The notes below the pieces were generated by a model. It saw only the letters and a program-made list of their open reading frames with translations, did no database searches and was not told the DNA's origin. Shown piece by piece: positions 1 to 64,000 of a stretch of 64,000 nt of DNA. Origin of the DNA: a virus. Within the stretch, counting starts at the first letter, position 1, and each line of letters begins with the position of its first letter. Both the position numbers and the translations under genes were made by a program. The stretch covers positions 1 through 64,000 of IMG/VR virus record IMGVR_UViG_3300036781_000230, one strand, 5' to 3'.

Positions 1-36
1 CCGTCTCGAGCGGCCTGGAGCGGGCTCATACGGCCT

Positions 37-58
37 ACAGGACATGTCCTCCAGGAAT
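37..58. repeat. 22-bp imperfect palindrome at the GC-rich left edge
   Basis: The window starts with about 60 bases that are far richer in G+C than what follows. Within it, AGGACATGTCCT (40-51) is a perfect 12-bp palindrome, flanked by CCT and AGG. A protein-binding site or a contig or genome end are both possible. Confidence 0.4.
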
Positions 59-67
59 TGTGTCATT

Positions 68-172
68 TCACGCGCTAATGGAAAACCAGCCCTCCCGACT
101 GACATAATCCTGGGCCCGGCATTTTCTAAAGAAAAGCTCCCAGTATGGGGCACCAAACACGTATTTATGCAA
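68..172 (-). CDS. possible 34-aa ORF, unrecognised
   Basis: A short frame opens with TTG at 172 (an alternative GTG is at 160) just after the stop of the next gene to the right. It closes with TGA at 68-70. The peptide is rich in aromatic residues (FGAPYWELFFRKC, then REGWFSISA) and looks protein-like, but it lacks an ATG and a clear ribosome binding site. It may be a real small gene or a remnant. Confidence 0.3.
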   Translation of the reverse strand: MHKYVFGAPYWELFFRKCRAQDYVSREGWFSISA

Positions 173-175
173 TCA

Positions 176-475
176 TCAAACGGCGTTCATAATAGAGAAG
201 ATTCTATCGCACTCATCTTGAGTAAGAACACGTCGATCGATATAGGCAGGAGTAAGTTCAGTGAGCAGCCACTCGAGTTTAGAGTCGCTAGAGTCGTAAC
301 CCACTTCTTTTTCTATTTCATTTGCAAGTTCTCTTAAGGCATCAGGGAGAGTATCTCCGAATCCCGCTAGTCCTTCTTGTATATCAGAGCCGATGAGAGC
401 TAAAACCTGATTGCCGTCACCTCGACAATTAACAACGCAAGGAACACTTCTCATGATAGGTCTCTTTATATTCAT
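176..475 (-). CDS. small phage protein, unknown function
   Basis: The product is 99 residues. The middle (IGSDIQEGLAGFGDTLPDA, then LRELANEIEKE) has the strand-plus-helix pattern of a family of small phage proteins that loosely recalls HicB-like folds; I would not assign a function. The ATG at 473-475 overlaps the stop of the 472-630 gene in an ATGA junction, so the two are translationally coupled. Confidence 0.7.
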   Translation of the reverse strand: MNIKRPIMRSVPCVVNCRGDGNQVLALIGSDIQEGLAGFGDTLPDALRELANEIEKEVGYDSSDSKLEWLLTELTPAYIDRRVLTQDECDRIFSIMNAV

Positions 476-630
476 TTCTGCAACCTCTTAAAATTAGCAA
501 GATTAGACTCGATATCAGCTTTAGTAAAGTTACAATCCGTGTCCCGAAGTACCTCTAACATCTTTTCTTCTTCAGCTATAGCTATACGAAGAGCTAACTG
601 TATAACTTCTTCATCAGTCATATTAGTCAT
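472..630 (-). CDS. 52-aa hypothetical protein
   Basis: This small gene starts MTNMTDEEVIQLALRIAIAE and ends FKRLQK. Its ATG (628-630) overlaps the upstream stop in a TGATG junction, and its TGA overlaps the next start in ATGA. Coupling on both sides is the main evidence that it is translated. It is predicted helical and acidic. An in-frame ATG at 621 is an alternative start. Confidence 0.65.
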   Translation of the reverse strand: MTNMTDEEVIQLALRIAIAEEEKMLEVLRDTDCNFTKADIESNLANFKRLQK

Positions 631-941
631 CACCAAGGTCCCCTTGTGTTCACTGAAATAAAACTAAATACTGGAGGAGGTCTATAGCCCCATCGATTCT
701 CCCAGTAGTACTCACACTCATCCTCAAGAAGAGCCTCCATTTGAAGCTGCTCATCCCACAATTTCCACGCTGAAAAGGCGTTCATTGATTTCATCCTCTT
801 GCGAAGTGCTTCGTTACTTTCAACAAATATCCCATTAAATGGGTCCCATCGCGCATCCGGATGATCCTCAGGAAGAAGCATTCTCGTTATGCGCGGAAGT
901 CTAAAGAGGGCGTCTAATTCTTTGATATCGTCGTCAGTCAT
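630..941 (-). CDS. 103-aa hypothetical protein
   Basis: I choose the ATG at 941 (MTDDDIKELDALFRLPR), which overlaps the end of the upstream gene by 8 bases; the longer frame would reach far into that gene. The C-terminal part carries EDECEYYWENRWGYRPPP, a tryptophan and tyrosine rich segment. No family recognised. It sits in the leftward early-type operon. Confidence 0.7.
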   Translation of the reverse strand: MTDDDIKELDALFRLPRITRMLLPEDHPDARWDPFNGIFVESNEALRKRMKSMNAFSAWKLWDEQLQMEALLEDECEYYWENRWGYRPPPVFSFISVNTRGPW

Positions 942-1134
942 GGTGACAGTAGTCCTTAGGCATCTCTTGATCTTCCTGTGGAGTATCTGTGGGCATCCCA
1001 CAAAACTTACAAGAGTATGGGTGGTCTAGCAGGTACTGAATATCTCTAAGCTTTGCATCCATAGGGCCTTCTTTGAAATGAGGCCTGCTGACGAGGTTAA
1101 GGATTCGATTAGCTAATGTACCAGGTTTATTCAT
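934..1134 (-). CDS. 66-aa protein with Cys/His cluster
   Basis: The C-terminal half has CKFCGMP and then YCHHD at the very end. CxxC plus a distal C-H-H could bind one zinc ion. No catalytic motif is visible. The start overlaps the end of the gene at 1127-1504 by 8 bases. Confidence 0.65.
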   Translation of the reverse strand: MNKPGTLANRILNLVSRPHFKEGPMDAKLRDIQYLLDHPYSCKFCGMPTDTPQEDQEMPKDYCHHD

Positions 1135-1504
1135 GAGCTATTTCCTCAAGTGATTTAAAAGTAGATTCATAAACTCCAAGTCTATTACCATTATTGTGAT
1201 ATTCACGAAGTAAGGTGACGTAATAAGACTGAACAGTCACTTCGGAGCCATAGAGATATCTAATTGGAACCTGATATTGAGCCGCCATGAACACTGCGAA
1301 GTCATAAAATTTCTGGGCCATTATCCAGAGAAACTGGGTGTCGGCTGTCATTGCGATAGGTGGAGCTATCTGAATCGCGGTTTCCGACGCAGAGGTGTCG
1401 AGCGCAAGCGCCTTTGAATCAGTGCTTATTGCTATAGTCGTGGCGACAAATAGCTGTAGAAACCTTCTTCTACTTATAGACAAGTTTGACCACACTTTCC
1501 ACAT
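1127..1504 (-). CDS. putative exported protein with Tat-like signal
   Basis: A protein of 125 residues. Residues about 8-34 read like a twin-arginine signal peptide: ISRRRFLQLF, then a hydrophobic stretch (VATTIAIS) and an Ala-rich possible cleavage area (KALALD). The mature part is about 90 residues with many aromatics and no recognised domain. A Tat signal is unusual in a phage accessory gene. A second such protein lies nearby at 2297-2743. Export is inferred from the motif only. Its first codons fall in a 17-bp repeat shared with 1711-1727. Confidence 0.65.
   Translation of the reverse strand: MWKVWSNLSISRRRFLQLFVATTIAISTDSKALALDTSASETAIQIAPPIAMTADTQFLWIMAQKFYDFAVFMAAQYQVPIRYLYGSEVTVQSYYVTLLREYHNNGNRLGVYESTFKSLEEIAHE
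1487..1503 (-). repeat. 17-bp repeat, second copy at 1711-1727
   Basis: GTGGAAAGTGTGGTCAA (minus strand) occurs at both places, about 224 bp apart. In the right copy it encodes the SGKCGQ zinc-finger tail of the 1703-2113 gene. In the left copy the same reading gives a 14-codon frame MPITLCGKCGQTCL with AGAAGG 6 bases before its ATG. This may mark an ancestral duplication. Confidence 0.55.
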
Positions 1505-1508
1505 AAAG

Positions 1509-1724
1509 TTATAGGCATAGTGAACCTTCTTTTTTCATTAATCTAAGCTCACTTTCAACATCAGATTTTGCTGCTTGAACTGTGAAAAAGCGTTCACATG
1601 GTCCATAGAATCGATCAGGTGACGTACCAAGAGTCCAGAAATACCTCAGATAGAAAGTATTGAACCAAATTTCTACTACAACTCCAAGATACTCATAACG
1701 CTCTATAAACACGGTTGACCACAC
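1509..1724 (-). CDS. 71-aa hypothetical protein, GTG start
   Basis: Starts with GTG at 1724, inside the end of the upstream gene (22-base overlap). The sequence FWTLGTSPDRFYGPCERFF, followed by QAAKSDVESELRLMKKEG, looks like a genuine small fold with a C-terminal helix. No family recognised. Confidence 0.6.
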   Translation of the reverse strand: MWSTVFIERYEYLGVVVEIWFNTFYLRYFWTLGTSPDRFYGPCERFFTVQAAKSDVESELRLMKKEGSLCL

Positions 1725-2113
1725 TTTCCACTATGACCAGGAGATACCGGGGCACCACACTGGGAACACGTATTATAGTCTTTCGCGTCCCAATCTCCGA
1801 GTAGATGCTTTTCATAGAAATTTTCGTGAGTAGACTTCTCAATTTTCTCAAGTTGCTCAACAGTCATATAGTGATTAAAGTAGGGTTCATCTCGCAGTTT
1901 AAACCACTCTCTAAGTTGACTGAGTTTCGTGAAAGGAGTGTCCCATCTATCTTTGCGCCAACCGTTAAAGTAGAGACTCCAGTAGCGTCCTACTTTCTTG
2001 GCTACGTACACCGTGCCCCATCCCATTCTAAACTCGAATCGACGACTCGTCATCTGAACAACGGTGCTGACTGGTCTAGGTGGCAATACTACGTTTATGT
2101 TAACGGTTCTCAT
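1703..2113 (-). CDS. hypothetical protein with C-terminal zinc-finger-like tail
   Basis: About 136 residues from the ATG at 2113, which has GAGGA 6 bases upstream and overlaps the previous gene by 14 bases. The body is rich in aromatics (WGTVYVAKKVGRYWSLYFNG). The end carries CSQCGAP and then KCGQPC, a four-cysteine CxxC/CxxxC pair likely to hold zinc. The bases encoding the last motif recur at 1487-1503. Confidence 0.65.
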   Translation of the reverse strand: MRTVNINVVLPPRPVSTVVQMTSRRFEFRMGWGTVYVAKKVGRYWSLYFNGWRKDRWDTPFTKLSQLREWFKLRDEPYFNHYMTVEQLEKIEKSTHENFYEKHLLGDWDAKDYNTCSQCGAPVSPGHSGKCGQPCL

Positions 2114-2300
2114 CAGTATCCTCATCAAAGAAAGGTATTTCTTTAAATTGTTTCTGAATTTTATCCATCACGCTACGTAAAGCTGTTGCTCTTCTATAAG
2201 AAGATTTATGATCTTCATTCGGGTGACCGCGGTAAACCAGAGCTAGGATAAGCGCTCTCTTGACTACAGAAATATCTTTCTTAGTAAGTTCAACTTTCAT
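2100..2300 (-). CDS. 66-aa hypothetical protein
   Basis: Helical, charged protein (MKVELTKKDISVVKRALILA, later RSVMDKIQKQFKEIP, acidic end DEDTDENR). Its ATG overlaps the stop of the Tat-signal gene at 2297. No family recognised. Confidence 0.7.
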   Translation of the reverse strand: MKVELTKKDISVVKRALILALVYRGHPNEDHKSSYRRATALRSVMDKIQKQFKEIPFFDEDTDENR

Positions 2301-2743
2301 AAAGATTCCGGTAGTGATTCTTGGAGTTTACTATCTAATTCAAATAATTCTGTTAAAGGTATTTCATCAAAATCTTTCTGATCGTACTTCATCCATACTC
2401 CCGCAGGTCTATACCCATCAATTACGTCTTTAAGCATTTCCATCAGAGGAGGTGAAACATAATTAGGTACCGCAACAGTAATTGAGTGTTCCTGAAAATT
2501 TTCTGTTACTGCCCACCTATTTCCAAGTAACCAGGTGAGCATCTGGTACATTCTAGTTTGCCAAGGAGTATATGCCCAGTCTCCAACCATTAGAGGTCTA
2601 GTGATGAAAGGCTCAATAGTCTCAAGAGTGGTTTTAATGACAGCGCCGCTCGGCTCGATAGGCTCTATTAGTTCTTTTGGAGCTACCGTAGCTACGGCTA
2701 CAACACCAGCGATTTGCTTGAAGAAGCCGCGTCTCGTGCTCAT
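2297..2743 (-). CDS. putative Tat-exported protein, first gene of leftward operon
   Basis: The 148-residue product begins MSTRRGFFKQIAGVVAVATV. This is close to the S/T-R-R-x-F-L-K twin-arginine consensus followed by a short hydrophobic core. The remainder (for example VIDGYRPAGVWMKYDQKDFD) is not recognised. It heads the leftward operon. A perfect TATAAT (2749-2754) lies only 5 bases before the ATG, so if that is the -10 the mRNA would be leaderless. Confidence 0.7.
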   Translation of the reverse strand: MSTRRGFFKQIAGVVAVATVAPKELIEPIEPSGAVIKTTLETIEPFITRPLMVGDWAYTPWQTRMYQMLTWLLGNRWAVTENFQEHSITVAVPNYVSPPLMEMLKDVIDGYRPAGVWMKYDQKDFDEIPLTELFELDSKLQESLPESL

Positions 2744-2744
2744 A

Positions 2745-2785
2745 ATTAATTATACAACCTATTGTACAAAGTTGTACATAACAAT
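2745..2785 (-). promoter_or_regulatory. early-type promoter/operator with TGTACAACT box
   Basis: On the minus strand, TTATGTACAACT (2769-2780) is followed by a second TGTACAA and then TATAAT (2749-2754). The same 12-bp box occurs before other transcription units at 43535, 53629, 56660, 56765 and 57782. Here TATAAT is 18 bp from the first TGTACA, and 15 bp away lies TTGTAT. The two TTGTACA copies are 10 bp apart, one helical turn, as in an operator. Confidence 0.55.
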
Positions 2786-2817
2786 ATTACTAAACAGTTA
2801 TGACGTGCAATAAAAAC

Positions 2818-2846
2818 TTGCGAAAAAAGCCAGCGGTTGTTATATG
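2818..2846 (+). promoter_or_regulatory. possible sigma70-like promoter for the late region
   Basis: TTGCGA, 17 bp, TATATG. The match is partial (four bases of six in each hexamer), but it points into the rightward gene block and lies in the only gap before it. A leader with paired GC-rich copies of CCGGAGC (about 2933-2951) follows. Confidence 0.3.
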
Positions 2847-2994
2847 ATGAATTATAAGCACTGAGTTATCCTTTAACCTTTCACTGAACACGTAAAACGA
2901 ATCTCCTGACTAAGATCGTTGGACGCAGCTATCCGGAGCTATAGCCGGAGCATTAGATCAGGTTGAACACAGACTCGTGAGTGGAGGTTCAGTG

Positions 2995-3162
2995 ATGCTT
3001 GATCCACAGACCGTATATTTAATTTCAATAGATCAATACTTTCCTACACCTGATGAGGTTAAGGAAATGGCTCGCGTGTTACATGCTCAAGAGTGTTCAA
3101 AGCAAGCCTCTTTGCTTACAGGTACTTTAATCGAAGCTAACGTTCAGATCGGTAGAGCATAA
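2995..3162 (+). CDS. 55-aa hypothetical protein, first rightward gene
   Basis: I choose ATG at 2995 because GGAGG lies 7 bases upstream; an upstream GTG at 2977 has no such site. The product (MLDPQTVYLISIDQYFPTPD...) is acidic at the start and helical later. Function unknown. Confidence 0.6.
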   Translation: MLDPQTVYLISIDQYFPTPDEVKEMARVLHAQECSKQASLLTGTLIEANVQIGRA

Positions 3163-3166
3163 AGAC

Positions 3167-3355
3167 ATGAAAATTTTCCTATCAATAGTGTGGATAGTTT
3201 TTGGAGTTATTTTGCTTGTTGTCTCTTATCCGGCGATTAAAGTTGGATTAGAATTCGGCGGAAGAATGGGAATTCTGTTCGTTGTATCTAGACTTTCATG
3301 GATTATCCCTGCTTTAATTTGCTTTAGGTTAAGTCTCCTAGAGCTAAGAGGGTGA
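3167..3355 (+). CDS. small membrane protein, two transmembrane segments
   Basis: 62 residues with hydrophobic segments at about 3-24 (FLSIVWIVFGVILLVVSY) and 36-56 (GILFVVSRLSWIIPALICF), joined by a short loop. It could sit in the inner membrane. It is far from the lysis genes, so a holin role is not supported. It overlaps the next gene by 4 bases. Confidence 0.6.
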   Translation: MKIFLSIVWIVFGVILLVVSYPAIKVGLEFGGRMGILFVVSRLSWIIPALICFRLSLLELRG

Positions 3356-3621
3356 AGATCTGTGACGCGGGAAATAACCTCTATTTCTTCCATTGCCCTG
3401 GCTGCGGTAATGCTCACGGGTTTTCTACTGAACCGGGTCGCTGGACTTTCAACAATGATTACGTCAGACCTACAATCCAACCTTCAATTCTGTGCAACCG
3501 TGACGATCCGAAGACTCGTTGCCACTCATTCGTAGAGAATGGTAACATTCGGTTTCTTAATGATTGTCACCATATTCTTAAAGGACTTACGGTGACGATT
3601 CCTGACTGGGACAGTTTTTAG
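3352..3621 (+). CDS. DUF6527-like protein
   Basis: 89 residues, GTG start. The pattern HCPGCGNAHGF, W-x-FNNDYVRPTIQPSIL, CHSFVENGNIRFLNDCHH, then a C-terminal IPDW matches the DUF6527 family common in phages, with a CxxC and a pair of Cys/His for metal. The biochemical role of the family is not established. Confidence 0.7.
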   Translation: MKICDAGNNLYFFHCPGCGNAHGFSTEPGRWTFNNDYVRPTIQPSILCNRDDPKTRCHSFVENGNIRFLNDCHHILKGLTVTIPDWDSF

Positions 3622-3627
3622 TTCATC

Positions 3628-3737
3628 CTTCAAATGAGTTGCTAGCATACCTTTCTAGAGGGTTAACTCGAGTGCCGGCCGTTTGAAGCGTTGAGCTGAG
3701 GTAGAGCGTTTCACCTAGCCTACCTCAGATTTTAATA
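3628..3737 (+). promoter_or_regulatory. structured leader with rho-independent terminator/attenuator
   Basis: Two helices follow each other. The first pairs 3628-3636 with 3680-3688 (9 bp including a wobble), with inner pairs AGTT/AACT and CTAG/CTAG. The second, CTGAGGTAG (3696-3704) with CTACCTCAG (3720-3728), is perfect and is followed by ATTTTAAT. The second helix is a terminator. Its place 20 bases before the RBS of the 3760 gene suggests partial termination before the packaging genes. Confidence 0.6.
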
Positions 3738-3759
3738 GTCAATCCAATGGAGAAATAGC

Positions 3760-4041
3760 ATGGACTGCTGTGTGTTGAGTTCTGAGGAAGTAGGACAGTT
3801 AAAGCACTACAAAATTCTTCCTAATCATGAGAATCATCACCATATTCCATGTGATCAAGCTATTCTCGGTATTAAGGATGAAGACTATGAACTTGTTGAC
3901 GGATTTAATGGTCGTCAGTATCTAACTAAAACTAAGTTATTTTTTCTGCGCAAAGTACCTTCTGGTGGCAAAGGAGCTATTCCAATAGTTCAACGAGTAG
4001 TTAGCAACCACTTGAAGCATCTTATGCCAGTTAGATTTTAA
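3760..4041 (+). CDS. 93-aa hypothetical protein
   Basis: Begins MDCCVLSSEEVGQLKHYKIL and has a His cluster (HENHHHIPC). Reached by GGAG 7 bases before the ATG. First gene after the attenuator and just upstream of the putative small terminase. No family recognised. Confidence 0.65.
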   Translation: MDCCVLSSEEVGQLKHYKILPNHENHHHIPCDQAILGIKDEDYELVDGFNGRQYLTKTKLFFLRKVPSGGKGAIPIVQRVVSNHLKHLMPVRF

Positions 4042-4054
4042 GGGAGGAGAGACT

Positions 4055-4501
4055 ATGGCCCCTTCTAATAATGGATGGAAACCAGGGCAGAGTGGCAATC
4101 CTGCCGGAGGACCTAAAGGTCCTCGTAAGAAAAATCTTCTCAGTGCTTCGTATAAGGCTATTCTTGGAGAAGTCCTCGATGAGGATACTAAACAAGAATT
4201 TAACATGCCTGACGGTTCTACTTGGGCTGATCTTATTGCAAAGCATGTAGTTAAGCGAGCCGTCGGTAAGGTTCCTGATGAGAAAATTTGCTTTAGAGCT
4301 ATTACTGAACTTCGAGAGACGACTGAAGGAAAAACTCCTGAAAAGGTAATCGCAGCTGGAAGTAATGAGGAACTTGCTAATCTAGCTCGAATCATGCAAG
4401 GAGAGCCGGCCCCACCTGAGGGAGAAGAAGCTATTACTGATGAAGATCAAGCTACAGAGAATGCTGAAGCTGATTTTCACAGTTCAGCAAATGAGGAATA
4501 A
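4055..4501 (+). CDS. putative terminase small subunit (DUF5681-like)
   Basis: 148 residues. The N-terminus W-x-PGQSGNPAGGPKGPRKK is the DUF5681 signature, a basic segment often found in phage genes beside the large terminase. A helical domain (residues about 30-100) and an acidic tail follow. By family and position it probably recognises phage DNA for packaging. The large subunit is 630 bases downstream, with two small structural-looking genes between. Confidence 0.65.
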   Translation: MAPSNNGWKPGQSGNPAGGPKGPRKKNLLSASYKAILGEVLDEDTKQEFNMPDGSTWADLIAKHVVKRAVGKVPDEKICFRAITELRETTEGKTPEKVIAAGSNEELANLARIMQGEPAPPEGEEAITDEDQATENAEADFHSSANEE

Positions 4502-4504
4502 ATT

Positions 4505-4822
4505 ATGTGTACATTTTCAGTAGTAGACACTCCACTTACACCAGTAGCGAGTGCCTTATTGCAAGGTGCCGCAAATACTTCAGTTTCAGTTGCTCTCCCC
4601 AGTAATTCTTCAAACACTCCTCCTTCTACAAAAATTATGTTGACTAATATCGGGTCGACTATTCTTTTCATTAATCTAGGAACTTCTGGTGTTGAGGCTA
4701 CTATCTGGGAAGGTGTTCCAGTTCTTCCGAATCAGAATTTATTTTTGTCTATCGGAACGAATGATCACATTGCCGCTATTTCTGAAAGCAGTACCGAACT
4801 CATGATTAATACGGGGTACTAA
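4505..4822 (+). CDS. small beta-rich structural-type protein, paralogue of next gene
   Basis: 105 residues with repeated short strands: VASALLQGAANTSVSVALPS, TKIMLTNIGSTILFINLGTS, and GVPVLPNQNLFLSIGTNDHI. It shares the plan of the next gene (ALP..., T-N-x-G, G-V-E, L-N-x-G/Q). This resembles single-domain beta-sandwich proteins used as head decoration or fibre parts. Lies unusually between the small and large terminase genes. Confidence 0.6.
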   Translation: MCTFSVVDTPLTPVASALLQGAANTSVSVALPSNSSNTPPSTKIMLTNIGSTILFINLGTSGVEATIWEGVPVLPNQNLFLSIGTNDHIAAISESSTELMINTGY

Positions 4823-4824
4823 AA

Positions 4825-5121
4825 ATGGCTTTTACTGAGTTTTTTACTCCCTCTGGATACGCTACGCTAGTAGCTGGCGCTACGTCTGCTGGTGTAGCTC
4901 TTCCTGCTGCTGGATCTCCTACCTCAGCTCGAGTTACAAATGCTGGGCCAAATCCAGTAGCTGTTTTGATTGGTGCTTCTGGGGTTGAAGTCACTCCTTC
5001 AACCGGACTTATTTTGAATGCTGGAGAATCAGTGTATCTTGCTACTGGAGCTGAAATTGCTGCCATTTCTTTGGGTGGTGGACCAAGTGATAGCTCAGTA
5101 TTTATCTCAGTAGGCACATAA
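4825..5121 (+). CDS. small beta-rich structural-type protein (decoration-like)
   Basis: 98 residues: GVALPAAGSPTSARVTNAG, then NPVAVLIGASGVEVTPSTG, then ILNAGESVYLATGAEIAAI. The pattern of a variable tip followed by NAG-x-x-P-V and a closing GE-x-x-Y-L recurs in phage and environmental sequences. The role is inferred from neighbours: a virion surface or accessory protein. ATG is 2 bases after the previous stop. Confidence 0.6.
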   Translation: MAFTEFFTPSGYATLVAGATSAGVALPAAGSPTSARVTNAGPNPVAVLIGASGVEVTPSTGLILNAGESVYLATGAEIAAISLGGGPSDSSVFISVGT

Positions 5122-5131
5122 GGAGAGTGTT

Positions 5132-6400
5132 GTGCCAATCTTTAAACCGTTCGGACAAAAAGCCCACGATTTTATCAAGAGGCATCCGAGTCAGGATAAG
5201 AAGTACACTCTTCTAGAAGGTAGCGTTCGTTCTTCAAAGACTTTTGCTGTAGATGCTAAGCTCATTCTTCAACTTTGCAATTATAAAGTTAATGGAAAGA
5301 GAGTCATCTGCGGAGCTACGAAGCAAACTGTCTATAAGAACATGCTTCTGGATATATTTCAAGTAGTCGGTAAGAAAAACTATTCTTATAATCGAGCTTC
5401 TGGTGAACTCTGGTTATTCGGGGTTCAGTGGTTCATCATCGGAGCTCGAGATGAAGCAAGTTATAAGAACATTCTTGGCATGACCATTGGCATCGCAATA
5501 TGCGATGAGTGGACTGAATTTCCGAGAAGTTTCTCAATGCAGTTGTTTCTTCGACTTTCTCCCCCGGGCTCGAGGTTATATGCTACCACAAACCCTGGGA
5601 CACCTCAACACTATCTGTTCACTGAAGTCATTCATAACGAGAATTTTGCTCCTGATCTCGAAGTTATCCACTTCACACTCGAAGATAATCCCAATATTGA
5701 AGCTGATCAAAAGAGACAAATTATTGCCTCTCAGAAAGGCGTTTACTATCAACGATATATCTTAGGCCTGTGGGTGGTAGCTGAAGGAGCTATCTACAAG
5801 GATGCGTGGTCGGAAGATCTTTTGTATAATGATCAGTCTAGACCAATTGGACTGTACGGCTCTGGTGGGTACAATAAACATATAATAGCTATTGACCACG
5901 GGACGCACAATCCCTGTACGTTCCTAGAGTTCTTTGATGATGGTGACGTAGCATGGATGGATCGAGAATATTACTGGGACTCAGTTAAAGAGATGAGGCA
6001 AAAAACTAATTCTGAGTATGCTGATGACTTAGAAGAGTTCATAGCTAGTTCTAGAGTTATAGGGGTTAATAATCCTATGATTGTAGTTGATCCTGCTGCT
6101 GCTGGATTTAAGATAGAACTCGTTAAACGCGGATTGTATGTAGTTGATGCGAATAATGAAGTTCTAGAAGGTATTCATCGAACTTCTGAAGTGATGGCCT
6201 GTAAAGCTTTGAGAGTTCATGAAGATTGCGCGAATGAACGTCGAGAATGTGGTCTATATTCCTGGGATAAGAAAGCCGGGGAAAAGGGCAATGAGCAACC
6301 ACTCAAGGTCAATGATCATACTCAAGACGCCAAGAGATATGGAGTAATGGAACTGTTCCCTGAATGGAGAATGGTATCTACTCTTCAAAGAGCTGCTTAA
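5132..6400 (+). CDS. terL: terminase large subunit
   Basis: 422 residues, GTG start after GGAGAG. The ATPase half has the Walker A-like EGSVRSSKTF (29-38), Walker B ICDEWTEF (123-130) and a TTNPGTPQHY coupling motif. The nuclease half has an RNase H-like start IAIDHGTHNPC and IVVDPAAAGFK with acidic residues. This is the packaging motor that pumps DNA into the prohead through the portal and cuts concatemers. Length and motif order are normal for PBSX/Terminase_6-like proteins. Confidence 0.95.
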   Translation: MPIFKPFGQKAHDFIKRHPSQDKKYTLLEGSVRSSKTFAVDAKLILQLCNYKVNGKRVICGATKQTVYKNMLLDIFQVVGKKNYSYNRASGELWLFGVQWFIIGARDEASYKNILGMTIGIAICDEWTEFPRSFSMQLFLRLSPPGSRLYATTNPGTPQHYLFTEVIHNENFAPDLEVIHFTLEDNPNIEADQKRQIIASQKGVYYQRYILGLWVVAEGAIYKDAWSEDLLYNDQSRPIGLYGSGGYNKHIIAIDHGTHNPCTFLEFFDDGDVAWMDREYYWDSVKEMRQKTNSEYADDLEEFIASSRVIGVNNPMIVVDPAAAGFKIELVKRGLYVVDANNEVLEGIHRTSEVMACKALRVHEDCANERRECGLYSWDKKAGEKGNEQPLKVNDHTQDAKRYGVMELFPEWRMVSTLQRAA

Positions 6401-6409
6401 GGAGCTAAA

Positions 6410-6742
6410 ATGGCACATAATTTTGGTGGTTTCTCAGCTTACGCTAATGACGAGGCTCCCATTGAGGAGATGTCGAATGACGGTGGGCTTCCTGGTTCTC
6501 CTTATTACGCTGGAGACGGCGGTGATGGTTCTGGTGTAATGAGACGTCATCATGTGGAAGGACTTCGTGATTTAGACCGTAAACCTGCAGAAGACTCAAT
6601 GTCTGTTCCTGAAGGAATGAACTCAGGAATTAGTGAAGATTCGCTCGGACCAAGTGGTAAGAAATTCACTGAGCATTTACACTCTCGTAAAGGTGATGGT
6701 AAGTTCGAACCATCATCGATGCGTGGAAAAGAAAAAGAGTAG
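6410..6742 (+). CDS. hypothetical, low-complexity Gly/Asp/Ser protein
   Basis: 110 residues with a disordered look (GGLPGSPYYAGDGGDGSG) and a basic end. It lies between terminase and portal. No motif. Two other disordered proteins of similar style are at 10642 and 10845, suggesting assembly-related roles, but that is only contextual. Confidence 0.6.
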   Translation: MAHNFGGFSAYANDEAPIEEMSNDGGLPGSPYYAGDGGDGSGVMRRHHVEGLRDLDRKPAEDSMSVPEGMNSGISEDSLGPSGKKFTEHLHSRKGDGKFEPSSMRGKEKE

Positions 6743-6767
6743 TCAAATTCGCAATACTGAAAGGTAA

Positions 6768-7064
6768 ATGATGAAACGCCTTGCATTCGCTCTATTGCTT
6801 CTTACGGTAGTTCCTGCGGTAAAAGCCCAGAGTCCTACCCTGCCTCAACCAAACTCAACTCTGGCGAATGACCCTGTTTTTCGGCAGATGGTAACTGAAC
6901 GTGAACTCTTGTTTAAGAAACTTCAGGATATTACCGAGTTTCAACAGTTCATGCAGGTTGAACGAAGCATTGAGCAATACGTAGCTACTCATCCTCAGGC
7001 TCCTGATCCTAAGAATGCTACTCCGGTAAAGCCTGTTACCCACAAGCCTGCTTCGAAGAAGTAA
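6768..7064 (+). CDS. putative secreted protein with Sec signal peptide
   Basis: The start has a lysine-arginine end, a hydrophobic core (LAFALLLLTVVPAV) and a KAQ cleavage site, a textbook Sec signal. The mature part is about 75 residues with a helix (TERELLFKKLQDITEFQQFM) and a Lys/Pro tail. The second of two adjacent ATGs (6771) has better spacing from AAAGG. An exported protein embedded in the head module is odd. Confidence 0.65.
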   Translation: MMKRLAFALLLLTVVPAVKAQSPTLPQPNSTLANDPVFRQMVTERELLFKKLQDITEFQQFMQVERSIEQYVATHPQAPDPKNATPVKPVTHKPASKK

Positions 7065-7085
7065 TTCTAAAAGAAAGGAGGTCTG

Positions 7086-8738
7086 ATGCCACGCAAGAAA
7101 TCTACCTCTAGTATCAGACCTCTTCCAGCAAATGACGACAATAATTACGTTCGTCGTCCTAGTGGGATTGCTACTGACAGTTATAGCAATGCTCCTGCTC
7201 GTCTTGGTAATGGTACTCCTAATCTTGTACAGGCTGGTAATTATCCTCTTATTAGACTTACTGAGGATTATCCACTTATCTTGAGTCTGTACAGAAGTTC
7301 TTGGGTCATACGCCGCGTCATAGATACTGTAGCAAATAATATCTACAGTTCTTTTCCTACTCTTACAGCTGATCTAAAGCCTGAGCAGATAAGATCTTTT
7401 GATAGAGTAGTTCGAAAAACAGCTACCCTTACTAAATTGCGCTCAGCTCAGAAGTGGGGAAGACTCTTCGGTGGTGCTGGTGCCGTAATAGTCATCGACG
7501 GTCACGACGATTTGATGCAACCTCTTAGTTTAGACGATGTAGAAATTGGTTCTTTTAAAGGATTGATTCCTTTAGATCGGTGGTCTGGAATTATTCCAGG
7601 ACCTCAGATTGATTCTAATATCAACAACATCGGTAATTTCGGTCTACCTCTATACTATAACTGCATAATGGATGCAGGAAATGTAAACATCCACCATAGT
7701 CGTATTTTGCGGTTTACAGGTAGAGAACTTCCACAATGGGAAGTTCAGGTTGAACTATATTGGGGAATGTCTGAAGTCGAAATTGTATTTGATGAATTAC
7801 GTAAGAGAGATTACAGCTCTTGGAACATTGTGTCTCTGTTAACTCGTGCTCAAGTGCTAAGTATTGAAGAACCCCAATTAGCCACTTTGATGTCTGGTGC
7901 TGGTGGTAGTAATAAATCTTATGGAGATTTCATCAAGAGGATGGAATCCATCAGTCAACTTCTTAATAACCAGGGTCTTCTAGTTCTTGGTAAGGATGGT
8001 AAACTCCAGCAAACTTCTTATGGTTTTGGTGGAATCTCCGATGTCTATCATGAATTTATGAAAGATCTCGCAGCTTCATGTGAAATTCCATATGAAATCA
8101 TCTTTGGAAGAGAGTCTGGTCTTGGAAGTAATTCTGAAGGATCTCTTCAACTTTATGACAATTTGATAGAAGAGAAACGTAAATCTGAAGCCGATCCTAA
8201 TATGGATAGACTTATTCCTATTATAGCTCAGAGTACGTTTGGTTTTGTTCCCGACGATATCGATCACTCGTGGTCGCCGTTCAGATCTCTCTCGCAAGAG
8301 CAGCGCAATAATCTTGCTCGTGGAACTACGACCTCAATTGTTGAGGCCTTTAATTCTGATCTTATTACTAAGCGTGAAGCTAGAACTGAACTCAGAAATT
8401 CAAGCTTAGTTCATGATCAGTTTAGTAGCATTACTAAAGAAGCTCTAGCAGCAACCCCAGACAAGTTTGCTTCTGAGCTTGGCATGGGAGAAATACAAGT
8501 ACCTGAAGGGGGAGGTGATCCATTCTCTGAAGGAAGTGAAAAGGAAAAACCTGCTAAGAATAAGTCTGATAAAGATAAATCTGATAAAGATGAATCTTCT
8601 AAGAAACTCAAAAAGAAGAAAAAGAATAAACTAGCAAAAGATTCCTATCCTTCAGTTGAGAGTGAATCTCTCAAAAATCCAGTAGGAATTTTAGACTGGA
8701 TAAGTAATAAAATCAATATGTTCAGGGCCTCGCAATGA
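7086..8738 (+). CDS. portal protein (DUF1073-type)
   Basis: 550 residues, ATG with AAAGGAGG 6 bases upstream. The N-terminal half (LYRSSWVIRRVIDTVANNIY, GRLFGGAGAVIVIDGHDD) and the EIPYEIIFG-x-ESGLGSNSEG segment match DUF1073-type portals, the dodecameric ring at the head vertex through which DNA passes. The last 70 residues are very rich in Lys, Asp and Ser and probably disordered. It overlaps the next gene by 4 bases. Confidence 0.88.
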   Translation: MPRKKSTSSIRPLPANDDNNYVRRPSGIATDSYSNAPARLGNGTPNLVQAGNYPLIRLTEDYPLILSLYRSSWVIRRVIDTVANNIYSSFPTLTADLKPEQIRSFDRVVRKTATLTKLRSAQKWGRLFGGAGAVIVIDGHDDLMQPLSLDDVEIGSFKGLIPLDRWSGIIPGPQIDSNINNIGNFGLPLYYNCIMDAGNVNIHHSRILRFTGRELPQWEVQVELYWGMSEVEIVFDELRKRDYSSWNIVSLLTRAQVLSIEEPQLATLMSGAGGSNKSYGDFIKRMESISQLLNNQGLLVLGKDGKLQQTSYGFGGISDVYHEFMKDLAASCEIPYEIIFGRESGLGSNSEGSLQLYDNLIEEKRKSEADPNMDRLIPIIAQSTFGFVPDDIDHSWSPFRSLSQEQRNNLARGTTTSIVEAFNSDLITKREARTELRNSSLVHDQFSSITKEALAATPDKFASELGMGEIQVPEGGGDPFSEGSEKEKPAKNKSDKDKSDKDESSKKLKKKKKNKLAKDSYPSVESESLKNPVGILDWISNKINMFRASQ

Positions 8739-9184
8739 AAAATTTATTTGCAAATGCTCTCGACGGTCTTTACTGGGCTAGTGACTCATTACCTACTAAG
8801 AAATTTCATGACTTAAATTTAGTTATAGAGACTCCTAAGTTTGGAATGAGGCAAGGTCCTGGATGGATGTCCAGCCCACCGGCCGACTACGGCTATATCC
8901 TGGACACTACAGGTGCTGACGGTGACGAAATGGACTGCTATCTAGGACCTAACCCAGAAAGTACAATAGTTTATGTGGTTGATCAAAATAGGATGGATAG
9001 TCCTGTGTTTGATGAACACAAATGTATGCTCGGTTATAATTCCATGGCAGAAGCTAAGAAAGATTACTATGATGGTCATACTCATGGAATTCAAATCTTT
9101 CGTAACATAACTGCTTTACCTTTAAGTGTTTTTAAAGCTTGGCTTAAACATGGAGATATCTCTAAGCCTATAATTCTACAGTAA
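8735..9184 (+). CDS. inorganic-pyrophosphatase-like head morphogenesis domain protein
   Basis: 149 residues. The stretch ADYGYILDTTGADGDEMDCY, then LGPNPES, VYVVDQ, FDEHKCMLGYNS matches the InPase polyvalent domain often found beside or fused to phage head proteins. Acidic residues GADGDEMD resemble the metal site of the family. It overlaps the portal gene by 4 bases and precedes the Mu F-like gene, the usual partner. Enzymatic activity is not proven. Confidence 0.75.
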   Translation: MKNLFANALDGLYWASDSLPTKKFHDLNLVIETPKFGMRQGPGWMSSPPADYGYILDTTGADGDEMDCYLGPNPESTIVYVVDQNRMDSPVFDEHKCMLGYNSMAEAKKDYYDGHTHGIQIFRNITALPLSVFKAWLKHGDISKPIILQ

Positions 9185-9204
9185 CAAGATTAAAAGAGAC
9201 TTAT

Positions 9205-9369
9205 ATGACTAACGATGAAATTTATCGATTAGCAAAGGCTGAAGACGTACGGTGTATAAAGCCTCTTATGAATTTAGTTACTCTAGCTGCTCTGGAGATT
9301 CTTAAATTAGAATCTAAAACTCCAGTTCCAGAGGGAGTGAAATTTGTCGACCTCTTTCCTCGTCCCTGA
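9205..9369 (+). CDS. 54-aa hypothetical protein
   Basis: Starts MTNDEIYRLAKAEDVRCIKP and ends VDLFPRP. GAGA lies 6 bases before the ATG. Helical. It overlaps the Mu F-like gene by 26 bases in another frame, a coupling common in this genome. Confidence 0.6.
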   Translation: MTNDEIYRLAKAEDVRCIKPLMNLVTLAALEILKLESKTPVPEGVKFVDLFPRP

Positions 9370-10207
9370 TCGCATAGAATCTGCTTACAGATCAGCTATA
9401 TCAAAAGTAGTTATGTCTTGGATTCCTCCAAAGATAAAAGGCATAAGTCCTTCTTACTGGCTGAAAGAGTTATCTGATGTTAGTACTCGTAAAAGTATCA
9501 TTAATGCTAGTACTAATATAGCTGTAAACATGGTGAGTAGAGTCAACGTAGTAAATGTAAAGTCTTGGAGAGAAGCTGCTCTTAAGGCTCAGAGTAGTAG
9601 ATACATTTACGAACTTCTACAACAAGAGTTATCCGGTCCTGTCGGAGTACGAATTAGACAACTAGTACTAGAGAACGCTAAAGTACTAGGACAGATACCT
9701 ACTGACGTTTCTGATATTCTTGCTGAGGAAATAGCTAAAGCTCAGCAGCAAGGCACCAGGCCTGAGGCCATCGAAGCCCTTTTGAAACATCGCTTCACGG
9801 ACATTATGTCCTGGAAAATAGCTCAAATAGCTCGAACTCAGTCTGGATCAACCAGTACTGCTTTAACTAGAGCTAGAAGTGAAGAGCTTGGACTTCCATG
9901 TTTTATTTGGGATACGTCTGAAGATAGACGAGTAAGACACTCCCATAGAGTAATGGATGGCGTAGTAGTTTTTTGGAATGATTTGCCCTCTCCTGAATCT
10001 TTAGTAGGACAAAGAAGCTCTTTCGGTCGTTATGCTCCTGGGGACTGTACTAATTGCAGGTGCTATCCTCGTCCAGTATTAACTCTTGAAGACGTTTTTC
10101 AAAAGAAAAATAGTCTGATTAAAGTATATGCTGATGGTCAGATAATTAAAATGACTAGGATGAATTTTTCTAAGAAATCTGGAATTGAATCCAGAATGGC
10201 AGCTTAA
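9344..10207 (+). CDS. Mu gpF / SPP1 gp7-like minor head protein
   Basis: 287 residues, TTG start with AGGGAG at good distance. The C-terminal core QIARTQSGSTSTALTRARSE, WDTSEDRRVRHSHRVMDGVV and GDCTNCRCYPRPV is the head morphogenesis family signature (R-T, D-x-RVR-x-x-H, and NCRC ending). Such proteins join the portal region and assist prohead assembly. The next gene starts 11 bases later. Confidence 0.88.
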   Translation: MSTSFLVPDRIESAYRSAISKVVMSWIPPKIKGISPSYWLKELSDVSTRKSIINASTNIAVNMVSRVNVVNVKSWREAALKAQSSRYIYELLQQELSGPVGVRIRQLVLENAKVLGQIPTDVSDILAEEIAKAQQQGTRPEAIEALLKHRFTDIMSWKIAQIARTQSGSTSTALTRARSEELGLPCFIWDTSEDRRVRHSHRVMDGVVVFWNDLPSPESLVGQRSSFGRYAPGDCTNCRCYPRPVLTLEDVFQKKNSLIKVYADGQIIKMTRMNFSKKSGIESRMAA

Positions 10208-10218
10208 GGAGAACTACT

Positions 10219-10632
10219 ATGAAGAATTTGGTTAAGATTTTTCTAGCTATTTTGCTCGGAACATCTACTGTTTTTGCTCAAGTTGCTGGGCCTGTTGCTG
10301 CTGTTCCTGGTACTCCTGGAGCTGCTGCTGTATATGGAACTCCAATCAATGGGACTCCAGTAATTATCCCTGGTACTGTTATTCCGACTAATGGAAAAAA
10401 TGTCCTCACAGGTACAGTCACAGCGACAACCGCAACTACAGCTCCTGCAACAATTACAGGAGTCACTACGAGTTCAGTATGTGTGTTTTCTGCTGCTAAT
10501 GCTATTGCTGCAGCCGCTATCATAGCCGATAACGCATTTTTAACGCCTACTGCTAATACTGTGACTCTTACCTTTAGTGCTGCTCCAGCGACTACCGGCG
10601 GAATCTTTAAGGTTCTCTGCACAGTTAACTAA
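10219..10632 (+). CDS. putative secreted Ala/Thr-rich protein
   Basis: 137 residues. Signal peptide: MKNLVKIFLAILLGTSTVFA, cleaved before QVAG. The body is low complexity (Pro-Gly-Thr repeats, then Ala/Thr rich) and ends FSAAPATTGGIFKVLCTVN, a beta-strand-like C-terminus with two Cys in the mature chain that could form a disulfide. Function unknown; export is inferred. Confidence 0.65.
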   Translation: MKNLVKIFLAILLGTSTVFAQVAGPVAAVPGTPGAAAVYGTPINGTPVIIPGTVIPTNGKNVLTGTVTATTATTAPATITGVTTSSVCVFSAANAIAAAAIIADNAFLTPTANTVTLTFSAAPATTGGIFKVLCTVN

Positions 10633-10641
10633 GAGGTTAAT

Positions 10642-10842
10642 ATGTCGATAAATCCCGGAAGATCAGCTTTTCCATCAGACAACCAGAAGCCTTTTGAAGG
10701 TACTGAGAATTCTGATCCAGGTAATGGTGGTGGAAATAGCGGTGCTGTACTGAGTCCAGCTCCTGGTCTCGGGCTATCTGCTTATCAAGACCCTAGAGTT
10801 CCTGTAGAAGCACCACTACCAAATCGTCAAGGAGGAAGCTAG
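10642..10842 (+). CDS. 66-aa disordered hypothetical protein
   Basis: Rich in Gly, Pro, Asn and Ser (for example NSDPGNGGGNSGAVLSPAPG). AGAGG precedes the ATG. No fold recognised. It sits between exported protein and protease genes. Confidence 0.55.
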   Translation: MSINPGRSAFPSDNQKPFEGTENSDPGNGGGNSGAVLSPAPGLGLSAYQDPRVPVEAPLPNRQGGS

Positions 10843-10844
10843 CC

Positions 10845-11183
10845 ATGGCAAAAATCAATGGCGGATATAGCGCAGTTTCTTGGGGTCCTACTGTGGATTC
10901 AACTCCACATGATAATGGACCTATTCCAGAGATGAGTACTAGCATTCCAAGTTCTATTCCTGAGCTTGGAGCACTAGCTGATGCTGATCCGTATTCTGGT
11001 ATAGGAAACTACGGTAGTCCTGATAATCCTCCGGCTATGGATTCTGATTTTTCTAAGTTAGAACATAAACTGGAAAATAAACCAGGAGTTACTAACCCTG
11101 CTGGCCTCGCAGCAGAAATTGGAAGAAAAGAGCTTGGACAAGCTGAAATGACTCGTCGAAGCGAAGAGGGTCGAAAACACTAG
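10845..11183 (+). CDS. 112-aa hypothetical protein
   Basis: Disordered N-terminal part followed by a helical charged end (GLAAEIGRKELGQAEMTRRS). Could be a small scaffolding or head accessory protein given its place just before the protease gene; that is contextual only. It overlaps the next gene by 1 base. Confidence 0.55.
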   Translation: MAKINGGYSAVSWGPTVDSTPHDNGPIPEMSTSIPSSIPELGALADADPYSGIGNYGSPDNPPAMDSDFSKLEHKLENKPGVTNPAGLAAEIGRKELGQAEMTRRSEEGRKH

Positions 11184-12583
11184 TGCCAAAATATCACTCA
11201 TTGATGCTTAGCCCCAACATCTCAAAAACTGTTGAGGGTTATCTGATATGCGAGAATGTTCCACTTTGTCGAAGTGGTTTTCAAGATTATCTAGGAAAAG
11301 AACTAGAAGATTTTGTAGGCTACGAAAAATCCTGGGAATTGAATCCAAATCAATTATATAGGGTATATCGACCTAAGGAAGAAGTTCTTCATCCAGACTT
11401 CATCGCCAGTCTCGAGGGAAAAACTGTCGTTGATGAGCATCCGGATGGAAACGTAGTTCATGTTGATAATGATCAAGAACTCAACTGTGGACACGTGGAA
11501 AAAGTTGGACCAGGTCCTACTATAGATGGAGAGGTTACTCTTAAGGGTGATCTCATCATTAAGAATCCTGATCTGATAGAAAAAGTTCGACCAGAAAGCG
11601 ATCCAGATAATGAATATGGAACCGCTGTTCGCGATGTAAGTTGCGGCTATGGTCTACACCTCAAACGTCTCGACGATGGGACGATTGTGATGCATCGGTT
11701 GCGTGGAAATCACGTAGCTGTAGTAGAAAAAGGCAGGGCTGGTCCGCGGTTTGCCATCAAGGATTCTGCTCCGCCCGAAATCAAAATAATCAAGGAGCCG
11801 ATTATGTCACTAAGGAAGACGATTATCGGGCGAGGAATCCAAGCACTCTTCGGTGATATCAGCGCAGCAGAAAAGGAAAGCCTCATGGCTGAACTCGATG
11901 CTTCTGGTACTACGAAAATTGCAACAGATGCTGAACCCAAGGAAATGCACCCTGCTCACGCTTGCCTAGATCGTTGCTTGTCGGCGATGAAGGCTGGAGA
12001 TTCTGCAGCTCTTGAAGAGCACAAAAAAGAACTCTTCAAGCACATCGGTCATCATGAGCCTGAACACATGGATGATTCTGATGTGGAAAAGCTCAAGGAT
12101 GAAGAGAAGGAAAAGAAGGAAGAGAAAAAGGCTGGTGATGAGGAACTTGAGCAGGAAGAGAAAACTCCTGCTGAGGAAAAAGAAGAGACTCACGCCACCG
12201 ACTCTGAAAAAGCCGAGAAAGAGATTAACGATCCTGGTGAATCTGTTCTTAAGGCCGCTAACGATTCTGTCCGCGATTACATTCGAAGCAGCCGTCCTGT
12301 GATTGCTGTCATTGCGAATAAGGACCAGAGCAAACGATCGAAGACAGAGCAGATCATGCTTGATAGTTATAATGGCGCTGTTAAGGGTCTTAACTCTCAG
12401 GTTGGTCGACGGTCTACTTATTCGGCTCTTTCTCGCACAAAGACGCCCGAAGGTATTCCTCCTCTGGCTACTGATTCTTCGGCAGTTACCAAGGCCCCTG
12501 AGACCTGCAACTGTTTTGACGGTGTTCCGTACAAAGTCGGTCTCAAGCGTCATGAAACCGCTCATCAGAAGGGAGCTAACTAA
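11183..12583 (+). CDS. DUF2213 prohead protease/scaffold-like protein
   Basis: 466 residues, GTG start. Residues 1-200 (LICENVPLCRSGFQDYLG, ASLEGKTVVDEHPDG, RDVSCGYGL, LRGNHVAVVEKGRAGPRF) match DUF2213, a family encoded next to capsid genes and linked to prohead maturation. After the IMSLRK segment comes a long Glu/Lys-rich coiled region (about residues 260-350) like a scaffold. A protease-scaffold fusion is plausible. The 3-prime part is more G+C rich than the upstream genes. Confidence 0.8.
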   Translation: MPKYHSLMLSPNISKTVEGYLICENVPLCRSGFQDYLGKELEDFVGYEKSWELNPNQLYRVYRPKEEVLHPDFIASLEGKTVVDEHPDGNVVHVDNDQELNCGHVEKVGPGPTIDGEVTLKGDLIIKNPDLIEKVRPESDPDNEYGTAVRDVSCGYGLHLKRLDDGTIVMHRLRGNHVAVVEKGRAGPRFAIKDSAPPEIKIIKEPIMSLRKTIIGRGIQALFGDISAAEKESLMAELDASGTTKIATDAEPKEMHPAHACLDRCLSAMKAGDSAALEEHKKELFKHIGHHEPEHMDDSDVEKLKDEEKEKKEEKKAGDEELEQEEKTPAEEKEETHATDSEKAEKEINDPGESVLKAANDSVRDYIRSSRPVIAVIANKDQSKRSKTEQIMLDSYNGAVKGLNSQVGRRSTYSALSRTKTPEGIPPLATDSSAVTKAPETCNCFDGVPYKVGLKRHETAHQKGAN

Positions 12584-12588
12584 AAACT

Positions 12589-13149
12589 ATGCCAGCCTCA
12601 GTAATTCCTGTAAAAGGACTATACCTCGGCTTTGTCGGTAGTATCAGCAACGAAGGTTATTCTCTTCGCACTGCTCGGCAAGTCAAATCTTCGGACACGA
12701 ATCCTATCGCCTTTGGCGAAACGTTCGTTCTGAACGCAGATAACACTTACTCCAGCGTTAAGACCTTTATTGCTGGAAGTGGCACAGTTACAGCAGCTAC
12801 TCCGATGGGAATTGCTGCAAGCAACGTAAACATCAATCCTACCTACAATACTCAAGGTACGGATGGTGTAAATACTCCTGGCGGAGTTTATCTGCCTGGA
12901 ACTATTATGGATGGTCTTGTTCAGGGAACCATCAATGTTAGCTGCAACAATGGTACTCCTACGGCTGGCGGAAGCGTTTACGTTCGCACAGTTCTTAATG
13001 GAGCTATTCCAACTGGAGTTGTTGGCGGACTCGAAGCTCAGGCAGACGGCTCCAATAGCGTTCTCTACCCGAACTTTAAGTGGAAAACTGGTTTCCTCGA
13101 GACGGATCTTACGGCTCAGGTAACTATTCTCCAACGCACTATTGCCTAA
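12589..13149 (+). CDS. capsid cement/decoration protein (Gp24-like)
   Basis: 186 residues: N-terminal IPVKGLYLGFVGSISNEGY and S-R-T-A motif region, GETFVLNADNTYSSVKTF, TPGGVYLPGTIMDG and a closing FLETDLTAQVTILQRTIA. This is the layout of structural cement proteins placed just before DUF2184 capsids. It would bind the outside of the shell and stabilise it. Followed by the capsid gene after 18 bases. Confidence 0.75.
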   Translation: MPASVIPVKGLYLGFVGSISNEGYSLRTARQVKSSDTNPIAFGETFVLNADNTYSSVKTFIAGSGTVTAATPMGIAASNVNINPTYNTQGTDGVNTPGGVYLPGTIMDGLVQGTINVSCNNGTPTAGGSVYVRTVLNGAIPTGVVGGLEAQADGSNSVLYPNFKWKTGFLETDLTAQVTILQRTIA

Positions 13150-13167
13150 TCGGCGGAAAGGTAAGAA

Positions 13168-14172
13168 ATGAATCCCAGAGAATATCAACAGAGCCTAAAC
13201 GCTCTGCGCAGTGGGAAGGTACTTTCCGATGCCGCAGCGGCAGCAACCGGTCAGACCTTCTTGATGGCGGAACTCGCCAAGCTCGATCCAGTGGTTCGTC
13301 TTCCACTGGAAAACTACACCTATCTTCGCGATATTCCTATCGATCGCGGCGGTGGATGGATCATGAATCATATCGCCCACAACGTTGATTTTCGTGGACC
13401 TGCTGATGACTCAGCTGGTTCTCAGACCAATGATTCGCGTGTGATCGAGTACAACGTCAACCAGGATACCTGGCCGGTATTCCCCTACCAAGTTCGCATC
13501 CGTATTCCCATCGTGGAATCCCTCCGGATGGCTCAGGTAGGACGTTCTCCTCAGGACTTGCTCGATAAAGGCGTTCGCGTCGACTACAGCAAGACCCTTG
13601 ATCGCCGTACATACGCAGGATTTGCTGGACAGTACGGGTTGGTTAACAATCCGGAACTGACACAGACATCCTTGCCTGCAACTGGAACCGGTAACACTAC
13701 GACATGGAGCACGAAGACTGCCACTCAGATTCTCGGCGACTTCAATTTCATGGCTGAGACCAACTGGCTTGCCAGCGGTTCGGCTCCTGGCGCTATGCCG
13801 GATCGTTTCCTTATTCCTCCGGCGCAGTATATTCAGATCACCCAGCCGATGGCGGTTGTTGGTGGACCTTCTGGTTACGCTTCCATTCAGGACTATGTCA
13901 AGAAGAACTACCTTGGCTCGGCCTTTGGAATTGAACCGGAAATCTACCCTCTGCCTGAATGGCTCGACGGTCAGGGTAGTGGCAGTACGCAGGAAATTAT
14001 CGCGTACAAGTATGACAAGGACTGCTTGAGCTTGGGTATTCCCCAGGAAATCACGCGGTTTGGTGCTCCTCCGTCGATCGTATCTGGCTGCTTCGAGTTC
14101 CTGTATCTTGCGAACATCGGTGTAGTCAAGATCAATCGGCCTACGACCGTAGGTCTCTTCTACGGCGCATAA
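13168..14172 (+). CDS. major capsid protein (DUF2184-type, HK97 fold)
   Basis: 334 residues. Features of the DUF2184 family: LDPVVRLPLENYTYLRDIPI, D-R-G-G-G-W, PYQVRIRIPIVESLRMAQ, LDKGVRVDYSKTLDRRTYAG, and GCFEFLYLANIGVVKINRP. It forms the icosahedral shell. GGAAAGG precedes the ATG. Codon choice is visibly more G+C-ending than most neighbours, as expected for the most abundant product. A 44-bp bipartite element with a perfect hairpin follows the stop. Confidence 0.88.
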   Translation: MNPREYQQSLNALRSGKVLSDAAAAATGQTFLMAELAKLDPVVRLPLENYTYLRDIPIDRGGGWIMNHIAHNVDFRGPADDSAGSQTNDSRVIEYNVNQDTWPVFPYQVRIRIPIVESLRMAQVGRSPQDLLDKGVRVDYSKTLDRRTYAGFAGQYGLVNNPELTQTSLPATGTGNTTTWSTKTATQILGDFNFMAETNWLASGSAPGAMPDRFLIPPAQYIQITQPMAVVGGPSGYASIQDYVKKNYLGSAFGIEPEIYPLPEWLDGQGSGSTQEIIAYKYDKDCLSLGIPQEITRFGAPPSIVSGCFEFLYLANIGVVKINRPTTVGLFYGA

Positions 14173-14180
14173 CGTAGTAG

Positions 14181-14224
14181 TGTGCAACCTGAGTATGGTA
14201 TAACTCTCATACTCAGGTTGCACA
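14181..14224. repeat. 44-bp bipartite element, copy 1
   Basis: TGTGCAA, 30 bp, TTGCACA. In this copy the arms extend into a perfect 16-bp stem (14182-14197 with 14208-14223) and a 10-base loop GTATAACTCT. A perfect palindrome CAATCTATAGATTG (14226-14239) follows at once. No T-run, so it is not a standard terminator. The same arm spacing is found at five other intergenic sites. Confidence 0.75.
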
Positions 14225-14252
14225 TCAATCTATAGATTGGAGATATGACGCC

Positions 14253-14702
14253 GTGAAAATCCTTGCCCATAAGAATCTTAACCTGCATTCAGCTTCCTCA
14301 AAAGGTAGACTGATTCATATCGCAAGTAAACAAGTAAAGATTGTTCCGGATGACGTTGCTGATCATCCTGCTTTTGATCTTCTTCGTGATGATGGCTCTA
14401 TCATCATTATTAAGGAAGAGAAGTCTGACGATATTCCTGAAGGAATCAAGGAATTACTCGAAAAGTATCCTGATGCCGCAAATCATGTCGAAGAAGCTCG
14501 TATTTCTGGTTCTCCTCTCCATTTAGTTGAGGCAAAACTTGCTGCTCAGGAAGCTGAGAAAATCAATGTCTCTAAAGATGAAGATTCTAATGAGTCGAAA
14601 TCCGATGAATCAAAGAAGCTTGACGAAGAGTCTAATTCTGACGATGAAGAAACCGATGAAGAATCTGACGATGAAGAAACAGATGACGAGAAATCAGAGT
14701 AA
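14253..14702 (+). CDS. hypothetical protein with acidic tail
   Basis: 149 residues, GTG start with GGAGA upstream. The first 95 residues look folded (MKILAHKNLNLHSASSKGRL, then HPAFDLLRDDGSIIIIKEEK); the last 50 are Asp/Glu/Ser repeats. Located between capsid and head completion genes, so a head-related role is possible. Confidence 0.6.
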   Translation: MKILAHKNLNLHSASSKGRLIHIASKQVKIVPDDVADHPAFDLLRDDGSIIIIKEEKSDDIPEGIKELLEKYPDAANHVEEARISGSPLHLVEAKLAAQEAEKINVSKDEDSNESKSDESKKLDEESNSDDEETDEESDDEETDDEKSE

Positions 14703-14728
14703 AGAAAATAACTAGAAGAGGTAACTAA

Positions 14729-15466
14729 ATGGGTACGCCTGGTTTTCCTGACATCGTCGGTTTTTACGATATGCTGTATGGTACAGCTGGAGTCGATTGG
14801 CAAACTTTAGGTGGATGGCCATTTAGTGGAGCATCAGGATTAGTATTCTCAGGAAATCCTCCTTACACGGTGACGGATTTCCTGGGAATCTATCCTAAAT
14901 TTCTGGGACCCTCTACTAATTTTAGTGGCGTTGTAGTTACTAGTGGATCGCCAAACATTACTGGATTTACTAGTACTGCTGGAATTGTAGCTGGTCAACT
15001 TATAGTAGATCCAGCTTTTCCCAAAGACACTCTCGTTTTATCTGTAGCTCCAACTGGTATAGTCGTTACTCAAAATGCTTTAGCTAACGGAACTACTCTT
15101 GTTGTATATGAGACTCCTATGATACCTATAGGAGTAATAGCGATGTTCGTTACTCTTGCTGGTGCTTGTGTTATGTGTGCTAGATATCATGAAATGTGGC
15201 CTTTTATGATGTCACTGTTTGTAGCTCACTACTGCACTCTCTATATGAGAACCGAAACAGCTTCTCCAAATGAGACTCCTTCACAGGTTGCTTCTTCTGG
15301 TCTTACAAAAGGTATTCTTATACACCGAGCGGCTGGCGATGTTAGTGCTACTTCTCAGTTAATTGCAGGATATGAACAATGGGGAGCTTGGACTGAAACT
15401 CAGTACGGTGAACAGTTTATAACTATAGGAAGAGCTGTTAATTGTGGTCCAGTATGGGTGCCGTAA
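14729..15466 (+). CDS. head completion/adaptor protein (DUF4054-like) with inserted beta module
   Basis: 245 residues. The DUF4054 core is split: TDFLGIYPKF at about 50-59 and IPIGVIAMFVTLAGACVMCA, then RYHEMWPFMMSLFVAHYCTL after about 130. Between them sits a beta-rich module (about 66-128: ITGFTSTAGIVAGQLIVDPA, FPKDTLVLSV, ALANGTTLVV). A related module occurs in the neck protein at 16530-17351. The core probably forms the ring under the portal. Confidence 0.72.
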   Translation: MGTPGFPDIVGFYDMLYGTAGVDWQTLGGWPFSGASGLVFSGNPPYTVTDFLGIYPKFLGPSTNFSGVVVTSGSPNITGFTSTAGIVAGQLIVDPAFPKDTLVLSVAPTGIVVTQNALANGTTLVVYETPMIPIGVIAMFVTLAGACVMCARYHEMWPFMMSLFVAHYCTLYMRTETASPNETPSQVASSGLTKGILIHRAAGDVSATSQLIAGYEQWGAWTETQYGEQFITIGRAVNCGPVWVP

Positions 15467-15627
15467 TGAGAAAAAATCTCGATCTAGACGAACCCAATAA
15501 CAGCTGGACTGACCGAGAAATTATGGTTTGGGCAGTCAAGAACGGAATAGCAGATGAAGCCCACAGTATCTGTAAAGAAAACCAGTCAGTCGGCAAAACT
15601 TCTGGCCAATCTAAAAGGCCTCACTAG
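15466..15627 (+). CDS. 53-aa hypothetical protein
   Basis: MRKNLDLDEPNNSWTDREIM start overlaps the previous stop as TAATG, so it is probably read by coupling. It overlaps the next gene by 74 bases in another frame. No motif recognised. Confidence 0.5.
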   Translation: MRKNLDLDEPNNSWTDREIMVWAVKNGIADEAHSICKENQSVGKTSGQSKRPH

Positions 15628-16141
15628 AAAGGCAGTTTATGTAGGTATTCCTACTACTTCAACTAATGATCGAATAGATCAACTTTTAGACATGACTAAT
15701 AAGTTGAGTGGTACAAATACTCGAAGTAAAAATAAGAAGAAAAAACTTATCACAGCTGCTGTAAAAACTGCAGCAAATCAGGTGAATAACGCAGAACTGC
15801 TATATACCTTCAGTAAAGGTTCTCCAGCTAATAAGCAACCTCCTAGACCAGTCATCGAGCCTGCTATTGTAGCTCAAGGAAATAAGGAAGCAATATCTTT
15901 TGAATTAGGTCAAGCCACTAAGGCTCAACTATCTGGAGATTTTCCTGAAGCTAAACGTAGATTGAAGAGAGCCGGTATGGCTGGTCAAAATGCCTCTCGT
16001 AAATGGTTTACTGATAGTCGAAACAACTGGGCACCTAACGCTCCGAGGACTATTGCGGAAAAAGGTTCTGATGTTCCTGGTATAGACACAGCGGCTATGA
16101 GAAGAGCTATTATCTACGTTGTAAAGGATGACACACCATGA
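15554..16141 (+). CDS. neck/tail completion protein (minor head-tail family)
   Basis: 195 residues. AVYVGIP near residue 30, basic helical middle, NNAELLYTFSKGSPANKQPP and RPVIEPAIVAQ are the signature of small neck or tail-completion proteins that lie between head adaptor and tail terminator genes. It ends with a helix and VVKDDTP overlapping the next start by 4 bases. Confidence 0.68.
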   Translation: MKPTVSVKKTSQSAKLLANLKGLTRKAVYVGIPTTSTNDRIDQLLDMTNKLSGTNTRSKNKKKKLITAAVKTAANQVNNAELLYTFSKGSPANKQPPRPVIEPAIVAQGNKEAISFELGQATKAQLSGDFPEAKRRLKRAGMAGQNASRKWFTDSRNNWAPNAPRTIAEKGSDVPGIDTAAMRRAIIYVVKDDTP

Positions 16142-16530
16142 GTGAAGTTAGCGATCTTTCAGAGGTAGTGAATGATGGGGTTCTATCAGAATCTTATTTT
16201 ATTCTACGTCAGACGGGTCATTTCGGCTTAGGTGGATGGATCATAGATTCTTCAAGTAATCTTAACGGGTGGGGAGTAGTTTCAGTAGCCACGGAAGAAG
16301 ACCTTTTGATGATTACAGAAGGTGATAGAGTTACCGGAATAATGGTCTTTCATTCCGAGAAAAGAATTTACGAGACTCAATTAGACACTGCTCCTACTAA
16401 TTCATCTAGTCTTCAGAAATTTAGCGATATTATGATTTGGAACCATCAACAGTGGAGAGTACTAGCTGTAGGTCCTTATCCTAACAGAAAATTCTGGAGA
16501 GCGTTAGCGGTCAGAATGGCTGGTGTTTAA
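16138..16530 (+). CDS. head closure / neck protein, putative
   Basis: 130 residues with alternating strands (ITEGDRVTGIMVFHSEKRIY, then QQWRVLAVGPYPNRKFWRAL). Size, position and beta-rich plan fit a head closure or connector protein of a myovirus. The family is not certain. It overlaps genes on both sides by 1-4 bases. Confidence 0.55.
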   Translation: MSEVSDLSEVVNDGVLSESYFILRQTGHFGLGGWIIDSSSNLNGWGVVSVATEEDLLMITEGDRVTGIMVFHSEKRIYETQLDTAPTNSSSLQKFSDIMIWNHQQWRVLAVGPYPNRKFWRALAVRMAGV

Positions 16531-17351
16531 TGTCTATTATAACTTATCCAGACGGTTCACAATTAACATCAACCGCTCTAACTGATTCAGAAATACAAAC
16601 TCTGATGCAGACTATAAGTGCTCAGATGTTAGGAATTATAGTATCTCCATTCACAATAAACATTACAACTACTCAAAACAGTAGTGTTTGTTCAGTGGTA
16701 AATACTCTTAATCTATATGCTGGAGAACTTGTAGTTTCTGCTGGCATTCCTGAGAATACCTTAATTATAGCAGTAGATAACGAAGCGAAAACCATTACTT
16801 TAAGTAATAGTGCTACTATAACTGGAACTGAAGAAGCTACAATTACAGATCCAAATTGTTATTTTAAAGTAAGAATCGGGTGGCAAATCGAGGGTCAACC
16901 AGGTCCACCCATCGATCAAGATACTGTTACTATATCGGCAGTTACTCTAGACACTGATTACTCTAGAATGCACGATATTGTCAGTTCTGAATCTATGGAT
17001 GGGACGCAGAGCATTCAGACTGATGTATACACTAGAGCGTGGAAGATAAACTGGACATTCTACGGGCCTAGTTCAGTTGACCACGCCAGAGCAATTAGAT
17101 CAGCTCTAGTTACTATTCAATTTGTTACTGATTTTCTGTCTACTTCTAATCTGTATGTAAATCCAGACATAGAAGTACCCAAAAGATTTCCTGAAAATTT
17201 CCAGGGAAGATGGTGGGAAAGAGTAGATTTAGAAGTTCAGTTTAATGAACAAATTACTGAAACCTTTACTGTAGGGACCGTTCAGTCTGTCGAAGTTAAA
17301 ATGTACACTAAAGACGGGCTACAATCTGATTTTACAGTTACAACGCCATAA
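16530..17351 (+). CDS. neck/tail terminator protein (gp12-like) with inserted beta module
   Basis: 273 residues. The second half, YFKVRIGWQIEGQPGPPIDQ, followed by SRMHDIV and YTRAWKINWTFYGPSSVDHA, and an ending in V-Q-S-V-E-V, resembles phage neck/tail terminator proteins. Residues about 38-112 are an insertion (NLYAGELVVSAGIPENTLII, SNSATITGT) related to the one in the 14729 gene. It likely caps the tail tube. Confidence 0.7.
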   Translation: MSIITYPDGSQLTSTALTDSEIQTLMQTISAQMLGIIVSPFTINITTTQNSSVCSVVNTLNLYAGELVVSAGIPENTLIIAVDNEAKTITLSNSATITGTEEATITDPNCYFKVRIGWQIEGQPGPPIDQDTVTISAVTLDTDYSRMHDIVSSESMDGTQSIQTDVYTRAWKINWTFYGPSSVDHARAIRSALVTIQFVTDFLSTSNLYVNPDIEVPKRFPENFQGRWWERVDLEVQFNEQITETFTVGTVQSVEVKMYTKDGLQSDFTVTTP

Positions 17352-17363
17352 GGAGTTTAAGAT

Positions 17364-18797
17364 ATGGGATCATCTACTTTGCCGCTGTCTATTATCGCCG
17401 ATGTAACTGTAGTGACATCTTCACCTCAGGTAGCGGCTCCGACCTTTAATATAGGTTTGATTATTGGTCCTTCAACTGCTATTCCATCGTATGGAGCAAA
17501 TTCAAGAGTTCGTACGTATCTTGCAGCTACGTACTCTACAGCTATGTTAGCTGACGGATTTACTACTGATGACCCTGAGTTTATTTGTGCTCAGATTTAT
17601 TTCAGTCAATCTCCTCAACCTCAGACACTTCAAATTGGTCGTCAAGATTTAACTGCTATTGCTGCTGCTGCTCCTGCTGCTTCAGAAGGTGGTACAGGAT
17701 ATGTGGTTGGAGATATCGTAGGAGTGACTCAATCGAGTGCCTCTTTCGGTGAGCTTCGAGTATCTACGATTGGTACCAACGGCGTAGTTACTGCGCTTAC
17801 TACAGTTGCTGGCAATCAGGGAACGGGTTATTCTGTAGCTTCTGGCTTGGCTACAACTGGAGGTTCCGGTACTGGACTTCAGGTAGATATTACCGCTATT
17901 GGAGAAACTCCTCTTCAATCTGTTCAAGTTTGCAGAAATGTTAGTGCTTTGTGGTATCCTTGCATGGTTACCACCGCTGTCGACGCTGACCACATTGCTA
18001 TTTCAGCTTGGGTATTGTCTCAAGTCGGTACAATCTACTTTGGTACTTCCTCAGCTGCTACCGTTCCTGCTGGAACTGCCGGTAATCCTTTTCTTACCAT
18101 GTATGGCGCTGGCTCTAAGAGAACCTGGATGCAGTGGGCTACGACGCAAAGCGGACTCATCCCAACACAAGCATATTTTGTTGCTGCGGTCATGGGTCAA
18201 GCTATGGCTTCAAACACTCAACTTGCTAATTCTGCTTTCACTGAAAAGTTTAGCGGTGGAGTTCCTCTCGTCGGAGTATTCGTAGAACCCAATCTAACTA
18301 CCACTCAGATTGCTAATATCGAAGGACAGAGCACTTCGCTTGGCCCCAATGGAAATCTTTATCTAAATTACGGAAATTCATTCAATGTGCTTGAACAAGG
18401 CACCATGATGGCTCCCGGAGTTTTCTTTGATCAGATTTTAAATCTCGATATTCTAGCTTCTAACATTCAGTTTGCTATCATGAATCTTCTGACTTCATCT
18501 CCGAAGATTCCTCAAACTGACGCAGGTCAGCAACTCTTGATACAAGCAGTCGAGTCCGCTCTTACGCAGTCTGCTAACACCGGATTTATTGCTTCGGGAG
18601 TTTGGAAAGGACAGAATATCCTCAACCAGATTACTCCTGGTATGGCTCTTCCAACTGGATTTGCAGTAGTATCTCCTCTTTATAAGACTCTTACTTCTGC
18701 TCAAATCCAAGCTCGTCAAGCGCCTCCTATTTATGTGGCTCTTATCGAAGCTGGAGCTGTTCACTTCGTGACTATCGAAGTTCTTGTACAGGTATAA
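17364..18797 (+). CDS. contractile tail sheath protein (DUF3383)
   Basis: 477 residues. N-terminal IADVTVVTSSPQVAAPTFNI, then Y-x-S-x-x-M-L-A-DGF and IYFSQSPQPQTLQIGR match DUF3383 sheaths, as do GSKRTWMQWATTQSGLIPTQ in the middle and IPQTDAGQQLLIQAVESALT near the end. Residues about 105-180 are a Gly/Thr-rich insertion (EGGTGYVVGD..., QGTGYSV, GGSGTGLQVDI), a domain probably displayed outside. The sheath makes this phage a myovirus. Confidence 0.88.
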   Translation: MGSSTLPLSIIADVTVVTSSPQVAAPTFNIGLIIGPSTAIPSYGANSRVRTYLAATYSTAMLADGFTTDDPEFICAQIYFSQSPQPQTLQIGRQDLTAIAAAAPAASEGGTGYVVGDIVGVTQSSASFGELRVSTIGTNGVVTALTTVAGNQGTGYSVASGLATTGGSGTGLQVDITAIGETPLQSVQVCRNVSALWYPCMVTTAVDADHIAISAWVLSQVGTIYFGTSSAATVPAGTAGNPFLTMYGAGSKRTWMQWATTQSGLIPTQAYFVAAVMGQAMASNTQLANSAFTEKFSGGVPLVGVFVEPNLTTTQIANIEGQSTSLGPNGNLYLNYGNSFNVLEQGTMMAPGVFFDQILNLDILASNIQFAIMNLLTSSPKIPQTDAGQQLLIQAVESALTQSANTGFIASGVWKGQNILNQITPGMALPTGFAVVSPLYKTLTSAQIQARQAPPIYVALIEAGAVHFVTIEVLVQV

Positions 18798-18817
18798 TCT
18801 ATAAGTCTCAAGGGTTA

Positions 18818-18861
18818 TATGCAATTCGAGTATGAATATACATACATATTTGGGTTGCATA
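18818..18861. repeat. 44-bp bipartite element, copy 2
   Basis: TATGCAA, 30 bp, TTGCATA, in the gap between sheath and tube genes. The arms can pair (ATATGCAA/TTGCATAT) with partial inner pairing. A second small hairpin GATTCC/GGAATC (18863-18877) follows, as a palindrome follows copy 1. Confidence 0.7.
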
Positions 18862-18949
18862 TGATTCCATGGGAATCCAGGATATCTTAGTGATGACCCT
18901 GGTGAATACTAATCATCATTTTACTGTTCGGTATTTGAAAGGATAACTC

Positions 18950-19393
18950 ATGGCTACAACCTATGCCTTCAAGAGTGTTGTCGGGGCTTTTGCTGATCCT
19001 GACGTTGGAAGTTTCCCTTTTGCAGGACAAGAGGGGGTCAAGCATATTACGATTGGAAATGCTACAGATCGTACTGTGCACGACACAGCTGCTGATGGTA
19101 CTGTCATGGTATCCTATGTTTCAGGTGCTTCTGGTTACGCTGAAATTGAATGCCAACAGAATAGCACTCTTAATCAGTTTTTAGTTAACTGGGCAAATGC
19201 TAAGTTTACAGAGAGTGAAAATGGTGGAGCAGCTAATTTTGCTGCCGCTGTTCTTAAACTCGTAGATCTTCTATCTGGAGCCAACCATACTCTTACAGGA
19301 GTGTCTCCTCTGAAGATTCCAGATAAAGCTTATGGTCCTTCAGGAGCTTCTGTTACTTGGCGATTGATGGCAGCTCAAGTTGTGACTCAGTAG
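18950..19393 (+). CDS. tail tube protein (DUF3277)
   Basis: 147 residues: MATTYAFKSVVGAFADPDVG, then SYVSGASGYAEIECQQNSTL and an ending VTWRLMAAQVVTQ. This is the DUF3277 pattern that always pairs with DUF3383 sheaths; it forms the inner tube that penetrates the cell on contraction. GAAAGGA lies 7 bases before the ATG. Confidence 0.85.
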   Translation: MATTYAFKSVVGAFADPDVGSFPFAGQEGVKHITIGNATDRTVHDTAADGTVMVSYVSGASGYAEIECQQNSTLNQFLVNWANAKFTESENGGAANFAAAVLKLVDLLSGANHTLTGVSPLKIPDKAYGPSGASVTWRLMAAQVVTQ

Positions 19394-19426
19394 GTTTAAA
19401 ATCTTATTATCAAGGAGAATCAAAAA

Positions 19427-19816
19427 GTGGAACCCCGAGTAAATCAAAAGGAAGTTAAGGTAGGAGAACAATCTTACTCAATTAAGAAGATGGACCCACG
19501 ACTAGCTTGCTGGCTTTTCTCAGTCCTAGCAGGAAAAGCTCCCTCAGGGTCTTCTTTGTTGGCTGCCTTGGGAAACTGCTCCAAATCAGAGTTTGATGAA
19601 ATTCAAGGTCATGCTCTTCGATTTGTGTTCCACTGTGATCTCCAAGATGGGGTGCTTCTAGAGATTCCTATTCTCGGTTCTAATGGAATGTGGGCCATCA
19701 AAGAACTTAATGATGATCCATCAAAAGTTTATAAGTTGACTACTGAGAGTATCATGTTCAACATAAATCCTTTTTTAGAAGGAAACAAGTCGACCGACCA
19801 ACCGTTGAATCGCTAA
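19427..19816 (+). CDS. tail assembly chaperone, short (0-frame) form
   Basis: 129 residues, GTG start after AAGGAG. It lies between tube and tape measure genes, the normal site of the tail assembly chaperone. Near its end the codons CCT TTT TTA hold a T-TTT-TTA slippery heptamer (19771-19777). Most ribosomes should end at 19816; a fraction slip back one base and make the long form listed next. The chaperones coat the tape measure during tube polymerisation. Confidence 0.8.
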   Translation: MEPRVNQKEVKVGEQSYSIKKMDPRLACWLFSVLAGKAPSGSSLLAALGNCSKSEFDEIQGHALRFVFHCDLQDGVLLEIPILGSNGMWAIKELNDDPSKVYKLTTESIMFNINPFLEGNKSTDQPLNR

Positions 19817-20025
19817 ATTCTTTCGGATGGGAACCAGCTTTTTATACTAGTCTAAGTCCAATACTCATGAGACCAGTAGAAGCTGGACTGTGGAAACTCC
19901 ACGAAACATTCGATGGAACTTACATAGTGGATGACTTGTTTGACATCCTAGAAATGATGGATGTAAAGATGGAGAACGAAGCACGAGCCGAAGAATATAG
20001 GAGAAGAAAAGAAAATGTCCGCTAA
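19427..20025 (+). CDS. tail assembly chaperone, -1 frameshift long form
   Basis: After 117 codons in frame 0, a -1 shift at T-TTT-TTA (19771-19777) continues in an open frame of 82 codons to TAA at 20023-20025, giving about 199 residues. The extension (LNSFGWEPAFYTSLSPILMR, then DGTYIVDDLFDILEMMDVKM) reads as a real helical domain. It has no start codon of its own before residue 30 or so, and it runs 11 bases into the tape measure gene. This matches the conserved G/GT arrangement of tailed phages. Confidence 0.8.
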
Positions 20026-21646
20026 CATTCTCGATTCCTATTTAGTAAAACTCGGTGCTGTAGTAGATGGTAGTTCATGGCAGAAATTTTCTTACACTCT
20101 TAGAGACGCTGAGAAAAATGTCTTGTCATTTGCTGGTGGCACCATGCTCAATTTTCTCAAGGTTGAGGCTACTATAGTAAGTGCTCTTTCTGCGGCTGGA
20201 ACAGGAATCATAGCTCTAGCGGATAAAACCGCAATGGCTGATCAACAGTACAGACTCTTTGGTATGAGAATGTTAATGACCAAAGAGTCTGCCAGAGCCA
20301 TGAAAATTGCCCAAGATGAGCTCGGTGCTTCTCTTGATGAAATTGCTTACGATCCAGAACTTAATAAAAGATTTCAATATCTCTATGAGCAAAACATAAA
20401 GCTCGGTAGAGCTATGGGCGACGGGTTTGACAGTAACATGCGTAGTATTCGTGATATTCGCATGGAATATGGAAGATTTACCGCCGAATTAGAATTTCTT
20501 GCTGGTGGAGCAGTTAGTAAACTTTTCGAAAAATTGGGATTTGGTTCTGGAGATGTTCTCAATAAGCTTAATAAGCTTAATGATTGGTTCACAGAAAATC
20601 TTCCGGGAATATCAGATCAAGTAGCTAATAAGTTAATTCCAGTTTGGCAAGATTGGGTAGTGGTCGGTAAAGACCTTAAAAATACAGTTAAGGATGTTGC
20701 TGGAGAATTTCAGTTTTTAACTGGAGTAATTACTGGAGATGATTCACTTCAGACTAATACTCTAAATGTTAAAGACGCCACAAAGGCAGCTTTAGATTGG
20801 TTAGATGTACTTGCTGAAATTGCCCTTACTCTTCAACTGATTGCAAAAACAGGTACTCATGCTTTTGCAGCGGGAACTGAAGGATTAGCATCTTTGATGG
20901 CCAGATTTCATGGGAATACAAAAGAAGCAGATAGATTAAACTATCTTTCTCAGCAAGACATGAAAGCCGCTGTTAATAATGTTGGAGATTATTTCTCAGG
21001 TAACGGAGCTAATGGACTTAACAAAGATTTTAGTGGAATCAATGATTTCTTTAAGAAACAAAATGAAAGAACTCAAGCAGAAAACACAACAAATCCAAAC
21101 TTAGCTAATCTAGTAAATCAGGCTGGTAAAAAATACAACATCGATCCTAATCTTCTATCTGCTCTTATCCATAAGGAAAGTAATTATAATACCGGTGCGA
21201 TAAGCAATAAAGGAGCTAAAGGTTTGATGCAGATGATGCCAGGAACAGCTTCTCAATATGGAGTTGATAATCCTTTCAATCCTGCTCAGTCTATAGAAGG
21301 TGGAACTCACTATCTTTCTGATTTACTTAATAAATATAATGGGAATGTTGAGAAGGCTTTAGCGGCTTACAATGCAGGTCCTGGGAATGTTGATAAGTAT
21401 GGAGGTATTCCTCCGTATAAAGAAACTGAAGACTACGTAAGAACTATCCTGAGAGACTATAGTCGGTACAGCAATGATGCCCATAGAGAAGGAGAAGCTG
21501 TTCATATAGGAACCGTTCACATTCATGTTCCCCATGACCTCCCATCTGATCAGTGGTCTCATTTCGTTAAAGAATCTATGGTTGATCTTACAAAGACTAA
21601 CAACGCTAAGACCATGGCACAGACTGCGGGAGGAGCGTTCTTCTAA
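20015..21646 (+). CDS. tape measure protein with lytic transglycosylase domain
   Basis: 543 residues, ATG after AGGAGAAG. The first 350 residues are helical with a hydrophobic stretch (AAGTGIIALA). Residues about 362-490 form an SLT domain: YNIDPNLLSALIHKESNYNT with catalytic Glu near 388, GAKGLMQMMPGTASQYGV, ALAAYNAGPGNVDKYGGIPP and Y-V-R-T-I. It sets tail length and can open peptidoglycan during entry. The length is short, so the tail should be short for a myovirus. Confidence 0.85.
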   Translation: MSANILDSYLVKLGAVVDGSSWQKFSYTLRDAEKNVLSFAGGTMLNFLKVEATIVSALSAAGTGIIALADKTAMADQQYRLFGMRMLMTKESARAMKIAQDELGASLDEIAYDPELNKRFQYLYEQNIKLGRAMGDGFDSNMRSIRDIRMEYGRFTAELEFLAGGAVSKLFEKLGFGSGDVLNKLNKLNDWFTENLPGISDQVANKLIPVWQDWVVVGKDLKNTVKDVAGEFQFLTGVITGDDSLQTNTLNVKDATKAALDWLDVLAEIALTLQLIAKTGTHAFAAGTEGLASLMARFHGNTKEADRLNYLSQQDMKAAVNNVGDYFSGNGANGLNKDFSGINDFFKKQNERTQAENTTNPNLANLVNQAGKKYNIDPNLLSALIHKESNYNTGAISNKGAKGLMQMMPGTASQYGVDNPFNPAQSIEGGTHYLSDLLNKYNGNVEKALAAYNAGPGNVDKYGGIPPYKETEDYVRTILRDYSRYSNDAHREGEAVHIGTVHIHVPHDLPSDQWSHFVKESMVDLTKTNNAKTMAQTAGGAFF

Positions 21647-22434
21647 TGGGATCAGGTATTATTTTTCCGCTAGGTTCTATAGCAGTAGCTGAAACTGAAG
21701 CTATAATAATTTCTAGTGAATATCAGAGTCCTCACGTAACTGTGGCTTCTCAGGGGGCCTGGACTCCTCCTCAATATTCAAAACCTGCCTTAACTATCTT
21801 AACTGTTCCAGCGACTTCAAATACCGCTACTGGCCAACCCTCTACTCCAGCAATTAATTACGTTTTCGATGCTGTTATGAGACTTAACCACAGCCGATCT
21901 CTAGTTAAGACTCAGCATCCTGTTCTTACAGGAGCTAATATCTCAGATCACGCTTATGTTAAACCTAGTGTAGTGGTCTTAGAAATTGGTATGAGTGATG
22001 CGATGAGTTCATTTAGTGCTGGAGTGTGGGTAGGGGCAGCCACCAAGAGTGTTTCAGCTTGGCAAATTCTCAAACAACTTCAGGTTAGCAGAACTCTTCT
22101 AACTCTTACAACTAGATTAGATACGTATTCTAATATGCTGATCGAGAATTTAACTTCTCCAGACGATAATAAAACTCTTCATGGTTTGAGAGCGACCGTG
22201 ACTTTGGGAGAAATTCTTTCAGCTAGTGTATCTTCTGTTCCTAATGTTAGTGCCAGACCTCAAACATCTGGTAGTTCTTCTGGTGGAACTATTCAATCTG
22301 TTCCTCCTAATCCATCGCAGACTGAGCAGAATGTCATTCCATCTACGCTATGGCCTAACACTCCATTATTTCCATCAGTCCCAGGCGCTGGATTAGTCAG
22401 TAGCAACAGTCTGGGACAAGTCCCGACGGAGTAA
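21646..22434 (+). CDS. baseplate Dit-like protein
   Basis: 262 residues. VFDAVMRLNHSRSLVKTQHP, then VLTGANISDHAYVKPSVVVL and the later LDTYSNMLIENLTSPDDNKT with GLRATVTLGEI follow the Dit-like N-terminal domain of simple contractile baseplates. The last 60 residues are Pro/Ser/Thr rich and probably flexible. It overlaps the tape measure stop by 1 base. Confidence 0.72.
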   Translation: MGSGIIFPLGSIAVAETEAIIISSEYQSPHVTVASQGAWTPPQYSKPALTILTVPATSNTATGQPSTPAINYVFDAVMRLNHSRSLVKTQHPVLTGANISDHAYVKPSVVVLEIGMSDAMSSFSAGVWVGAATKSVSAWQILKQLQVSRTLLTLTTRLDTYSNMLIENLTSPDDNKTLHGLRATVTLGEILSASVSSVPNVSARPQTSGSSSGGTIQSVPPNPSQTEQNVIPSTLWPNTPLFPSVPGAGLVSSNSLGQVPTE

Positions 22435-22437
22435 GTC

Positions 22438-22863
22438 ATGAGTTTACAGCTTATACCTCTTACTAATTCTCCAAATCAACAATTCACGGTGTTACTACAG
22501 GTTGACGGAACTCCATTAACTTTAAATTTAACTATTAAATTTAATGAGATGTCTGGCTACTGGATACTTTCTATTTCAGATGTGAATAATAATCTACTAG
22601 TAGATTCTGTTCCAATGATATGCGGTAGTTATCCAGCAGCTAATCTTCTTCAACAACAAAGATACTTGAATATTGGTAGTTGGTATATAATCAACGTAGC
22701 TAACGGAACCCCAACTGGGGGTTCTGGAATAGGCTATGGTCAAGGTGGATATGGTCAAGGACCGTACGGCGGACAAGCCGGCCAAGGTGGAGAAGACTAT
22801 CCAGATGCGAGTAATTTAGGAACTGATTTCCAACTATGGGTGGATGATACTCCTAATATTTAG
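22438..22863 (+). CDS. baseplate protein (DUF6983 / plug-like), Gly-rich tail
   Basis: 141 residues. The folded part (QQFTVLLQVDGTPLTLNLTI, GYWILSISDVNNNLLVDSVP, QQRYLNIGSWYIINVAN) matches the DUF6983 baseplate family in which a short substrate-like beta domain sits by the hub. Residues about 98-120 repeat YGQGG. It ends FQLWVDD, typical of the family. Confidence 0.7.
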   Translation: MSLQLIPLTNSPNQQFTVLLQVDGTPLTLNLTIKFNEMSGYWILSISDVNNNLLVDSVPMICGSYPAANLLQQQRYLNIGSWYIINVANGTPTGGSGIGYGQGGYGQGPYGGQAGQGGEDYPDASNLGTDFQLWVDDTPNI

Positions 22864-22874
22864 ATTAGGTTTTA

Positions 22875-22918
22875 TATGCAAATAATGACTAAGTGTATTA
22901 TCATGAATAATTTGCATA
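22875..22918 (+). repeat. 44-bp bipartite element, copy 3
   Basis: TATGCAA, 30 bp, TTGCATA, between two baseplate genes. The arms form a 14-bp stem with one mismatch. The centre holds TATTATCATGA, also seen as AATTATCATGA in copy 6. Downstream is AACCTGG, a heptamer also found near copies 4 and 5. Confidence 0.75.
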
Positions 22919-22958
22919 TAATTCCTGACGCAACCTGGATTAACTAGAGAATGACTCC

Positions 22959-24059
22959 ATGAGCACTCAATCAACTACACCATTCTTCGGAAGAGCATAT
23001 TCACTAACTATTACTCCAAATCAAGGTCCATCAGCAGGAACTCCCATAGTTATTACGAGTGACTCTTTTGAACCCAATGCCTTAAGGGTAACTTTTGATA
23101 TAGTTCAATACGCTTTCTCAGCTTTCTGGGCAGCAGAAATAAACATCTGGAATGCTGATGGACCTATATCAACTGGACCTTCTGCAGGAGTTGATTTGTA
23201 CCAAGCTGTGATTCAAGAAGGTGACATAGTAACTTTAGCAGCTGGATATCAAGCTGACTATCCTTATCCTTCTGTTCCTCCAGCTATTTTTACTGGTCCA
23301 GTATTTTATACTATTCAAGATAGACTAGATGTCGTAGACAGAAGACTCACCATTCACTGTCTCTTGAATAGAGCACTAACTACTCAAAATTTTCTCAACG
23401 CTACTTTACCTGCTCTATCTACTCAGTTTACTCAAGCTCAGTTTATAGCCAGTCAGGCTCTCAATAAGATTGGATTGAATAATTCTCAGGTTCAGTCGGT
23501 TATAAATTCAGCTACTCCTCAAAGAGGAGCTAATAGATTACCTAGAGGAAAATCTTACTTTGGTAATCCTCATCCTTATCTTAATGCGTTAGCTGACCAA
23601 AATAACCTATTATCGTGGTTTGATAATAAAGGATGGAATGTAGACTCTCTACAGCAACCTCTAGGAAATTTAGTAGCTACTTATGCTCCTATAGTTCCTC
23701 AAGGTGGACCTCCAGCTAAAGTTGGTGGAGTAACTCTGAGTCTCATAGGACAGCCTCAACAGACTCAACTAGGAGTGAATTTTAGAGTTTTACTAGATCC
23801 TAATGTTCAAATAACTGCGCCACTTCCTCAAGTGGCTGTTCAAAAACAGTTTATTAGACAGGCTCCTATTGCCTATCCATTACCCGTAGGACAGGGACCG
23901 CCGGTTCCTATTGTTGATAAGTATGCTGTAGTTGGAATTCGTTTTATCGGAGACACTAGGGGAAATACCTGGTACTCAGAAATTACTGGAATAGCTCAAA
24001 TTCAGCAAGCTATTCAACTTCTTGGTCAAAGTCTTCAAGCCGACGCTACGGGGAATTAG
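22959..24059 (+). CDS. baseplate hub protein (gp27-like), putative
   Basis: 366 residues. It starts FFGRAYSLTITPNQGPSAGT and has FEPNALRVTFDIVQYAFSAF, GDIVTLAAGY, then FTGPVFYTIQDRLDVVDRRL. This is the order of hub proteins that carry the spike. A Pro-rich linker precedes the C-terminal YAVVGIRFIGDTRGNTWYSE segment. Its neighbours (Dit-like before, Gp138-like spike after) support the call. Confidence 0.7.
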   Translation: MSTQSTTPFFGRAYSLTITPNQGPSAGTPIVITSDSFEPNALRVTFDIVQYAFSAFWAAEINIWNADGPISTGPSAGVDLYQAVIQEGDIVTLAAGYQADYPYPSVPPAIFTGPVFYTIQDRLDVVDRRLTIHCLLNRALTTQNFLNATLPALSTQFTQAQFIASQALNKIGLNNSQVQSVINSATPQRGANRLPRGKSYFGNPHPYLNALADQNNLLSWFDNKGWNVDSLQQPLGNLVATYAPIVPQGGPPAKVGGVTLSLIGQPQQTQLGVNFRVLLDPNVQITAPLPQVAVQKQFIRQAPIAYPLPVGQGPPVPIVDKYAVVGIRFIGDTRGNTWYSEITGIAQIQQAIQLLGQSLQADATGN

Positions 24060-24063
24060 AAAA

Positions 24064-24774
24064 ATGCTATCAATTCAAGAGAGACTGGGACTACATACAG
24101 AACCTATTGCTGGGGCTGCCTGGCAATGGGCTTGTATGTTACGCTGCGCAGTTCCTGGAATTGTAGAATCTTTCGATCCAGTTAAACAAACTTGTGTAGT
24201 TCAGCCAGCCATTCAGGAAATGGTTCTTTTACCGCCTCCACCAACTCAACAAGTCACTAATCCTGGAAATACTCAGAACATTCCCACATCAGTAACAATT
24301 GAACCTATTCAAGATGTTCCTATCATGATGATGAGAGTTCCTGGTTGGTCGATGACTTTTCCAATCACTAAAGGAACAGAGTGTCTTCTGATATTTTCTG
24401 ATATGTGTATCGACGGTTGGTGGCAGAACGGTGGAATCAACCCCCAGTATGATCGCCGTAGACACGATCTTTCCGACGCTTTTGCGTGGTTTGGCCCATG
24501 GTCTCAACCGAATGTCTTATCAAATTATTCTACCAGTTCTGTTCAAATAAGATCAGATGATCAGACTGTAGTTATAGACTTAGCTTCTAGCACTATTACA
24601 GTTACTGCTCCTAGTGTAGAAATTAAAGCTCAAGGCGGAACAGCTAAACCGGTTCTCACTAAAGATTTATATGACTGGGTGATCTCTACTTTATTGCCTG
24701 CTTTAGCTTCCCATAGCATTACAGTAACCCCTCCTCCAATTACTTCACTCACAACTATATTAGAGGCTGAGTAA
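24064..24774 (+). CDS. baseplate spike protein (Gp138 N-terminal-like)
   Basis: 236 residues from the ATG at 24064; the in-frame GTG at 24022 lies inside the hub gene. The OB-like domain (VPGIVESFDPVKQTCVVQPA, GWSMTFPITKGTECLLIFSD, then DGWWQNGGINPQYDRRRHDL) matches Gp138_N. The C-terminal part has repeating strands (SVQIRSDDQTVVIDLASSTI) that may form a trimeric needle. It would be the membrane-puncturing tip. Confidence 0.8.
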   Translation: MLSIQERLGLHTEPIAGAAWQWACMLRCAVPGIVESFDPVKQTCVVQPAIQEMVLLPPPPTQQVTNPGNTQNIPTSVTIEPIQDVPIMMMRVPGWSMTFPITKGTECLLIFSDMCIDGWWQNGGINPQYDRRRHDLSDAFAWFGPWSQPNVLSNYSTSSVQIRSDDQTVVIDLASSTITVTAPSVEIKAQGGTAKPVLTKDLYDWVISTLLPALASHSITVTPPPITSLTTILEAE

Positions 24775-25175
24775 TGGCAACTATAACTGTAAGAAAATTA
24801 GATCCAGTTACTTGGGAACCTCAATTTGGTAACGGTCAAGAGAACTTCATCTCGGATCTAGAGGCTGTAACTCAAATTATAGCTACTAGATTAAAATTAT
24901 TTCAGGGAGAATGGTTTCTTAATCTAGAAGACGGATTACCTCTGTTTCAATCTATCTTAGGTTCTTCGGGTAGTCAGAGAAATATCACAGTCATTACCAA
25001 CTTGATAGCAGCTAGAATTTTGGGAACTCCTTATGTTACGGCTATAGTTTCTATTACAGCTACCTATCAAAATAGAAAATTTGTGTTTAGTGCAACGGTG
25101 GCTACTCAGTTTGGAGTTGTAACAGTGAGCAATTCTCCTGGAACCTCTGCTATTCTGACGAGTCCATCCTCCTAG
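24774..25175 (+). CDS. baseplate wedge protein (gp25-like)
   Basis: 133 residues. LEAVTQIIATRLKLFQGEWF, then LNLEDGLPLFQSILG and later IVSITATYQNRKFVFSATV match the gp25/W-like wedge subunit that starts sheath assembly. It overlaps the spike gene by 1 base and is followed by the J-like gene as expected. Confidence 0.82.
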   Translation: MATITVRKLDPVTWEPQFGNGQENFISDLEAVTQIIATRLKLFQGEWFLNLEDGLPLFQSILGSSGSQRNITVITNLIAARILGTPYVTAIVSITATYQNRKFVFSATVATQFGVVTVSNSPGTSAILTSPSS

Positions 25176-25186
25176 AAAGGGCTCTG

Positions 25187-26386
25187 ATGGCATATTTTCC
25201 TCCAGTAATTACGGCAGCAGGGCTCTCTATACCTACTTTCAATGATATTCAAGCTGTTATCCTGAGCGCCTTTCAGTCGATCTATGGATCGACTACTTAC
25301 CTCGGAAATGACTCTGCTGATTATCAATGGATTTCTGCTCTAGCTCTTAAGTTAAATGACAATATGGGTCTCTGTCAGTTGGCCTATAATGCTCGATCCC
25401 CACTTACTGCTATAGGTTCTGATTTAGATTCTATACTTAAGATTAATGGATTAACTAGACTTTCTTCTTCTAATTCATCAGTAACTCTGTTACTTACTGG
25501 TTTATCTGGAACTCCTATTTACAGCGCCATTATAGCTGACGTGAATGGTATTCTCTGGCAACTTCCTCCAACAGTAACTATCGGTCCTGGTGGAAGCGCT
25601 AGTGCTACTGCTATATGTCAGCAAGGTGGTCCGATTAGTGCTGCTCCAGATACTATCAAAACTCCAGTCGGTGGATTTACTGCTGGTTGGAACACAGTAA
25701 CTAACCCTTCGGCCGCTAACGTAGGAACTCCTGTAGAATCTGATTCTAATGCCAGAGCTCGTCAATCTGTTTCGGTAGCTCTACCATCTAGTACTAGACT
25801 TGCTGGAACCGTCGCTGAAGTCAAAGCAGTGGCTGGAGTTACTCTTACTAATATCTTAGAGAATCAAACTGGAGTTACTGATGCTTACGGTAACCTTGGT
25901 CACTCTATGACTGCTGTTGTAATGGGTGGAACTGATTTAGATGTCGCTACTGCTATCTTCAATAATAGAGGAATAGGATGTAACACTATTGGAGCTACAG
26001 CCGTATCTATGGTTGAAGTTTCTGTAACTGATCCCAATTCTGGAAATGTTATGGTTATTGGTTTTGTTAGACCTGTATCAGTTCCCATTTATGTCATGCT
26101 TGGAATTCACGGTCTAACATCTAATTATAATTCTGCTATGCAGACGAATATTCAGAATGCCGTAGCTAACTATCTCAATAGTTTGCAAATTGGAGAAGAA
26201 GTTACTCAATCTGCTTTATATGGAGTGGCTTTGTCTGCTATGCCTAATCTGCTTCAGCCTGATTTTTCCATTAGATCTCTTCAACTGGGAATTACTTCTT
26301 CCCCTACTGGAACTACAGATATTGATATGGATTTCTGGCAAGTTTCTTCTGGCTTATCAGCTAATGTTACTATCAATGCGGTGTAA
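25187..26386 (+). CDS. baseplate J-like protein
   Basis: 399 residues. N-terminal YGSTTYLGNDSADYQWISAL and AIGSDLDSILKINGLTRLSS, the middle GTPVESDSNARARQSVS, then LAGTVAEVKAVAGVTLTNIL and VVMGGTDLDVATAIFNNRGI are the marks of J-like baseplate wedge proteins. It forms the outer wedge that links the hub to the fibres. Confidence 0.85.
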   Translation: MAYFPPVITAAGLSIPTFNDIQAVILSAFQSIYGSTTYLGNDSADYQWISALALKLNDNMGLCQLAYNARSPLTAIGSDLDSILKINGLTRLSSSNSSVTLLLTGLSGTPIYSAIIADVNGILWQLPPTVTIGPGGSASATAICQQGGPISAAPDTIKTPVGGFTAGWNTVTNPSAANVGTPVESDSNARARQSVSVALPSSTRLAGTVAEVKAVAGVTLTNILENQTGVTDAYGNLGHSMTAVVMGGTDLDVATAIFNNRGIGCNTIGATAVSMVEVSVTDPNSGNVMVIGFVRPVSVPIYVMLGIHGLTSNYNSAMQTNIQNAVANYLNSLQIGEEVTQSALYGVALSAMPNLLQPDFSIRSLQLGITSSPTGTTDIDMDFWQVSSGLSANVTINAV

Positions 26387-26389
26387 ATC

Positions 26390-26977
26390 ATGCCTGGACA
26401 ACTTCCTATTCAATCACTTACTAATGGTTACTATCTAAACATATTAACCTCTGAATACAGAACAACCACCCAATTTAATCAGTGGTTTACTGTAGTTTTG
26501 AATATTGCTACTGATATTTCAAATTGTCTACAGTTTATTACGTCTGCTTTTGATTTAGATTTTGCTGTAGGAGTTCAACTAGATATTCTAGGTGTTTTAA
26601 TTGGAGTTAAAAGAACAGTTCCTTTCCAGCCTAATAACGGAATAAGTCCTGTTCTCGATGATGACACCTATAGAATACTCTTGAAAGCTACTATAGCTAA
26701 TAATCAATGGGATGGAACACAGGGAAGTCTGTATCCTATCTGGAAACAACTTTTCCCTGGTGGTCAAATTATTATCATAGATAATCAAAATATGACCGCA
26801 GACATCCTGATGACAGGGTCGTTCTCCTCTATTCTTCAAGACTTAATCACCAATGGAATGATTGTTCCAAGACCACAGGCTGTTCAATATAATTATGTCT
26901 TCGGTACGCTTCCATTCTTTGGATTCGGATTTAACAATCAGTTCATAGCTGGCTTTGGTACAGGCCATTGGGGGTAA
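26390..26977 (+). CDS. DUF2612 baseplate/tail protein
   Basis: 195 residues with a helical N-terminal half (LTSEYRTTTQFNQWFTVVLN), LDILGVLIGVKRTVPF and DDDTYRILLKATIANNQWDG, then ending in FGFGFNNQFIAGFGTGHWG. This is DUF2612, which follows J-like genes and helps attach fibres. Confidence 0.8.
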   Translation: MPGQLPIQSLTNGYYLNILTSEYRTTTQFNQWFTVVLNIATDISNCLQFITSAFDLDFAVGVQLDILGVLIGVKRTVPFQPNNGISPVLDDDTYRILLKATIANNQWDGTQGSLYPIWKQLFPGGQIIIIDNQNMTADILMTGSFSSILQDLITNGMIVPRPQAVQYNYVFGTLPFFGFGFNNQFIAGFGTGHWG

Positions 26978-26986
26978 TAAAGAACA

Positions 26987-27559
26987 ATGGCTGGCTCAAC
27001 TAATCTTCTTCAATTTAATCCCGGCGCAGCTAATCAAGAAACTGATGCTCAATATGCAGCAGATTCTCAACGAGCTGGTGGAACTATTAATGGTCAAATC
27101 TTTAATGATCAACTGGCTAATAAGTTATTCTATCAGCTCTCTACTTTCTGTACGGCTTTTGGATTGATGATGGCTTCTAAAGGCTATACTATTACAGATA
27201 CGGATATATCCGCTTTAGAAGGTCAATTAGCTAACGTTATCACAGCTGCTGATCTTAAAGCAAATCTTCAGATTTTAGGATTCTCTTCTACTACTAACTT
27301 TAACGCTGCTACTAGTAATGGTTTCCAAGTTACTCTTTCTGGAAATATGGTTGCTACAGCATCTGGAGTTTCTCCTGGTCAAGAGGTTACTTTCATAATC
27401 ATTCAAGACGCAACTGGTGGTAGAGATATTACCTGGGGCTCAGGATTTGCTGGAGGTCCTAGCCCAGCTCCTAACCCTAATCAAGTGTCTATAATCACTT
27501 TTTATGGTGATGGTGGTGGAACTCTTCGATCTAAGGTAGCTGGCGCAGTAACGAATTAA
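26987..27559 (+). CDS. tail fibre-type protein
   Basis: 190 residues: MAGSTNLLQFNPGAANQETD, then AQYAADSQRAGGTINGQIFN, FYQLSTFCTAFGLMMASKGY, and a C-terminal beta domain (VSPGQEVTFIIIQDATGGRD, ITFYGDGGG). It resembles fibre or collar proteins encoded between DUF2612 and the main spike. It may connect the baseplate to the larger fibres. Confidence 0.7.
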   Translation: MAGSTNLLQFNPGAANQETDAQYAADSQRAGGTINGQIFNDQLANKLFYQLSTFCTAFGLMMASKGYTITDTDISALEGQLANVITAADLKANLQILGFSSTTNFNAATSNGFQVTLSGNMVATASGVSPGQEVTFIIIQDATGGRDITWGSGFAGGPSPAPNPNQVSIITFYGDGGGTLRSKVAGAVTN

Positions 27560-27570
27560 GGGAGATTTTC

Positions 27571-28149
27571 ATGCGTAATTTTTTTAAGATTAGTGTCGTT
27601 GTGTTGTTTTTAGTCTCAGTAGCCTGGGCTATCAACTATGCAAATCAGTATAACACTCATCTACTTAATTCACTAGTAGATAACACGCCAATTGGACAGA
27701 GTCAAGCAGCGGCCGGTACATTTACTACTCTTAATGGAAGTTCTTCTACTATTAGCGGAAATCAAAACGTAGGAAGTTTTCAGATAGGTGGAGGAGCCCC
27801 AAACGGTCAAGTTTTGATGGGTAATGGAAGTACTTACATTCCTCAAAATATAGTTATTCCTCCAGCTGGAAGTCAAGTAGTTAGCACAACTATTACCGGT
27901 TGTTCTTTCGGCGGTTATAGCAATCTTAATTCCTGTGCTGGTACATTCTTTTGGACGACTCCTTTTGGTGATACTAATTATGATATAACGGGATGCATAG
28001 CAAATAGTAATAATGCTGCTTCTGTTATTGTAGCTCAGACTGGAACAAAACAAACGTATGGATTTTCGTACGTAGCAACTTTGATTATGATTAATGGCGC
28101 TGGAGGAGGATGGGCTCCTCAAATTACGTGCTCAGCTTACCACCACTAA
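27571..28149 (+). CDS. tail-region protein with Sec-like signal peptide
   Basis: 192 residues. Starts MRNFFKISVVVLFLVSVAWA followed by INYANQYN. The rest is fibre-like: SQAAAGTFTTLNGSSSTISG, PNGQVLMGNGSTYIPQNIVI and cysteine-containing strands (GCSFGGYSNLNSCAGTFFW, GCIANSNNAASVIVAQTG). The exported look plus four or more cysteines suggests a folded extracytoplasmic protein. Its ATG follows GGGAGA. Confidence 0.62.
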   Translation: MRNFFKISVVVLFLVSVAWAINYANQYNTHLLNSLVDNTPIGQSQAAAGTFTTLNGSSSTISGNQNVGSFQIGGGAPNGQVLMGNGSTYIPQNIVIPPAGSQVVSTTITGCSFGGYSNLNSCAGTFFWTTPFGDTNYDITGCIANSNNAASVIVAQTGTKQTYGFSYVATLIMINGAGGGWAPQITCSAYHH

Positions 28150-28172
28150 TAGTTAGAAACCAGGAGATTTAG

Positions 28173-31100
28173 ATGAGAAAGTTTTTGCTGTATGCGGCCC
28201 TAGTGTTTACTCTGGTTTCGACTGTTTCAGCTCAGTATGTCCCCACTCCTAACATTGGTTTAGAAATTCCAGCGAATGGTTCTAATAATTGGAACATTCC
28301 TCTTAACTATAATTTTAATAGATTAGATCAATTGCTTAGTGGGCAATTGTCTCTTCCTGGTCTTAGTGTTAGTGGAAATGTGACAGTAACTGGATCTGTT
28401 ACAGCTAATAGCTTTATCGGCGCGGGTGGTGCTGGTCTTGCTACGGCTTCCATAGCTTCTCAGTGGAGTCCTGTATACTATTCTGCTTCTCCTACTGGAA
28501 ATTCTTTTGCTGGAGTTTCTCCTTTTACTGGACTAGCAAAATATAGCGCTACCGGACCACCTTCTTCTGCTGTACTATCAGATATTAATTCTTTACTTCT
28601 AACTGGAAGTAATTGCTCTACCACAGGTACTGTTTATTCTCCAAAAAGTGGATCGTGTGTTGTTGCTGGTGGAGTAGCTGCTGGAAGTACGCAAGATGTT
28701 CAATTCAATACTAATGGGGCTTTTGCGGCTGACACGAATTTCTTTGGATACACTCTTGGGTCTCATACTCTTAGTACGACTAATCAAGTCAACAGCACTC
28801 TCTTTAGCTCAAAGAGCACAAACGACATACTGAATTCAGATATGTTCTTGACCAGCCCTACGAGTAATGACGGTGTACCGAATGCATTCGCTAGTTCGTA
28901 TTGCTCACCTGGACCTTGCTTAGTTACACGAAATACCAACAGCGCTGACAACTATGACGTCGGAACGGCGTTTCCTCCAAGTGGCGACACACTTGTAGAT
29001 CACCAACTTGGGCGCGAAACTTACATCATCCATAATCCTCCTGCCATTTCTGCTCCTCATACAAATAGCCCCTACGATTGCAACGGATTCAATGCAGCAA
29101 CCTGCCACACAGTTTTGTTTGATACTGTTGACCCTACTGCCACTGTACAACCTACTAGTCGTCCGGGGGTGGAAAGTGCTTCAGCAGCATTCAATATGTG
29201 GAGTTGGAACTACGGAAATTGTCCAAACTGTGGAAATACGCAATGGGGACCAGCAGGGAGTATGGAAAGTTTGTATGCTGGTTTTAGCTCACAAGGTATT
29301 ACTCAAGTTCGAACATCTGATGTAGTCAAGCATGGAACAGGAGATTGGAGTTCTTTCTATGCCTATTTCTTCAGTGATGGCGGGCAACCCGACTACTCTG
29401 GAGAAGGCGGAAATAATGAAACGATTCAAGGTGGTGAAACCAGTGATTACGGACACTTTATCGTAGGATCTGGGGGAACTGCTAATACCATATCTCTTCC
29501 AATTGTTTACAATTCTGCATTTACTCCGTCCAGTATAAATCGCAATGCTACTAGTGGTGGCGGTTATATGATAGATATTACTCAAGGATCAATTACTGGA
29601 CATGTAACTGGAGTAGATCAGACTCTTCCTCAGAACGCTTATGTTGGAATACTTCCTATAGATACTTCAGTTACCCCTTCAACAGCATATGGAAACACAA
29701 CTTGTGAAATGCCTGTTCCTGTATCCACCAATCCAAATCTGTACGGTTCAATTACCTGTACAATTAGTAACATTGGAGGAAGTAATTCAGCAGGTTTCAC
29801 TACGGGGTTTGCGGAACTTTCAGGAGACTTTCCAGAGGGAGTAACTATTACATCTGCTCCAACTCCAGCATCAGGAGGTAGCCAGACGGTAACTTTTACC
29901 TACGTACATCCACATGGTTCTACTCAAACGATGCTGTGGCAGGGAAGTAATGTTATTGGAGATTTTTTAAGTTGGGATTACTACACTGGACTTAACTCTA
30001 TGAAATCTCCATTTCATGTGTATGGAGCTACTGACTCAACCCATATTGTAGCTCAACCTCGTTTTGGTGGAGTAGTTATAAATCCTTATAATGCTGGAGT
30101 AGTTCAAACTGTTTCTAGTTTGACTCAATCTGGAACTACTGTAACAGCGCTGATCTATCCATCTACTTCAATATCTGCGATGCAACCATTTAATAAACAA
30201 TCAGCAGTTATATCTGGTTGTTCTGACGCAGGATTTAATCAAACCGTAACTAATGTCACGCTTCATCCGGCTGCTTCTCCTAATCAGACAGTTACATGGA
30301 CTTCTCCGGGAACTGGTTCTACTTGCGCTACTGCTTCTATAACTCTAGTTCCGGCAACATTCGCTTTTCATTTGTATCCAGGCGCTGAGCAGTTTGGTCC
30401 TGCGATTGCAGCACCGGCTAATCTTCCTCTCCTCATAAATAATGTTAATTGGACTCCAGGCGATCTCATCGAAATGCCTCACCACTTCGACTGGTCTGGA
30501 ACTGATTTACGCACAACTTGGATTGTGAATAATGCGACAGCTGTATTTGGAGGAAACAGTAATGGCGCTGGACACACCTTTCAAGGTCCAGGAATCGGGG
30601 GTCAATTCAAACCATTCAATGTAGGTATCGCTAATCCATGCTCCTACTACGTAGGATGCGGGGGAAATATTCCTCCGGTTTACATGGTGATATTTGGAAC
30701 TGGTGGTAATCCTTCTAATGGCGGTGTCAACGGAGGAGGAATCAGATTAGGAGAAGCTCCTATAAACGGTGGAGCTGGTCTAAGTATTGGTTGTGCCGAT
30801 GCTGCTCTCGGAGGATGCTCAAGCATTGATCCAATTATCTTTCTCCAGACTAATGAAAACGCTCAAGGAATCTTTGAGTTTTTGCCTGGTCTTTCTTCAT
30901 GGGCACTCCCTAGTTTAACTGTAGGTCTTCCATCACCAAATTCACGGCCAGGATTAGGAACTATCACAGCAGGTAGTTATCACATTGCTGGATTCGAAGA
31001 TAATACTTTAGGACTTAATTTCTACGGATACGGTAGCACAGTACTCAACACTCTAGGATTCTGTAACCATAATTCCTTCACTTTTGCAATTTCGGTTGGA

Positions 31101-32078
31101 ACCTGCACGAATGGGTCAAGGTTATCTACGTCGGTGGGAGAACTGGATGCTGGAGTCCTGAGGGCTGATGCTTCGGCTAGTTTGGCGAGTATTTCTGTTG
31201 GATTAGTTCCCCCAGTTAAGGCTCCTACTCTGGTATATACTGGAACAACTGGAACTACAGAAAGAAATTACGGAGTTTCTGTAGTTAGTCCTCTTGGAGT
31301 AGAAGGTGCTCTCGGAGAATCGACATATGTGGAGAATACCGCATCAACTCTAGATGCTAGCGATTATGTAACGATCACATGCCCCACATCATTACAGCCA
31401 AACTATCCAACCGGAACCACCTACAATGTGTGGTCTAGTACAGGCACTCCCTATCCCCTTGGGAATTGTCCAGTCGGCGGATCGATTGTTGATAATGGGA
31501 CACACAGTGCAGGAACTTATCCAACTCAATTTGCCAACATGACGGCTTTGGCCCTACAGTGGCAAGTAGAACTCGGAGGAGCTCTAGGATTCTGGAACTC
31601 TAATACAACTGGTAAAGCTCTAGACGTCTATATCAATAGACTTAGCGCTAACACTATAGGAATTGGTTCGACCCCAGGAACGAGTCATAACGGCAGTTTT
31701 GAAGCAGCTACTATTACTGCTGATACTGGTTTTGCTGGAAGCGGATCGGCTCTTACTAATATTAATGCTGTAAAAGTTAATGGGGGTTCTCTTCCTACTT
31801 CCACTCCATATCTTGCCACTAACGGCACTGGTCAAGTAATTGCTTCAACCAATATTCCCGTTAGATATGTTGGGACAATAACTTCAGTTGCTGGAACTAG
31901 TGATACCCTATCTGTCACTGGTTTAACAACCTCGAATCATTGTTCTATACAATTTACAAACTCAGGATCAGCTGCTCTTACTGGGGATTTTGTTTCAGTA
32001 GGTACCGGCTCATTAACGTGGAATCATTCACTATCTGTAGGCGGTGAGACGGTGGATGCTTTCTGCAATATTCCTTAA
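28173..32078 (+). CDS. large tail spike/fibre protein with Sec-like signal peptide
   Basis: 1301 residues, the largest gene. It opens with a signal-like MRKFLLYAALVFTLVSTVSA before QYVPTPNIGLEIPANGSNNW, then an attachment-like helix (NYNFNRLDQLLSG) and strand repeats (SVSGNVTVTGSVTANSF). The middle is beta-rich with many Gly, Ser and Thr and several cysteines; the end has a short beta domain (TLSVTGLTTSNHCSIQFTNS) and ends CNIP. It is the likely receptor-binding protein. A secretion signal on such a protein is unexpected and the cleavage is not proven. Confidence 0.75.
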   Translation: MRKFLLYAALVFTLVSTVSAQYVPTPNIGLEIPANGSNNWNIPLNYNFNRLDQLLSGQLSLPGLSVSGNVTVTGSVTANSFIGAGGAGLATASIASQWSPVYYSASPTGNSFAGVSPFTGLAKYSATGPPSSAVLSDINSLLLTGSNCSTTGTVYSPKSGSCVVAGGVAAGSTQDVQFNTNGAFAADTNFFGYTLGSHTLSTTNQVNSTLFSSKSTNDILNSDMFLTSPTSNDGVPNAFASSYCSPGPCLVTRNTNSADNYDVGTAFPPSGDTLVDHQLGRETYIIHNPPAISAPHTNSPYDCNGFNAATCHTVLFDTVDPTATVQPTSRPGVESASAAFNMWSWNYGNCPNCGNTQWGPAGSMESLYAGFSSQGITQVRTSDVVKHGTGDWSSFYAYFFSDGGQPDYSGEGGNNETIQGGETSDYGHFIVGSGGTANTISLPIVYNSAFTPSSINRNATSGGGYMIDITQGSITGHVTGVDQTLPQNAYVGILPIDTSVTPSTAYGNTTCEMPVPVSTNPNLYGSITCTISNIGGSNSAGFTTGFAELSGDFPEGVTITSAPTPASGGSQTVTFTYVHPHGSTQTMLWQGSNVIGDFLSWDYYTGLNSMKSPFHVYGATDSTHIVAQPRFGGVVINPYNAGVVQTVSSLTQSGTTVTALIYPSTSISAMQPFNKQSAVISGCSDAGFNQTVTNVTLHPAASPNQTVTWTSPGTGSTCATASITLVPATFAFHLYPGAEQFGPAIAAPANLPLLINNVNWTPGDLIEMPHHFDWSGTDLRTTWIVNNATAVFGGNSNGAGHTFQGPGIGGQFKPFNVGIANPCSYYVGCGGNIPPVYMVIFGTGGNPSNGGVNGGGIRLGEAPINGGAGLSIGCADAALGGCSSIDPIIFLQTNENAQGIFEFLPGLSSWALPSLTVGLPSPNSRPGLGTITAGSYHIAGFEDNTLGLNFYGYGSTVLNTLGFCNHNSFTFAISVGTCTNGSRLSTSVGELDAGVLRADASASLASISVGLVPPVKAPTLVYTGTTGTTERNYGVSVVSPLGVEGALGESTYVENTASTLDASDYVTITCPTSLQPNYPTGTTYNVWSSTGTPYPLGNCPVGGSIVDNGTHSAGTYPTQFANMTALALQWQVELGGALGFWNSNTTGKALDVYINRLSANTIGIGSTPGTSHNGSFEAATITADTGFAGSGSALTNINAVKVNGGSLPTSTPYLATNGTGQVIASTNIPVRYVGTITSVAGTSDTLSVTGLTTSNHCSIQFTNSGSAALTGDFVSVGTGSLTWNHSLSVGGETVDAFCNIP

Positions 32079-32084
32079 AAGATT

Positions 32085-32205
32085 TACGCTCAGACCTCAA
32101 TAAAGCGTAAATAGGGCGAAGATATTCTTCGACCCAATCTCCTAATCAGAGAGAATCAAGGCAGATGGGAAGTCATTCGTGAGGATGGCTTCCCGATTTT
32201 TCTTC
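32085..32205 (+). terminator. three hairpins ending in rho-independent terminator
   Basis: TTTACGCT/AGCGTAAA, then GGGCGAAGA/TCTTCGACCC around 32114-32135, then a 10-bp stem (32167-32176 with 32185-32194, one G-T pair) followed by GATTTTTC. The last is a clear intrinsic terminator after the spike gene; the first two lack T-runs. Confidence 0.75.
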
Positions 32206-32232
32206 ACTTTTAAAAGTATTGGGGAATAAGAA

Positions 32233-32580
32233 ATGATCAGAAGCATTCAACGAAACGGCCTGCTTTATATTCGATGCATGCTTTTGCTAACTTTTTTGTA
32301 CATAGCTCTATCTGGTAATTATCCTCCGGCTCACGCTCAAGTTCCTACTCAGAGTTTTATACCGGTTATTAGTCAGGCTGATCCAGTTCAAAATGAGCAG
32401 ATTTTAGAGTTGAATCGACATCTAGATAATACAGATAAAATAGTAGCTCAGCAAGAAACTGAAATTTCTAGTGTTAGAAATGACTACAGCCGAGGATACG
32501 GCATGGTCCAGGGATTTGGATGGCTTCTCACTTTTTTAGTTACTGCTAGCATTACAATTCAGGTTAGAAAGAAGGCATAA
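32233..32580 (+). CDS. lysis-region membrane/periplasmic protein (spanin-like or accessory)
   Basis: 115 residues. A possible signal (LYIRCMLLLTFLYIALSG, later AHAQ) is followed by a coiled-coil-like segment (NEQILELNRHLDNTDKIVAQ, QETEISSVRND) and a C-terminal membrane segment (FGWLLTFLVTASITI) with a KKA end. It starts the lysis cassette. A spanin or holin partner role is possible. Confidence 0.5.
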   Translation: MIRSIQRNGLLYIRCMLLLTFLYIALSGNYPPAHAQVPTQSFIPVISQADPVQNEQILELNRHLDNTDKIVAQQETEISSVRNDYSRGYGMVQGFGWLLTFLVTASITIQVRKKA

Positions 32581-32876
32581 TGATTTCCGAAATTAGTTTC
32601 GGTATCATGAGTATTTTCTATCATCTTTGTGTTGTCATTTCCTGTGCTTCTTTAGTGGCTAACTTTCTCCCCAGCGCCAGACTACTTAATCACTATCCTA
32701 AAGTTAAAGCTATTTATCTTCTAATAGTTGACTGGATAGCTTTACTTGCTCTAAATTTTAGAGCCGATCTTCCCTCTTTGGATAAAGAAATTTTAGGATT
32801 TAAACGTAGATTCAGACACGCCTACAGAAACTGGAAACAAAGTAGACAGGATACTGTAGTTAGAAAAGGAATATAA
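32580..32876 (+). CDS. putative holin-type membrane protein
   Basis: 98 residues with hydrophobic segments at about 8-30 (IMSIFYHLCVVISCASLVAN) and 42-60 (AIYLLIVDWIALLALN) and a strongly basic tail (KRRFRHAYRNWKQSRQ). Two membrane helices plus a basic end directly before the endolysin suit a class II-like holin. It overlaps the previous stop by 1 base. Confidence 0.5.
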   Translation: MISEISFGIMSIFYHLCVVISCASLVANFLPSARLLNHYPKVKAIYLLIVDWIALLALNFRADLPSLDKEILGFKRRFRHAYRNWKQSRQDTVVRKGI

Positions 32877-32878
32877 CT

Positions 32879-33424
32879 GTGATTGACCTAGACGCTGTAG
32901 TTCTATTTGTAATTAAACAAGAAGACTCAACTCTATCTGGAATAATTACGAATGATCCACTAGATAACGGTGGAACTACTAGATATGGGTTAACTCAGAA
33001 ATTTCACTCCGAACTAAAGCGGCAAGGATTTTTTGATAGAGGAGTTGTTCCTGCTGATCGTGCGCTGATAATGGCCCAACAGGCATATCAATCTCAATAT
33101 GCACAACCTCTAATGTTGACGTCATTTAACTCTCAAGCCATAGCTACCGCCATGCTTTCATTCGCTGTAGTTGAAGGTAATCACGTTGCTGTAAAATGTC
33201 TTCAGACTTCAGTAACTAAATGTGGAATACCCATAACTGTAGATGGACTATTAGGTCATGCTACAGTAGATGGAGCAAATACTATTGATCAGACTTCACT
33301 TCTTCAAGAGTGGATCAATCAAGAGAATACCTACTTTGAAACTATAGTAGAGCACAATTCGAGTCAGCAACGATTTTTAAAAGGCTGGGAAGCCCGGGCT
33401 GAAAAACTTAAAACACTTCTGTAG
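32879..33424 (+). CDS. endolysin, GH108-type muramidase with PG-binding end
   Basis: 181 residues, GTG start. The N-terminus VIKQEDSTLSGIITNDPLDN, then GGTTRYGLTQ has the GH108 pattern with Glu15 as the likely catalytic acid (the family usually shows E-G-G; here E-D-S). The second half (CLQTSVTKCGIPITVDGLLG, then HATVDGANTI) is the PG_binding_3 domain. It cuts cell wall glycan at the end of infection. Confidence 0.8.
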   Translation: MIDLDAVVLFVIKQEDSTLSGIITNDPLDNGGTTRYGLTQKFHSELKRQGFFDRGVVPADRALIMAQQAYQSQYAQPLMLTSFNSQAIATAMLSFAVVEGNHVAVKCLQTSVTKCGIPITVDGLLGHATVDGANTIDQTSLLQEWINQENTYFETIVEHNSSQQRFLKGWEARAEKLKTLL

Positions 33425-33432
33425 GAGTCATT

Positions 33433-33744
33433 ATGCATTATACTGCTTTCCAAATTTCTCTGTTTATGGTTCTGATCATCTTTGCTATAATGATTATCAG
33501 AGGTAAGACCGATCTTCCCCAGTTCATCGGTGCAATCAATAGTGTCGGCTCTCAGCCTACAGCCATAACTGTAATGATGATTGGTTGTATAATGCTGGTC
33601 ATGTGTAAGATATACGGTTTGGATTCAACTATCGCTGGCGGTATTATCGGAGTAGCTTCTAATATGTTAACTAACATGTTTGTGAAGACCCATACCGATA
33701 ATGCTGGTAATAAGAGCCAGGATTCAGAAATCCCAAAAGTGTAA
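33433..33744 (+). CDS. small membrane protein, alternative holin candidate
   Basis: 103 residues with membrane segments at about 6-22 (FQISLFMVLIIFAIMII) and 43-80 (AITVMMIGCIMLVMC..., GIIGVASNMLTNMFV) and a hydrophilic tail. It directly follows the endolysin after 8 bases, so it is either the holin or an antiholin. Confidence 0.5.
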   Translation: MHYTAFQISLFMVLIIFAIMIIRGKTDLPQFIGAINSVGSQPTAITVMMIGCIMLVMCKIYGLDSTIAGGIIGVASNMLTNMFVKTHTDNAGNKSQDSEIPKV

Positions 33745-33785
33745 ATCAACCTTTAACGCTTTATCAACCAGAGAAAGAGAGTATC

Positions 33786-34196
33786 ATGTCTAACCCAGTC
33801 ATTACATTCTTTGAAAAGATCGGTTCTAAGCTCGCCAGCATGTTCAAGAAGGCTCCATCCATAGAAGTACAGGTTTCTTCAGCCATTAACTACTGCGCTC
33901 CCTTTGTTGAAGAACTCGACACCTTGGTTGATCCCACATTGGCTCCTATCATCAACCCCATCATCGATAAGGTTAAAACTGGACTCGCTGCTCTTGCGGT
34001 GACTATTCAGCAAGCAAGTACCCCTACTGGTCAAACCAATCTTCAGAGTATTTTCTCTTCGCTGAAGAGCAATCTCTCTTCGTTGGAGTCTGCTGCTCAA
34101 GTTAAGAATCCTGAGAATGCAGCTAAATTCTCTCAGATTGTTAACTTGATTATCGGAGAAATTTCCGCAATCTCAACCTCTGTAATCAAGGCTTAG
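33786..34196 (+). CDS. 136-aa hypothetical helical protein
   Basis: MSNPVITFFEKIGSKLASMF start, then a Pro-bounded helical region (DPTLAPIINPIIDKVKTGLA) and repeats of Ser/Leu helices to the end. No membrane segment long enough to be sure. It lies in the lysis end of the late region. Function unknown. Composition is a little more G+C rich than its neighbours. Confidence 0.55.
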   Translation: MSNPVITFFEKIGSKLASMFKKAPSIEVQVSSAINYCAPFVEELDTLVDPTLAPIINPIIDKVKTGLAALAVTIQQASTPTGQTNLQSIFSSLKSNLSSLESAAQVKNPENAAKFSQIVNLIIGEISAISTSVIKA

Positions 34197-34216
34197 TTTA
34201 CTAAAGGAGATATCTG

Positions 34217-34891
34217 GTGGCAAAGTTACTCACTATCGCAAAGGTCGTGGCTCTCATTGCCATCAGTTTCTTCTTTGTGGAAGCTGGTCTATTCTTTAAG
34301 AATGGTATTATTTCTCTAGACAATACTTTAGTCTCCATTAATACAGCAACTGATTCTATATCAAAAGATTCCATTAAGCTTGGACAGACTCTTGATATGA
34401 TCAACAATCCAGACCCTCGACTCGGAACTATTAAACTAGTGAACAAAGATCTGGTTAATTTAAAAGATACACTAGTTCTAATAAACATGAGCGCTAAGAC
34501 CTTCAGCGATACGTCAAGAACCCAAGCTCTATACGCTCAGAAGTGGGACGGTCAAATCACCGACACTCTAGGAAATGTGAATAAAATTGCAGTCACAGCT
34601 AATCAGAGTATATCAGATACTTCTTTAGCACTACAATCTTCTGTGGTAGCTATAAAGCCTGTTCTTCAACAGACGACTTCTACTTTAGTCGCCACTGAGA
34701 AACTTATAAGTAATCCTGAAGTTGTTGAAACTATTCACAATCTCAACACTAGTAGTAAGGCCTTATCTGGAATAACCACAGACACTGAGACTTGGTGGCA
34801 CAATACTCTCTATCCTAAGTGGCCAAGAAGAGTAATGAATGTCTTAACTAATCAGAGCATGACAGCAATTAAGTGGTTCACGGGGAATTAA
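34217..34891 (+). CDS. membrane-anchored coiled-coil-like protein
   Basis: 224 residues, GTG start with AAAGGAG upstream. An N-terminal membrane anchor (IAKVVALIAISFFFVEAGLF) is followed by a long helical, Ser/Thr/Asn-rich region (KNGIISLDNTLVSINTATDS, VVAIKPVLQQTTSTLVATEK) and a tryptophan-containing end. Last rightward late gene; possibly a cell-envelope factor acting with lysis proteins. Confidence 0.6.
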   Translation: MAKLLTIAKVVALIAISFFFVEAGLFFKNGIISLDNTLVSINTATDSISKDSIKLGQTLDMINNPDPRLGTIKLVNKDLVNLKDTLVLINMSAKTFSDTSRTQALYAQKWDGQITDTLGNVNKIAVTANQSISDTSLALQSSVVAIKPVLQQTTSTLVATEKLISNPEVVETIHNLNTSSKALSGITTDTETWWHNTLYPKWPRRVMNVLTNQSMTAIKWFTGN

Positions 34892-34897
34892 GGATGA

Positions 34898-34941
34898 TGT
34901 GCAAAATTTGCGTGATAATTTACATTATTACGGTATGCATA
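34898..34941 (-). repeat. 44-bp bipartite element, copy 4
   Basis: On the plus strand TGTGCAA, 30 bp, ATGCATA, after the last late gene. An inner stem CGTGATAAT/ATTATTACG (9 bp with one wobble) is present. Read on the minus strand it lines up best with copies 3, 5 and 6. A 25-bp block further right (34955-34979) recurs beside copy 5 with 23 identities. Confidence 0.7.
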
Positions 34942-35012
34942 TTTATCCTTAGATAACCCAGGTTTCTCTAGTATACACTTTAAATTACTAGTTTTTATCA
35001 TTATATGCCATC

Positions 35013-35051
35013 GCCCGTACCCTTATCTCATCAATAAGGGTACGGGCTTTT
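35013..35051. terminator. bidirectional terminator between late and replication regions
   Basis: A perfect 14-bp stem (35013-35026 with 35034-35047, GCCCGTACCC at its base) with loop CTCATCA. It is followed by TTTT rightwards and has a less regular A/T flank leftwards. It separates the rightward late genes from the leftward replication genes. Confidence 0.85.
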
Positions 35052-35063
35052 GGTGTTTAAGAA

Positions 35064-35321
35064 CTAGTGTTTAACTAGTGGACTTAAGGGTCTCTGTTTA
35101 GCTTTTACTTTTAACATGTTAGCTGAGATTACTTTCTCAACCATATTATTCACGTGTCGAATGGCTCTTTCACGGCTTGAGAAAGGTTTTCCTGGAACTC
35201 TATCTTTTCCCATAGTTATGAACCATTCGTCCTTGTCTTTTACTTTTCTAATCTCAACTACTTCTCCATCAAATATAGCAGTAGAGAGTTCTGGATTCAC
35301 GTGTTTGAATAGGATTACCAA
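35064..35321 (-). CDS. 85-aa hypothetical protein, last replication-operon gene
   Basis: Starts TTG with GGAGAT 8 bases before; an in-frame TAA just upstream excludes a longer reading. ELSTAIFDGEVVEIRKVKDK, then DEWFITMGKDRVPGKPFSSR suggests a small beta-rich fold. Unknown role. Confidence 0.6.
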   Translation of the reverse strand: MVILFKHVNPELSTAIFDGEVVEIRKVKDKDEWFITMGKDRVPGKPFSSRERAIRHVNNMVEKVISANMLKVKAKQRPLSPLVKH

Positions 35322-35339
35322 GGTCTTATCTCCGAGATA

Positions 35340-35768
35340 TTAAATGTGACGTGATTCTAATGTAGTTAAATTACCAGGCTGGGCGATAATACCTTTGATA
35401 TCAGGAGCTACATAATCAGGGCCTTTAGGAGTTTTTGTCCCGTATTTCTTGCCCTTTGTAGCTTTTACCGGAGTCTTAGTCATATTAGACCGATGAACTT
35501 CAGTAAAAATTCTATCGATAGGAATACCGTAGGAGATCATAGTACCAACCAACACATAAATAAGATCAGCGCAGCCATCAGCCATTTCAACAAGATCATT
35601 GCGAAGAAATGCTGTGAAGAATTCATTAAACTCTTCCATTATCAAATCTGATCTAAGTTGTTTTACCTCACTAGGAACTTCATGATTAGGTTGACTACTT
35701 TTCATGTGACCGTACTTTTCGTGAAACTCAAGAACAGCTTTCTCCATGGTTAACTGAGAGACGAGCAT
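35340..35768 (-). CDS. MazG/dCTPase-like all-alpha NTP pyrophosphohydrolase
   Basis: 142 residues. Residues 44-68 carry the family core: MEEFNEFFTAF (EExxE, Glu45, 46, 49) and VEMADGCADLIYV (ExxD with Asp64 and Asp68), for Mg-bound nucleotide phosphates. It hydrolyses some (d)NTP to the monophosphate. In the same operon as the dCMP hydroxymethylase-like gene, a dCTPase role like T4 gp56 would keep normal dCTP out of DNA; that substrate is inferred. Confidence 0.75.
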   Translation of the reverse strand: MLVSQLTMEKAVLEFHEKYGHMKSSQPNHEVPSEVKQLRSDLIMEEFNEFFTAFLRNDLVEMADGCADLIYVLVGTMISYGIPIDRIFTEVHRSNMTKTPVKATKGKKYGTKTPKGPDYVAPDIKGIIAQPGNLTTLESRHI

Positions 35769-36219
35769 GGACTTCCTTTCTATGGTTAATCATCAATTGA
35801 ACTACTCTATTACTTCCATATCCTACCTGAAGTATGTCTGCGCTATTAAGCCATGGAATTTTAGCTAATGGATTATTAGGACGAAGTTGTTCAACATTAT
35901 CCATAGTAAGAATAGCTGTTTTTCTTATTTCCGGATAATAAATAGCATAAAGAACTAATGTATGTCTACTTATCAGTTTACAAACTTCGTATTGTCTTAT
36001 ATCCTTTTTGATAACTTTCCAAGGTTGAATGTAGTGAAAACCTTCAGCTAAAGTATATTCATCTCCTATTTTAGTCTCTATATATGTAGCTATTCCTGTT
36101 AGGAGATGAATGTAGTCTGGGAGACCTAGAGTAGAGCGATCACTTATCTTAAAGATTTTTCCTCCCATTTTTCTTTCTATGTCACTTGAGAGCGCTCCAC
36201 CAAAGGTTGCTTCTAGCAT
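35728..36219 (-). CDS. putative PD-(D/E)XK endonuclease
   Basis: 163 residues. GLPDYIH (Asp35) and YIETKIG (Glu48, Lys50) are spaced as in VRR-NUC or Holliday-junction resolvase-type nucleases. The rest is beta-rich with no extra domain. It could resolve DNA branches before packaging or cut host DNA. It overlaps the next gene by 41 bases. Confidence 0.6.
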   Translation of the reverse strand: MLEATFGGALSSDIERKMGGKIFKISDRSTLGLPDYIHLLTGIATYIETKIGDEYTLAEGFHYIQPWKVIKKDIRQYEVCKLISRHTLVLYAIYYPEIRKTAILTMDNVEQLRPNNPLAKIPWLNSADILQVGYGSNRVVQLMINHRKEVHARLSVNHGESCS

Positions 36220-36233
36220 CTTACCTCCTAGTA

Positions 36234-37235
36234 TTATTTCTTGATGAGTCTTTCAATCATCGTTTTCACGTGCTCTTTAGAAGATATGTTCTGATCAAGC
36301 CATATTTTCTGTCGTTCAACAATATCAAGATATTGCTTTTCAGTTTCGATATCCTCAAATTTACTAGGCTCACCTTGAAAAGCAACGCCCATAACTGCGG
36401 CATCCTTCGGATCTGAGTATATGATACTCTCAGCCCAAGCAGCGTTAAGATATCGAGTTCTCCACCATCCTGATCCAGCAGATGGATAGCCAGTAGATAA
36501 GACTCCATAGCTATCAGCAAACAATCGAACAGTGTTACTTTCATTAAGAATCTGAGTTCCTACCATTCGTTTGTTTCCGACGTATAGAACTGGAATCTTA
36601 AAATTCTGTTTCTTCACCCATCGAGTGTGATCTGATAGCGCAGCCATTACCCACTGCCTCTTTTTCTCAAAAGGGGACGGAACTTCTACTGTAGGATACT
36701 TCAGCCATCGACTAGGGTCAACCGTAATGAGTTTAGCTGAGTAATTCTCTCTCATGAGAAATTTATGATCTCCCCAAGGAAACATAGGAGCGAGCATTGG
36801 AGCATTATTTCCTTCACTCGCTTCCATCATCATTTCGAGAGATTCTCGAGTTTTTTCGAGTATCTCAGATTGGTAAGGAAAGTTCTTATAACTTAGATAT
36901 TTTCCCCAGCGCTCAAGAGCATATTTTACAGAATCTCCGTATCCACAGAAACTCCAATCATCAGCATAAACAGCGTGACGACCTCTCATCTGATCCATCG
37001 CATAATGAGTCTCTGGTACACGGCCAGAAGTCATCGAACTAAGTGGAGCAACTCCACAAAAAGCAAAGTCATAAATCGTTGGAAGTTCTTCTCCAATTTT
37101 TACTTTCTTTCGATGTACTACGTGTCCCATAGAGATTAGAATTTCTTCCAGGAGATATGAGAAAGTTATATAGTCTCCCTGTACTCGATCACTACCGAAC
37201 ATTCGAGTAGTGTATCCGGTAATTAAAATCCTCAT
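36234..37235 (-). CDS. glycosyltransferase-like (GT-B-type) protein, putative
   Basis: 333 residues. It begins with a Rossmann-like strand MRILITGYTTRMFGSDRVQG and a Y-I-T-F-S-Y-L-L-E-E-I helix, then GHVV. The C-terminal lobe SYGVLSTGYPSAGSGWWRTR, then YLNAAWAESIIYSDPKDAAV looks like the nucleotide-sugar side of GT-B enzymes. If it is one, it may add a sugar to modified cytosine in phage DNA, given the operon. The family is not certain. Confidence 0.45.
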   Translation of the reverse strand: MRILITGYTTRMFGSDRVQGDYITFSYLLEEILISMGHVVHRKKVKIGEELPTIYDFAFCGVAPLSSMTSGRVPETHYAMDQMRGRHAVYADDWSFCGYGDSVKYALERWGKYLSYKNFPYQSEILEKTRESLEMMMEASEGNNAPMLAPMFPWGDHKFLMRENYSAKLITVDPSRWLKYPTVEVPSPFEKKRQWVMAALSDHTRWVKKQNFKIPVLYVGNKRMVGTQILNESNTVRLFADSYGVLSTGYPSAGSGWWRTRYLNAAWAESIIYSDPKDAAVMGVAFQGEPSKFEDIETEKQYLDIVERQKIWLDQNISSKEHVKTMIERLIKK

Positions 37236-37447
37236 GCTTTAGCCTCCACCTTAAGTTCAGGTATATATTTCTCAATTCTATTGGTGATAACTACTCCACA
37301 TTCTTCCCATGTGGATCTGTAGTTCTGTTTAGATTTAACTAAAAATTTAACATCTTTCTCAGCTACGCTAAGACTTCCCAATTTTTCATTAAGATGTCTA
37401 GCTACTATTTCTCTTAGTTCTTTTTCGGTTAATTCTACTGTAACCAT
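37232..37447 (-). CDS. 71-aa hypothetical protein
   Basis: I use the ATG at 37447 (MVTVELTEKELREIVARHLN), which nearly abuts the preceding stop at 37450; the longer reading invades that gene. Helix then strand, ending ELKVEAKA. It overlaps the GT-like start by 4 bases. Same length class and plan as the next gene to the right. Confidence 0.62.
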   Translation of the reverse strand: MVTVELTEKELREIVARHLNEKLGSLSVAEKDVKFLVKSKQNYRSTWEECGVVITNRIEKYIPELKVEAKA

Positions 37448-37449
37448 CA

Positions 37450-37764
37450 CTATTCTCCATCTATATTGACTTTGATGTTTACCCCATCTAATTTTCCAAT
37501 AACAGTCAGTGGAGGGGTACACAGTTCCTCGAGAATACTCCTTGATCCACTAACAGTTACTGTACAGCTTTTAAATCCATGGTCGAGTTGAACTTCCACT
37601 TTAATTTCCTGAAATTTAGGTCCTAGTGAATCGTCCAAACATTTCAAATAGAGTTGTCTAAATTCTTCACATCCCTTATTAGTAAGAGGAATTCTAGTTG
37701 GAGCCCAGTCCAACACATAAATTACTTGCTTCTTGATTTCTTCGGTTATTTCTTCGGTTGTCAT
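37450..37764 (-). CDS. 104-aa hypothetical protein
   Basis: ATG at 37764 (MTTEEITEEIKKQVIYVLDW) overlaps the polymerase stop as ATGA. A helix is followed by strands (KFQEIKVEVQLDHGFKSCTV, VIGKLDGVNIKVNIDGE). No family recognised. Confidence 0.62.
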   Translation of the reverse strand: MTTEEITEEIKKQVIYVLDWAPTRIPLTNKGCEEFRQLYLKCLDDSLGPKFQEIKVEVQLDHGFKSCTVTVSGSRSILEELCTPPLTVIGKLDGVNIKVNIDGE

Positions 37765-39662
37765 TCTGTACAAGCCCTCCAGTTTGGTCCAGTTTCTACA
37801 TCCCAAAGTAATGGCACGCGACACGGGATACGGCTATCAGGAGCTTCGAGAAGTTCTTTAAAGTTCTTCTTATGTTTCGGATCCTTATCTATATCACCAT
37901 CAAGTTCATCATGCACCGTGGCCCGTAAATCAATAGTGAGAAATTTACGATTGTTATAAGTTTCTAAGAGTTTAACTTTAAGAGTTTCAGCAGCCGTGCC
38001 CTGAATGATTTTATTAAGAGCTGAGTGTAGACGTTCTCCAGTAGGAAATCTACCTCTTCTCTTCATGATAGTTTTGACATAACCGCGATTTTTAGCTATT
38101 TTCATAGCTTCTCTAGTAAGAGCTTGAGCTTCAGGAAATTTAGTGTCATACTCTTTACTAATTGCAAACGCTTTGTGGATTCTGCAATCCATGTGGTGAC
38201 TAGCTTTATTCCACTGATCTTTAGGATCGCACCCGCACTGACAACTTAAGCCGAGTTTTCTAGCCAACTTCGGAACGCCCATCGTATAGAGTTTTCCGAA
38301 ATTATTATGTTTGGCGTCCTTTCGCTTTTGACCCAACATGTTTGCGACGAGTTGATGAAAATCCATCGTTGGGTCGGCATTATATTCTTTGATAAGTCGC
38401 TCTGACTTAGAATAATGAGCGAACCACCTGAACTCGATTTGACTAGCATCTGCAGAGACATATATCTTTCCTTGTACTGGAATCATGAGTTCTCGAACAA
38501 TCCAATCTCGAATGAACTCTTCTTCTAGTTGACTCTCTACTTTCATTACTTGCTGAATATTGCATCCACCACTCGAAGGTGCAGCTGACGCGTATCTTCC
38601 AGTTACAGTTCCAAAATCGTCATTCCTTAACTGATGAAGACTGTACCTCAAGATATTATCGCGGTCAAGATTTTTCAGATACTTCTTCAAATACTTCGTA
38701 TTTAGAGAATGGAGTTTTCTAGCGGCAATAACTAGTCGTATGCAAGGGTGCTCAACTCTTGAAAGATATTCTTCCTCAAATGTTTCTCCTCCACCTAGCT
38801 CTTCTTCTCTTTTAGGAATAGGAATACTATAGAAGTTAAACAACTTTCGAAGATCATTTCCAGAATTTGGATTGATTTTCAACCCTGTAGTTCGGTGAAG
38901 TTCGAGAATGGCTGCTTGATGAGCTAGTTCAACTTCATGAACCCAGCGTTCAAGCTTAGGTCTATCAATGAGAGCTCCTGCTCTCTCCATAGCGCAGGTA
39001 GCATAGATGAGATCATCTTCCAGATTACATACATCTGTCAAATCTTGCTCGTCTATAAGTTTTTGTTCTACTAAGTCTAGTTGAAGATGAAGGTAAGCAT
39101 CGTATTCCGCGTACTCTCCAACTTCACTAGCGGCCATGTCTGCGATATTGCTTTTATCAGAATCGTGAGGAGATAACTCTGCTTTCTGTTCTCCCAGAAA
39201 TTCAGTAGCTAGAATATTGAGATTAAATCTTCGACGATGCTCATCAAGTAAAGCCGCTTTGAAAGCCGGGTCATGAACCTTAGCTCCTATTTCTTCTAAA
39301 TCTAATCCCCATGTTTTAGTTACATGAACATCAGCTTTTGCGTTAATGATACTTAGATGACGACCTTTAAGTTCTTTCTTAGCCCATCGTCTTACAGAAT
39401 TCTCATCTATATTCCCGCCTCCCCGATGTCCATGAGGAAGATAATACTTCTTAAAATCTGGAGTACAAAGAGCTATTCCTACTTGCTGAGCAGTGAGAAT
39501 GTTCTTGTCACTAAACGTAAACTCAGTATCGAAACCGAAATGTAGATCGAGAGGATACGCCGAAAGGTCAGGCAACTCTTGAGGAGCTGTCCAACCTGAC
39601 GGAGCATGGTGCCCAGAGAACAAATTTCCTACCATACCTGGTTTAGGAAGGATTTTCGGCAT
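37761..39662 (-). CDS. DNA polymerase I (family A) with 3-5 exonuclease domain
   Basis: 633 residues. The proofreading domain starts HFGFDTEFTF (Asp45, Glu47). The polymerase part has VTGRYASAAPSSGGCNIQQ, motif A YVSADASQIEFRWF, motif B RKDAKHNNFGKLY with the Lys and Phe spaced as in E. coli Pol I, and motif C VHDELDG near residue 585. No 5-3 exonuclease domain. A CQCGCD...C cluster is inserted after motif B. It is the replicative polymerase of the phage. Confidence 0.93.
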   Translation of the reverse strand: MPKILPKPGMVGNLFSGHHAPSGWTAPQELPDLSAYPLDLHFGFDTEFTFSDKNILTAQQVGIALCTPDFKKYYLPHGHRGGGNIDENSVRRWAKKELKGRHLSIINAKADVHVTKTWGLDLEEIGAKVHDPAFKAALLDEHRRRFNLNILATEFLGEQKAELSPHDSDKSNIADMAASEVGEYAEYDAYLHLQLDLVEQKLIDEQDLTDVCNLEDDLIYATCAMERAGALIDRPKLERWVHEVELAHQAAILELHRTTGLKINPNSGNDLRKLFNFYSIPIPKREEELGGGETFEEEYLSRVEHPCIRLVIAARKLHSLNTKYLKKYLKNLDRDNILRYSLHQLRNDDFGTVTGRYASAAPSSGGCNIQQVMKVESQLEEEFIRDWIVRELMIPVQGKIYVSADASQIEFRWFAHYSKSERLIKEYNADPTMDFHQLVANMLGQKRKDAKHNNFGKLYTMGVPKLARKLGLSCQCGCDPKDQWNKASHHMDCRIHKAFAISKEYDTKFPEAQALTREAMKIAKNRGYVKTIMKRRGRFPTGERLHSALNKIIQGTAAETLKVKLLETYNNRKFLTIDLRATVHDELDGDIDKDPKHKKNFKELLEAPDSRIPCRVPLLWDVETGPNWRACTE

Positions 39663-40113
39663 TCCACTCCTTCCCAGCTATTTCAATGTAGCAACCTCTT
39701 TCAGCCAACACAAGAAGTCCTTTCTTATCTGCGTAATCTTCAGCACAGATAATTACCTCAATTCCTGTATTAGCTAGCATTTTAGCACATACAAAACAAG
39801 GAACACAGCTACAATAGATAGTATGAGCCCTGTTAAGATCATTACACTGAAGAAGAGCGTTTTGTTCAGCGTGGACTGCCATACATGATGATGTATCCCC
39901 TGGCATATCAGAAGCACCCAAACAAGGAACATCGATACAGTGGTCAAAATCCTTTGGTACACCGTTATACCCTGTGCTAAGTACATGACCTTCCTTATCC
40001 GTTATAATTGCTCCTACTGCTCTTCTAATACAAGTACTACGAGCTGCTACTAGCTGTAACATTGCAAGATAGTACTCATGCCGTTGTAAACGATCTGGTC
40101 GAATTGAGTCCAC
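39643..40113 (-). CDS. dCMP deaminase
   Basis: 156 residues. Zinc ligands and catalytic residues are visible: HAE at 81-83 and PCFVC at 105-109. AVGAIITDKEGHVLSTGYNG and the CIRR segment are typical of dCMP deaminases. It makes dUMP for ThyX and may balance the dCMP pool used by the neighbouring hydroxymethylase-like enzyme. It overlaps genes on both sides. Confidence 0.9.
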   Translation of the reverse strand: MDSIRPDRLQRHEYYLAMLQLVAARSTCIRRAVGAIITDKEGHVLSTGYNGVPKDFDHCIDVPCLGASDMPGDTSSCMAVHAEQNALLQCNDLNRAHTIYCSCVPCFVCAKMLANTGIEVIICAEDYADKKGLLVLAERGCYIEIAGKEWNAENPS

Positions 40114-40954
40114 GTAACACCTCCAAACAACTTTTCTTATTACTAGTTAGTGATTGAGTGTATTCTTTCCAAGGACTATCAAAGACTTCTAGGTCAGACG
40201 GATGAACTCTTCTACTTAGAATTCTTTTAATTTCTTCCTGAGTTGGTTCCATTATATCTGGAGTAAATTGAGGAGAACGAATATTCTCTACATTACTCTG
40301 AACTGAAGCTTCAGTTCCAATCATCCAATTAGTTGAATAGATATGACTAGAAGCAAGATTCATAGTCACTGAACCAACCTCTATCCCAAGTCTAGAAGAT
40401 ATGAGATTAGTTAACTGACTAAAAGTAAAGAAATCATATGGAAGTCCCAACCAAACATCTGAACTTCTCATATTTGCAGTACAGTGAAGTTTACTTCCAC
40501 GAACCATCCACTGCAGAGAAATAGTACAAGGGATATCTTTTGAATCAGATGGATTGGGAGTCCAAATAGTTGCTACAGCTTGACGTGAATCAGGTTTTCT
40601 CAACGTCTCGAGTAGATAAGGAAGTTGAGGCATAAGCCGTGGACCATATGCGCCTGATAGTATTTGATCATCATCACTAAATTTACGCATAACTGAATTG
40701 TAAATAGCTAGACTCTCAACATCATTGAGCCCAGCTTGAATCCACAACCACTCAGCAATCATAAATCTATAGTTAAGGTCTCTGGTCTTACTTACCATGA
40801 TGTTATTGAGGCCGTCTTCAATCTCGAGTGTTACATTGAGAATTTCTTTAGTTCTTAATCCTCTGGGTTGATATTCTTTTCCATCTCCTAATAGTGTTCC
40901 AAGTAACTGGAGCCACCCGAACGCAATACTTCTTTGACGAATATGAAGAGCCAT
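40076..40954 (-). CDS. ThyA-fold pyrimidine enzyme, likely dCMP hydroxymethylase
   Basis: 292 residues. It keeps the thymidylate synthase core: Glu68 (EWLW), catalytic Cys143 (DIPCTISLQW), the Arg163/Asp166 phosphate and base loop (NMRSSDVWLG) and His204/Tyr206 (SSHIYSTNW). The residue that reads dUMP, normally Asn in PFN, is Asp174 here (LPYDFF). Asp at this site is the mark of T4-type dCMP hydroxymethylases. A ThyX elsewhere makes TS activity redundant. It probably converts dCMP to 5-hydroxymethyl-dCMP. Confidence 0.75.
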   Translation of the reverse strand: MALHIRQRSIAFGWLQLLGTLLGDGKEYQPRGLRTKEILNVTLEIEDGLNNIMVSKTRDLNYRFMIAEWLWIQAGLNDVESLAIYNSVMRKFSDDDQILSGAYGPRLMPQLPYLLETLRKPDSRQAVATIWTPNPSDSKDIPCTISLQWMVRGSKLHCTANMRSSDVWLGLPYDFFTFSQLTNLISSRLGIEVGSVTMNLASSHIYSTNWMIGTEASVQSNVENIRSPQFTPDIMEPTQEEIKRILSRRVHPSDLEVFDSPWKEYTQSLTSNKKSCLEVLRGLNSTRSFTTA

Positions 40955-40966
40955 TACCCTGTCTTT

Positions 40967-41920
40967 CTATTTTTTCATGGAGTCGAGGATGAGGTCAGAC
41001 ATAACTCGAGGATTATGCCCCTTAAATCTCTTAAGGAAAGACGGGTGAGGTAATCGATCTACTTTAAAAGGTAAGTCAGTATTTCCATCAGTCTGTTTCC
41101 AGAACCATTCTTTTGCTTTATTACCTAGAAGAAAAATTCTTTTCAGATGTGGAAGGTTACACAGAATAGGTCCTAGAGAATGTTGTTCCCCAGTAACTGA
41201 ATAAGCATTAGACAAGGCCAACTGGGACTCTTTGATGCCAGCGAATTCAATAGCTTTGTTAAGGTATCCGCTAGAACCGTTTAGAGCAAAAAATGGTATA
41301 TCAATAGAATCGTGATTTGGTTGGTCACCTATAAAAAGATACTCAGCCCAGTGAGTGCCAATAGTTCCATTCGGTAAGACTACTCTCTCGGTGGATAGAG
41401 ATTCTCTGTGAATTCTCTCAGGAGCATCTTTGGTATAGTCATACATCATGCCCATATTTCCAAAATGATACATCCACTCAGCATATTTCATGAAAACTTT
41501 TTCCCACATAACCATTGGGCTTAAGGTTTGATTCTTAACTCCCTTAAGGTAGTCATCTTTTTCTTTTAGTTTTTCTTTATAGTTTTGTCTAGCAATATCT
41601 ATATTAGGCATAACTATATACATGTTAATGTATTTTGATCGATGAAGTCTATAGAATAGATTTTGACCTTCTATTCCTAGATTGTCTTTTCCTCTGGCTA
41701 TAGGGCCATATATTCTTTCTCCGAGCCATAACCGGTCGTGAACTACAGGTTTTGGAGATCTTAAAGAGTCATCAATAATTTTCAAGTAGTGAGCTACTTG
41801 ATCTACCCCAGGTGAAGGTGGACCTTCATGACGATAGTCAAAGCCCATGTCCACGAGCTTTTTAGCTATTGTAGTTTTTCCTCCACCATCCGGTCCTTCA
41901 AGAATCACAATTCTACCCAC
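40967..41920 (-). CDS. NMP-kinase-like / uracil-DNA-glycosylase-like fusion
   Basis: 317 residues, GTG start. Residues 3-170: P-loop kinase with GPDGGGKTT (9-17), a VHDRLWLGERIYG lid-side motif, as in thymidylate and T-even deoxynucleotide kinases. Residues about 192-316: UDG-superfamily pattern, LFIGDQPNH (196-203), SGYLNKA, LALSNAY (235-240), IFLLGNKAKEW and LPHPSF (290-295). Each half is a normal length. Next to the ThyA-like gene, the kinase may phosphorylate a modified dCMP; the role of the UDG-like half is unknown. Confidence 0.7.
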   Translation of the reverse strand: MGRIVILEGPDGGGKTTIAKKLVDMGFDYRHEGPPSPGVDQVAHYLKIIDDSLRSPKPVVHDRLWLGERIYGPIARGKDNLGIEGQNLFYRLHRSKYINMYIVMPNIDIARQNYKEKLKEKDDYLKGVKNQTLSPMVMWEKVFMKYAEWMYHFGNMGMMYDYTKDAPERIHRESLSTERVVLPNGTIGTHWAEYLFIGDQPNHDSIDIPFFALNGSSGYLNKAIEFAGIKESQLALSNAYSVTGEQHSLGPILCNLPHLKRIFLLGNKAKEWFWKQTDGNTDLPFKVDRLPHPSFLKRFKGHNPRVMSDLILDSMKK

Positions 41921-41946
41921 GTCTGTTGCCTCAATCTTTCAGTTGT

Positions 41947-42318
41947 TTACTTTTTTTCTGGGATGGCTAATAAGAATTGCTTCCCGCAACATTCGCACCC
42001 TACGTGAAAATGAGGCACCATAACTCCAGCACAAGTTACTGGGTGTTTGTGCTTATCTCTAAATAGTCCGATGTGCTCTATTTCAGCTGGTTGATTTCCT
42101 CCACAGTAGGCAGACTCAAACTTACCGGTCTTTTCTCTACTATAAAAATCGTCAAGAGCGAGACACGTGGGACACTCTAGATTAGCAATTCTATGATTGA
42201 CCCTACGAGTTTCATCGGGACCAATAACAGTTCCGTTAACTGTAAAGTTTTCGATAGAAGGGAAAGGGTGAATCTTGATGGAGGGAATGATTGAATCTAA
42301 GTTGTAGTCTTTCGTCAT
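41947..42318 (-). CDS. 123-aa Cys/His-rich protein
   Basis: ATG at 42318 with GAGGAAT 6 bases upstream. It has ECPTC, AYCGGN, then HFHVGCECCGKQF, eight or so cysteine/histidine candidates for zinc. No enzyme motif. Possibly a DNA- or protein-binding adaptor in the nucleotide module. Confidence 0.6.
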   Translation of the reverse strand: MTKDYNLDSIIPSIKIHPFPSIENFTVNGTVIGPDETRRVNHRIANLECPTCLALDDFYSREKTGKFESAYCGGNQPAEIEHIGLFRDKHKHPVTCAGVMVPHFHVGCECCGKQFLLAIPEKK

Positions 42319-42375
42319 CGTTATTCCTCGTGTAATTCTCACACCAGAGGTTATACTGAGTTAATAAGCTGATAT

Positions 42376-42405
42376 AGGTAGTCTCCTCGATTAAAGAGAC
42401 TACCT
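42376..42405. terminator. perfect 10-bp hairpin without T-run
   Basis: AGGTAGTCTC (42376-42385) pairs with GAGACTACCT (42396-42405), loop of 10 bases. It lies between the 42442 gene and the 42318 start. It may pause transcription or shape mRNA ends; strict terminator features are absent. Confidence 0.5.
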
Positions 42406-42426
42406 GTACCAGATGAATCACACAAA

Positions 42427-42449
42427 CTGCTTAATTAAGAATTAAGCAG
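42427..42449 (-). terminator. hairpin over the stop of the 42442 gene
   Basis: CTGCTTAATT with AATTAAGCAG, loop of three. Read leftwards it is followed by TTTGTG, a weak T-run. It probably ends or reduces transcription after the basic protein gene. Confidence 0.55.
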
Positions 42450-42840
42450 CAGCCTTGTCTTCAGTTCCAGCAACTTCAGCAGCAGGGGCGGCTGGCGTAA
42501 TCTGCTCGACTTCCTTGTCAGCCACGAGACCCTTGAGGTGATAGGTCGCGGAAGCAACCACAGGCGTCTTGGAGACCAGACCTTCGCACTTGGCAGCGAT
42601 CTGCTCAGCAGTAAAGCTTCCATCGCCCAGACTCTGAAGAGCCTTCACGACGATCTGACGCTGTCCACGGAACTTCGCAGCATCAACTCCCGCAAGGATG
42701 CGGTACTGAACATTCGCAGGAGTACGGGGCGTACGCTCTTTCTTCTGAGCTCCATCAACTGCGGTCTCAGCCTTGTCTCCCTGCTTGGTTTTACCCTTCT
42801 TTGGCTCTTCAGCAACAACCTTCTCAGTAGCTTCCTTCAT
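42442..42840 (-). CDS. 132-aa basic protein, possible winged-helix DNA binder
   Basis: ATG at 42840 with AAGGAG 8 bases upstream. The N-terminal 45 residues are Lys/Glu/Ala rich; residues about 48-115 (QYRILAGVDAAKFRGQRQIV, LGDGSFTAEQIAAKCEGLVS, SATYHLKGLVADKEVEQI) look like a winged helix, and an Ala-rich tail follows. Codons are much more G+C-ending than in neighbouring genes, like the capsid gene, which hints at high expression. It may coat DNA. Confidence 0.65.
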   Translation of the reverse strand: MKEATEKVVAEEPKKGKTKQGDKAETAVDGAQKKERTPRTPANVQYRILAGVDAAKFRGQRQIVVKALQSLGDGSFTAEQIAAKCEGLVSKTPVVASATYHLKGLVADKEVEQITPAAPAAEVAGTEDKAAA

Positions 42841-42859
42841 GGTATTTCTCCTTTCGCTC

Positions 42860-43477
42860 TTAGGCGATAATCTCAAGGATTCCTTGAGATGTAAGTTTAT
42901 TGACAAAGTAGGTCACCACCCTACCAAGATCAGATTTAGTTTCCAGCTTTCCTTTTACGCGTGAGGTGAGTTGGTAAATAGAAGCTGGGCCATGCTCTTT
43001 AAAATCTCTAAGCAAAGCTAACTGCCTGCCATTGAACATTGTTATATCTACATTTGCTTTAAGAGCATATTCTCTGTTAGCCTTATCAGATAGACGAGAT
43101 ATAGATTCTCCATACTCATTTACTGACAAACTACCAATGAACTGCATGGCTTCTTCTATGGTAATTTCTTCCATATCAGCCAAGGCCCTTGCCACAGTGT
43201 TGACAGGGAAAGGGCGATTATTTTCTAAGAAGAAAGCAATTCTCTTCTTAAAAGAGTCCATGAATCTAGAGGCTGAGAACGTAACTCCTGTAGTATTCAT
43301 GGGCCAGATTGATTTTCCAGAATTTCTGGCGAAATCATACTCACTAACTATTAGTTCAGTTAGAGTAATCGGATGAAGAAGATGAGCTTTACGATCTTTC
43401 TCATCGAGTACAATCCATACACCGTAACCGGTGATTGGAGATTTCTCGTGATAGGTGGTAAACTCTCTGATTTCCAC
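42860..43477 (-). CDS. 206-aa hypothetical protein with helical C-terminal domain
   Basis: I start at GTG 43477 (GAAAGGA 8 bases upstream). A longer reading would begin at TTG inside the TGTACAACT promoter box, so it is unlikely. The first part is beta-rich (TGYGVWIVLDEKDRKAHLLH); the end (GRQLALLRDFKEHGPASIYQ, then GRVVTYFVNKLTSQGILEI) resembles a winged helix. Possibly a regulator. Confidence 0.62.
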   Translation of the reverse strand: MEIREFTTYHEKSPITGYGVWIVLDEKDRKAHLLHPITLTELIVSEYDFARNSGKSIWPMNTTGVTFSASRFMDSFKKRIAFFLENNRPFPVNTVARALADMEEITIEEAMQFIGSLSVNEYGESISRLSDKANREYALKANVDITMFNGRQLALLRDFKEHGPASIYQLTSRVKGKLETKSDLGRVVTYFVNKLTSQGILEIIA

Positions 43478-43516
43478 TTCAGTAATCCTTTCAGTATCAA
43501 TCAATCTATTAATACT

Positions 43517-43548
43517 ATAATATGTGATACCGCTAGTTGTACACAAAA
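43517..43548 (-). promoter_or_regulatory. TGTACAACT-type promoter box
   Basis: Minus strand: TTTTGTGTACAACT, then 15 bp from TGTACA to TATTAT (43517-43522). This is the same spacing as at 56642-56668, 56768-56794 and 57785-57811. It would drive the 43477 gene and the genes to its left. Confidence 0.6.
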
Positions 43549-43597
43549 TAATGAGCGAGTTTTCATTTATTTTTGCTAGTCACTATTGCACAAAATT

Positions 43598-45079
43598 TTA
43601 TACTCGATAAGAATATGTCCCATCCGGAAGAAGAAACATTAGCCTCTCTTTAGCTCTAGTGACTCCAACATACCACACTCTATGCTCATCGTCAGGATTA
43701 GCTAGAAGACTATCATATACCGCTCTACTAATCTCAGTATCAATAATAACTGTTTGGGCTTCTCTACCTTTGGACTGATGTATAGACAGTAATTCAGTAT
43801 TTGGTCTAGCTGTATTAAGAAACCCTACTCTCCTAGCGCACGACTCTAAGTAATCTTTTCCTGGAAGATTGTGCATTATTCGTGTCCACTCGTGCCACTC
43901 TGGACGATTGATAAAAACATCCTCTAACTTAAATGTTTTTTGAGAGGTTATGCGTTTCTTGATATTCAGGTGAAGAAATCCAGGATCACAGTACTTTACT
44001 ACTTTACGAGCAGCTGCTTGAGGAATTTCTTTATTCTTGATTAATTTATACCAAGACAGTAAAGCAGTTCGTACTCCAGCATCATATAAAGGGCTTCCGT
44101 GTCCTATGAACGGAACACTTTCTTCTTTAAGTTGACGAGCTAATTCTTGTCCTCGATAGTGATTTCTAAAAAGTACAAAAGTTTTATCTTTAAACTCATG
44201 AGTTCGAAGATATCCGATATCAGCTACTTCTCCATCAGACTCAGTGGGAGCATACTCTTTCGTCAGCCGTGTCCCTATCCTACTTACCACTTTCATCGCG
44301 GCCTTATGTACAGCTTTTGATACTCGGTAAGATTGATCTAGAGTCTCAATCATATCTACCTTTAAGTCTTGAAATGCTGTAGCATCAGCACCAGCCCAAT
44401 GAAAAATAGCTTGATCATCATCTCCAGCTATAAACCATCTCTGAGCATTAGCTCCAAGCTTACTAACTACTTCCCACTGTAAACTGGATAAATCCTGAGC
44501 TTCATCTACAAATATAGTGTCGATGTCGAGTGGTTTGCCGTGATCTAGATACTGAGTAAGGAGGTCTGTGTAATCCAACATCCCTTCCATGTTCTTCCAG
44601 TTACGGTATGCTTTCGTGAACCAAACCGCGTATTTGAAGTCAACGTCAAGACTAATTTCTTGTAAAGCTTCTTTAAGTAAAATACCTCGGTGTCTTCCAC
44701 AGTGGTTTGCTTGGAGCAGAAAATCATCTCTTGTTGGGGGATCGAAAGTTCGTTCAAATTCTTCAACCCATGGGTCTGTAGTATTTCCATTAAGCTTAAC
44801 TCCAAGAAATTTTCCGAATGTTCTGAGGTCATGAGGCTTAACAATTTGGTCCTGAGTAATTCCGAGCTGACGATAACAAATAGCATGAATAGTCCTCAAG
44901 TAAGGGAAGTCTGCTTCAATACGTCCTGTTCTTTGTAGAGCTTCTTCTCTAGCAGCTCTAGTGAATGTTAAGAAAGCCACGCGATCAGGTCGTGTTCCAA
45001 GAGTTAGTTCCTCTTCGAGAAGTTCCATCAATCTGGTCGTCTTGCCTGTACCTGGAGGGCCGAGTAACTTTAACTTCAT
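43598..45079 (-). CDS. UvrD/Rep-like superfamily 1 helicase
   Basis: 493 residues. Walker A GPPGTGKTTR (7-16), VAFLTFTRAAREEAL, then DTIFVDEAQDLSSLQW (Walker B DEAQD) and RWFIAGDDDQAIFHWAGADA, LDQSYRVSKAVHKAA, LLSIHQSKGREAQTVIID and WYVGVTRAKERLMFLL. These are the SF1A motifs in order. It unwinds DNA in replication or recombination, similar in role to T4 Dda. Complete and normal length for a compact helicase. Confidence 0.92.
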   Translation of the reverse strand: MKLKLLGPPGTGKTTRLMELLEEELTLGTRPDRVAFLTFTRAAREEALQRTGRIEADFPYLRTIHAICYRQLGITQDQIVKPHDLRTFGKFLGVKLNGNTTDPWVEEFERTFDPPTRDDFLLQANHCGRHRGILLKEALQEISLDVDFKYAVWFTKAYRNWKNMEGMLDYTDLLTQYLDHGKPLDIDTIFVDEAQDLSSLQWEVVSKLGANAQRWFIAGDDDQAIFHWAGADATAFQDLKVDMIETLDQSYRVSKAVHKAAMKVVSRIGTRLTKEYAPTESDGEVADIGYLRTHEFKDKTFVLFRNHYRGQELARQLKEESVPFIGHGSPLYDAGVRTALLSWYKLIKNKEIPQAAARKVVKYCDPGFLHLNIKKRITSQKTFKLEDVFINRPEWHEWTRIMHNLPGKDYLESCARRVGFLNTARPNTELLSIHQSKGREAQTVIIDTEISRAVYDSLLANPDDEHRVWYVGVTRAKERLMFLLPDGTYSYRV

Positions 45080-45091
45080 GTCTTGCTCTTT

Positions 45092-45589
45092 CTAGAATAA
45101 ACTCAATTGTGTTTCTGATACAGGCAAAACTATTTTTGTTTGTGTGATTACCTCTGGCTTATTTATTTTAGGAGTTAGATGTATTCTTCCTCCCATCTTA
45201 ATTTCAGTTTTTACATTTTCTTTATATAGCGGTAATCCTTCAGATTCTGTCTTAGAGAATCTTATAATTCCCTCTTCTAGATCACCTACTTCCATTACAA
45301 ATCGATACAGCATGCACAAACTTATAGCAGCCCAGTGTCCACTTCCTCGATGAAACACTTGAATCAAAGAAGTATGAATCGCGGCGGACATAGCTATATC
45401 TAAATCTATGACACTTAAAGTTTTAGTAGGTACAGCAGCTACTAATCCTTTTTCAGTAATAGCCCGAATTTCTTCTGATAATTTCTTTAGTGGCTCATTA
45501 TACTTAGCTTCGTGATAGAAATCAGGATCGAGATTTCTAGCTGCATAGCAATCATTAAAGACGTCATACATTTTCAAGTTTGTTGACAT
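45092..45589 (-). CDS. hypothetical protein ending in sliding-clamp-binding motif
   Basis: 165 residues, helical core (YNEPLKKLSEEIRAITEKGL, IDLDIAMSAAIHTSLIQVFH). The last five residues are QLSLF, matching the bacterial beta-clamp binding consensus QLxLF, at an exposed terminus. This suggests it is recruited to the host replication clamp. It lies between helicase and DUF3310 genes. Confidence 0.62.
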   Translation of the reverse strand: MSTNLKMYDVFNDCYAARNLDPDFYHEAKYNEPLKKLSEEIRAITEKGLVAAVPTKTLSVIDLDIAMSAAIHTSLIQVFHRGSGHWAAISLCMLYRFVMEVGDLEEGIIRFSKTESEGLPLYKENVKTEIKMGGRIHLTPKINKPEVITQTKIVLPVSETQLSLF

Positions 45590-46025
45590 CGGGACATCTC
45601 CTCAAAAAATCATTAAGATAGTCTTCGTACCATTTTGATTTAGCATGATCCTGAGTTCTTTCATACTGATTTTTCTTTCCTGCCCTAGCTGTATACTTGA
45701 TTATATTTCCTTTTAGGAAACCAATGAGTTCATCTCTTGATAGCCAAACCTCAAGAACCTTAATGACCTCATAAGGGTTGTCTCCACCATAGTGAGAAGG
45801 ATGGTTTACTTTATCTATGATTGGCTCTACTGGAGTATTTTCTATCATATAATTCCATCCTCTAGGTAATTCTTCATTAGCGAACCTAATCACAGAGTCT
45901 TGATTAGCATCTCCGAGTAAGATAAGCAGTTCTCTTTTTATATTATCTACTTTAGAAGTTAATCCACTTCCTCTAAAATTACAAAATAAAGTATGAGTAA
46001 AGTGTTCAATATTAGAATAAGCCAT
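45564..46025 (-). CDS. DUF3310 (SaV-like nucleotide kinase-like) protein
   Basis: 153 residues. VNHPSHYGGDNPYEVIKVLE, then GFLKGNIIKYTARAGKKNQY and HAKSKWYEDYLNDFL are the DUF3310 core, at residues about 73-140. The family is common in phage replication regions and is linked to nucleotide handling; its reaction is not established. The first 70 residues are not part of the family. Confidence 0.78.
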   Translation of the reverse strand: MAYSNIEHFTHTLFCNFRGSGLTSKVDNIKRELLILLGDANQDSVIRFANEELPRGWNYMIENTPVEPIIDKVNHPSHYGGDNPYEVIKVLEVWLSRDELIGFLKGNIIKYTARAGKKNQYERTQDHAKSKWYEDYLNDFLRRCPDVNKLENV

Positions 46026-46186
46026 TATTCCTCCTTATTATTAGATGGGCACTTTTTATTGTAGCAATCTCCATCACACCCTAAGGGATCGCCGCACTCA
46101 TCGCAAGTATACCCATCAGCATCTCCAAAATGCTCTTCTATATCGGCTCCCGTTACTCCAGGAGGATAATTAGATAGATTGCTCAT
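46025..46186 (-). CDS. 53-aa zinc-finger-like protein
   Basis: Starts MSNLSNYPPGVTGADIEEHF; the second half has YTCDECGDPLGCDGDCYNKK with a further C, four or five Cys for zinc. It overlaps the ThyX stop by 1 base and the DUF3310 start as TAATG. Confidence 0.65.
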   Translation of the reverse strand: MSNLSNYPPGVTGADIEEHFGDADGYTCDECGDPLGCDGDCYNKKCPSNNKEE

Positions 46187-46935
46187 TATCTTCCTTTCGA
46201 TATATTCTCGACCTGCCGTGATTCAGGTATAATATCATTATATAATACGGGAATCAGAGTTTGAAATTCTTTTAACAACGGAATTGTAATCTGTCTCATT
46301 TGCGGGTGAGCTTCTTTTGTGGTGCGCATTAACAAGAAGTGTCTCCACGAACGAAGATTCATAGTGACTAAAATCTTAGAAGCAAGAGCATTGGGAAATA
46401 CACTCCGTGCTTCTTGAGGACGCCACCCTTTAGCTAAAAGTTCTTTATACGATTTTTCTGATTCTAGTATAGACTTAACCCAGAATGGATCGTATAGACA
46501 AGTAGTTCCGTTATGTTCTGAGGTATTTTCACAGTAGTGTAAACAGACGTTATCATTTTCTAAACGCGGCTCACTGTCTCCTTCTAAGCAATAAAAACAC
46601 TCAATATCAGGAATCGGATAAATGAAAGAAGGAGGCATCTTCTTTACATAATTCACAAAACGAGTAGACTCCTGAGTGTAAGACGCTATTCGATGCCTGA
46701 CTATTTCATGAGTAATTCCACGGTCTACTAACATCTCAACAGATACTGATACGTGCTCGACTACAGACCAATCACCGTGGTTCAAAACGACCGCTGTAAG
46801 AAATCGTTCAGATGATCCTTCTTTCATATCATCTTCTGATCGATGAGAAATACGAGCAGCATACTCGATTTTCTTTATACAATCTTCCATATAATCATTG
46901 GTAAGAATTTTAGCGTACGGTTTTACTATTTTCAT
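46186..46935 (-). CDS. thyX: flavin-dependent thymidylate synthase
   Basis: 249 residues. The ThyX motif RHRIASYTQESTR (80-92) and a C-terminal NLRSWRHFLLMRTTKEAHPQ are diagnostic, with EAARIS-like AARISHRSE near 30. It makes dTMP from dUMP with folate and FAD. Residues about 109-152 are an insertion with several cysteines (CFYC, CLHYC, TTCLYD) not usual for ThyX, perhaps a zinc-binding loop. Its presence leaves the ThyA-like enzyme free for another substrate. Confidence 0.93.
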   Translation of the reverse strand: MKIVKPYAKILTNDYMEDCIKKIEYAARISHRSEDDMKEGSSERFLTAVVLNHGDWSVVEHVSVSVEMLVDRGITHEIVRHRIASYTQESTRFVNYVKKMPPSFIYPIPDIECFYCLEGDSEPRLENDNVCLHYCENTSEHNGTTCLYDPFWVKSILESEKSYKELLAKGWRPQEARSVFPNALASKILVTMNLRSWRHFLLMRTTKEAHPQMRQITIPLLKEFQTLIPVLYNDIIPESRQVENISKGR

Positions 46936-47105
46936 TTAGTTTCTACCTTTATTAGTCCTTCAAGAACTATTTTCTTCCAAGCCTCTTCTATTTCAAATTG
47001 AATATCTTCATCAATACGGCTCCACTCATGCTTGAGGCCTCTTCTGTCTTTAAGGTCTCTAAGAATAGCTGCTACTATACTATCTGCTATTTTAGAATTG
47101 TTCAT
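46932..47105 (-). CDS. 57-aa hypothetical protein
   Basis: MNNSKIADSIVAAILRDLKD start, helical throughout, ends LIKVETK. Its stop overlaps the ThyX start in ATGA, and its start overlaps the exonuclease end by 4 bases. No motif. Confidence 0.65.
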   Translation of the reverse strand: MNNSKIADSIVAAILRDLKDRRGLKHEWSRIDEDIQFEIEEAWKKIVLEGLIKVETK

Positions 47106-47812
47106 CCAATTACCCTCGTTTTGAATGGAAAATTCTCTTTCTCAATCTTATGTTTCTTGATAGAACGCACCCACATCTTAGTCGTGGCATCCCAACGGAA
47201 TCGCTTCTCTTTAGCTTTTTCACGGTCATCATAAGACACTAGAGCCTGAAGCACGATGGTCGGCTGTTGAGCGGAGTATAGAATCTCATCAATCTTATAG
47301 TTTTCAAGAACTTTAAGCATCGTCAGAACGTCGAATACTGCACGATGGGCGAACGGATTAAGGAACCCATGTTCCGCTGCAAGATATGTAAGTTTACGGC
47401 TTCGAATCTCTTCTGGATAGTCGATGTCATTCTGAGTATCAATCCAAGGTTTATCATCTCGTTGATCCCCAAGATCTGTTGCTGTTACCTTCTTGCACCA
47501 TTCTCGATAAAACTTACGATCGAAGAGTTCTCCATTATGAGCAACTACAGCATCAGCTATATGAACCTGTTCTGATAGTCTATAGAAAGCTGTTTCTGAA
47601 TCTAAACCAAATTCATTAAGATCTGCCTGTTGAATTCCAGTGATCTTAGTAATTTCTTCTGTGAGTTCAATTCCATCATGCTTTACAAAATAGCTGTCGA
47701 TTGAGATAGGTCCACGACGCTCCGTGTCCCACAGTACTACACCAACCTCTGTAACGTAATCTTCTACAGGATCGAGACCAGTAGTCTCGAAATCTAGTCC
47801 TAAAAGACGCAT
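47102..47812 (-). CDS. DEDDh exonuclease (DnaQ/RNase T-like)
   Basis: 236 residues. Exo I LLGLDFETTGLDP (Asp7, Glu9), Exo II VVAHNGELFDRKF, Exo III HRAVFDVLTML with the catalytic His and Asp. It degrades 3-prime ends and may proofread or process recombination ends. The last 60 residues (RFRWDATTKMWVRSI) are an extra basic module. GGAGTAAC precedes the ATG. Confidence 0.88.
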   Translation of the reverse strand: MRLLGLDFETTGLDPVEDYVTEVGVVLWDTERRGPISIDSYFVKHDGIELTEEITKITGIQQADLNEFGLDSETAFYRLSEQVHIADAVVAHNGELFDRKFYREWCKKVTATDLGDQRDDKPWIDTQNDIDYPEEIRSRKLTYLAAEHGFLNPFAHRAVFDVLTMLKVLENYKIDEILYSAQQPTIVLQALVSYDDREKAKEKRFRWDATTKMWVRSIKKHKIEKENFPFKTRVIG

Positions 47813-47844
47813 TTGTTACTCCGTTTCGGTCATCCCAGGTTAAT

Positions 47845-47888
47845 AATGCAAATAATTAATGAGTATACCTATTATAATTGTACGCATA
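47845..47888 (-). repeat. 44-bp bipartite element, copy 5
   Basis: On the minus strand TATGCGT, 30 bp, TTGCATT, in front of the exonuclease gene. The centre GTATACTCAT aligns with GTATTATCAT of copy 3. The flank at 47901-47925 matches the flank of copy 4 in 23 of 25 positions; AACCTGGG occurs on both sides. Confidence 0.7.
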
Positions 47889-47940
47889 TTTTACCTGATT
47901 AACCCAGGTTACTCTAGGATACACTCAGGATAATGAGTTT

Positions 47941-48129
47941 TCATTTATCTATTGAATTTAACAACACTTTACCTAACTTATCACGTAATTCAATAGGTAG
48001 TTTACTGATTTCTACTGATACTCCTTTAGGACAGATCGACTCTCCTACGACGGCTTCTCTGAAGGACTGTTTTTCTTCTTCAGTAAAATTATCTCGAATT
48101 TTATTCCACTTCGTATCAAGCATCAACAT
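47941..48129 (-). CDS. 62-aa hypothetical protein
   Basis: MLMLDTKWNKIRDNFTEEEK start, acidic helix, ends LLNSIDK. GGAGATGATAT precedes the ATG. Isolated between the primase and element copy 5. Unknown. Confidence 0.6.
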   Translation of the reverse strand: MLMLDTKWNKIRDNFTEEEKQSFREAVVGESICPKGVSVEISKLPIELRDKLGKVLLNSIDK

Positions 48130-48152
48130 ATCATCTCCAATTTACGGTAAGG

Positions 48153-48249
48153 GGGAGCAGTCCCAGATGTTGCCCTGCTCCCTTTTCCTCTCCGTTCCCG
48201 ATGCGCATTATGCTAGTAATCGGGTTCTTATGAGTGAGTCCACTCATAA
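48153..48249. terminator. cluster of three hairpins after the primase gene
   Basis: TTATGAGTG/CACTCATAA (48228-48249, loop AGTC), CCCGAT/ATCGGG on the minus strand nearby, and GGGAGCAG/CTGCTCCC (48153-48182) followed rightwards by TTTT. Read leftwards they follow the primase stop and may cut read-through. Confidence 0.6.
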
Positions 48250-48252
48250 ACT

Positions 48253-49743
48253 TTAAATTTCACTTTCCTCGTGATCAAACACTGCATCACTAAATTCTTC
48301 TTCTTGTCTATTGACTAGCTTAGCTGGAATAGACCAGGCTCTGACAACCTTACCTTTGATTTTGATCATGTCATAGTTACACTGACGTCGGTGAAGAATA
48401 GAAAAAAGATCTTTGTTGTCGATCATTACTTTCTGAGAAGCTAAGTACTTTTGAAGATAAGATACTTGGAACAATATCTTTTCTTTCTCAACTATTGGCA
48501 TACCTCGTAAAAGGTCTTCTCTACTCTTTGTTCTCTCACTTAAGCAAAGAAAATCATCTATCTTAGCACTGATTGCTCCATATTCTGAAGCGTCATCAGG
48601 AGCTTGAATTTCAATCTTAGAAGCCAGTAATTCTCTCAATTTCTGTTCCCATTGAGCTTGTTTCATTGGTCTGATAACAGCATCATGAATTTCAAAAACT
48701 CTTTTACGGAGTTTGTCGTATCCTCTTAATTGATCCGAACTAAGATGTAAATCTATACTATTTACTTCGAGAATATACGTAGGAGGATCAGTGAGAATTT
48801 TTCTAAGATTTCCTACTACGATTTCATCAAAATTATTGTCGTCTTCCCAGGGTTTGTTACCTATTCCATAGGGTAAAGTGAGACACGTTTTTCGATCACA
48901 GTGAGAGCACAGCGGTTCCTCATCACACTTGTATTGATACTGTCGATCCCCGATCGATTTAATGAGAGCTTCCACTTCACGAGAACCAAGAGGAGGGCTA
49001 ACGTAGTTTTGATTATGATAACGAAGCTTATCTGCCCATCCGTTGGGCGAAGATTTTCGATAGAAAACTCCGTAACTAAATAATCCGACGTTTCTTGTTC
49101 CTGGGGGTAATCCTTGTTCTGTAAGAGTCTTGAGACAAGGTGGCATAGAATCAATCTGAATGAGGTTTTCATTGACGTTTTCATCTATTTTTTCCTCTCC
49201 AGTGAAATACCTAATTGATGAAAGAAATTCTCCGATTTCGATGGAACCTCTATCATTAACACAGTATCTGACTGTATTTTCTCCATTAAAATATGGAAGA
49301 TTGATCCAGTTGCCAATATTGTTAGAGGTCGATTTCGTCTGCTTAGGAAATATCTCAGTCTTAGAAGGAAACCCCAGAAGCCCAGCCCACTTTTTGAGAA
49401 TAGTTTGGACGGATACAGCAGGATGAGGCTCCTTAAAGAAGAGATATAAATGAGCTCCACCCGATTTACTTCTACACACCGACAACGGGAGATTTCTTGT
49501 GCGAACACGAGCATATAAATCCTTATGATCGATGGTATCGATGTCAATATCGATAGCACCAAAGTAGCATTTTCCTTCTTCATTTACAGGAACAATTCCT
49601 AAACCAAGGGTTCCATCTAGATGTTTTTTATAGTCTTCTTCAGTTGCGGGCGATAGAGTAGTAGCCATGTTACCGGTCGCCTTTTCCCAGGTACCGTGTG
49701 CTAGGCTGCTCCCGCGAAACAGTTTACTAAACTCACTCAACAC
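48253..49743 (-). CDS. AEP primase (TOTE-type primase domain)
   Basis: 496 residues. YFGAIDIDIDTIDHKDLYAR holds the catalytic D-x-D, and CRSKSGGAHLYLFFKEPHP and NNIGNWINLPYFNGENTVRY the S-G-x-H and later motifs of archaeo-eukaryotic-type primases like the TOTE conflict-system domain. A Cys cluster (CDEEPLCSHCDRKTCL) near residue 280 and a helical C-terminus follow. It synthesises primers. The gene lies just after the ssDNA-binding gene in the same direction. Confidence 0.82.
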   Translation of the reverse strand: MLSEFSKLFRGSSLAHGTWEKATGNMATTLSPATEEDYKKHLDGTLGLGIVPVNEEGKCYFGAIDIDIDTIDHKDLYARVRTRNLPLSVCRSKSGGAHLYLFFKEPHPAVSVQTILKKWAGLLGFPSKTEIFPKQTKSTSNNIGNWINLPYFNGENTVRYCVNDRGSIEIGEFLSSIRYFTGEEKIDENVNENLIQIDSMPPCLKTLTEQGLPPGTRNVGLFSYGVFYRKSSPNGWADKLRYHNQNYVSPPLGSREVEALIKSIGDRQYQYKCDEEPLCSHCDRKTCLTLPYGIGNKPWEDDNNFDEIVVGNLRKILTDPPTYILEVNSIDLHLSSDQLRGYDKLRKRVFEIHDAVIRPMKQAQWEQKLRELLASKIEIQAPDDASEYGAISAKIDDFLCLSERTKSREDLLRGMPIVEKEKILFQVSYLQKYLASQKVMIDNKDLFSILHRRQCNYDMIKIKGKVVRAWSIPAKLVNRQEEEFSDAVFDHEESEI

Positions 49744-49776
49744 TTTAAAGGGCCTCTAGCTAAAAACAAGTATGGT

Positions 49777-49803
49777 AAGCGGGTCTCTGTCAAAGACCCG
49801 CTT
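49777..49803. terminator. perfect 10-bp hairpin between ssDNA-binding and primase genes
   Basis: AAGCGGGTCT pairs with AGACCCGCTT, loop of seven. No T-run follows directly, so it may be an attenuator or an RNA stability element that keeps the upstream message more abundant. Confidence 0.6.
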
Positions 49804-49821
49804 GCTGTGAGTGGTTAAAGT

Positions 49822-50631
49822 TTAGAGTTCAGTTTCTGAGTTATTTCCGTGGTCGAAAGAAGCGTCTCCCTCTTCTTCACCAGTCGTATCAACCTTGATG
49901 TTAGCTGCCTTAAGGGCTTCAAAATTGCTCTTCATCGATTCAAAGAGTTCTGGCTCTACGAAGCCACCTGGAATGACTTTCTTTTCAAACCACTCATTGT
50001 CACCCGATCGCATATCTACAACTGTGACTTTCCAGTACTTTGCGTACATCGGAAGCCGAGTCATGCGAACCCCAGACAAGAGTTGTTTAGATAGTTTAAG
50101 CCCAGTTGACTTATAGCTAATAGCTATTGGACTGTTTTCCTTTGGGATGAATGCCATGAAGTTATGATACAAAGTACATAGAGGGGCATCGTTTCCATGC
50201 TCATCATCTTTCTCGCCATTTCCCCAGGTGCTAAACTTGCAAATACTGCAACCATCTGGAGAAATTCGTCCTCCATCAATTCCATTTGCAGAGATACAGT
50301 CAATTCCACCACCATCGTCGATGTCGATGTACTTGATTCTGTTTTTGAAGAAAAACAAGGAAACGATGGTAATCTCTTTTCCATAGATTTCTTGAGTCAC
50401 CGTATTGAATAAATCTCCCTCATTGAGGCCCTCAATATAGGCAGCGTGACTCTTACGCTTCTGTGGAGAAAGAGCTTGACACAAGCCAAGACGAGGGATA
50501 AGAATATCTCCCTGCTCTACATTTTCCATGCCTTCTTGATGACCAATTTGAGAACGAAGCCACTCAGGAATTTCTTCCTTCGTAGACAGGGCCGAATTAC
50601 CTGCTGGTATGATATCTTTATTCTTGCTCAA
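49822..50631 (-). CDS. putative ssDNA-binding protein with acidic tail
   Basis: 269 residues. It has the plan of a phage family found beside primases: EWLRSQIGHQEGMENVEQGD, then ILIPRLGLCQALSPQ, GDLFNTVTQEIYGKEITIVS, a CSICKF and PLCTLYHNFMAF zinc-like pair, YWKVTVVDMRS and a Glu/Asp-rich end. Acidic tails are typical of ssDNA-binding proteins that recruit partners. The family link is from memory and unproven. Confidence 0.6.
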   Translation of the reverse strand: MSKNKDIIPAGNSALSTKEEIPEWLRSQIGHQEGMENVEQGDILIPRLGLCQALSPQKRKSHAAYIEGLNEGDLFNTVTQEIYGKEITIVSLFFFKNRIKYIDIDDGGGIDCISANGIDGGRISPDGCSICKFSTWGNGEKDDEHGNDAPLCTLYHNFMAFIPKENSPIAISYKSTGLKLSKQLLSGVRMTRLPMYAKYWKVTVVDMRSGDNEWFEKKVIPGGFVEPELFESMKSNFEALKAANIKVDTTGEEEGDASFDHGNNSETEL

Positions 50632-51178
50632 GGTTTTTCACTCCTCTTACTTGGATGCTCTGTTTGAAGTACACGTCAATTCCCGGAGGAATAGGATCGC
50701 CATCGATGAGATTCGTCTTAGTCATCGAAGACATTGTCTGGTAGTTGACAGAGAATAGATCTTCTTGCCCTGTGCTCCGAATCCAACTATGGAATTTCGG
50801 TTTATCTTTCACAGTGCAATAAACATCATCCTTAATGGTCAAAGAAATGTTATTGCTTAACTTCAAGCTTGTATAACTCTCTGATTCCATTCTTTCGACC
50901 AACATCTGATCAAGAGCAGCAATGATGAGATTCTCTTCTTTCACCAGACTTTCAAGTCGAGCCTTTTCAATTCTCGACTCTACCATTAGAGCACCAAGAT
51001 TGGAAGTGGTTACCTTTTTCTCCTGGTCTTGGAGAATCTTGATAATTTCTTCTTTCTTAGAATTTACCCTATCCTGGTATTCCGGCTCGCCTGAGAAACT
51101 CGTCAGCTGCCCTTTAAGGTGGCTATACTTTCCTGGCACAGTTTTCCTTTCTATTCTTCCGTGGACATTCAAAATCAT
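50618..51178 (-). CDS. 186-aa coiled-coil-containing replication-region protein
   Basis: Helical and charged in the middle (NSKKEEIIKILQDQEKKVTT, ESRIEKARLESLVKEENLII, AALDQMLVERM), then strands to the end (PPGIDVYFKQSIQVRGVKNL). Often adjacent to the ssDNA-binding protein in such phages; function unknown. It overlaps neighbours on both sides. Confidence 0.6.
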   Translation of the reverse strand: MILNVHGRIERKTVPGKYSHLKGQLTSFSGEPEYQDRVNSKKEEIIKILQDQEKKVTTSNLGALMVESRIEKARLESLVKEENLIIAALDQMLVERMESESYTSLKLSNNISLTIKDDVYCTVKDKPKFHSWIRSTGQEDLFSVNYQTMSSMTKTNLIDGDPIPPGIDVYFKQSIQVRGVKNLEQE

Positions 51179-51416
51179 CCAACGTTGTCAACGGAACTTT
51201 ATATTTCGTGGTGTGCCCACACGAACATTTAACCACAGTATACTGAGCAGTCATTTTCTTATTGATTGATTTCGGTCGATTTTCCCACCATACCGGTCGA
51301 TGCCCAGAAGATCTCAGTTGTTTCAACTCAATGAGTACTGATAGATATTCTTCAGTTTTTTCAATGAGTTTATTGAGGTCGTCACCACTCACATTTTTGT
51401 TAAAATGGGATGTCAT
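51123..51416 (-). CDS. 97-aa protein with zinc-ribbon-like end
   Basis: A helical first half (SGDDLNKLIEKTEEYLSVLI) and VKCSCGHTTKYKVPLTTLDD, then FECPRKNRKENCARKV, with four cysteines placed as a zinc ribbon. Overlaps the helicase by 17 bases and the next gene by 56 bases. Confidence 0.6.
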   Translation of the reverse strand: MTSHFNKNVSGDDLNKLIEKTEEYLSVLIELKQLRSSGHRPVWWENRPKSINKKMTAQYTVVKCSCGHTTKYKVPLTTLDDFECPRKNRKENCARKV

Positions 51417-52911
51417 CAGCTTCCTCCTGCATTATTTCTGCTACCCACTTTGAACATGTCCAATTAGCCATGTTTTCGTGATCTTTAAGAGCTTTCAGGA
51501 TGATTCCACTCATCGTTCTCTCTCGATTGGGACCAACCACTACGTAATTCTGAAATAACATACTATTCTTCTGACCAGGTCTATCTACTCGATCATTACT
51601 CTGAGAATAAGTTAGATAAGAATGATCATAGGATAAGCGATCGACGTTAGAGCATTTAGTGAAGTTAAGACCAAACCTTCCCGCCTGAGGCTGACCGATA
51701 AGGAGAGCTTGCCCTGGCGGATCAGGAGCGTCTGGATGGAAGAGAGACTTAGCTTCTTCTCGATCAGTTTTGGATAATCCTCCTTGGAGCACACGTACCA
51801 GTAATTTAGGAAATCGTTCCCTTGCTCGTCTCTCAAGACGAGCAATTTCTGGTCGAAATCTACACCAGACAATGAGCTTATAATGTTCGTCATTCTCGAG
51901 TCTAAACCCGAGATGATCCAAGAAGTGATTGGTGAGCTCGGAACCAATTTCGACTGTGTCTGTTTCTGAATTCTCGTCATTTGTTACTCCTCCCAGGAAA
52001 CCTGAGCAAATTTGAGCTAATCTCAGTGCTTTTACCGGAGCAGCAGATACTATAGATGCTCCTTCATTTTCTCCAATATATGCTACGAATTCTTCTCTCA
52101 TCTGAACGTATTTAGCCCAAGAATGAGCAGATAGTTTAACTTCTCTAAGAGGAGCATCGAGTCTCTCAGGAAGATCAAGGCAATCTTTTTTCAATCTCCT
52201 AAGAGCATACGGTTTTATCTTATTTTGAATTTCTTCAAGATTATAAAATCCGATGACTTGCTTATTCATATAGCCACCCATCTGAGCGTGACGATTACGA
52301 AAAGCATAGAAATTCTTAAATCCTAAAATTGAAGGACTTAGGAATTGAAATTGAGAAAATAAATTGAGAGGAGATTGTCCTACAGGTGTACCATTCAGTA
52401 TTGATCTTCGTAATACTTTGGGAGCTATAGTAAGAACTCCCTTGGTTTGTGAAGCTTTTGGATTGGAGATGGTTGAAGATTCATCTACTACAGCCCAAAC
52501 TTTTCTATTCTTCAAGAGATTGAGTAATCTCTTGACGTGATCCATGTTTCTTAGAAGTTCAACTGAGGTCACTATCCAAAGAAGACCTTTACTTACAGGT
52601 GGAATCTCTACAGACTTACTTGTATATTCGTGAATGATACCTTTTTTCCAAGCATGCTCGATGATTTGAGAAAACTGAGGATGCACCCACACATCCTTTA
52701 CTTGAGCTGGGCAAATGATAAGAACTACATCTATCTGATTATCCTCAAATAAGAAACACCCAGTATCGATAATCTGCTTTGTCTTACCGGCTCCCATCTC
52801 ATCCAATAAGGCAAAATACTTATTCTGTATAAGTTTCTTTACTCCATCTATTTGATGATCAAAAGGAGGGTACTTGCATCGAGACCAATCGAGATTATCT
52901 AGATCAATCAT
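51400..52911 (-). CDS. SNF2-like superfamily 2 helicase/translocase
   Basis: 503 residues. Motif I LLDEMGAGKTKQIIDTG near residue 40, VVLIICPAQVKDVWV, motif II VVDESST (DEST in place of DEAH), ILNGTPVGQSPLNLFSQF, then the second lobe LIVWCRFRPEIARLERRA, ALLIGQPQAGRFGLNFTKCS and Y-S-Q-SNDRVDRPGQK. It moves on duplex DNA and may remodel forks or displace proteins. Complete. Confidence 0.88.
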   Translation of the reverse strand: MIDLDNLDWSRCKYPPFDHQIDGVKKLIQNKYFALLDEMGAGKTKQIIDTGCFLFEDNQIDVVLIICPAQVKDVWVHPQFSQIIEHAWKKGIIHEYTSKSVEIPPVSKGLLWIVTSVELLRNMDHVKRLLNLLKNRKVWAVVDESSTISNPKASQTKGVLTIAPKVLRRSILNGTPVGQSPLNLFSQFQFLSPSILGFKNFYAFRNRHAQMGGYMNKQVIGFYNLEEIQNKIKPYALRRLKKDCLDLPERLDAPLREVKLSAHSWAKYVQMREEFVAYIGENEGASIVSAAPVKALRLAQICSGFLGGVTNDENSETDTVEIGSELTNHFLDHLGFRLENDEHYKLIVWCRFRPEIARLERRARERFPKLLVRVLQGGLSKTDREEAKSLFHPDAPDPPGQALLIGQPQAGRFGLNFTKCSNVDRLSYDHSYLTYSQSNDRVDRPGQKNSMLFQNYVVVGPNRERTMSGIILKALKDHENMANWTCSKWVAEIMQEEADDIPF

Positions 52912-53372
52912 CAGAATCCCTCCTTAGTCGGCCAAAAATAAGGTAAATCTACACTTTCATCTGGCCAAAATTTTCGATAGTGAATCGGTTGCTTCCTAAC
53001 TAAATTAGAACGATGAGATTTGTGAAATGCTTCAAATCCCCACCACTTAGGACGAGATTGAGAATCTGTGTCATACTTTGGAATGATAATAGAATTCGTG
53101 AATCCGCGATACTCCCATTCTCCAACTGCGCATGCCATGTATAGTTTAAGCCATTCTTCATGACTTTTCCACATTAGGACAGCAGGATGTCTATGCCATT
53201 GACTTAAAGTTCTATCGAATGGCGCTGCTGATTGTAAACTTTTTGGGAGAATTGGCTTATCTAGAAGAATTTCTAGTATTTGAGCAGCCTCAACCCTTTG
53301 TTTACCAAGACGAGCGTTATCTAAGTACTCCATTGACTTCACAAATGATATATCAGGCAGGAATGTCTGCAC
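52911..53372 (-). CDS. MSMEG_6728/pyrimidine dimer glycosylase-family protein
   Basis: 153 residues. MQTFLPDISFVKSMEYLDNA, then RLGKQRVEAAQILEILL and WHRHPAVLMWKSHEEWLKLY match the family related to T4 endonuclease V. It probably acts in repair of UV damage; whether the catalytic N-terminus works as in T4 is uncertain. Overlaps the HTH gene by 20 bases and the helicase by 1. Confidence 0.75.
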   Translation of the reverse strand: MQTFLPDISFVKSMEYLDNARLGKQRVEAAQILEILLDKPILPKSLQSAAPFDRTLSQWHRHPAVLMWKSHEEWLKLYMACAVGEWEYRGFTNSIIIPKYDTDSQSRPKWWGFEAFHKSHRSNLVRKQPIHYRKFWPDESVDLPYFWPTKEGF

Positions 53373-53589
53373 TCTGGTCGTCCTCTGGTTCTATAGATTC
53401 GATACTCCAAATGCTTTCCATCTTTTCATCGAGTGCTTCTGAGATTTTTAAAGCTGTACGAAGTGTTACGTTCTTACCGCTTCGAGCATTGAAAATTGTC
53501 ATTCGTGGAAGTCCAGTTTTTTCTATAAGTTGATCAACGGTGATCCCTTTAGCTTCCATTATCGCATCGATTTGTGATTCAATATTCAT
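53353..53589 (-). CDS. Cro/CI-type HTH regulator
   Basis: 78 residues. IDAIMEAKGITVDQLIEKTG, then LPRMTIFNARSGKNVTLRTA and LKISEALDEKMESIWSIE is the classic HTH_3 helix set (about residues 5-62). A short acidic tail follows. It has a TGTACAACT-like operator directly upstream and could control the other units carrying that box. It lies divergent from nothing else, so autoregulation is likely. Confidence 0.82.
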   Translation of the reverse strand: MNIESQIDAIMEAKGITVDQLIEKTGLPRMTIFNARSGKNVTLRTALKISEALDEKMESIWSIESIEPEDDQSADIPA

Positions 53590-53599
53590 GGTTATCCAA

Positions 53600-53640
53600 T
53601 AAAATAATTGTATAATACATTGTACATAGTTGTAAACAAC
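53600..53640 (-). promoter_or_regulatory. operator/promoter of the HTH gene
   Basis: Minus strand TTGTTTACAACT, then TATGTACAAT and TATTATAC. TTTACA to TTATAC is 15 bp, the spacing of the other boxes. Two half-sites (ACAACT and GTACAA) overlap the core promoter, as expected for a repressor site. Confidence 0.55.
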
Positions 53641-53682
53641 TTTTTTTCTGATAGAATATCTAAGTTATTCAGAATAAATGAC

Positions 53683-53946
53683 TTAGCGTGGATCATTTTC
53701 TAACATAGTCAATCTTAGTTCGAAAATTCTACGTCTAATAGATCTTTCAGAAATGTTCAGTAATAGTGACATTTCTCTAGCGTTGTATCCAGCAACTATC
53801 AAGAATAGAAAATTCTCCTCTAGTTTAGTTAACTTGTCCGACTGTTTACAAAAGTCTACATGGGCTATTACCATCAAATCTAAATTAGAGGCATAGAAAG
53901 GATGATACCGGTATTTCATCTCTCTTTGAATATCTGTTATTATCAT
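53683..53946 (-). CDS. HTH protein (sigma-70 region 4/LuxR-like)
   Basis: 87 residues. The end, KLTKLEENFLFLIVAGYNAR, then EMSLLLNISERSIRRRIFEL, is a helix-turn-helix of the sigma region 4 or LuxR type. The start is a helix with Met/Tyr/His. It may be a transcription factor for phage promoters such as the TGTACAACT or 44-bp elements; that link is a guess. A hairpin covers its stop. Confidence 0.7.
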   Translation of the reverse strand: MIITDIQREMKYRYHPFYASNLDLMVIAHVDFCKQSDKLTKLEENFLFLIVAGYNAREMSLLLNISERSIRRRIFELRLTMLENDPR

Positions 53947-53955
53947 TGCGCCCTC

Positions 53956-54198
53956 TTAGAAATCTGATGTAGCAGCGTACATTTCTTGATGTCTATCGGC
54001 TCGTGTTCTTATTGGCTCGACTATCGTTTCCCGTACTCCTCTAACTGTCGATGTTATTCTAAGAGTTCGTGGATGATTAAGATCTTTTAAAATAGCCCCT
54101 CTAAACTCGTGGGCTTGCTTGAATGTGGGTAACGGTTCTACGTTCCACACATCATTGAACTCATCCTTCACAAAATAGTCTCTCCTAACTGTGGCCAT
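53956..54198 (-). CDS. 80-aa hypothetical protein
   Basis: MATVRRDYFVKDEFNDVWNV start; RTLRITSTVRGVRETIVEPI resembles strands. Overlaps the next gene by 14 bases. Unknown. Confidence 0.62.
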   Translation of the reverse strand: MATVRRDYFVKDEFNDVWNVEPLPTFKQAHEFRGAILKDLNHPRTLRITSTVRGVRETIVEPIRTRADRHQEMYAATSDF

Positions 54199-54376
54199 TA
54201 GGATCTTTCCACCTGTGGTCTTCTCTTACAATTACGTCCCAATCGATAGATCTTCCAAGGTCTATACCTTTTGATCTGGCCTCTTCTTGAATGGCTATAT
54301 TGATAGCCGTAACAAGAGTTCTCTCAGTGAACTCACTTGGAAGAACTATTGTAGCGTTAAAGCTTTTTCTGTACAT
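54185..54376 (-). CDS. 63-aa hypothetical protein
   Basis: MYRKSFNATIVLPSEFTERT start, helix (LVTAINIAIQEEARSKGIDL), then VIVREDHRW. AAAGGA lies 6 bases before the ATG. Element copy 6 is just upstream, so it begins a transcription block. Confidence 0.62.
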   Translation of the reverse strand: MYRKSFNATIVLPSEFTERTLVTAINIAIQEEARSKGIDLGRSIDWDVIVREDHRWKDPNGHS

Positions 54377-54398
54377 TCTTTATCCTTTCAGTTTAATT

Positions 54399-54442
54399 TA
54401 TGCAAAATTTTCATGATAATTCTATCACTCTAATATTGCACA
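54399..54442 (-). repeat. 44-bp bipartite element, copy 6
   Basis: On the minus strand TGTGCAA, 30 bp, TTGCATA. The centre AATTATCATGAAAATT matches copy 3 and copy 4 closely. It precedes the 54376 gene. Confidence 0.75.
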
Positions 54443-54449
54443 TCATTAT

Positions 54450-54734
54450 TTAAGCTCCGCCCTTACGTATACTGCGTTCCTCAGGTGGTTCAGGTGGTTG
54501 TTCTTTTGATTGAACTATATCAAAACTACCTGTAGACATCCATCTTGTAAAGGCTACAGCGGCACACGTTTCACTGCACGCATCTTTTATAGGATTTTTA
54601 GTGTCATCAGCTACAAATAGTTCAGCAGCGCATGCTCCGAATCTTTTATTTCTTATCCAGAATTTCCACCAATGATTCGTTGTCTCCTTTTTCTTGCTAC
54701 AAATATCACATGTTACCTGCATAGTAGTAGCCAT
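54450..54734 (-). CDS. 94-aa Cys-rich hypothetical protein
   Basis: VTCDICSKKKET with later GACAAELF and KDACSETCAAVAF gives a set of cysteines that may bind zinc. Trp-rich NHWWKFWIRNK. Start context TTAGTTATGGC with GGGAG upstream, shared with three neighbouring genes. Confidence 0.6.
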   Translation of the reverse strand: MATTMQVTCDICSKKKETTNHWWKFWIRNKRFGACAAELFVADDTKNPIKDACSETCAAVAFTRWMSTGSFDIVQSKEQPPEPPEERSIRKGGA

Positions 54735-54736
54735 AA

Positions 54737-55061
54737 CTAAACTCCCAAGAATTCTTTGAGGTTATTCTTCTGTTTACTTACCACGATTTCTTTCCACTGC
54801 TTCATCAGTGTGTCAATAACGCTCGCTTTCGACACCGAGGATTTGCAGCTAGTGACAACTTGACGATTACTACCATTTCCTACCTGATAGCGATGAACTG
54901 CGGCATACCAACACTGCTTATCACTAAGCCAAGCTAATTGAATACCAGGAGCATGAGCGTCTCCCTCATAAAACTCAGTAAGAGATTTCAGAAAAAGATC
55001 CAACCCATCTCTCTTGTTTACTATTTTTACTTTCTTTTTGGACGCTTTTTTTTAAGGCCAT
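54737..55061 (-). CDS. hypothetical protein, frameshifted in an A8 run
   Basis: From the stop at 54737 the frame is open back to about 55053, but the only start in it is a TTG at 55003 with no ribosome site. An ATG at 55059-55061 with AGGAT upstream starts MALKK in another frame, and a run of eight A (55046-55053, minus strand) follows. With one A fewer the reading becomes MALKKASKKKVKIVNKRDGL, joining the rest (DLFLKSLTEFYEGDAHAPGI, LAWLSDKQCWYAAVHRYQVG). Either a homopolymer error or slippage explains it. Confidence 0.6.
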
Positions 55062-55069
55062 AACTGATC

Positions 55070-55546
55070 CTACCTTTCACTTTCCTTAGTATAGCGCCCT
55101 AAGATGTAATCAGGACGACGTTGAGCATTAGGAGGACATACAGCTATTATCCTCCACCGATCATTCAACATACGTTGAATCTCATCAGTACAACAATCAT
55201 CTAAATTAGTGATTTCATTGTACGTAAGCAGAGCCATGTCGGGAATGTGTATCTGAATTATTTGTCCCTTAGCATAATTCTCTATTTCCTCAATCTCACG
55301 GTCGTACTTATCTTTAATTTTACAAAGAGCTTGGTGAGGAGAGAAAGCCTCTACCATAACTTTAAAGTTTTTTCCAGCTATCACAGCCATAACTGTATCT
55401 ATATCTGCAGTAATGGAACTATCATACCAGTAATTAGGTTTTTCTTTATCTCTGTGTTCAGGAAACAATAACTGAATAGCACTCCACTGCTCATCATTCG
55501 GGGTATTCGAGTAATTTCCCAGACTTATATTCATCTTCGCAATCAT
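55070..55546 (-). CDS. 158-aa hypothetical protein
   Basis: NISLGNYSNTPNDEQWSAIQ, then ADIDTVMAVIAGKNFKVMVE and a closing NDRWRIIAVCPPNAQRRPDY, ILGR. Mixed helix/strand fold not recognised; the end resembles small proteins common in phage early regions. Confidence 0.65.
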   Translation of the reverse strand: MIAKMNISLGNYSNTPNDEQWSAIQLLFPEHRDKEKPNYWYDSSITADIDTVMAVIAGKNFKVMVEAFSPHQALCKIKDKYDREIEEIENYAKGQIIQIHIPDMALLTYNEITNLDDCCTDEIQRMLNDRWRIIAVCPPNAQRRPDYILGRYTKESER

Positions 55547-55550
55547 GTCT

Positions 55551-55784
55551 CTACCTTGGAATAAAGAGTAAGTGCATCACTACTTGTGCTGCGTACACCC
55601 AAGCTTTTTCTTCACTAAATGCTGTTGGACCAATAGGTTTGCTTCCTGCTTTAACTGTGTATTCTTTTCTAGAGGGGGCGCCTACGACGTTGATTATTTC
55701 CTCTAGGCAAACTGCTCCTTCATGAACATTTTGTACTATGTCCATAAGCGTCTCTTGCTTGAGTTTAGTGATGTCGAGGTTCAT
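55551..55784 (-). CDS. 77-aa hypothetical protein
   Basis: MNLDITKLKQETLMDIVQNV start; AVCLEEIINVVGAPSRKEYT and a C-terminal helix. ATG overlaps the previous stop as ATGA. Unknown. Confidence 0.65.
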   Translation of the reverse strand: MNLDITKLKQETLMDIVQNVHEGAVCLEEIINVVGAPSRKEYTVKAGSKPIGPTAFSEEKAWVYAAQVVMHLLFIPR

Positions 55785-55927
55785 TTCGTCTTTCCTTTCG
55801 GTACATACTTATAACTAAGAACTCTTTCACACGCAGCACACCACCAGTTTATTCGACTCGCAAGACAAAGGCCTTGAGAATTACAATGAATGCAAAATGC
55901 GACCCGCATTCCAGATGGTGTGGCCAT
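55781..55927 (-). CDS. 48-aa zinc-finger protein
   Basis: MATPSGMRVAFCIHCNSQGL, then CLASRINWWCAACERVL. Two CxxC pairs about 20 apart form a small zinc ribbon. Start context TTAGTTATGGC after GGGAG; ATGA overlap with the next gene. Possibly a regulator of host proteins. Confidence 0.68.
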   Translation of the reverse strand: MATPSGMRVAFCIHCNSQGLCLASRINWWCAACERVLSYKYVPKGKTK

Positions 55928-55929
55928 AA

Positions 55930-56091
55930 CTAATACTCCCATTCTGGGGAAAGTCCCCTTTTACACCGAGAGCATACAAGATCAGATTCTTTAAGTTCAA
56001 TGTCAGCCCATATAACCATAGGTCTTCCACACTCTTTGCAGTGTATCTGATCTATTGGTCGATCTTCATCATTCTCGATAATACGAGCCAT
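55930..56091 (-). CDS. 53-aa zinc-ribbon protein
   Basis: From the ATG at 56091 (MARIIENDEDRPIDQIHCKE). CKECGRP and LVCSRCKRGL are two CxxC pairs with 18-20 residues between. The longer reading invades the upstream gene. DksA/TraR-like in pattern but very short. Confidence 0.66.
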   Translation of the reverse strand: MARIIENDEDRPIDQIHCKECGRPMVIWADIELKESDLVCSRCKRGLSPEWEY

Positions 56092-56093
56092 AG

Positions 56094-56306
56094 TTAAGCT
56101 CTCCTCTTCACGAGTAAAGTAGGAACACCGTGATACTTTAAGACTGATCTCCAACTGTCGATACATCGAACTTTATCGTGTTTACCGTACACTACTATAG
56201 GAACCCAAACTCTATAATTACGGTTCCAGTAAAAGCTGTCTAGAGACACTAGAATCGTGTTTCCAGTTTCATTCTGAGTGTCGGAAGTAATAAGTTCTAT
56301 TTTCAT
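56094..56306 (-). CDS. 70-aa hypothetical protein
   Basis: MKIELITSDTQNETGNTILV, then beta-like NRNYRVWVPIVVYGKHDKVR and a basic end. Unknown. Confidence 0.62.
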   Translation of the reverse strand: MKIELITSDTQNETGNTILVSLDSFYWNRNYRVWVPIVVYGKHDKVRCIDSWRSVLKYHGVPTLLVKRRA

Positions 56307-56314
56307 GATTTATC

Positions 56315-56611
56315 CTAGTGCTTGAATGAAATTCGATAAGGTGGTTTCTTTCCACTCTTTATTGCTTCGAGATTTAACTCTACTTCAATCAGTGTAATGA
56401 GATTTGCAAGACACTGTAGAGCATTACTGTAGTTTTTACCGAAGTAACCTCCTTCGATTAGAGGAGTTTCTTTATTAGAACCAGAAACCTGATGAAACAG
56501 ATGGTATTCTGCTCTCACTAGAATCTCACGACCAGCGTCTAAATGCCGACCTGGATTAGTTTTCTGTTCTAAATCTTTGGTTGTTTCAACTAATTTACTG
56601 AAAGCATCCAT
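56315..56611 (-). CDS. 98-aa helical protein, first gene of leftward early unit
   Basis: MDAFSKLVETTKDLEQKTNP start and GKNYSNALQCLANLITLIEV suggest a helical bundle. It is the first gene after the divergent control region, so it should be among the earliest expressed. Confidence 0.65.
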   Translation of the reverse strand: MDAFSKLVETTKDLEQKTNPGRHLDAGREILVRAEYHLFHQVSGSNKETPLIEGGYFGKNYSNALQCLANLITLIEVELNLEAIKSGKKPPYRISFKH

Positions 56612-56823
56612 TTGTATTATCCTAGTATTACTTGTATCTATATTATACTATGTAAAATGAGTTGTACATAACAGTTTATAACTTTATTTCTTACGCGTAC
56701 GCGCGCGCCTATATAATATTGATAAGAATAATACAGAAACAAAAATGCAAACACCGTCATTTTATTGTGTACAACTTGATTTACAAGGTATATACTATAT
56801 TTAGATTAATTCTGGAGATGAAC
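56612..56823. promoter_or_regulatory. divergent control region with two TGTACAACT boxes
   Basis: Leftward: TTATGTACAACT (56660-56671 on minus) with TATAAT at 56642-56647, 15 bp from TGTACA. Rightward: TTGTGTACAACT with TATATA at 56789-56794, again 15 bp from TGTACA at 56768-56773. Between them lies CGCGTACGCG (56694-56703) running into CGCGC, an alternating purine-pyrimidine tract. It is the main divergent promoter and a candidate origin or operator. Confidence 0.6.
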
Positions 56824-57018
56824 ATGAAGACTTTTCGAATTACTATTAAGCCCGTGGAATCTCAACCTACTATGACTATTTCTTTCTACATCAATGGTGA
56901 AGATGAAGATGAGGTCCTCATGGGACTCAATCAGAATTTTCATGAATTTCATTGTGTAGTCAATGAAGTCATTATTCAGAATAGTTTTTCTCAAGCTCGT
57001 AAGAATTCTGGACTGTAG
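56824..57018 (+). CDS. 64-aa hypothetical protein
   Basis: ATG at 56824 with GGAG 6 bases upstream (another ATG overlaps that site). MKTFRITIKPVESQPTMTIS, then acidic GEDEDEVL and a helix. Unknown early-type protein. Confidence 0.65.
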   Translation: MKTFRITIKPVESQPTMTISFYINGEDEDEVLMGLNQNFHEFHCVVNEVIIQNSFSQARKNSGL

Positions 57019-57043
57019 TAAAATAAAATAAGGAGAAATAAAC

Positions 57044-57241
57044 ATGGAAATGATCGTGCTTGTTGAGGGTCTTCAGGATTCAGGTTTTCTAGCCACTGTT
57101 AAGTTTGGTAGAAATTCAGCCTTTCACACTGGTTTCACCTCGAAAGAACAAGCAGAGAACTGGTCAAACATCGTTTCTAAGAAAATCGAGAAACAACATA
57201 AGGAGTTGATGAAGCATGAATACCAAGCTCTACAGAGTTAA
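57044..57241 (+). CDS. 65-aa hypothetical protein
   Basis: MEMIVLVEGLQDSGFLATVK, then GFTSKEQAENWSNIVSKKIE with a basic helical end. AAGGAG lies well placed before the ATG. Overlaps the next gene by 26 bases. Confidence 0.65.
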   Translation: MEMIVLVEGLQDSGFLATVKFGRNSAFHTGFTSKEQAENWSNIVSKKIEKQHKELMKHEYQALQS

Positions 57242-57434
57242 CATCTTCGAAATGTCAGATGGAGAAAGAGAGAATGTTTTCTCTGAGATTATTGAAACTA
57301 ACAATGTCGCTTCGGTGGAGTTTTCTCTTGTGATGCTCACTAAAGGTACGTGTCTTGAGTGGGAGCTTAAGCCACTCGAAGCGACGATTACTCTTGAATC
57401 TCTCACCAGTAGAATTCAAGGTCTCCTAGGATAG
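57216..57434 (+). CDS. 72-aa hypothetical protein
   Basis: MNTKLYRVNIFEMSDGEREN, then strands and an ending SLTSRIQGLLG. AAGGAG precedes. Unknown. Confidence 0.62.
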   Translation: MNTKLYRVNIFEMSDGERENVFSEIIETNNVASVEFSLVMLTKGTCLEWELKPLEATITLESLTSRIQGLLG

Positions 57435-57436
57435 TC

Positions 57437-57574
57437 ATGTCTCGATTCGCGTGGATGTCTAAACAAAACGTAGTAGCTACCTGTAAGAAGTGCGGTGCTC
57501 TTCAAAAGGGTGCCGCAGGTTGTTCTCACGTGTCATGCGGTGGAATCTTTGTTATAAAGAAGGTAAATAAATGA
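57437..57574 (+). CDS. 45-aa Cys-rich protein
   Basis: MSRFAWMSKQNVVATCKKCG, then AGCSHVSCGG. CxxC and CxxxxC give a zinc finger. It overlaps the next start by 4 bases. Confidence 0.62.
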   Translation: MSRFAWMSKQNVVATCKKCGALQKGAAGCSHVSCGGIFVIKKVNK

Positions 57575-57765
57575 CAACATTTGAAGCTCTTACGCTTCCT
57601 TTAACGGTAAAGTGTCCTCGTTGTACCCGTAGAAATGTCATCAAAGATGAGGTTTGCTTCGTATGCAGAGGTACTGGACAAACTATGCGCCTCAAAACTG
57701 AAATGGCTGAGATTATCGTAACTCTTCGCGCTGAATTAGAGAAAAGAGTGTGGAAACAAAAATGA
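57571..57765 (+). CDS. 64-aa DnaJ-like zinc finger protein
   Basis: VKCPRCTRRNVIKDEVCFVC, then RGTGQTMR is a DnaJ cysteine-rich unit (CxxC and CxxCxGTG). The remaining helix (MAEIIVTLRAELEKRVWKQ) may be an interaction surface. It probably binds RNA, DNA or protein. Confidence 0.68.
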   Translation: MTTFEALTLPLTVKCPRCTRRNVIKDEVCFVCRGTGQTMRLKTEMAEIIVTLRAELEKRVWKQK

Positions 57766-57778
57766 TTTCTCTGTCATT

Positions 57779-57811
57779 ATTTTATGTACAACTCGTTATA
57801 CACATGATAAT
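57779..57811 (+). promoter_or_regulatory. TGTACAACT-type promoter box
   Basis: TTTATGTACAACT (57781-57793) with GATAAT at 57806-57811, 15 bp from TGTACA (57785-57790). It would drive 57859, 58034 and the structured RNA region. Confidence 0.6.
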
Positions 57812-57858
57812 ATTGAATCAGATTGATAGAGTAATTCTGATATAAAGGAAACTAACTA

Positions 57859-58023
57859 ATGAAGATTGACATCAAGCAGCTTTTAACCTCCTCAACGCTT
57901 GGTAGCATTATTCTACTTCATGCTGCTGATTATCTCTTCAGACAGAATGAAGAAGATAAAGTAAATCTAGAAGCAGTTGGTGTTCTCGATATGCTCAGGA
58001 AAGAAATTGTAATCTTTTGCTAG
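57859..58023 (+). CDS. 54-aa hypothetical protein
   Basis: MKIDIKQLLTSSTLGSIILL start with AAGGAAAC upstream. Helical; ends RKEIVIFC. Not recognised. Confidence 0.58.
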   Translation: MKIDIKQLLTSSTLGSIILLHAADYLFRQNEEDKVNLEAVGVLDMLRKEIVIFC

Positions 58024-58033
58024 GAGATTCACT

Positions 58034-58219
58034 ATGTATGATTTGTTTGTAGTACCTGTTATCTGCATTGGGATAGTAGTTTGGTTAGCTCTTAATGAGA
58101 ATACTTGGTTTGCTTCGAGTGATATACCAATGCTTGAGCAAATTGAAAATGCTCGTTGTCAAGCCGCAGAAGAACGTAAACTGTTGGAAAATCCAGTAGT
58201 CTATACTTTGGAGTACTAA
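58034..58219 (+). CDS. 61-aa single-pass membrane protein
   Basis: Hydrophobic segment MYDLFVVPVICIGIVVWLAL, then a charged helix (MLEQIENARCQAAEERKLLE). The stop is directly before the structured RNA region. Function unknown. Confidence 0.6.
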   Translation: MYDLFVVPVICIGIVVWLALNENTWFASSDIPMLEQIENARCQAAEERKLLENPVVYTLEY

Positions 58220-58745
58220 ACTCATCTTGTATGATGAGTGATGCTCATAGGAAAGCATGGGGAACCATGAAACCTTTTGCAATGGGGTGGTTCGTTTTCT
58301 TCATGGGAAAAAAACGGAGTAAACTCATCCTATGAGTAGCACTGGTTGTACAAGCAACCAGCAAGGGAGGTAATAGTGATCTTTAGTAGGCCACTGATAG
58401 TCACGTTTATCGTTCTTGCATTTGTAATTGGAGACACAGACCACGACATCGCGCGGTCGGGGAAGCCTTCCCATAGTGTCTCATCAAATGCAGATCGACA
58501 TATTTCGCCCGGCTTGGCGGGCGCTATAAATTCCAAGGGATGACATATAGATAGTAAAATTAGATAGCAGTTTGATACCCTGCTTAAGCGCCGGATAAAT
58601 ATCAAGCACTAAAGAGTCTTGACGCGTAAGTGGGGTATTTCGTAAGTTGTATGATGAGTGATGCTCTTGAATCTAACCAAGGCTCGGGACTGACGTACCC
58701 AATACGTTCGCGGAAAGCCCCGTTAGATAGAGAGCATCACTGGTT
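58220..58745 (+). ncRNA. large ornate structured RNA candidate (about 525 nt)
   Basis: Helices found by eye: 58237-58251 with 58329-58343 (12 of 15 pairs); CATGG/CCATG with a GGAA loop (58256-58269); CTGGTTG/CAACCAG (58342-58361); GAGACAC/GTGTCTC near 58432-58482 enclosing GACC/GGTC and GGGAA/TTCCC; CGCCCG/CGGGCG near 58505-58522; GCTAT/ATAGC next; GATACCC with GGGTATT and CTTAAGCG/CGCGTAAG (about 58575-58640); then 58657-58667 with 58731-58741 (11 bp), ATCTAAC/GTTAGAT, GGCT/AGCC and ACGTA/TACGT. The 20-mer TTGTATGATGAGTGATGCTC occurs at 58227 and 58647. No good ORF fits. Size and density recall GOLLD or ROOL phage RNAs; identity unverified. Confidence 0.6.
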
Positions 58746-58766
58746 GTATAATTGAAAGGAGCACGA

Positions 58767-59033
58767 ATGGCAAAGTGCGTAGTATGTACATCTCTCAATG
58801 CGGAGATTGAACACAACCTCAGGAGCAAATCTCTTGACAAGAAGAATGCCGATGGTTCAACATCCAAAGGTTTTCATCACCCAACTGGAGCAGTCTTGAA
58901 AGCTCTCAAGCGTCGTCGAGCTTTTTATTCTCCTCGTACGAGCCCCCACAAGTTCTGCATACATCATGCCCCAAAGGGTGAACCTAATTTCGAAGGCGGT
59001 ACTGGCCGTGCCACCTGGGCAGGAGCCAAGTAA
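58767..59033 (+). CDS. 88-aa basic Cys/His-rich protein
   Basis: ATG at 58767 with AAAGGAG upstream. MAKCVVCTSLNAEIEHNLRS has a CxxC, and KFCIHHAPKGEPNF has the distal C-x-H-H. Basic, likely nucleic-acid binding. It follows the RNA by about 20 bases and might bind it; that is a guess. Confidence 0.63.
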   Translation: MAKCVVCTSLNAEIEHNLRSKSLDKKNADGSTSKGFHHPTGAVLKALKRRRAFYSPRTSPHKFCIHHAPKGEPNFEGGTGRATWAGAK

Positions 59034-59152
59034 TGGCGAGAATCTTTCTTAATAAGAACAACTGGAAATATCACGCGAAAGAATTACTAGGTGCTTTGAT
59101 GATGGCTGCTCTATTTCTTTGCTTGGCTCTTACTCCATTGCTGAGTAAATAA
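59033..59152 (+). CDS. 39-aa membrane peptide
   Basis: Reads MARIFLNKNNWKYHAKELLG followed by a hydrophobic helix (ALMMAALFLCLALTPLL). TAATG coupling with the previous stop. Small single-pass proteins like this often target host membrane enzymes; unproven here. Confidence 0.55.
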   Translation: MARIFLNKNNWKYHAKELLGALMMAALFLCLALTPLLSK

Positions 59153-59199
59153 AAGAGTGTAAAATATCGTCATTCATCATATTTAAAGTTGACTCCTAG

Positions 59200-59224
59200 T
59201 GACCCTGGCATTATGCCAGGGTCA
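59200..59224. terminator. bidirectional terminator between convergent clusters
   Basis: TGACCCTGGCA/TGCCAGGGTCA, 11-bp perfect stem with loop TTA, followed rightwards by TTTAGTTT. A second hairpin AGGATGA/TCATCCT follows (about 59236-59257) with TTATTTT. It separates rightward and leftward genes. Confidence 0.8.
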
Positions 59225-59250
59225 TTTAGTTTATGAGGATGATATAACAC

Positions 59251-59493
59251 TCATCCTTTATTTTGCATACCGCCAGGGTCAACCGATATACAGTTTCTAT
59301 TATTATCGAAGCTTAAAGTGTTGATGTGCGTCAATTCAATTGAGTCGAATATTGCTTGATTGTGCATATCCTCAAACATAATCTTAGGAAACACCTCGAT
59401 ACACTTCACTTCTCCTGTCTTGAGTATTTCTGCTACTATGTAATATTTCCCATTAGTGTGTTTAACTATTTTGTTGATGTCTTGTGAGGTCAC
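59251..59493 (-). CDS. 80-aa hypothetical protein, GTG start
   Basis: MTSQDINKIVKHTNGKYYIV, AEILKTGEVKCIEVFPKIMF. Helix and strands; unknown. Overlaps the next gene by 4 bases. The end lies in the terminator hairpin. Confidence 0.6.
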   Translation of the reverse strand: MTSQDINKIVKHTNGKYYIVAEILKTGEVKCIEVFPKIMFEDMHNQAIFDSIELTHINTLSFDNNRNCISVDPGGMQNKG

Positions 59494-59684
59494 TGTTTCT
59501 TTACCTTCTCTCCTTCACTGTCTCTAACTGATTTAGCCCTCTCAGTGTGGGTGCCAGTGAGAGCAGTACCATCAGTACGACGGCACTTAGAACCAATAGC
59601 AGCAAAACAACGAGGACATCTCTTAGTAAGATGAACCTCTCGAAAGCTTACTCGAGTAGTATTACTTCTGAGTGTGATTTCCAC
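59490..59684 (-). CDS. 64-aa zinc finger protein
   Basis: KRCPRCFAAIGSKCRRTDGT, then ALTGTHTERAK: a small phage zinc-finger domain with C-x2-C, a third Cys and a His. Typical of adaptor-like early proteins. Confidence 0.68.
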   Translation of the reverse strand: MEITLRSNTTRVSFREVHLTKRCPRCFAAIGSKCRRTDGTALTGTHTERAKSVRDSEGEKVKKQ

Positions 59685-59826
59685 TATCTACCTTCTTAGG
59701 AAGTTCGATTTCTTTCCAAGTTCCGTTAAACCGCTCATATAGTTCTCCCTCATCGGTAAGAACATATAGACTCGGAGTAAGAGCTCCGTGTGTTTGAATA
59801 GCAGCAATCTGAATTACTTTAAGCAT
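59662..59826 (-). CDS. 54-aa hypothetical protein
   Basis: ATG at 59826 (MLKVIQIAAIQTHGALTPSL) with AAAGGGG 8 bases upstream. Small beta fold (YVLTDEGELYERFNGTWKEI). Unknown. Confidence 0.58.
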   Translation of the reverse strand: MLKVIQIAAIQTHGALTPSLYVLTDEGELYERFNGTWKEIELPKKVDSGNHTQK

Positions 59827-59840
59827 GCTTCGTGCCCCTT

Positions 59841-60152
59841 TCATTTCTTTGTAGTGCAGACGTACATGAAACCTTGGTGATCCTGAATTTCAAAAGCTTT
59901 ACAGTCTAGTTGATCTTGAGGATCAGTAACTTCTACAGTTCTCATACTATTGGAAAAAATAGCTGTCCATCCAGAGTAATTTAAAATGCTCGAATTAGCA
60001 ATGAAAGCATCGAAACACTCCTTTGTTGTAGTTACTTTACCGTTCTTATCTAATGAAGAGGTTTTTCCTTCATATGTACAAGGTTGAACAGGCGGTGGCA
60101 TTGACTTTGCTTTGACTTGAAATAATAGTCCTAGCACTAATAAGTTTATCAT
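59841..60152 (-). CDS. putative secreted protein
   Basis: From ATG at 60152: MINLLVLGLLFQVKAKSMPP, a short Sec-like signal. Then CTYEGKTSSLDKNGKVTTTK, ECFDAF, LDCKAFEIQDHQGFMYVCTT: four cysteines that could form two disulfides outside the cytoplasm. Overlaps the next gene as ATGA. Confidence 0.6.
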   Translation of the reverse strand: MINLLVLGLLFQVKAKSMPPPVQPCTYEGKTSSLDKNGKVTTTKECFDAFIANSSILNYSGWTAIFSNSMRTVEVTDPQDQLDCKAFEIQDHQGFMYVCTTKK

Positions 60153-60463
60153 TCTCCTACCTCTTTCCATCCGTAAACGTGTTTGATTGTAGTTCCAATA
60201 CTCATGATGAAACAGAACTGTTCGAATTCTGTATCTTTTTTCAATTCACAAAAACAGATGAATTTCTCTAACTTACCAGTTTTTCTATCTATGGAGTCTA
60301 CAAGATAAGCTATAGATACACTACAAGGTACATCAGTAGTTTTCCATGTAGATATTGGAAGTTTGAGAAGTTGTTCAGCTTTTAAATTAGCGTCTCTAAC
60401 CTCATCTTCACTGGCTTTTATCTTATTAGTATGACTCTCTTTAAACCACTCTTCGGTTATCAT
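60149..60463 (-). CDS. 104-aa hypothetical protein
   Basis: Helical N-terminus (EDEVRDANLKAEQLLKLPIS) then strands (PCSVSIAYLVDSIDRKTGKL, EKFICFCELKKD). Not recognised. Both ends overlap neighbours by 4 bases. Confidence 0.62.
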   Translation of the reverse strand: MITEEWFKESHTNKIKASEDEVRDANLKAEQLLKLPISTWKTTDVPCSVSIAYLVDSIDRKTGKLEKFICFCELKKDTEFEQFCFIMSIGTTIKHVYGWKEVGE

Positions 60464-60729
60464 GAAATCTTCTCTTCATCAATTTCTAAGTACATATTGA
60501 CTATTCTTCTATTACTATAAATATCGAACCACAATTTAGAAGAATTAGGTGTGTGTGGAGTTCTTAGGAGAATTTCTGGAAAGATTCTTAAATGAGATTT
60601 AAGTGGGTCATGCTTTACGAGTTGATTTAAAGTTATTACAATTTCACTACCATCCCACTTAGGTACAGTTTCTAATCGAGTCATTACGCACTGTATTTTA
60701 ACTCTAGCATTACTCACAGTTTGCTCCAA
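60460..60729 (-). CDS. 89-aa hypothetical protein
   Basis: MEQTVSNARVKIQCVMTRLE start; beta-rich with LWFDIYSNRRIVNMYLEIDE at the end. Unknown. Confidence 0.62.
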   Translation of the reverse strand: MEQTVSNARVKIQCVMTRLETVPKWDGSEIVITLNQLVKHDPLKSHLRIFPEILLRTPHTPNSSKLWFDIYSNRRIVNMYLEIDEEKIS

Positions 60730-60875
60730 TATTTACAGGCTAATATCAATAGCGAAGAAGGGTTCATCTCAATCTGATGAGTCACTTTAAGTTTAACTAG
60801 AAAATCGAACATATTGATAATTGTGTTGCGGTTTGTTCGTCCCATGATCCAGAGTCCCAGAGTAGCTCTAAACAT
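60714..60875 (-). CDS. 53-aa hypothetical protein
   Basis: ATG at 60875 (MFRATLGLWIMGRTNRNTII) with GGAG 7 bases before; overlaps the previous stop by 8. Helical and hydrophobic. The longer in-frame reading invades the previous gene. Confidence 0.5.
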   Translation of the reverse strand: MFRATLGLWIMGRTNRNTIINMFDFLVKLKVTHQIEMNPSSLLILACKYWSKL

Positions 60876-61287
60876 ACACCACTCCAAAGGTAGGAAGATC
60901 AAACTCATATTTCCAGTTGTCTGAGTCTTCATCACATGTCATTACAAAATTAAGACGCTTGCTCTTGCCGTAAATATCATGAAGTTGTTCTTCGCAGTGT
61001 CTGATAAGATTACGAAGCTTCGCTACTGGTACTCCTTTCGGTACCCTCACCATCGCTATACGAGGAAGATTTTCTGGCTCTTGCTCACCAAAATCAACTT
61101 TGTCTTCGGCACCTTCACCTGGTATAACAAAGAGTAGCTGCAGCTTAATTTTCTTCTTAGTTAACTGAGTAGGGTGAATCCCCTCAAAATCTCGATCGAC
61201 GTATCCTGTTGAAATTGACTCAGTGCGTAGAGGAAATGAGCTAGTGATGTGACTCATATTCTCGATTACGATGTTGCTACCCAACAT
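60868..61287 (-). CDS. 139-aa hypothetical protein
   Basis: MLGSNIVIENMSHITSSFPL start, LPRIAMVRVPKGVPVAKLRN, LIRHCEEQLHDIYGKSKRLN and a C-terminal YEFDLPTFGVVYV. Well-formed mixed fold; no family recognised. Confidence 0.65.
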   Translation of the reverse strand: MLGSNIVIENMSHITSSFPLRTESISTGYVDRDFEGIHPTQLTKKKIKLQLLFVIPGEGAEDKVDFGEQEPENLPRIAMVRVPKGVPVAKLRNLIRHCEEQLHDIYGKSKRLNFVMTCDEDSDNWKYEFDLPTFGVVYV

Positions 61288-61501
61288 TTGGTTCTCCCTT
61301 TGATTTACTTACAAATAAGTAAGTCCGTTCATCTAACTTTAAACTATACAAATGAAGACCATTCTCAACTTCATCTTTAATTATCGTAGCGCCAGAAGCT
61401 AAGAGCAATCTTTTGAACTGCTCCGCTCTCCATGATTTACCGTATCTTTCTCCTCTAGCAATAGGCGTGAACCGTCTCCTGTCAACACCATCCCACGTCA
61501 T
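61277..61501 (-). CDS. 74-aa hypothetical protein
   Basis: MTWDGVDRRRFTPIARGERY, then KSWRAEQFKRLLLASGATII. The GVDRRRF start is common in phage and bacterial small proteins. Basic. Unknown. Confidence 0.62.
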   Translation of the reverse strand: MTWDGVDRRRFTPIARGERYGKSWRAEQFKRLLLASGATIIKDEVENGLHLYSLKLDERTYLFVSKSKGEPNVG

Positions 61502-61809
61502 TGTAACTTTAACTTAGACTGAATAAATCTTCGAACATTGTGATTGACGTTTTGTAAACCTATTGCTCTATCGAATCTCTGTCCTTGTAATTTTTCGAGT
61601 GATTCGTCTCCATTGTGTGCCCACACGATAAATGTGTTACCGCTAAAGTCTGTTAATTTTGACTGACTATGGTTATAACTATACTTATGTTGATCGAAAG
61701 TCTCAAAGTGCTCATTTAACCACTCACGCTTAAACATCTCAGCTTGAAAACAAACTACACATAATAGTTTTTTCTCTTTAAATGTTATTTCGAGGATATC
61801 TTTGAGCAT
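61498..61809 (-). CDS. 103-aa hypothetical protein
   Basis: KKLLCVVCFQAEMFKREWLN, NTFIVWAHNGDESLEKLQGQ, then RFDRAIGLQNVNHNVRRFIQ. The LQGQRFDRAIGL segment recalls P-loop proteins that compare with terminase or helicase fragments, but there is no Walker motif. Unknown. Confidence 0.6.
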   Translation of the reverse strand: MLKDILEITFKEKKLLCVVCFQAEMFKREWLNEHFETFDQHKYSYNHSQSKLTDFSGNTFIVWAHNGDESLEKLQGQRFDRAIGLQNVNHNVRRFIQSKLKLQ

Positions 61810-62147
61810 TAGAACTCCTGATGGTGCAGGTTAGACCGAACAGTAATAGTTTTAGAAGCAGAGCTTTCCATCATAGTCTTAGAAGATAAATCGTTAGCAA
61901 ATTGCATGATACCTATCGCTGAGTGTACGTGCCCTAATTCTTCGCATAGATTCATGCGGTTAGAGCGACTATTTTCTTTATCTGGATTTTTACTCCCGTA
62001 CCCATGCCTCAAAATCTTACCGATTGCGTGGATCACCTCGCCACACTCTTCAGAGAGCCAAGCAAGACGCTCAGCTTCAGCAGCTGATAAACCATTTGTA
62101 AAGGGCTTAACTTTCTTCTTACTTTTCTTATCGATTTTCTTCGACAC
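61809..62147 (-). CDS. MazG-like nucleotide pyrophosphohydrolase, second copy
   Basis: 112 residues. AERLAWLSEECGEVIHAIGK (EExxE-like) and RMNLCEELGHVHSAIGIMQF (ExxxxH...) follow the all-alpha NTP-PPase pattern. Another such enzyme is at 35340. It may clear unwanted or alarmone nucleotides. Basic N-terminus (KKIDKKSKKKVKP). Confidence 0.7.
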   Translation of the reverse strand: MSKKIDKKSKKKVKPFTNGLSAAEAERLAWLSEECGEVIHAIGKILRHGYGSKNPDKENSRSNRMNLCEELGHVHSAIGIMQFANDLSSKTMMESSASKTITVRSNLHHQEF

Positions 62148-62159
62148 TATGATTCTCCT

Positions 62160-62639
62160 TTAAATTGAATCTGGATTCGGTATTCCACGGCTCACCCGAA
62201 TCTCTCGAGCCATCTTTTGAATAGTTTTAAGATTTGGTACCAGTAAGCCTGAGTGAATAAGTTGGATAGTTGAGTCGTCAAGAGGTACGTCGACCTTGGC
62301 TTCAATTAGTTCACTGAGTATAGTATTCGAGTTTACACTCGAACACGATTCACTTGCGTGGCCTTGTACATGTCTCTTAAAAAACAGATAAAGTTCTTTG
62401 GTGTTCTCGACTTCTGGAAACGGCACAAGAACTATCTGATTACAACCAGGACAAGCATATGTCGGTTGTAAGTAATTTGGTTTACGTGTCTGAGGATTTT
62501 CTACTGTTTCGATGTTATGAAGTCCATTAACTCTCAGATTACTGTAATACCAGACTAGTGTGAACACGTCATGAAATCCAAGTTCCTGGATCGCGACATG
62601 CTCAGGCCATGCGTCGTCTCCCATCGGTTTAAGTGCCAT
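62160..62639 (-). CDS. 159-aa zinc-finger-containing protein
   Basis: ATG at 62639 (MALKPMGDDAWPEHVAIQEL), with AGTAGG before it and TAATG coupling. YACPGCNQIVLVPF, then FFKRHVQGH gives a C2H2-like set. A longer start (62663) repeats the MAL sequence without an RBS. It may bind nucleic acid. Confidence 0.62.
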   Translation of the reverse strand: MALKPMGDDAWPEHVAIQELGFHDVFTLVWYYSNLRVNGLHNIETVENPQTRKPNYLQPTYACPGCNQIVLVPFPEVENTKELYLFFKRHVQGHASESCSSVNSNTILSELIEAKVDVPLDDSTIQLIHSGLLVPNLKTIQKMAREIRVSRGIPNPDSI

Positions 62640-62824
62640 TAGTAGCCTACTTTCAAGTGCCATGCTGCGTGAAGTGAAGCACTCAGGACGACGCTAGAGC
62701 ATACAGGACAGTGAGATACTCGTGAAGATACTCCCATCTCGTCACGTACTCTAAACGTATCCCAAGTATAGGGATTCCCTAGTCTTTCTTCTATACTCTT
62801 GGTTATCTTGACTTCAATACTCAT
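62639..62824 (-). CDS. 61-aa C2H2-like zinc finger protein
   Basis: ATG at 62824 with GAGG upstream (MSIEVKITKSIEERLGNPYT). SHCPVCSSVVLSASLHAAWH is C-x2-C plus two His, with the same plan as the next gene. Overlaps the previous gene as ATGA. Confidence 0.63.
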   Translation of the reverse strand: MSIEVKITKSIEERLGNPYTWDTFRVRDEMGVSSRVSHCPVCSSVVLSASLHAAWHLKVGY

Positions 62825-63000
62825 TGCCACCTCAAGCTAATCGAGTATGCTGTCATGATAATACCGCAGTATCCCACTCCGAACAGTATTCCCGCTATAA
62901 AGGAACTGCCAACGCCTAATTTTTTGTACATAGGACCTAGAGGCCACCCTATAATTAGTAAGAATACAGATAATGTAGAAAGACAAAAGATTGAAATCAT
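62821..63000 (-). CDS. 59-aa membrane protein, two transmembrane segments
   Basis: Reads MISIFCLSTLSVFLLIIGWP, then KLGVGSSFIAGILFGVGYCG. Two hydrophobic helices with a short basic loop. The ATG overlaps the 62997 stop in ATGA and its TGA overlaps the 62824 start in ATGA, strong evidence that this frame, not the longer out-of-phase one at 62837-63085, is translated. Confidence 0.68.
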   Translation of the reverse strand: MISIFCLSTLSVFLLIIGWPLGPMYKKLGVGSSFIAGILFGVGYCGIIMTAYSISLRWQ

Positions 63001-63689
63001 CCGATTCTACCACATACGTCACAACGAACGTCTTTGATAGTCTGGCACTCATGTGGTCGACGCCACATATCGATCTTCTTTTCATAGTCGATGTGGAATA
63101 TCTTCCACTCGTCCCCTTCTGGTGGCGGTGTGTTGAAGTCAGTCTGTACGAAGTCGTAGAGCATCAACTCCTCAGCAGGCTTCGGAAAGCCCAGCACTTT
63201 TGACAGTCGTTCGCTCGGAGTCAACAACCTTGGTACATCAATAGGTGCTGCAGACGCGACACTCTCGAGTAGGCTCTTCGGCCTGTACAGCGTCACCGCA
63301 ATTGACTTGCAAGTTTGACACACCAGGTCACCACCCACATAGCCACCTTTCGAAAACTCCTGAACGAACCCTTCAAAGAGGACTTCCTTGACGTCCGCAC
63401 AATTTCCACACCAAGCAAATTTAGAGTGAACAACGGTCTCTTGCGTAGCTTCATCTTTTGTTAAGAATTTAAACCCGAAGAATTCGGTCATGTTCAAAAT
63501 GCCTTCGAGAGCGACTTTGAGAGCGTTTAGTCTATCTGGCGTAGGTATCGGGTTAAATATCATGTACATCGAATTCGGTCTGAACAACTGATCAAGAAGG
63601 CCCTTTACGTACGTCTCGGGATTCATCTTGGCTCGTTGAGACGTTAGCTTGAGTTGAGCTTTAGCTTCTGGGTTTAATGAGACTATCAT
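62997..63689 (-). CDS. 230-aa protein with two Cys pairs
   Basis: SKFAWCGNCADVKEVLFEGF, then GGDLVCQTCKS in the middle, and DVRCDVCGRIG at the end. Three CxxC motifs, at least one zinc ribbon. N-terminal helix resembles a small dimer domain (MIVSLNPEAKAQLKLTSQRA, ribbon-helix-helix-like). Composition is a little more G+C rich. Possibly a DNA binder. Confidence 0.62.
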   Translation of the reverse strand: MIVSLNPEAKAQLKLTSQRAKMNPETYVKGLLDQLFRPNSMYMIFNPIPTPDRLNALKVALEGILNMTEFFGFKFLTKDEATQETVVHSKFAWCGNCADVKEVLFEGFVQEFSKGGYVGGDLVCQTCKSIAVTLYRPKSLLESVASAAPIDVPRLLTPSERLSKVLGFPKPAEELMLYDFVQTDFNTPPPEGDEWKIFHIDYEKKIDMWRRPHECQTIKDVRCDVCGRIG

Positions 63690-63994
63690 GCTATGAATAT
63701 ATCCTTAGGAAGTTCTTTTACGATCTCGAATCTGTATTCTCCTAATTCTCTTACAAGAAACCACGGTGTTATCATCGCGTGAAGAGAATGATTGAATCTT
63801 GACTTTGTGAGTCTCAGATTTCGTAGACAGTGTTGTTGGAATTCAGATATCTTCAGTGTGGATAAACCTTTCAGTACATCGATAGATCTAAATCCATTAG
63901 AAGACTCTAGTAGAATGCGAACATTCATACTGGTAAGTTTATTCGAGTGTAGAGATTTTACATACGTGAACCGTTCCCCTAGTTTATTGTCCAA
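63686..63994 (-). CDS. 102-aa or longer hypothetical protein, runs to window edge
   Basis: The only start in the window is TTG at 63994; the frame stays open to the last base, so the true start probably lies beyond the edge. RILLESSNGFRSIDVLKGLS, then ISEFQQHCLRNLRLTKSRFN, ending ELPKDIFIA. Helical. Unknown. Confidence 0.55.
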   Translation of the reverse strand: MDNKLGERFTYVKSLHSNKLTSMNVRILLESSNGFRSIDVLKGLSTLKISEFQQHCLRNLRLTKSRFNHSLHAMITPWFLVRELGEYRFEIVKELPKDIFIA

Positions 63995-64000
63995 TTGTAT

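Follow-up and report, generated by a model that had tools for sequence, protein, structure and literature searches.

What does a phage encode in about 530 nt of strongly folded sequence between two complete small genes, to which kind of RNA does it belong, and how could it act? These questions are raised by a region at 58 kb of the window, the stretch of 64,000 nucleotides analysed here, which is part of a 79,071-base IMG/VR virus record (labelled G000). The original prediction held that about 525 nt at this place form a real structured phage RNA, possibly a new or divergent member of the GOLLD/ROOL class. The first half of this claim was borne out, as the RNA extends over ~530 nt and shuffled sequences fold much worse; the second half was not, as discussed below.

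Fold of the region at 58 kb

The segment 58180-58800 folds on the + strand at -228.8 kcal/mol, compared with -168.3 +/- 6.9 kcal/mol for 20 shuffles (z -8.8); on the - strand, z is -6.8. When 200-nt segments from both strands of the 64 kb were ranked after correction for composition, 58301-58500 (+) came first of 1276. The predicted fold has two large hairpins, here called modules A and B, with further domains between them (P, pair probability):

58220-58240, + strand: alternative hairpin ACTCATC-TTGTAT-GATGAGT, which takes the 5' strand of A; P 0.49 (A region plus flanks)
58226-58354, + strand: module A, with a 10-bp outer stem, a G.G mismatch (58236 x 58344), an inner stem of 4 + 11 bp and a branched top
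58264-58280, + strand: conserved block ACCATGAAACCTTTTGC of module A, present in the relative G003 too
58300-58308, + strand: second conserved block TCATGGGAA, in the terminal loop region of module A, from the alignment of A tops
58341-58361, + strand: alternative hairpin CTGGTTG-TACAAG-CAACCAG, which takes the 3' strand of A; P 0.67
58361-58419, + strand: long hairpin of helices of 7, 5, 5 and 5 bp with symmetric internal loops between them; P 0.98-0.99
58376-58543, + strand: possible 55-aa ORF with a GTG start and a strong Shine-Dalgarno-like sequence
58420-58495, + strand: three-way domain, the GAGACAC/GTGTCTC stem plus two hairpins; P 0.54-1.00 by helix
58506-58523, + strand: hairpin CGCCCG-GCTTGG-CGGGCG; P 0.97
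58574-58639, + strand: domain closed by GATACCC.../...GGGTATT (13 bp)
58645-58753, + strand: module B, with an 11-bp outer stem, a G.G mismatch (58656 x 58742), a 12-bp inner stem and three nested helices

The domain z-scores, in order, are -7.8 (A), -6.0 (long hairpin), -3.7 (three-way domain), -1.0, -2.8 (58561-58645) and -7.1 (B); thus 58495-58560 is not unusually structured. The helices originally picked out by eye are all present in the computed fold, mostly with high pair probability. The pairing of 58237-58251 with 58329-58343 was recovered with one A.G mismatch and makes up most of the inner stem of module A (58237-58240 x 58340-58343, P 0.82; 58242-58252 x 58328-58338, P 0.94). GAGACAC/GTGTCTC corresponds to 58431-58437 x 58476-58482 (P 0.99), GATACCC/GGGTATT falls within a 13-bp helix (58574-58586 x 58627-58639, P 0.94), and the proposed 11-bp stem 58657-58667 x 58731-58741 lies inside the 12-bp helix of module B (P 1.00) and encloses three nested helices. 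Beyond the G.G mismatch from this helix, 58645-58655 pairs with 58743-58753 as the 11-pair outer stem. A GGAA loop at 58261-58264 is indeed predicted (P 0.87), but the pairing that surrounds it differs from the one that the homologue supports.

A 20-mer had been noted on the 5' side of two domains. Exact copies lie at 58227 and 58647, there is no further copy within 3 mismatches, and both domains are closed by CACTGGTTGTA. The first copy is complementary to the final 3' strand across 10 nt, so that local and long-range pairing could compete in G000, as suggested, whereas by inspection the complementarity between the A 5' strand and the B 3' strand is lost in the relatives. The 20-mer also contains a hammerhead-like UGAUGAG; this was set aside, as Rfam gave no match and the required preceding C is an A.

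The middle domains (58361-58640) are without homologue and are predicted from folding. The hairpin at 58361-58419, for which no homologue was found, sequesters both the Shine-Dalgarno-like GGGAGGT and the GTG start of the 55-aa ORF. This ORF had been singled out as possible conserved protein coding; its codon usage is unlike that of the phage genes (log-odds -0.16 per codon, against +0.04 to +0.18 in the neighbouring genes), a test which counts as weak because in G003 small conserved genes are not separable from noise. It matches no protein family and is probably not a gene.

Twin hairpins in three related phages

G000 is a tailed phage with contractile-tail genes (terminase, DUF1073-type portal, capsid, baseplate wedge) and also encodes a PolA-type polymerase, a primase and helicases. 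No tRNA genes were found in the window, in the remainder of the record or in the relatives. The RNA has no DNA homologues among isolated phages, plasmids or IMG/VR, and relatives were located via the helicase and primase genes. Two of them cover the RNA region, G002 (locus L004) and G003 (locus L007), both uncultured phages, with helicases 68% and 66% identical to that of G000. In both, strongly folded sequence occurs between genes ~5-8 kb upstream of the helicase, and these RNAs likewise have no DNA homologues in phages except short chance matches. Bacterial genomes were sought via terminase and capsid, and none were found. A fourth relative, G005, is without twin hairpins; the comparison below covers G000, G002 and G003.

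The whole records were scanned for long stems, and each of the three phages has exactly two hairpins of one design in one place (40069-40179 and 39937-40065 in G002; 64318-64447 and 63678-63789 in G003). All modules share one design, and each spans 109-130 nt: the outer stem has 7-11 bp and is followed by a single G.G mismatch, the inner stem covers 12-16 positions, and the top is branched or elaborated. The stems of all six have 21-26 pairs and the one-base mismatch, which is G.G in 6/6, with U at its 5' side and a standard pair on either side. Among the other stems of the same scan, G.G is a minority class; since A and B within one genome are not independent, the six modules represent at least three events. 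The pair occurs once per genome and is among the strongest hairpins of each, and in G000, G002 and G003 alike the two long G.G hairpins lie on the coding strand, where G.U pairs count and the structure is much better. Around the mismatch, the stem core is alike within a genome and different between genomes: the 20-mer is identical in both modules of the window, and the core is TTGCC...GG in G002 and G003. An IMG/VR search with the pattern TYGATTTGCCTCTGGGYC returned G002 and G003 only, besides two unrelated matches.

Module A of the window is homologous to L007:2305-2434 of G003. The two have ACCATGAAACCTTTNGC and then TCATGGGAA in common, in the same order and structural setting, and the local alignment of their tops is better than 2000/2000 shuffles. 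The 17-base pattern ACCATGAAACCTTTNGC has 38 matches in IMG/VR. A G.G stem surrounds the match in G003 and no other; the remaining matches, mostly coding sequence, served as a negative control. RNAalifold on the two A modules gives 32 common pairs with 14 double-sided changes and 0 broken. Fitting a structure to two sequences will by itself give some such pairs, which makes the shuffle control important: compared with 500 column shuffles, the alignment has an energy z of -10.5, and none of the shuffled versions reaches its number of double changes. A covariance model of A matched only its two training sequences in 482 kb, a single copy per genome.

Module B of G002 and that of G003 are 73% identical across 139 columns, and RNAalifold gives 42 pairs with 6 double-sided changes and 0 broken (z -12.6 against column shuffles). 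For neither module did a column-shuffled alignment fold as well. The compensatory changes that the original prediction had asked of homologues were thus seen in the homologous modules of related phages. Module B of the window resembles L004:4691-4819 (G002) and L007:2963-3074 (G003) in position and stem design, and has no sequence similarity to them, so that it is taken as a homologue from its position, its stem design and the G.G mismatch; the 20-mer ties it to module A of its own genome. A pseudoknot between GAGGCAAG and UUUGCCUC in the loop of B was considered in G002 and G003; the strands are complementary but invariant, thus unproven, and the pairing is absent from the window.

The interval between A and B varies widely: 3 nt in G002, two ORFs in G003 and ~290 nt of further structure in the window. 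Total size is therefore not kept. The G003 ORFs encode 102 and 76 aa and match no family, including endonuclease and maturase families.

Could all of this arise by chance or artefact, from inverted repeats in AT-rich sequence or from a degenerate protein-coding gene? Only short ORFs occur here, and the 55-aa ORF does have its Shine-Dalgarno-like sequence and a hydrophobic start; the shuffle and column-shuffle controls, the architecture common to three phages and the codon usage nevertheless make such an origin very improbable. For modules A and B, RNAalifold and the column shuffles refute it. We are close to certain that this is a genuine conserved RNA element. We propose the twin G.G hairpins as a new family within the known general kind of structured phage RNAs; the RNA at 58 kb is its founding example. 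Structured phage RNAs are few, and mostly without a function. This family has a compact signature, two hairpins with a fixed G.G mismatch, and shows covariation from just three sequences. Its natural variants have a middle that is empty, structured or coding, which allows the question of the working part to be asked directly. It also opens the question of whether the G.G mismatch is a nuclease or protein site, and whether one RNA controller is reused for different cargo.

Transcription setting and possible roles

The neighbourhood of the RNA contains the following features:

56768-56796, + strand: promoter-like site of phage type, TGTACAACT-N-TATACT, at the start of a + strand gene block
57437-57574, + strand: small zinc-ribbon-like gene, with a homologue at L007:262-459 of G003 (BLASTP 46% over 26 aa, E 3e-7; tblastn E 1.5e-4)
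57785-57812, + strand: second promoter-like site in a looser form (TGTACAACT ... GATAATA), ~430 nt upstream of the RNA and the nearest found
58034-58219, + strand: 61-aa gene, no assigned function, whose stop codon adjoins the RNA start
58767-59033, + strand: downstream 88-aa gene, no assigned function, with its start codon 14 nt past module B
59198-59226, + strand: terminator-like hairpin at the unit end

The pattern TGTACAACT-N8-16-TATANT has 4 exact matches in the window against 0 expected from shuffles, all intergenic: 2749-2778 (-), 43514-43543 (-), 56642-56668 (-) and 56768-56796 (+). The motif recurs at 65620 and 69435 of the record, and the site at 57785 is similar to 43497-43574 (-) (E 5.6e-6). 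Judged from these occurrences, it is likely a phage-specific promoter class. At 56.64-56.80 kb, two such sites form a divergent promoter-like pair. No promoter or terminator of the RNA's own was found. Between B and the 88-aa gene, likewise, none was found except a TATAAT at 58747, which falls in the 3' arm of B and is absent from the relatives. By its predicted signals, the RNA is located inside a transcription unit that runs from the putative promoters at 56768/57785 to the terminator at 59198.

In both the window and G003, the RNA is preceded by the zinc-ribbon-like gene, with their relative orientation unchanged; the genes that flank the RNA are complete. From the end of B to the next start codon there are 14 nt in the window, 17 in G002 and 13 in G003. 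The genes behind B differ between G002 and G003, and the 88-aa gene of the window has no protein relatives. The + strand block 56768-59033 lies inside a - strand region and is inverted relative to the helicase in comparison with G002 and G003; the order of zinc-ribbon gene and RNA is kept despite this inversion. In L007:2136-5177 and L004:4261-5497, the RNA has unlike cargo genes around it, with a conserved small gene on either side (52 aa and 64 aa), which suggests a variable accessory-gene site.

We favour, with a probability of about 0.5, a structured cis-acting element within the mRNA of a small-gene operon, which probably serves processing, stability or translation control. Hairpins A and B would act as cis marks for processing and stability, cutting the polycistronic RNA into segments and leaving the ribosome-binding site of the next gene free behind B, and the G.G mismatch would be where a double-strand-specific nuclease, such as a host enzyme of the RNase III type, or a phage protein recognises the RNA. 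A target of RNase III length or a stabilising 5' hairpin would suit B, as the next Shine-Dalgarno sequence is left free. The minimum double-stranded target of E. coli RNase III is quoted as 22 nt (PMC5371410), and the 21-26 pairs in all six modules agree with a stem length of ~22 bp or more. Like the RNase III hairpins of phage T7 early mRNA and of rRNA precursors, A and B have internal irregularity and are intergenic within one transcript; the conserved loops, branched tops and fixed G.G mismatch, however, are not RNase III requirements. PF14622 is absent from the phage, so cleavage of this type would need a host enzyme. The conserved loop sequences of A, which RNase III leaves unexplained, point to protein or tertiary contact. 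A 5' hairpin can stabilise bacterial mRNAs (PMC3997798). Module B shares with stem-loops of the ompA type the position of a stable hairpin directly before an exposed ribosome-binding site; the element of the window, in contrast, is much larger, branched and partnered by a second module upstream. Its length, far beyond what a processing hairpin requires, counts against the cis-acting reading.

A switch may be added in G000, where module A would have two equally stable states, the stem and two flanking hairpins. In the window, a 7-bp alternative hairpin flanks the module on each side; in the upstream one (58220-58240), the mismatch G pairs with C and the energy equals that of the outer A stem. 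In G002 and G003, an upstream GGCAAG segment is able to pair with the same strand of the A stem. Against shuffles, these anti-stem complementarities reach P 0.03-0.15 each, and the alternative state of G003 lies 9.6 kcal/mol above the stem; the switch is thus only a suggestion. In G003, the 3' arm of A holds the Shine-Dalgarno-like sequence and the ATG of the next ORF, so that A could also block translation there. More speculatively, and we hold this with considerable doubt, the element may belong to a new class in which a paired, insertion-tolerant scaffold bears G.G stems that co-evolve with a cognate factor in each phage, exerts two-state control over the genes inside or behind it in G000, and has its cargo swapped under one controller.

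The same features could instead belong to a free-standing ornate noncoding RNA, excised from the mRNA or made alongside it and acting in trans as in the GOLLD and ROOL classes, with A and B as arms and the middle as a tolerant linker. The ~530 nt structure without a convincing gene in G000 and the conserved A loop sequences would fit. GOLLD and ROOL form RNA cages, and their genes often lie close to tRNA islands; the ROOL linker is poorly conserved among homologues, and tRNAs are sometimes found in GOLLD linkers (PMC12286853). Phage ICP1, which is without tRNAs, makes an abundant large noncoding RNA of ~800 nt (PMC7567579), so a free RNA is possible in G000 as well; the likeness is one of description, a long ORF-less structured or noncoding stretch in a tRNA-less lytic phage, and the ICP1 RNA differs in being known from RNA-seq and located near lysis genes. 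With GOLLD, the RNA of the window has in common that it is a large structured phage RNA of undefined function with insertion-tolerant parts. It differs in length (~530 nt, against often >800 nt), in having no tRNA genes nearby, where GOLLD frequently (not universally) has them, and in what is conserved, modules A and B instead of the 3' half. ROOL is similar in total length, in the variable linker between conserved parts and in loops that could make kissing contacts, and different in layout and in its frequent tRNA neighbourhood; it is an RNA-only octameric cage. The covariance models of both classes gave no match in the window, whether at the gathering score or with E allowed up to 10, nor in the G002 and G003 loci, and no family in Rfam matches the RNA. 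Membership is thus unsupported, given also a phage without tRNA genes and conservation of a pair of hairpins instead of a complete fold. The missing promoter and terminator of its own, the variable interval between A and B and the overlap of module A with a start codon in G003 weigh further against a free RNA, the main rival, which we consider possible, at appreciably less than even odds.

Two similar hairpins that flank unrelated cargo in three phages, with a genome-specific stem core, also recall sites acting as folded single-stranded DNA in recombination or mobility (integron attC-like, or REP/IS200-like) around exchangeable cassettes. This is unlikely: the tyrosine recombinase family PF00589 is absent from the four records and present in 14/14 control genomes, Y1 transposase is likewise absent from the four records (the control worked), the attC R box GTTRRRY is missing from the outer arms (by eye, GTTGTAC/GTTGTAT etc.), and the much better fold of the coding strand and the conserved loop blocks of A fit RNA better. 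A ribozyme or intron-like mobile RNA (group I/II, or new self-cleaving) carrying ORFs in a peripheral loop would account for the G003 ORFs between conserved RNA modules and for the conserved A loops. We judge it just as doubtful or slightly more so, given that no Rfam intron or ribozyme matches even at E 5-10, that the element lies between complete genes and not inside one, and that the G003 ORFs belong to no endonuclease or maturase family.

Further features of the records

The right end of the G000 record, 66424-79071, repeats 1-13235 of the window with the order unchanged and an identity of ~87% (67-90% for single pieces). The genome itself probably measures ~66 kb; the contig may run into a related strain (a mixed assembly), or the end may be a real divergent duplication. 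The RNA region at 58 kb is outside the duplicated part. At 64115-64364 and ~64.8-66.4 kb, the record is AT-rich and intergenic, with repeated blocks and long inverted repeats, one of them a G.G stem (64133-64346), which was set aside from the twin hairpins as part of this repeat region. The region is a candidate replication origin or promoter region. In G002, further strongly folded stretches are present at L004:9486-9580, with a 15-bp perfect inner stem, and at L004:1750-2000.
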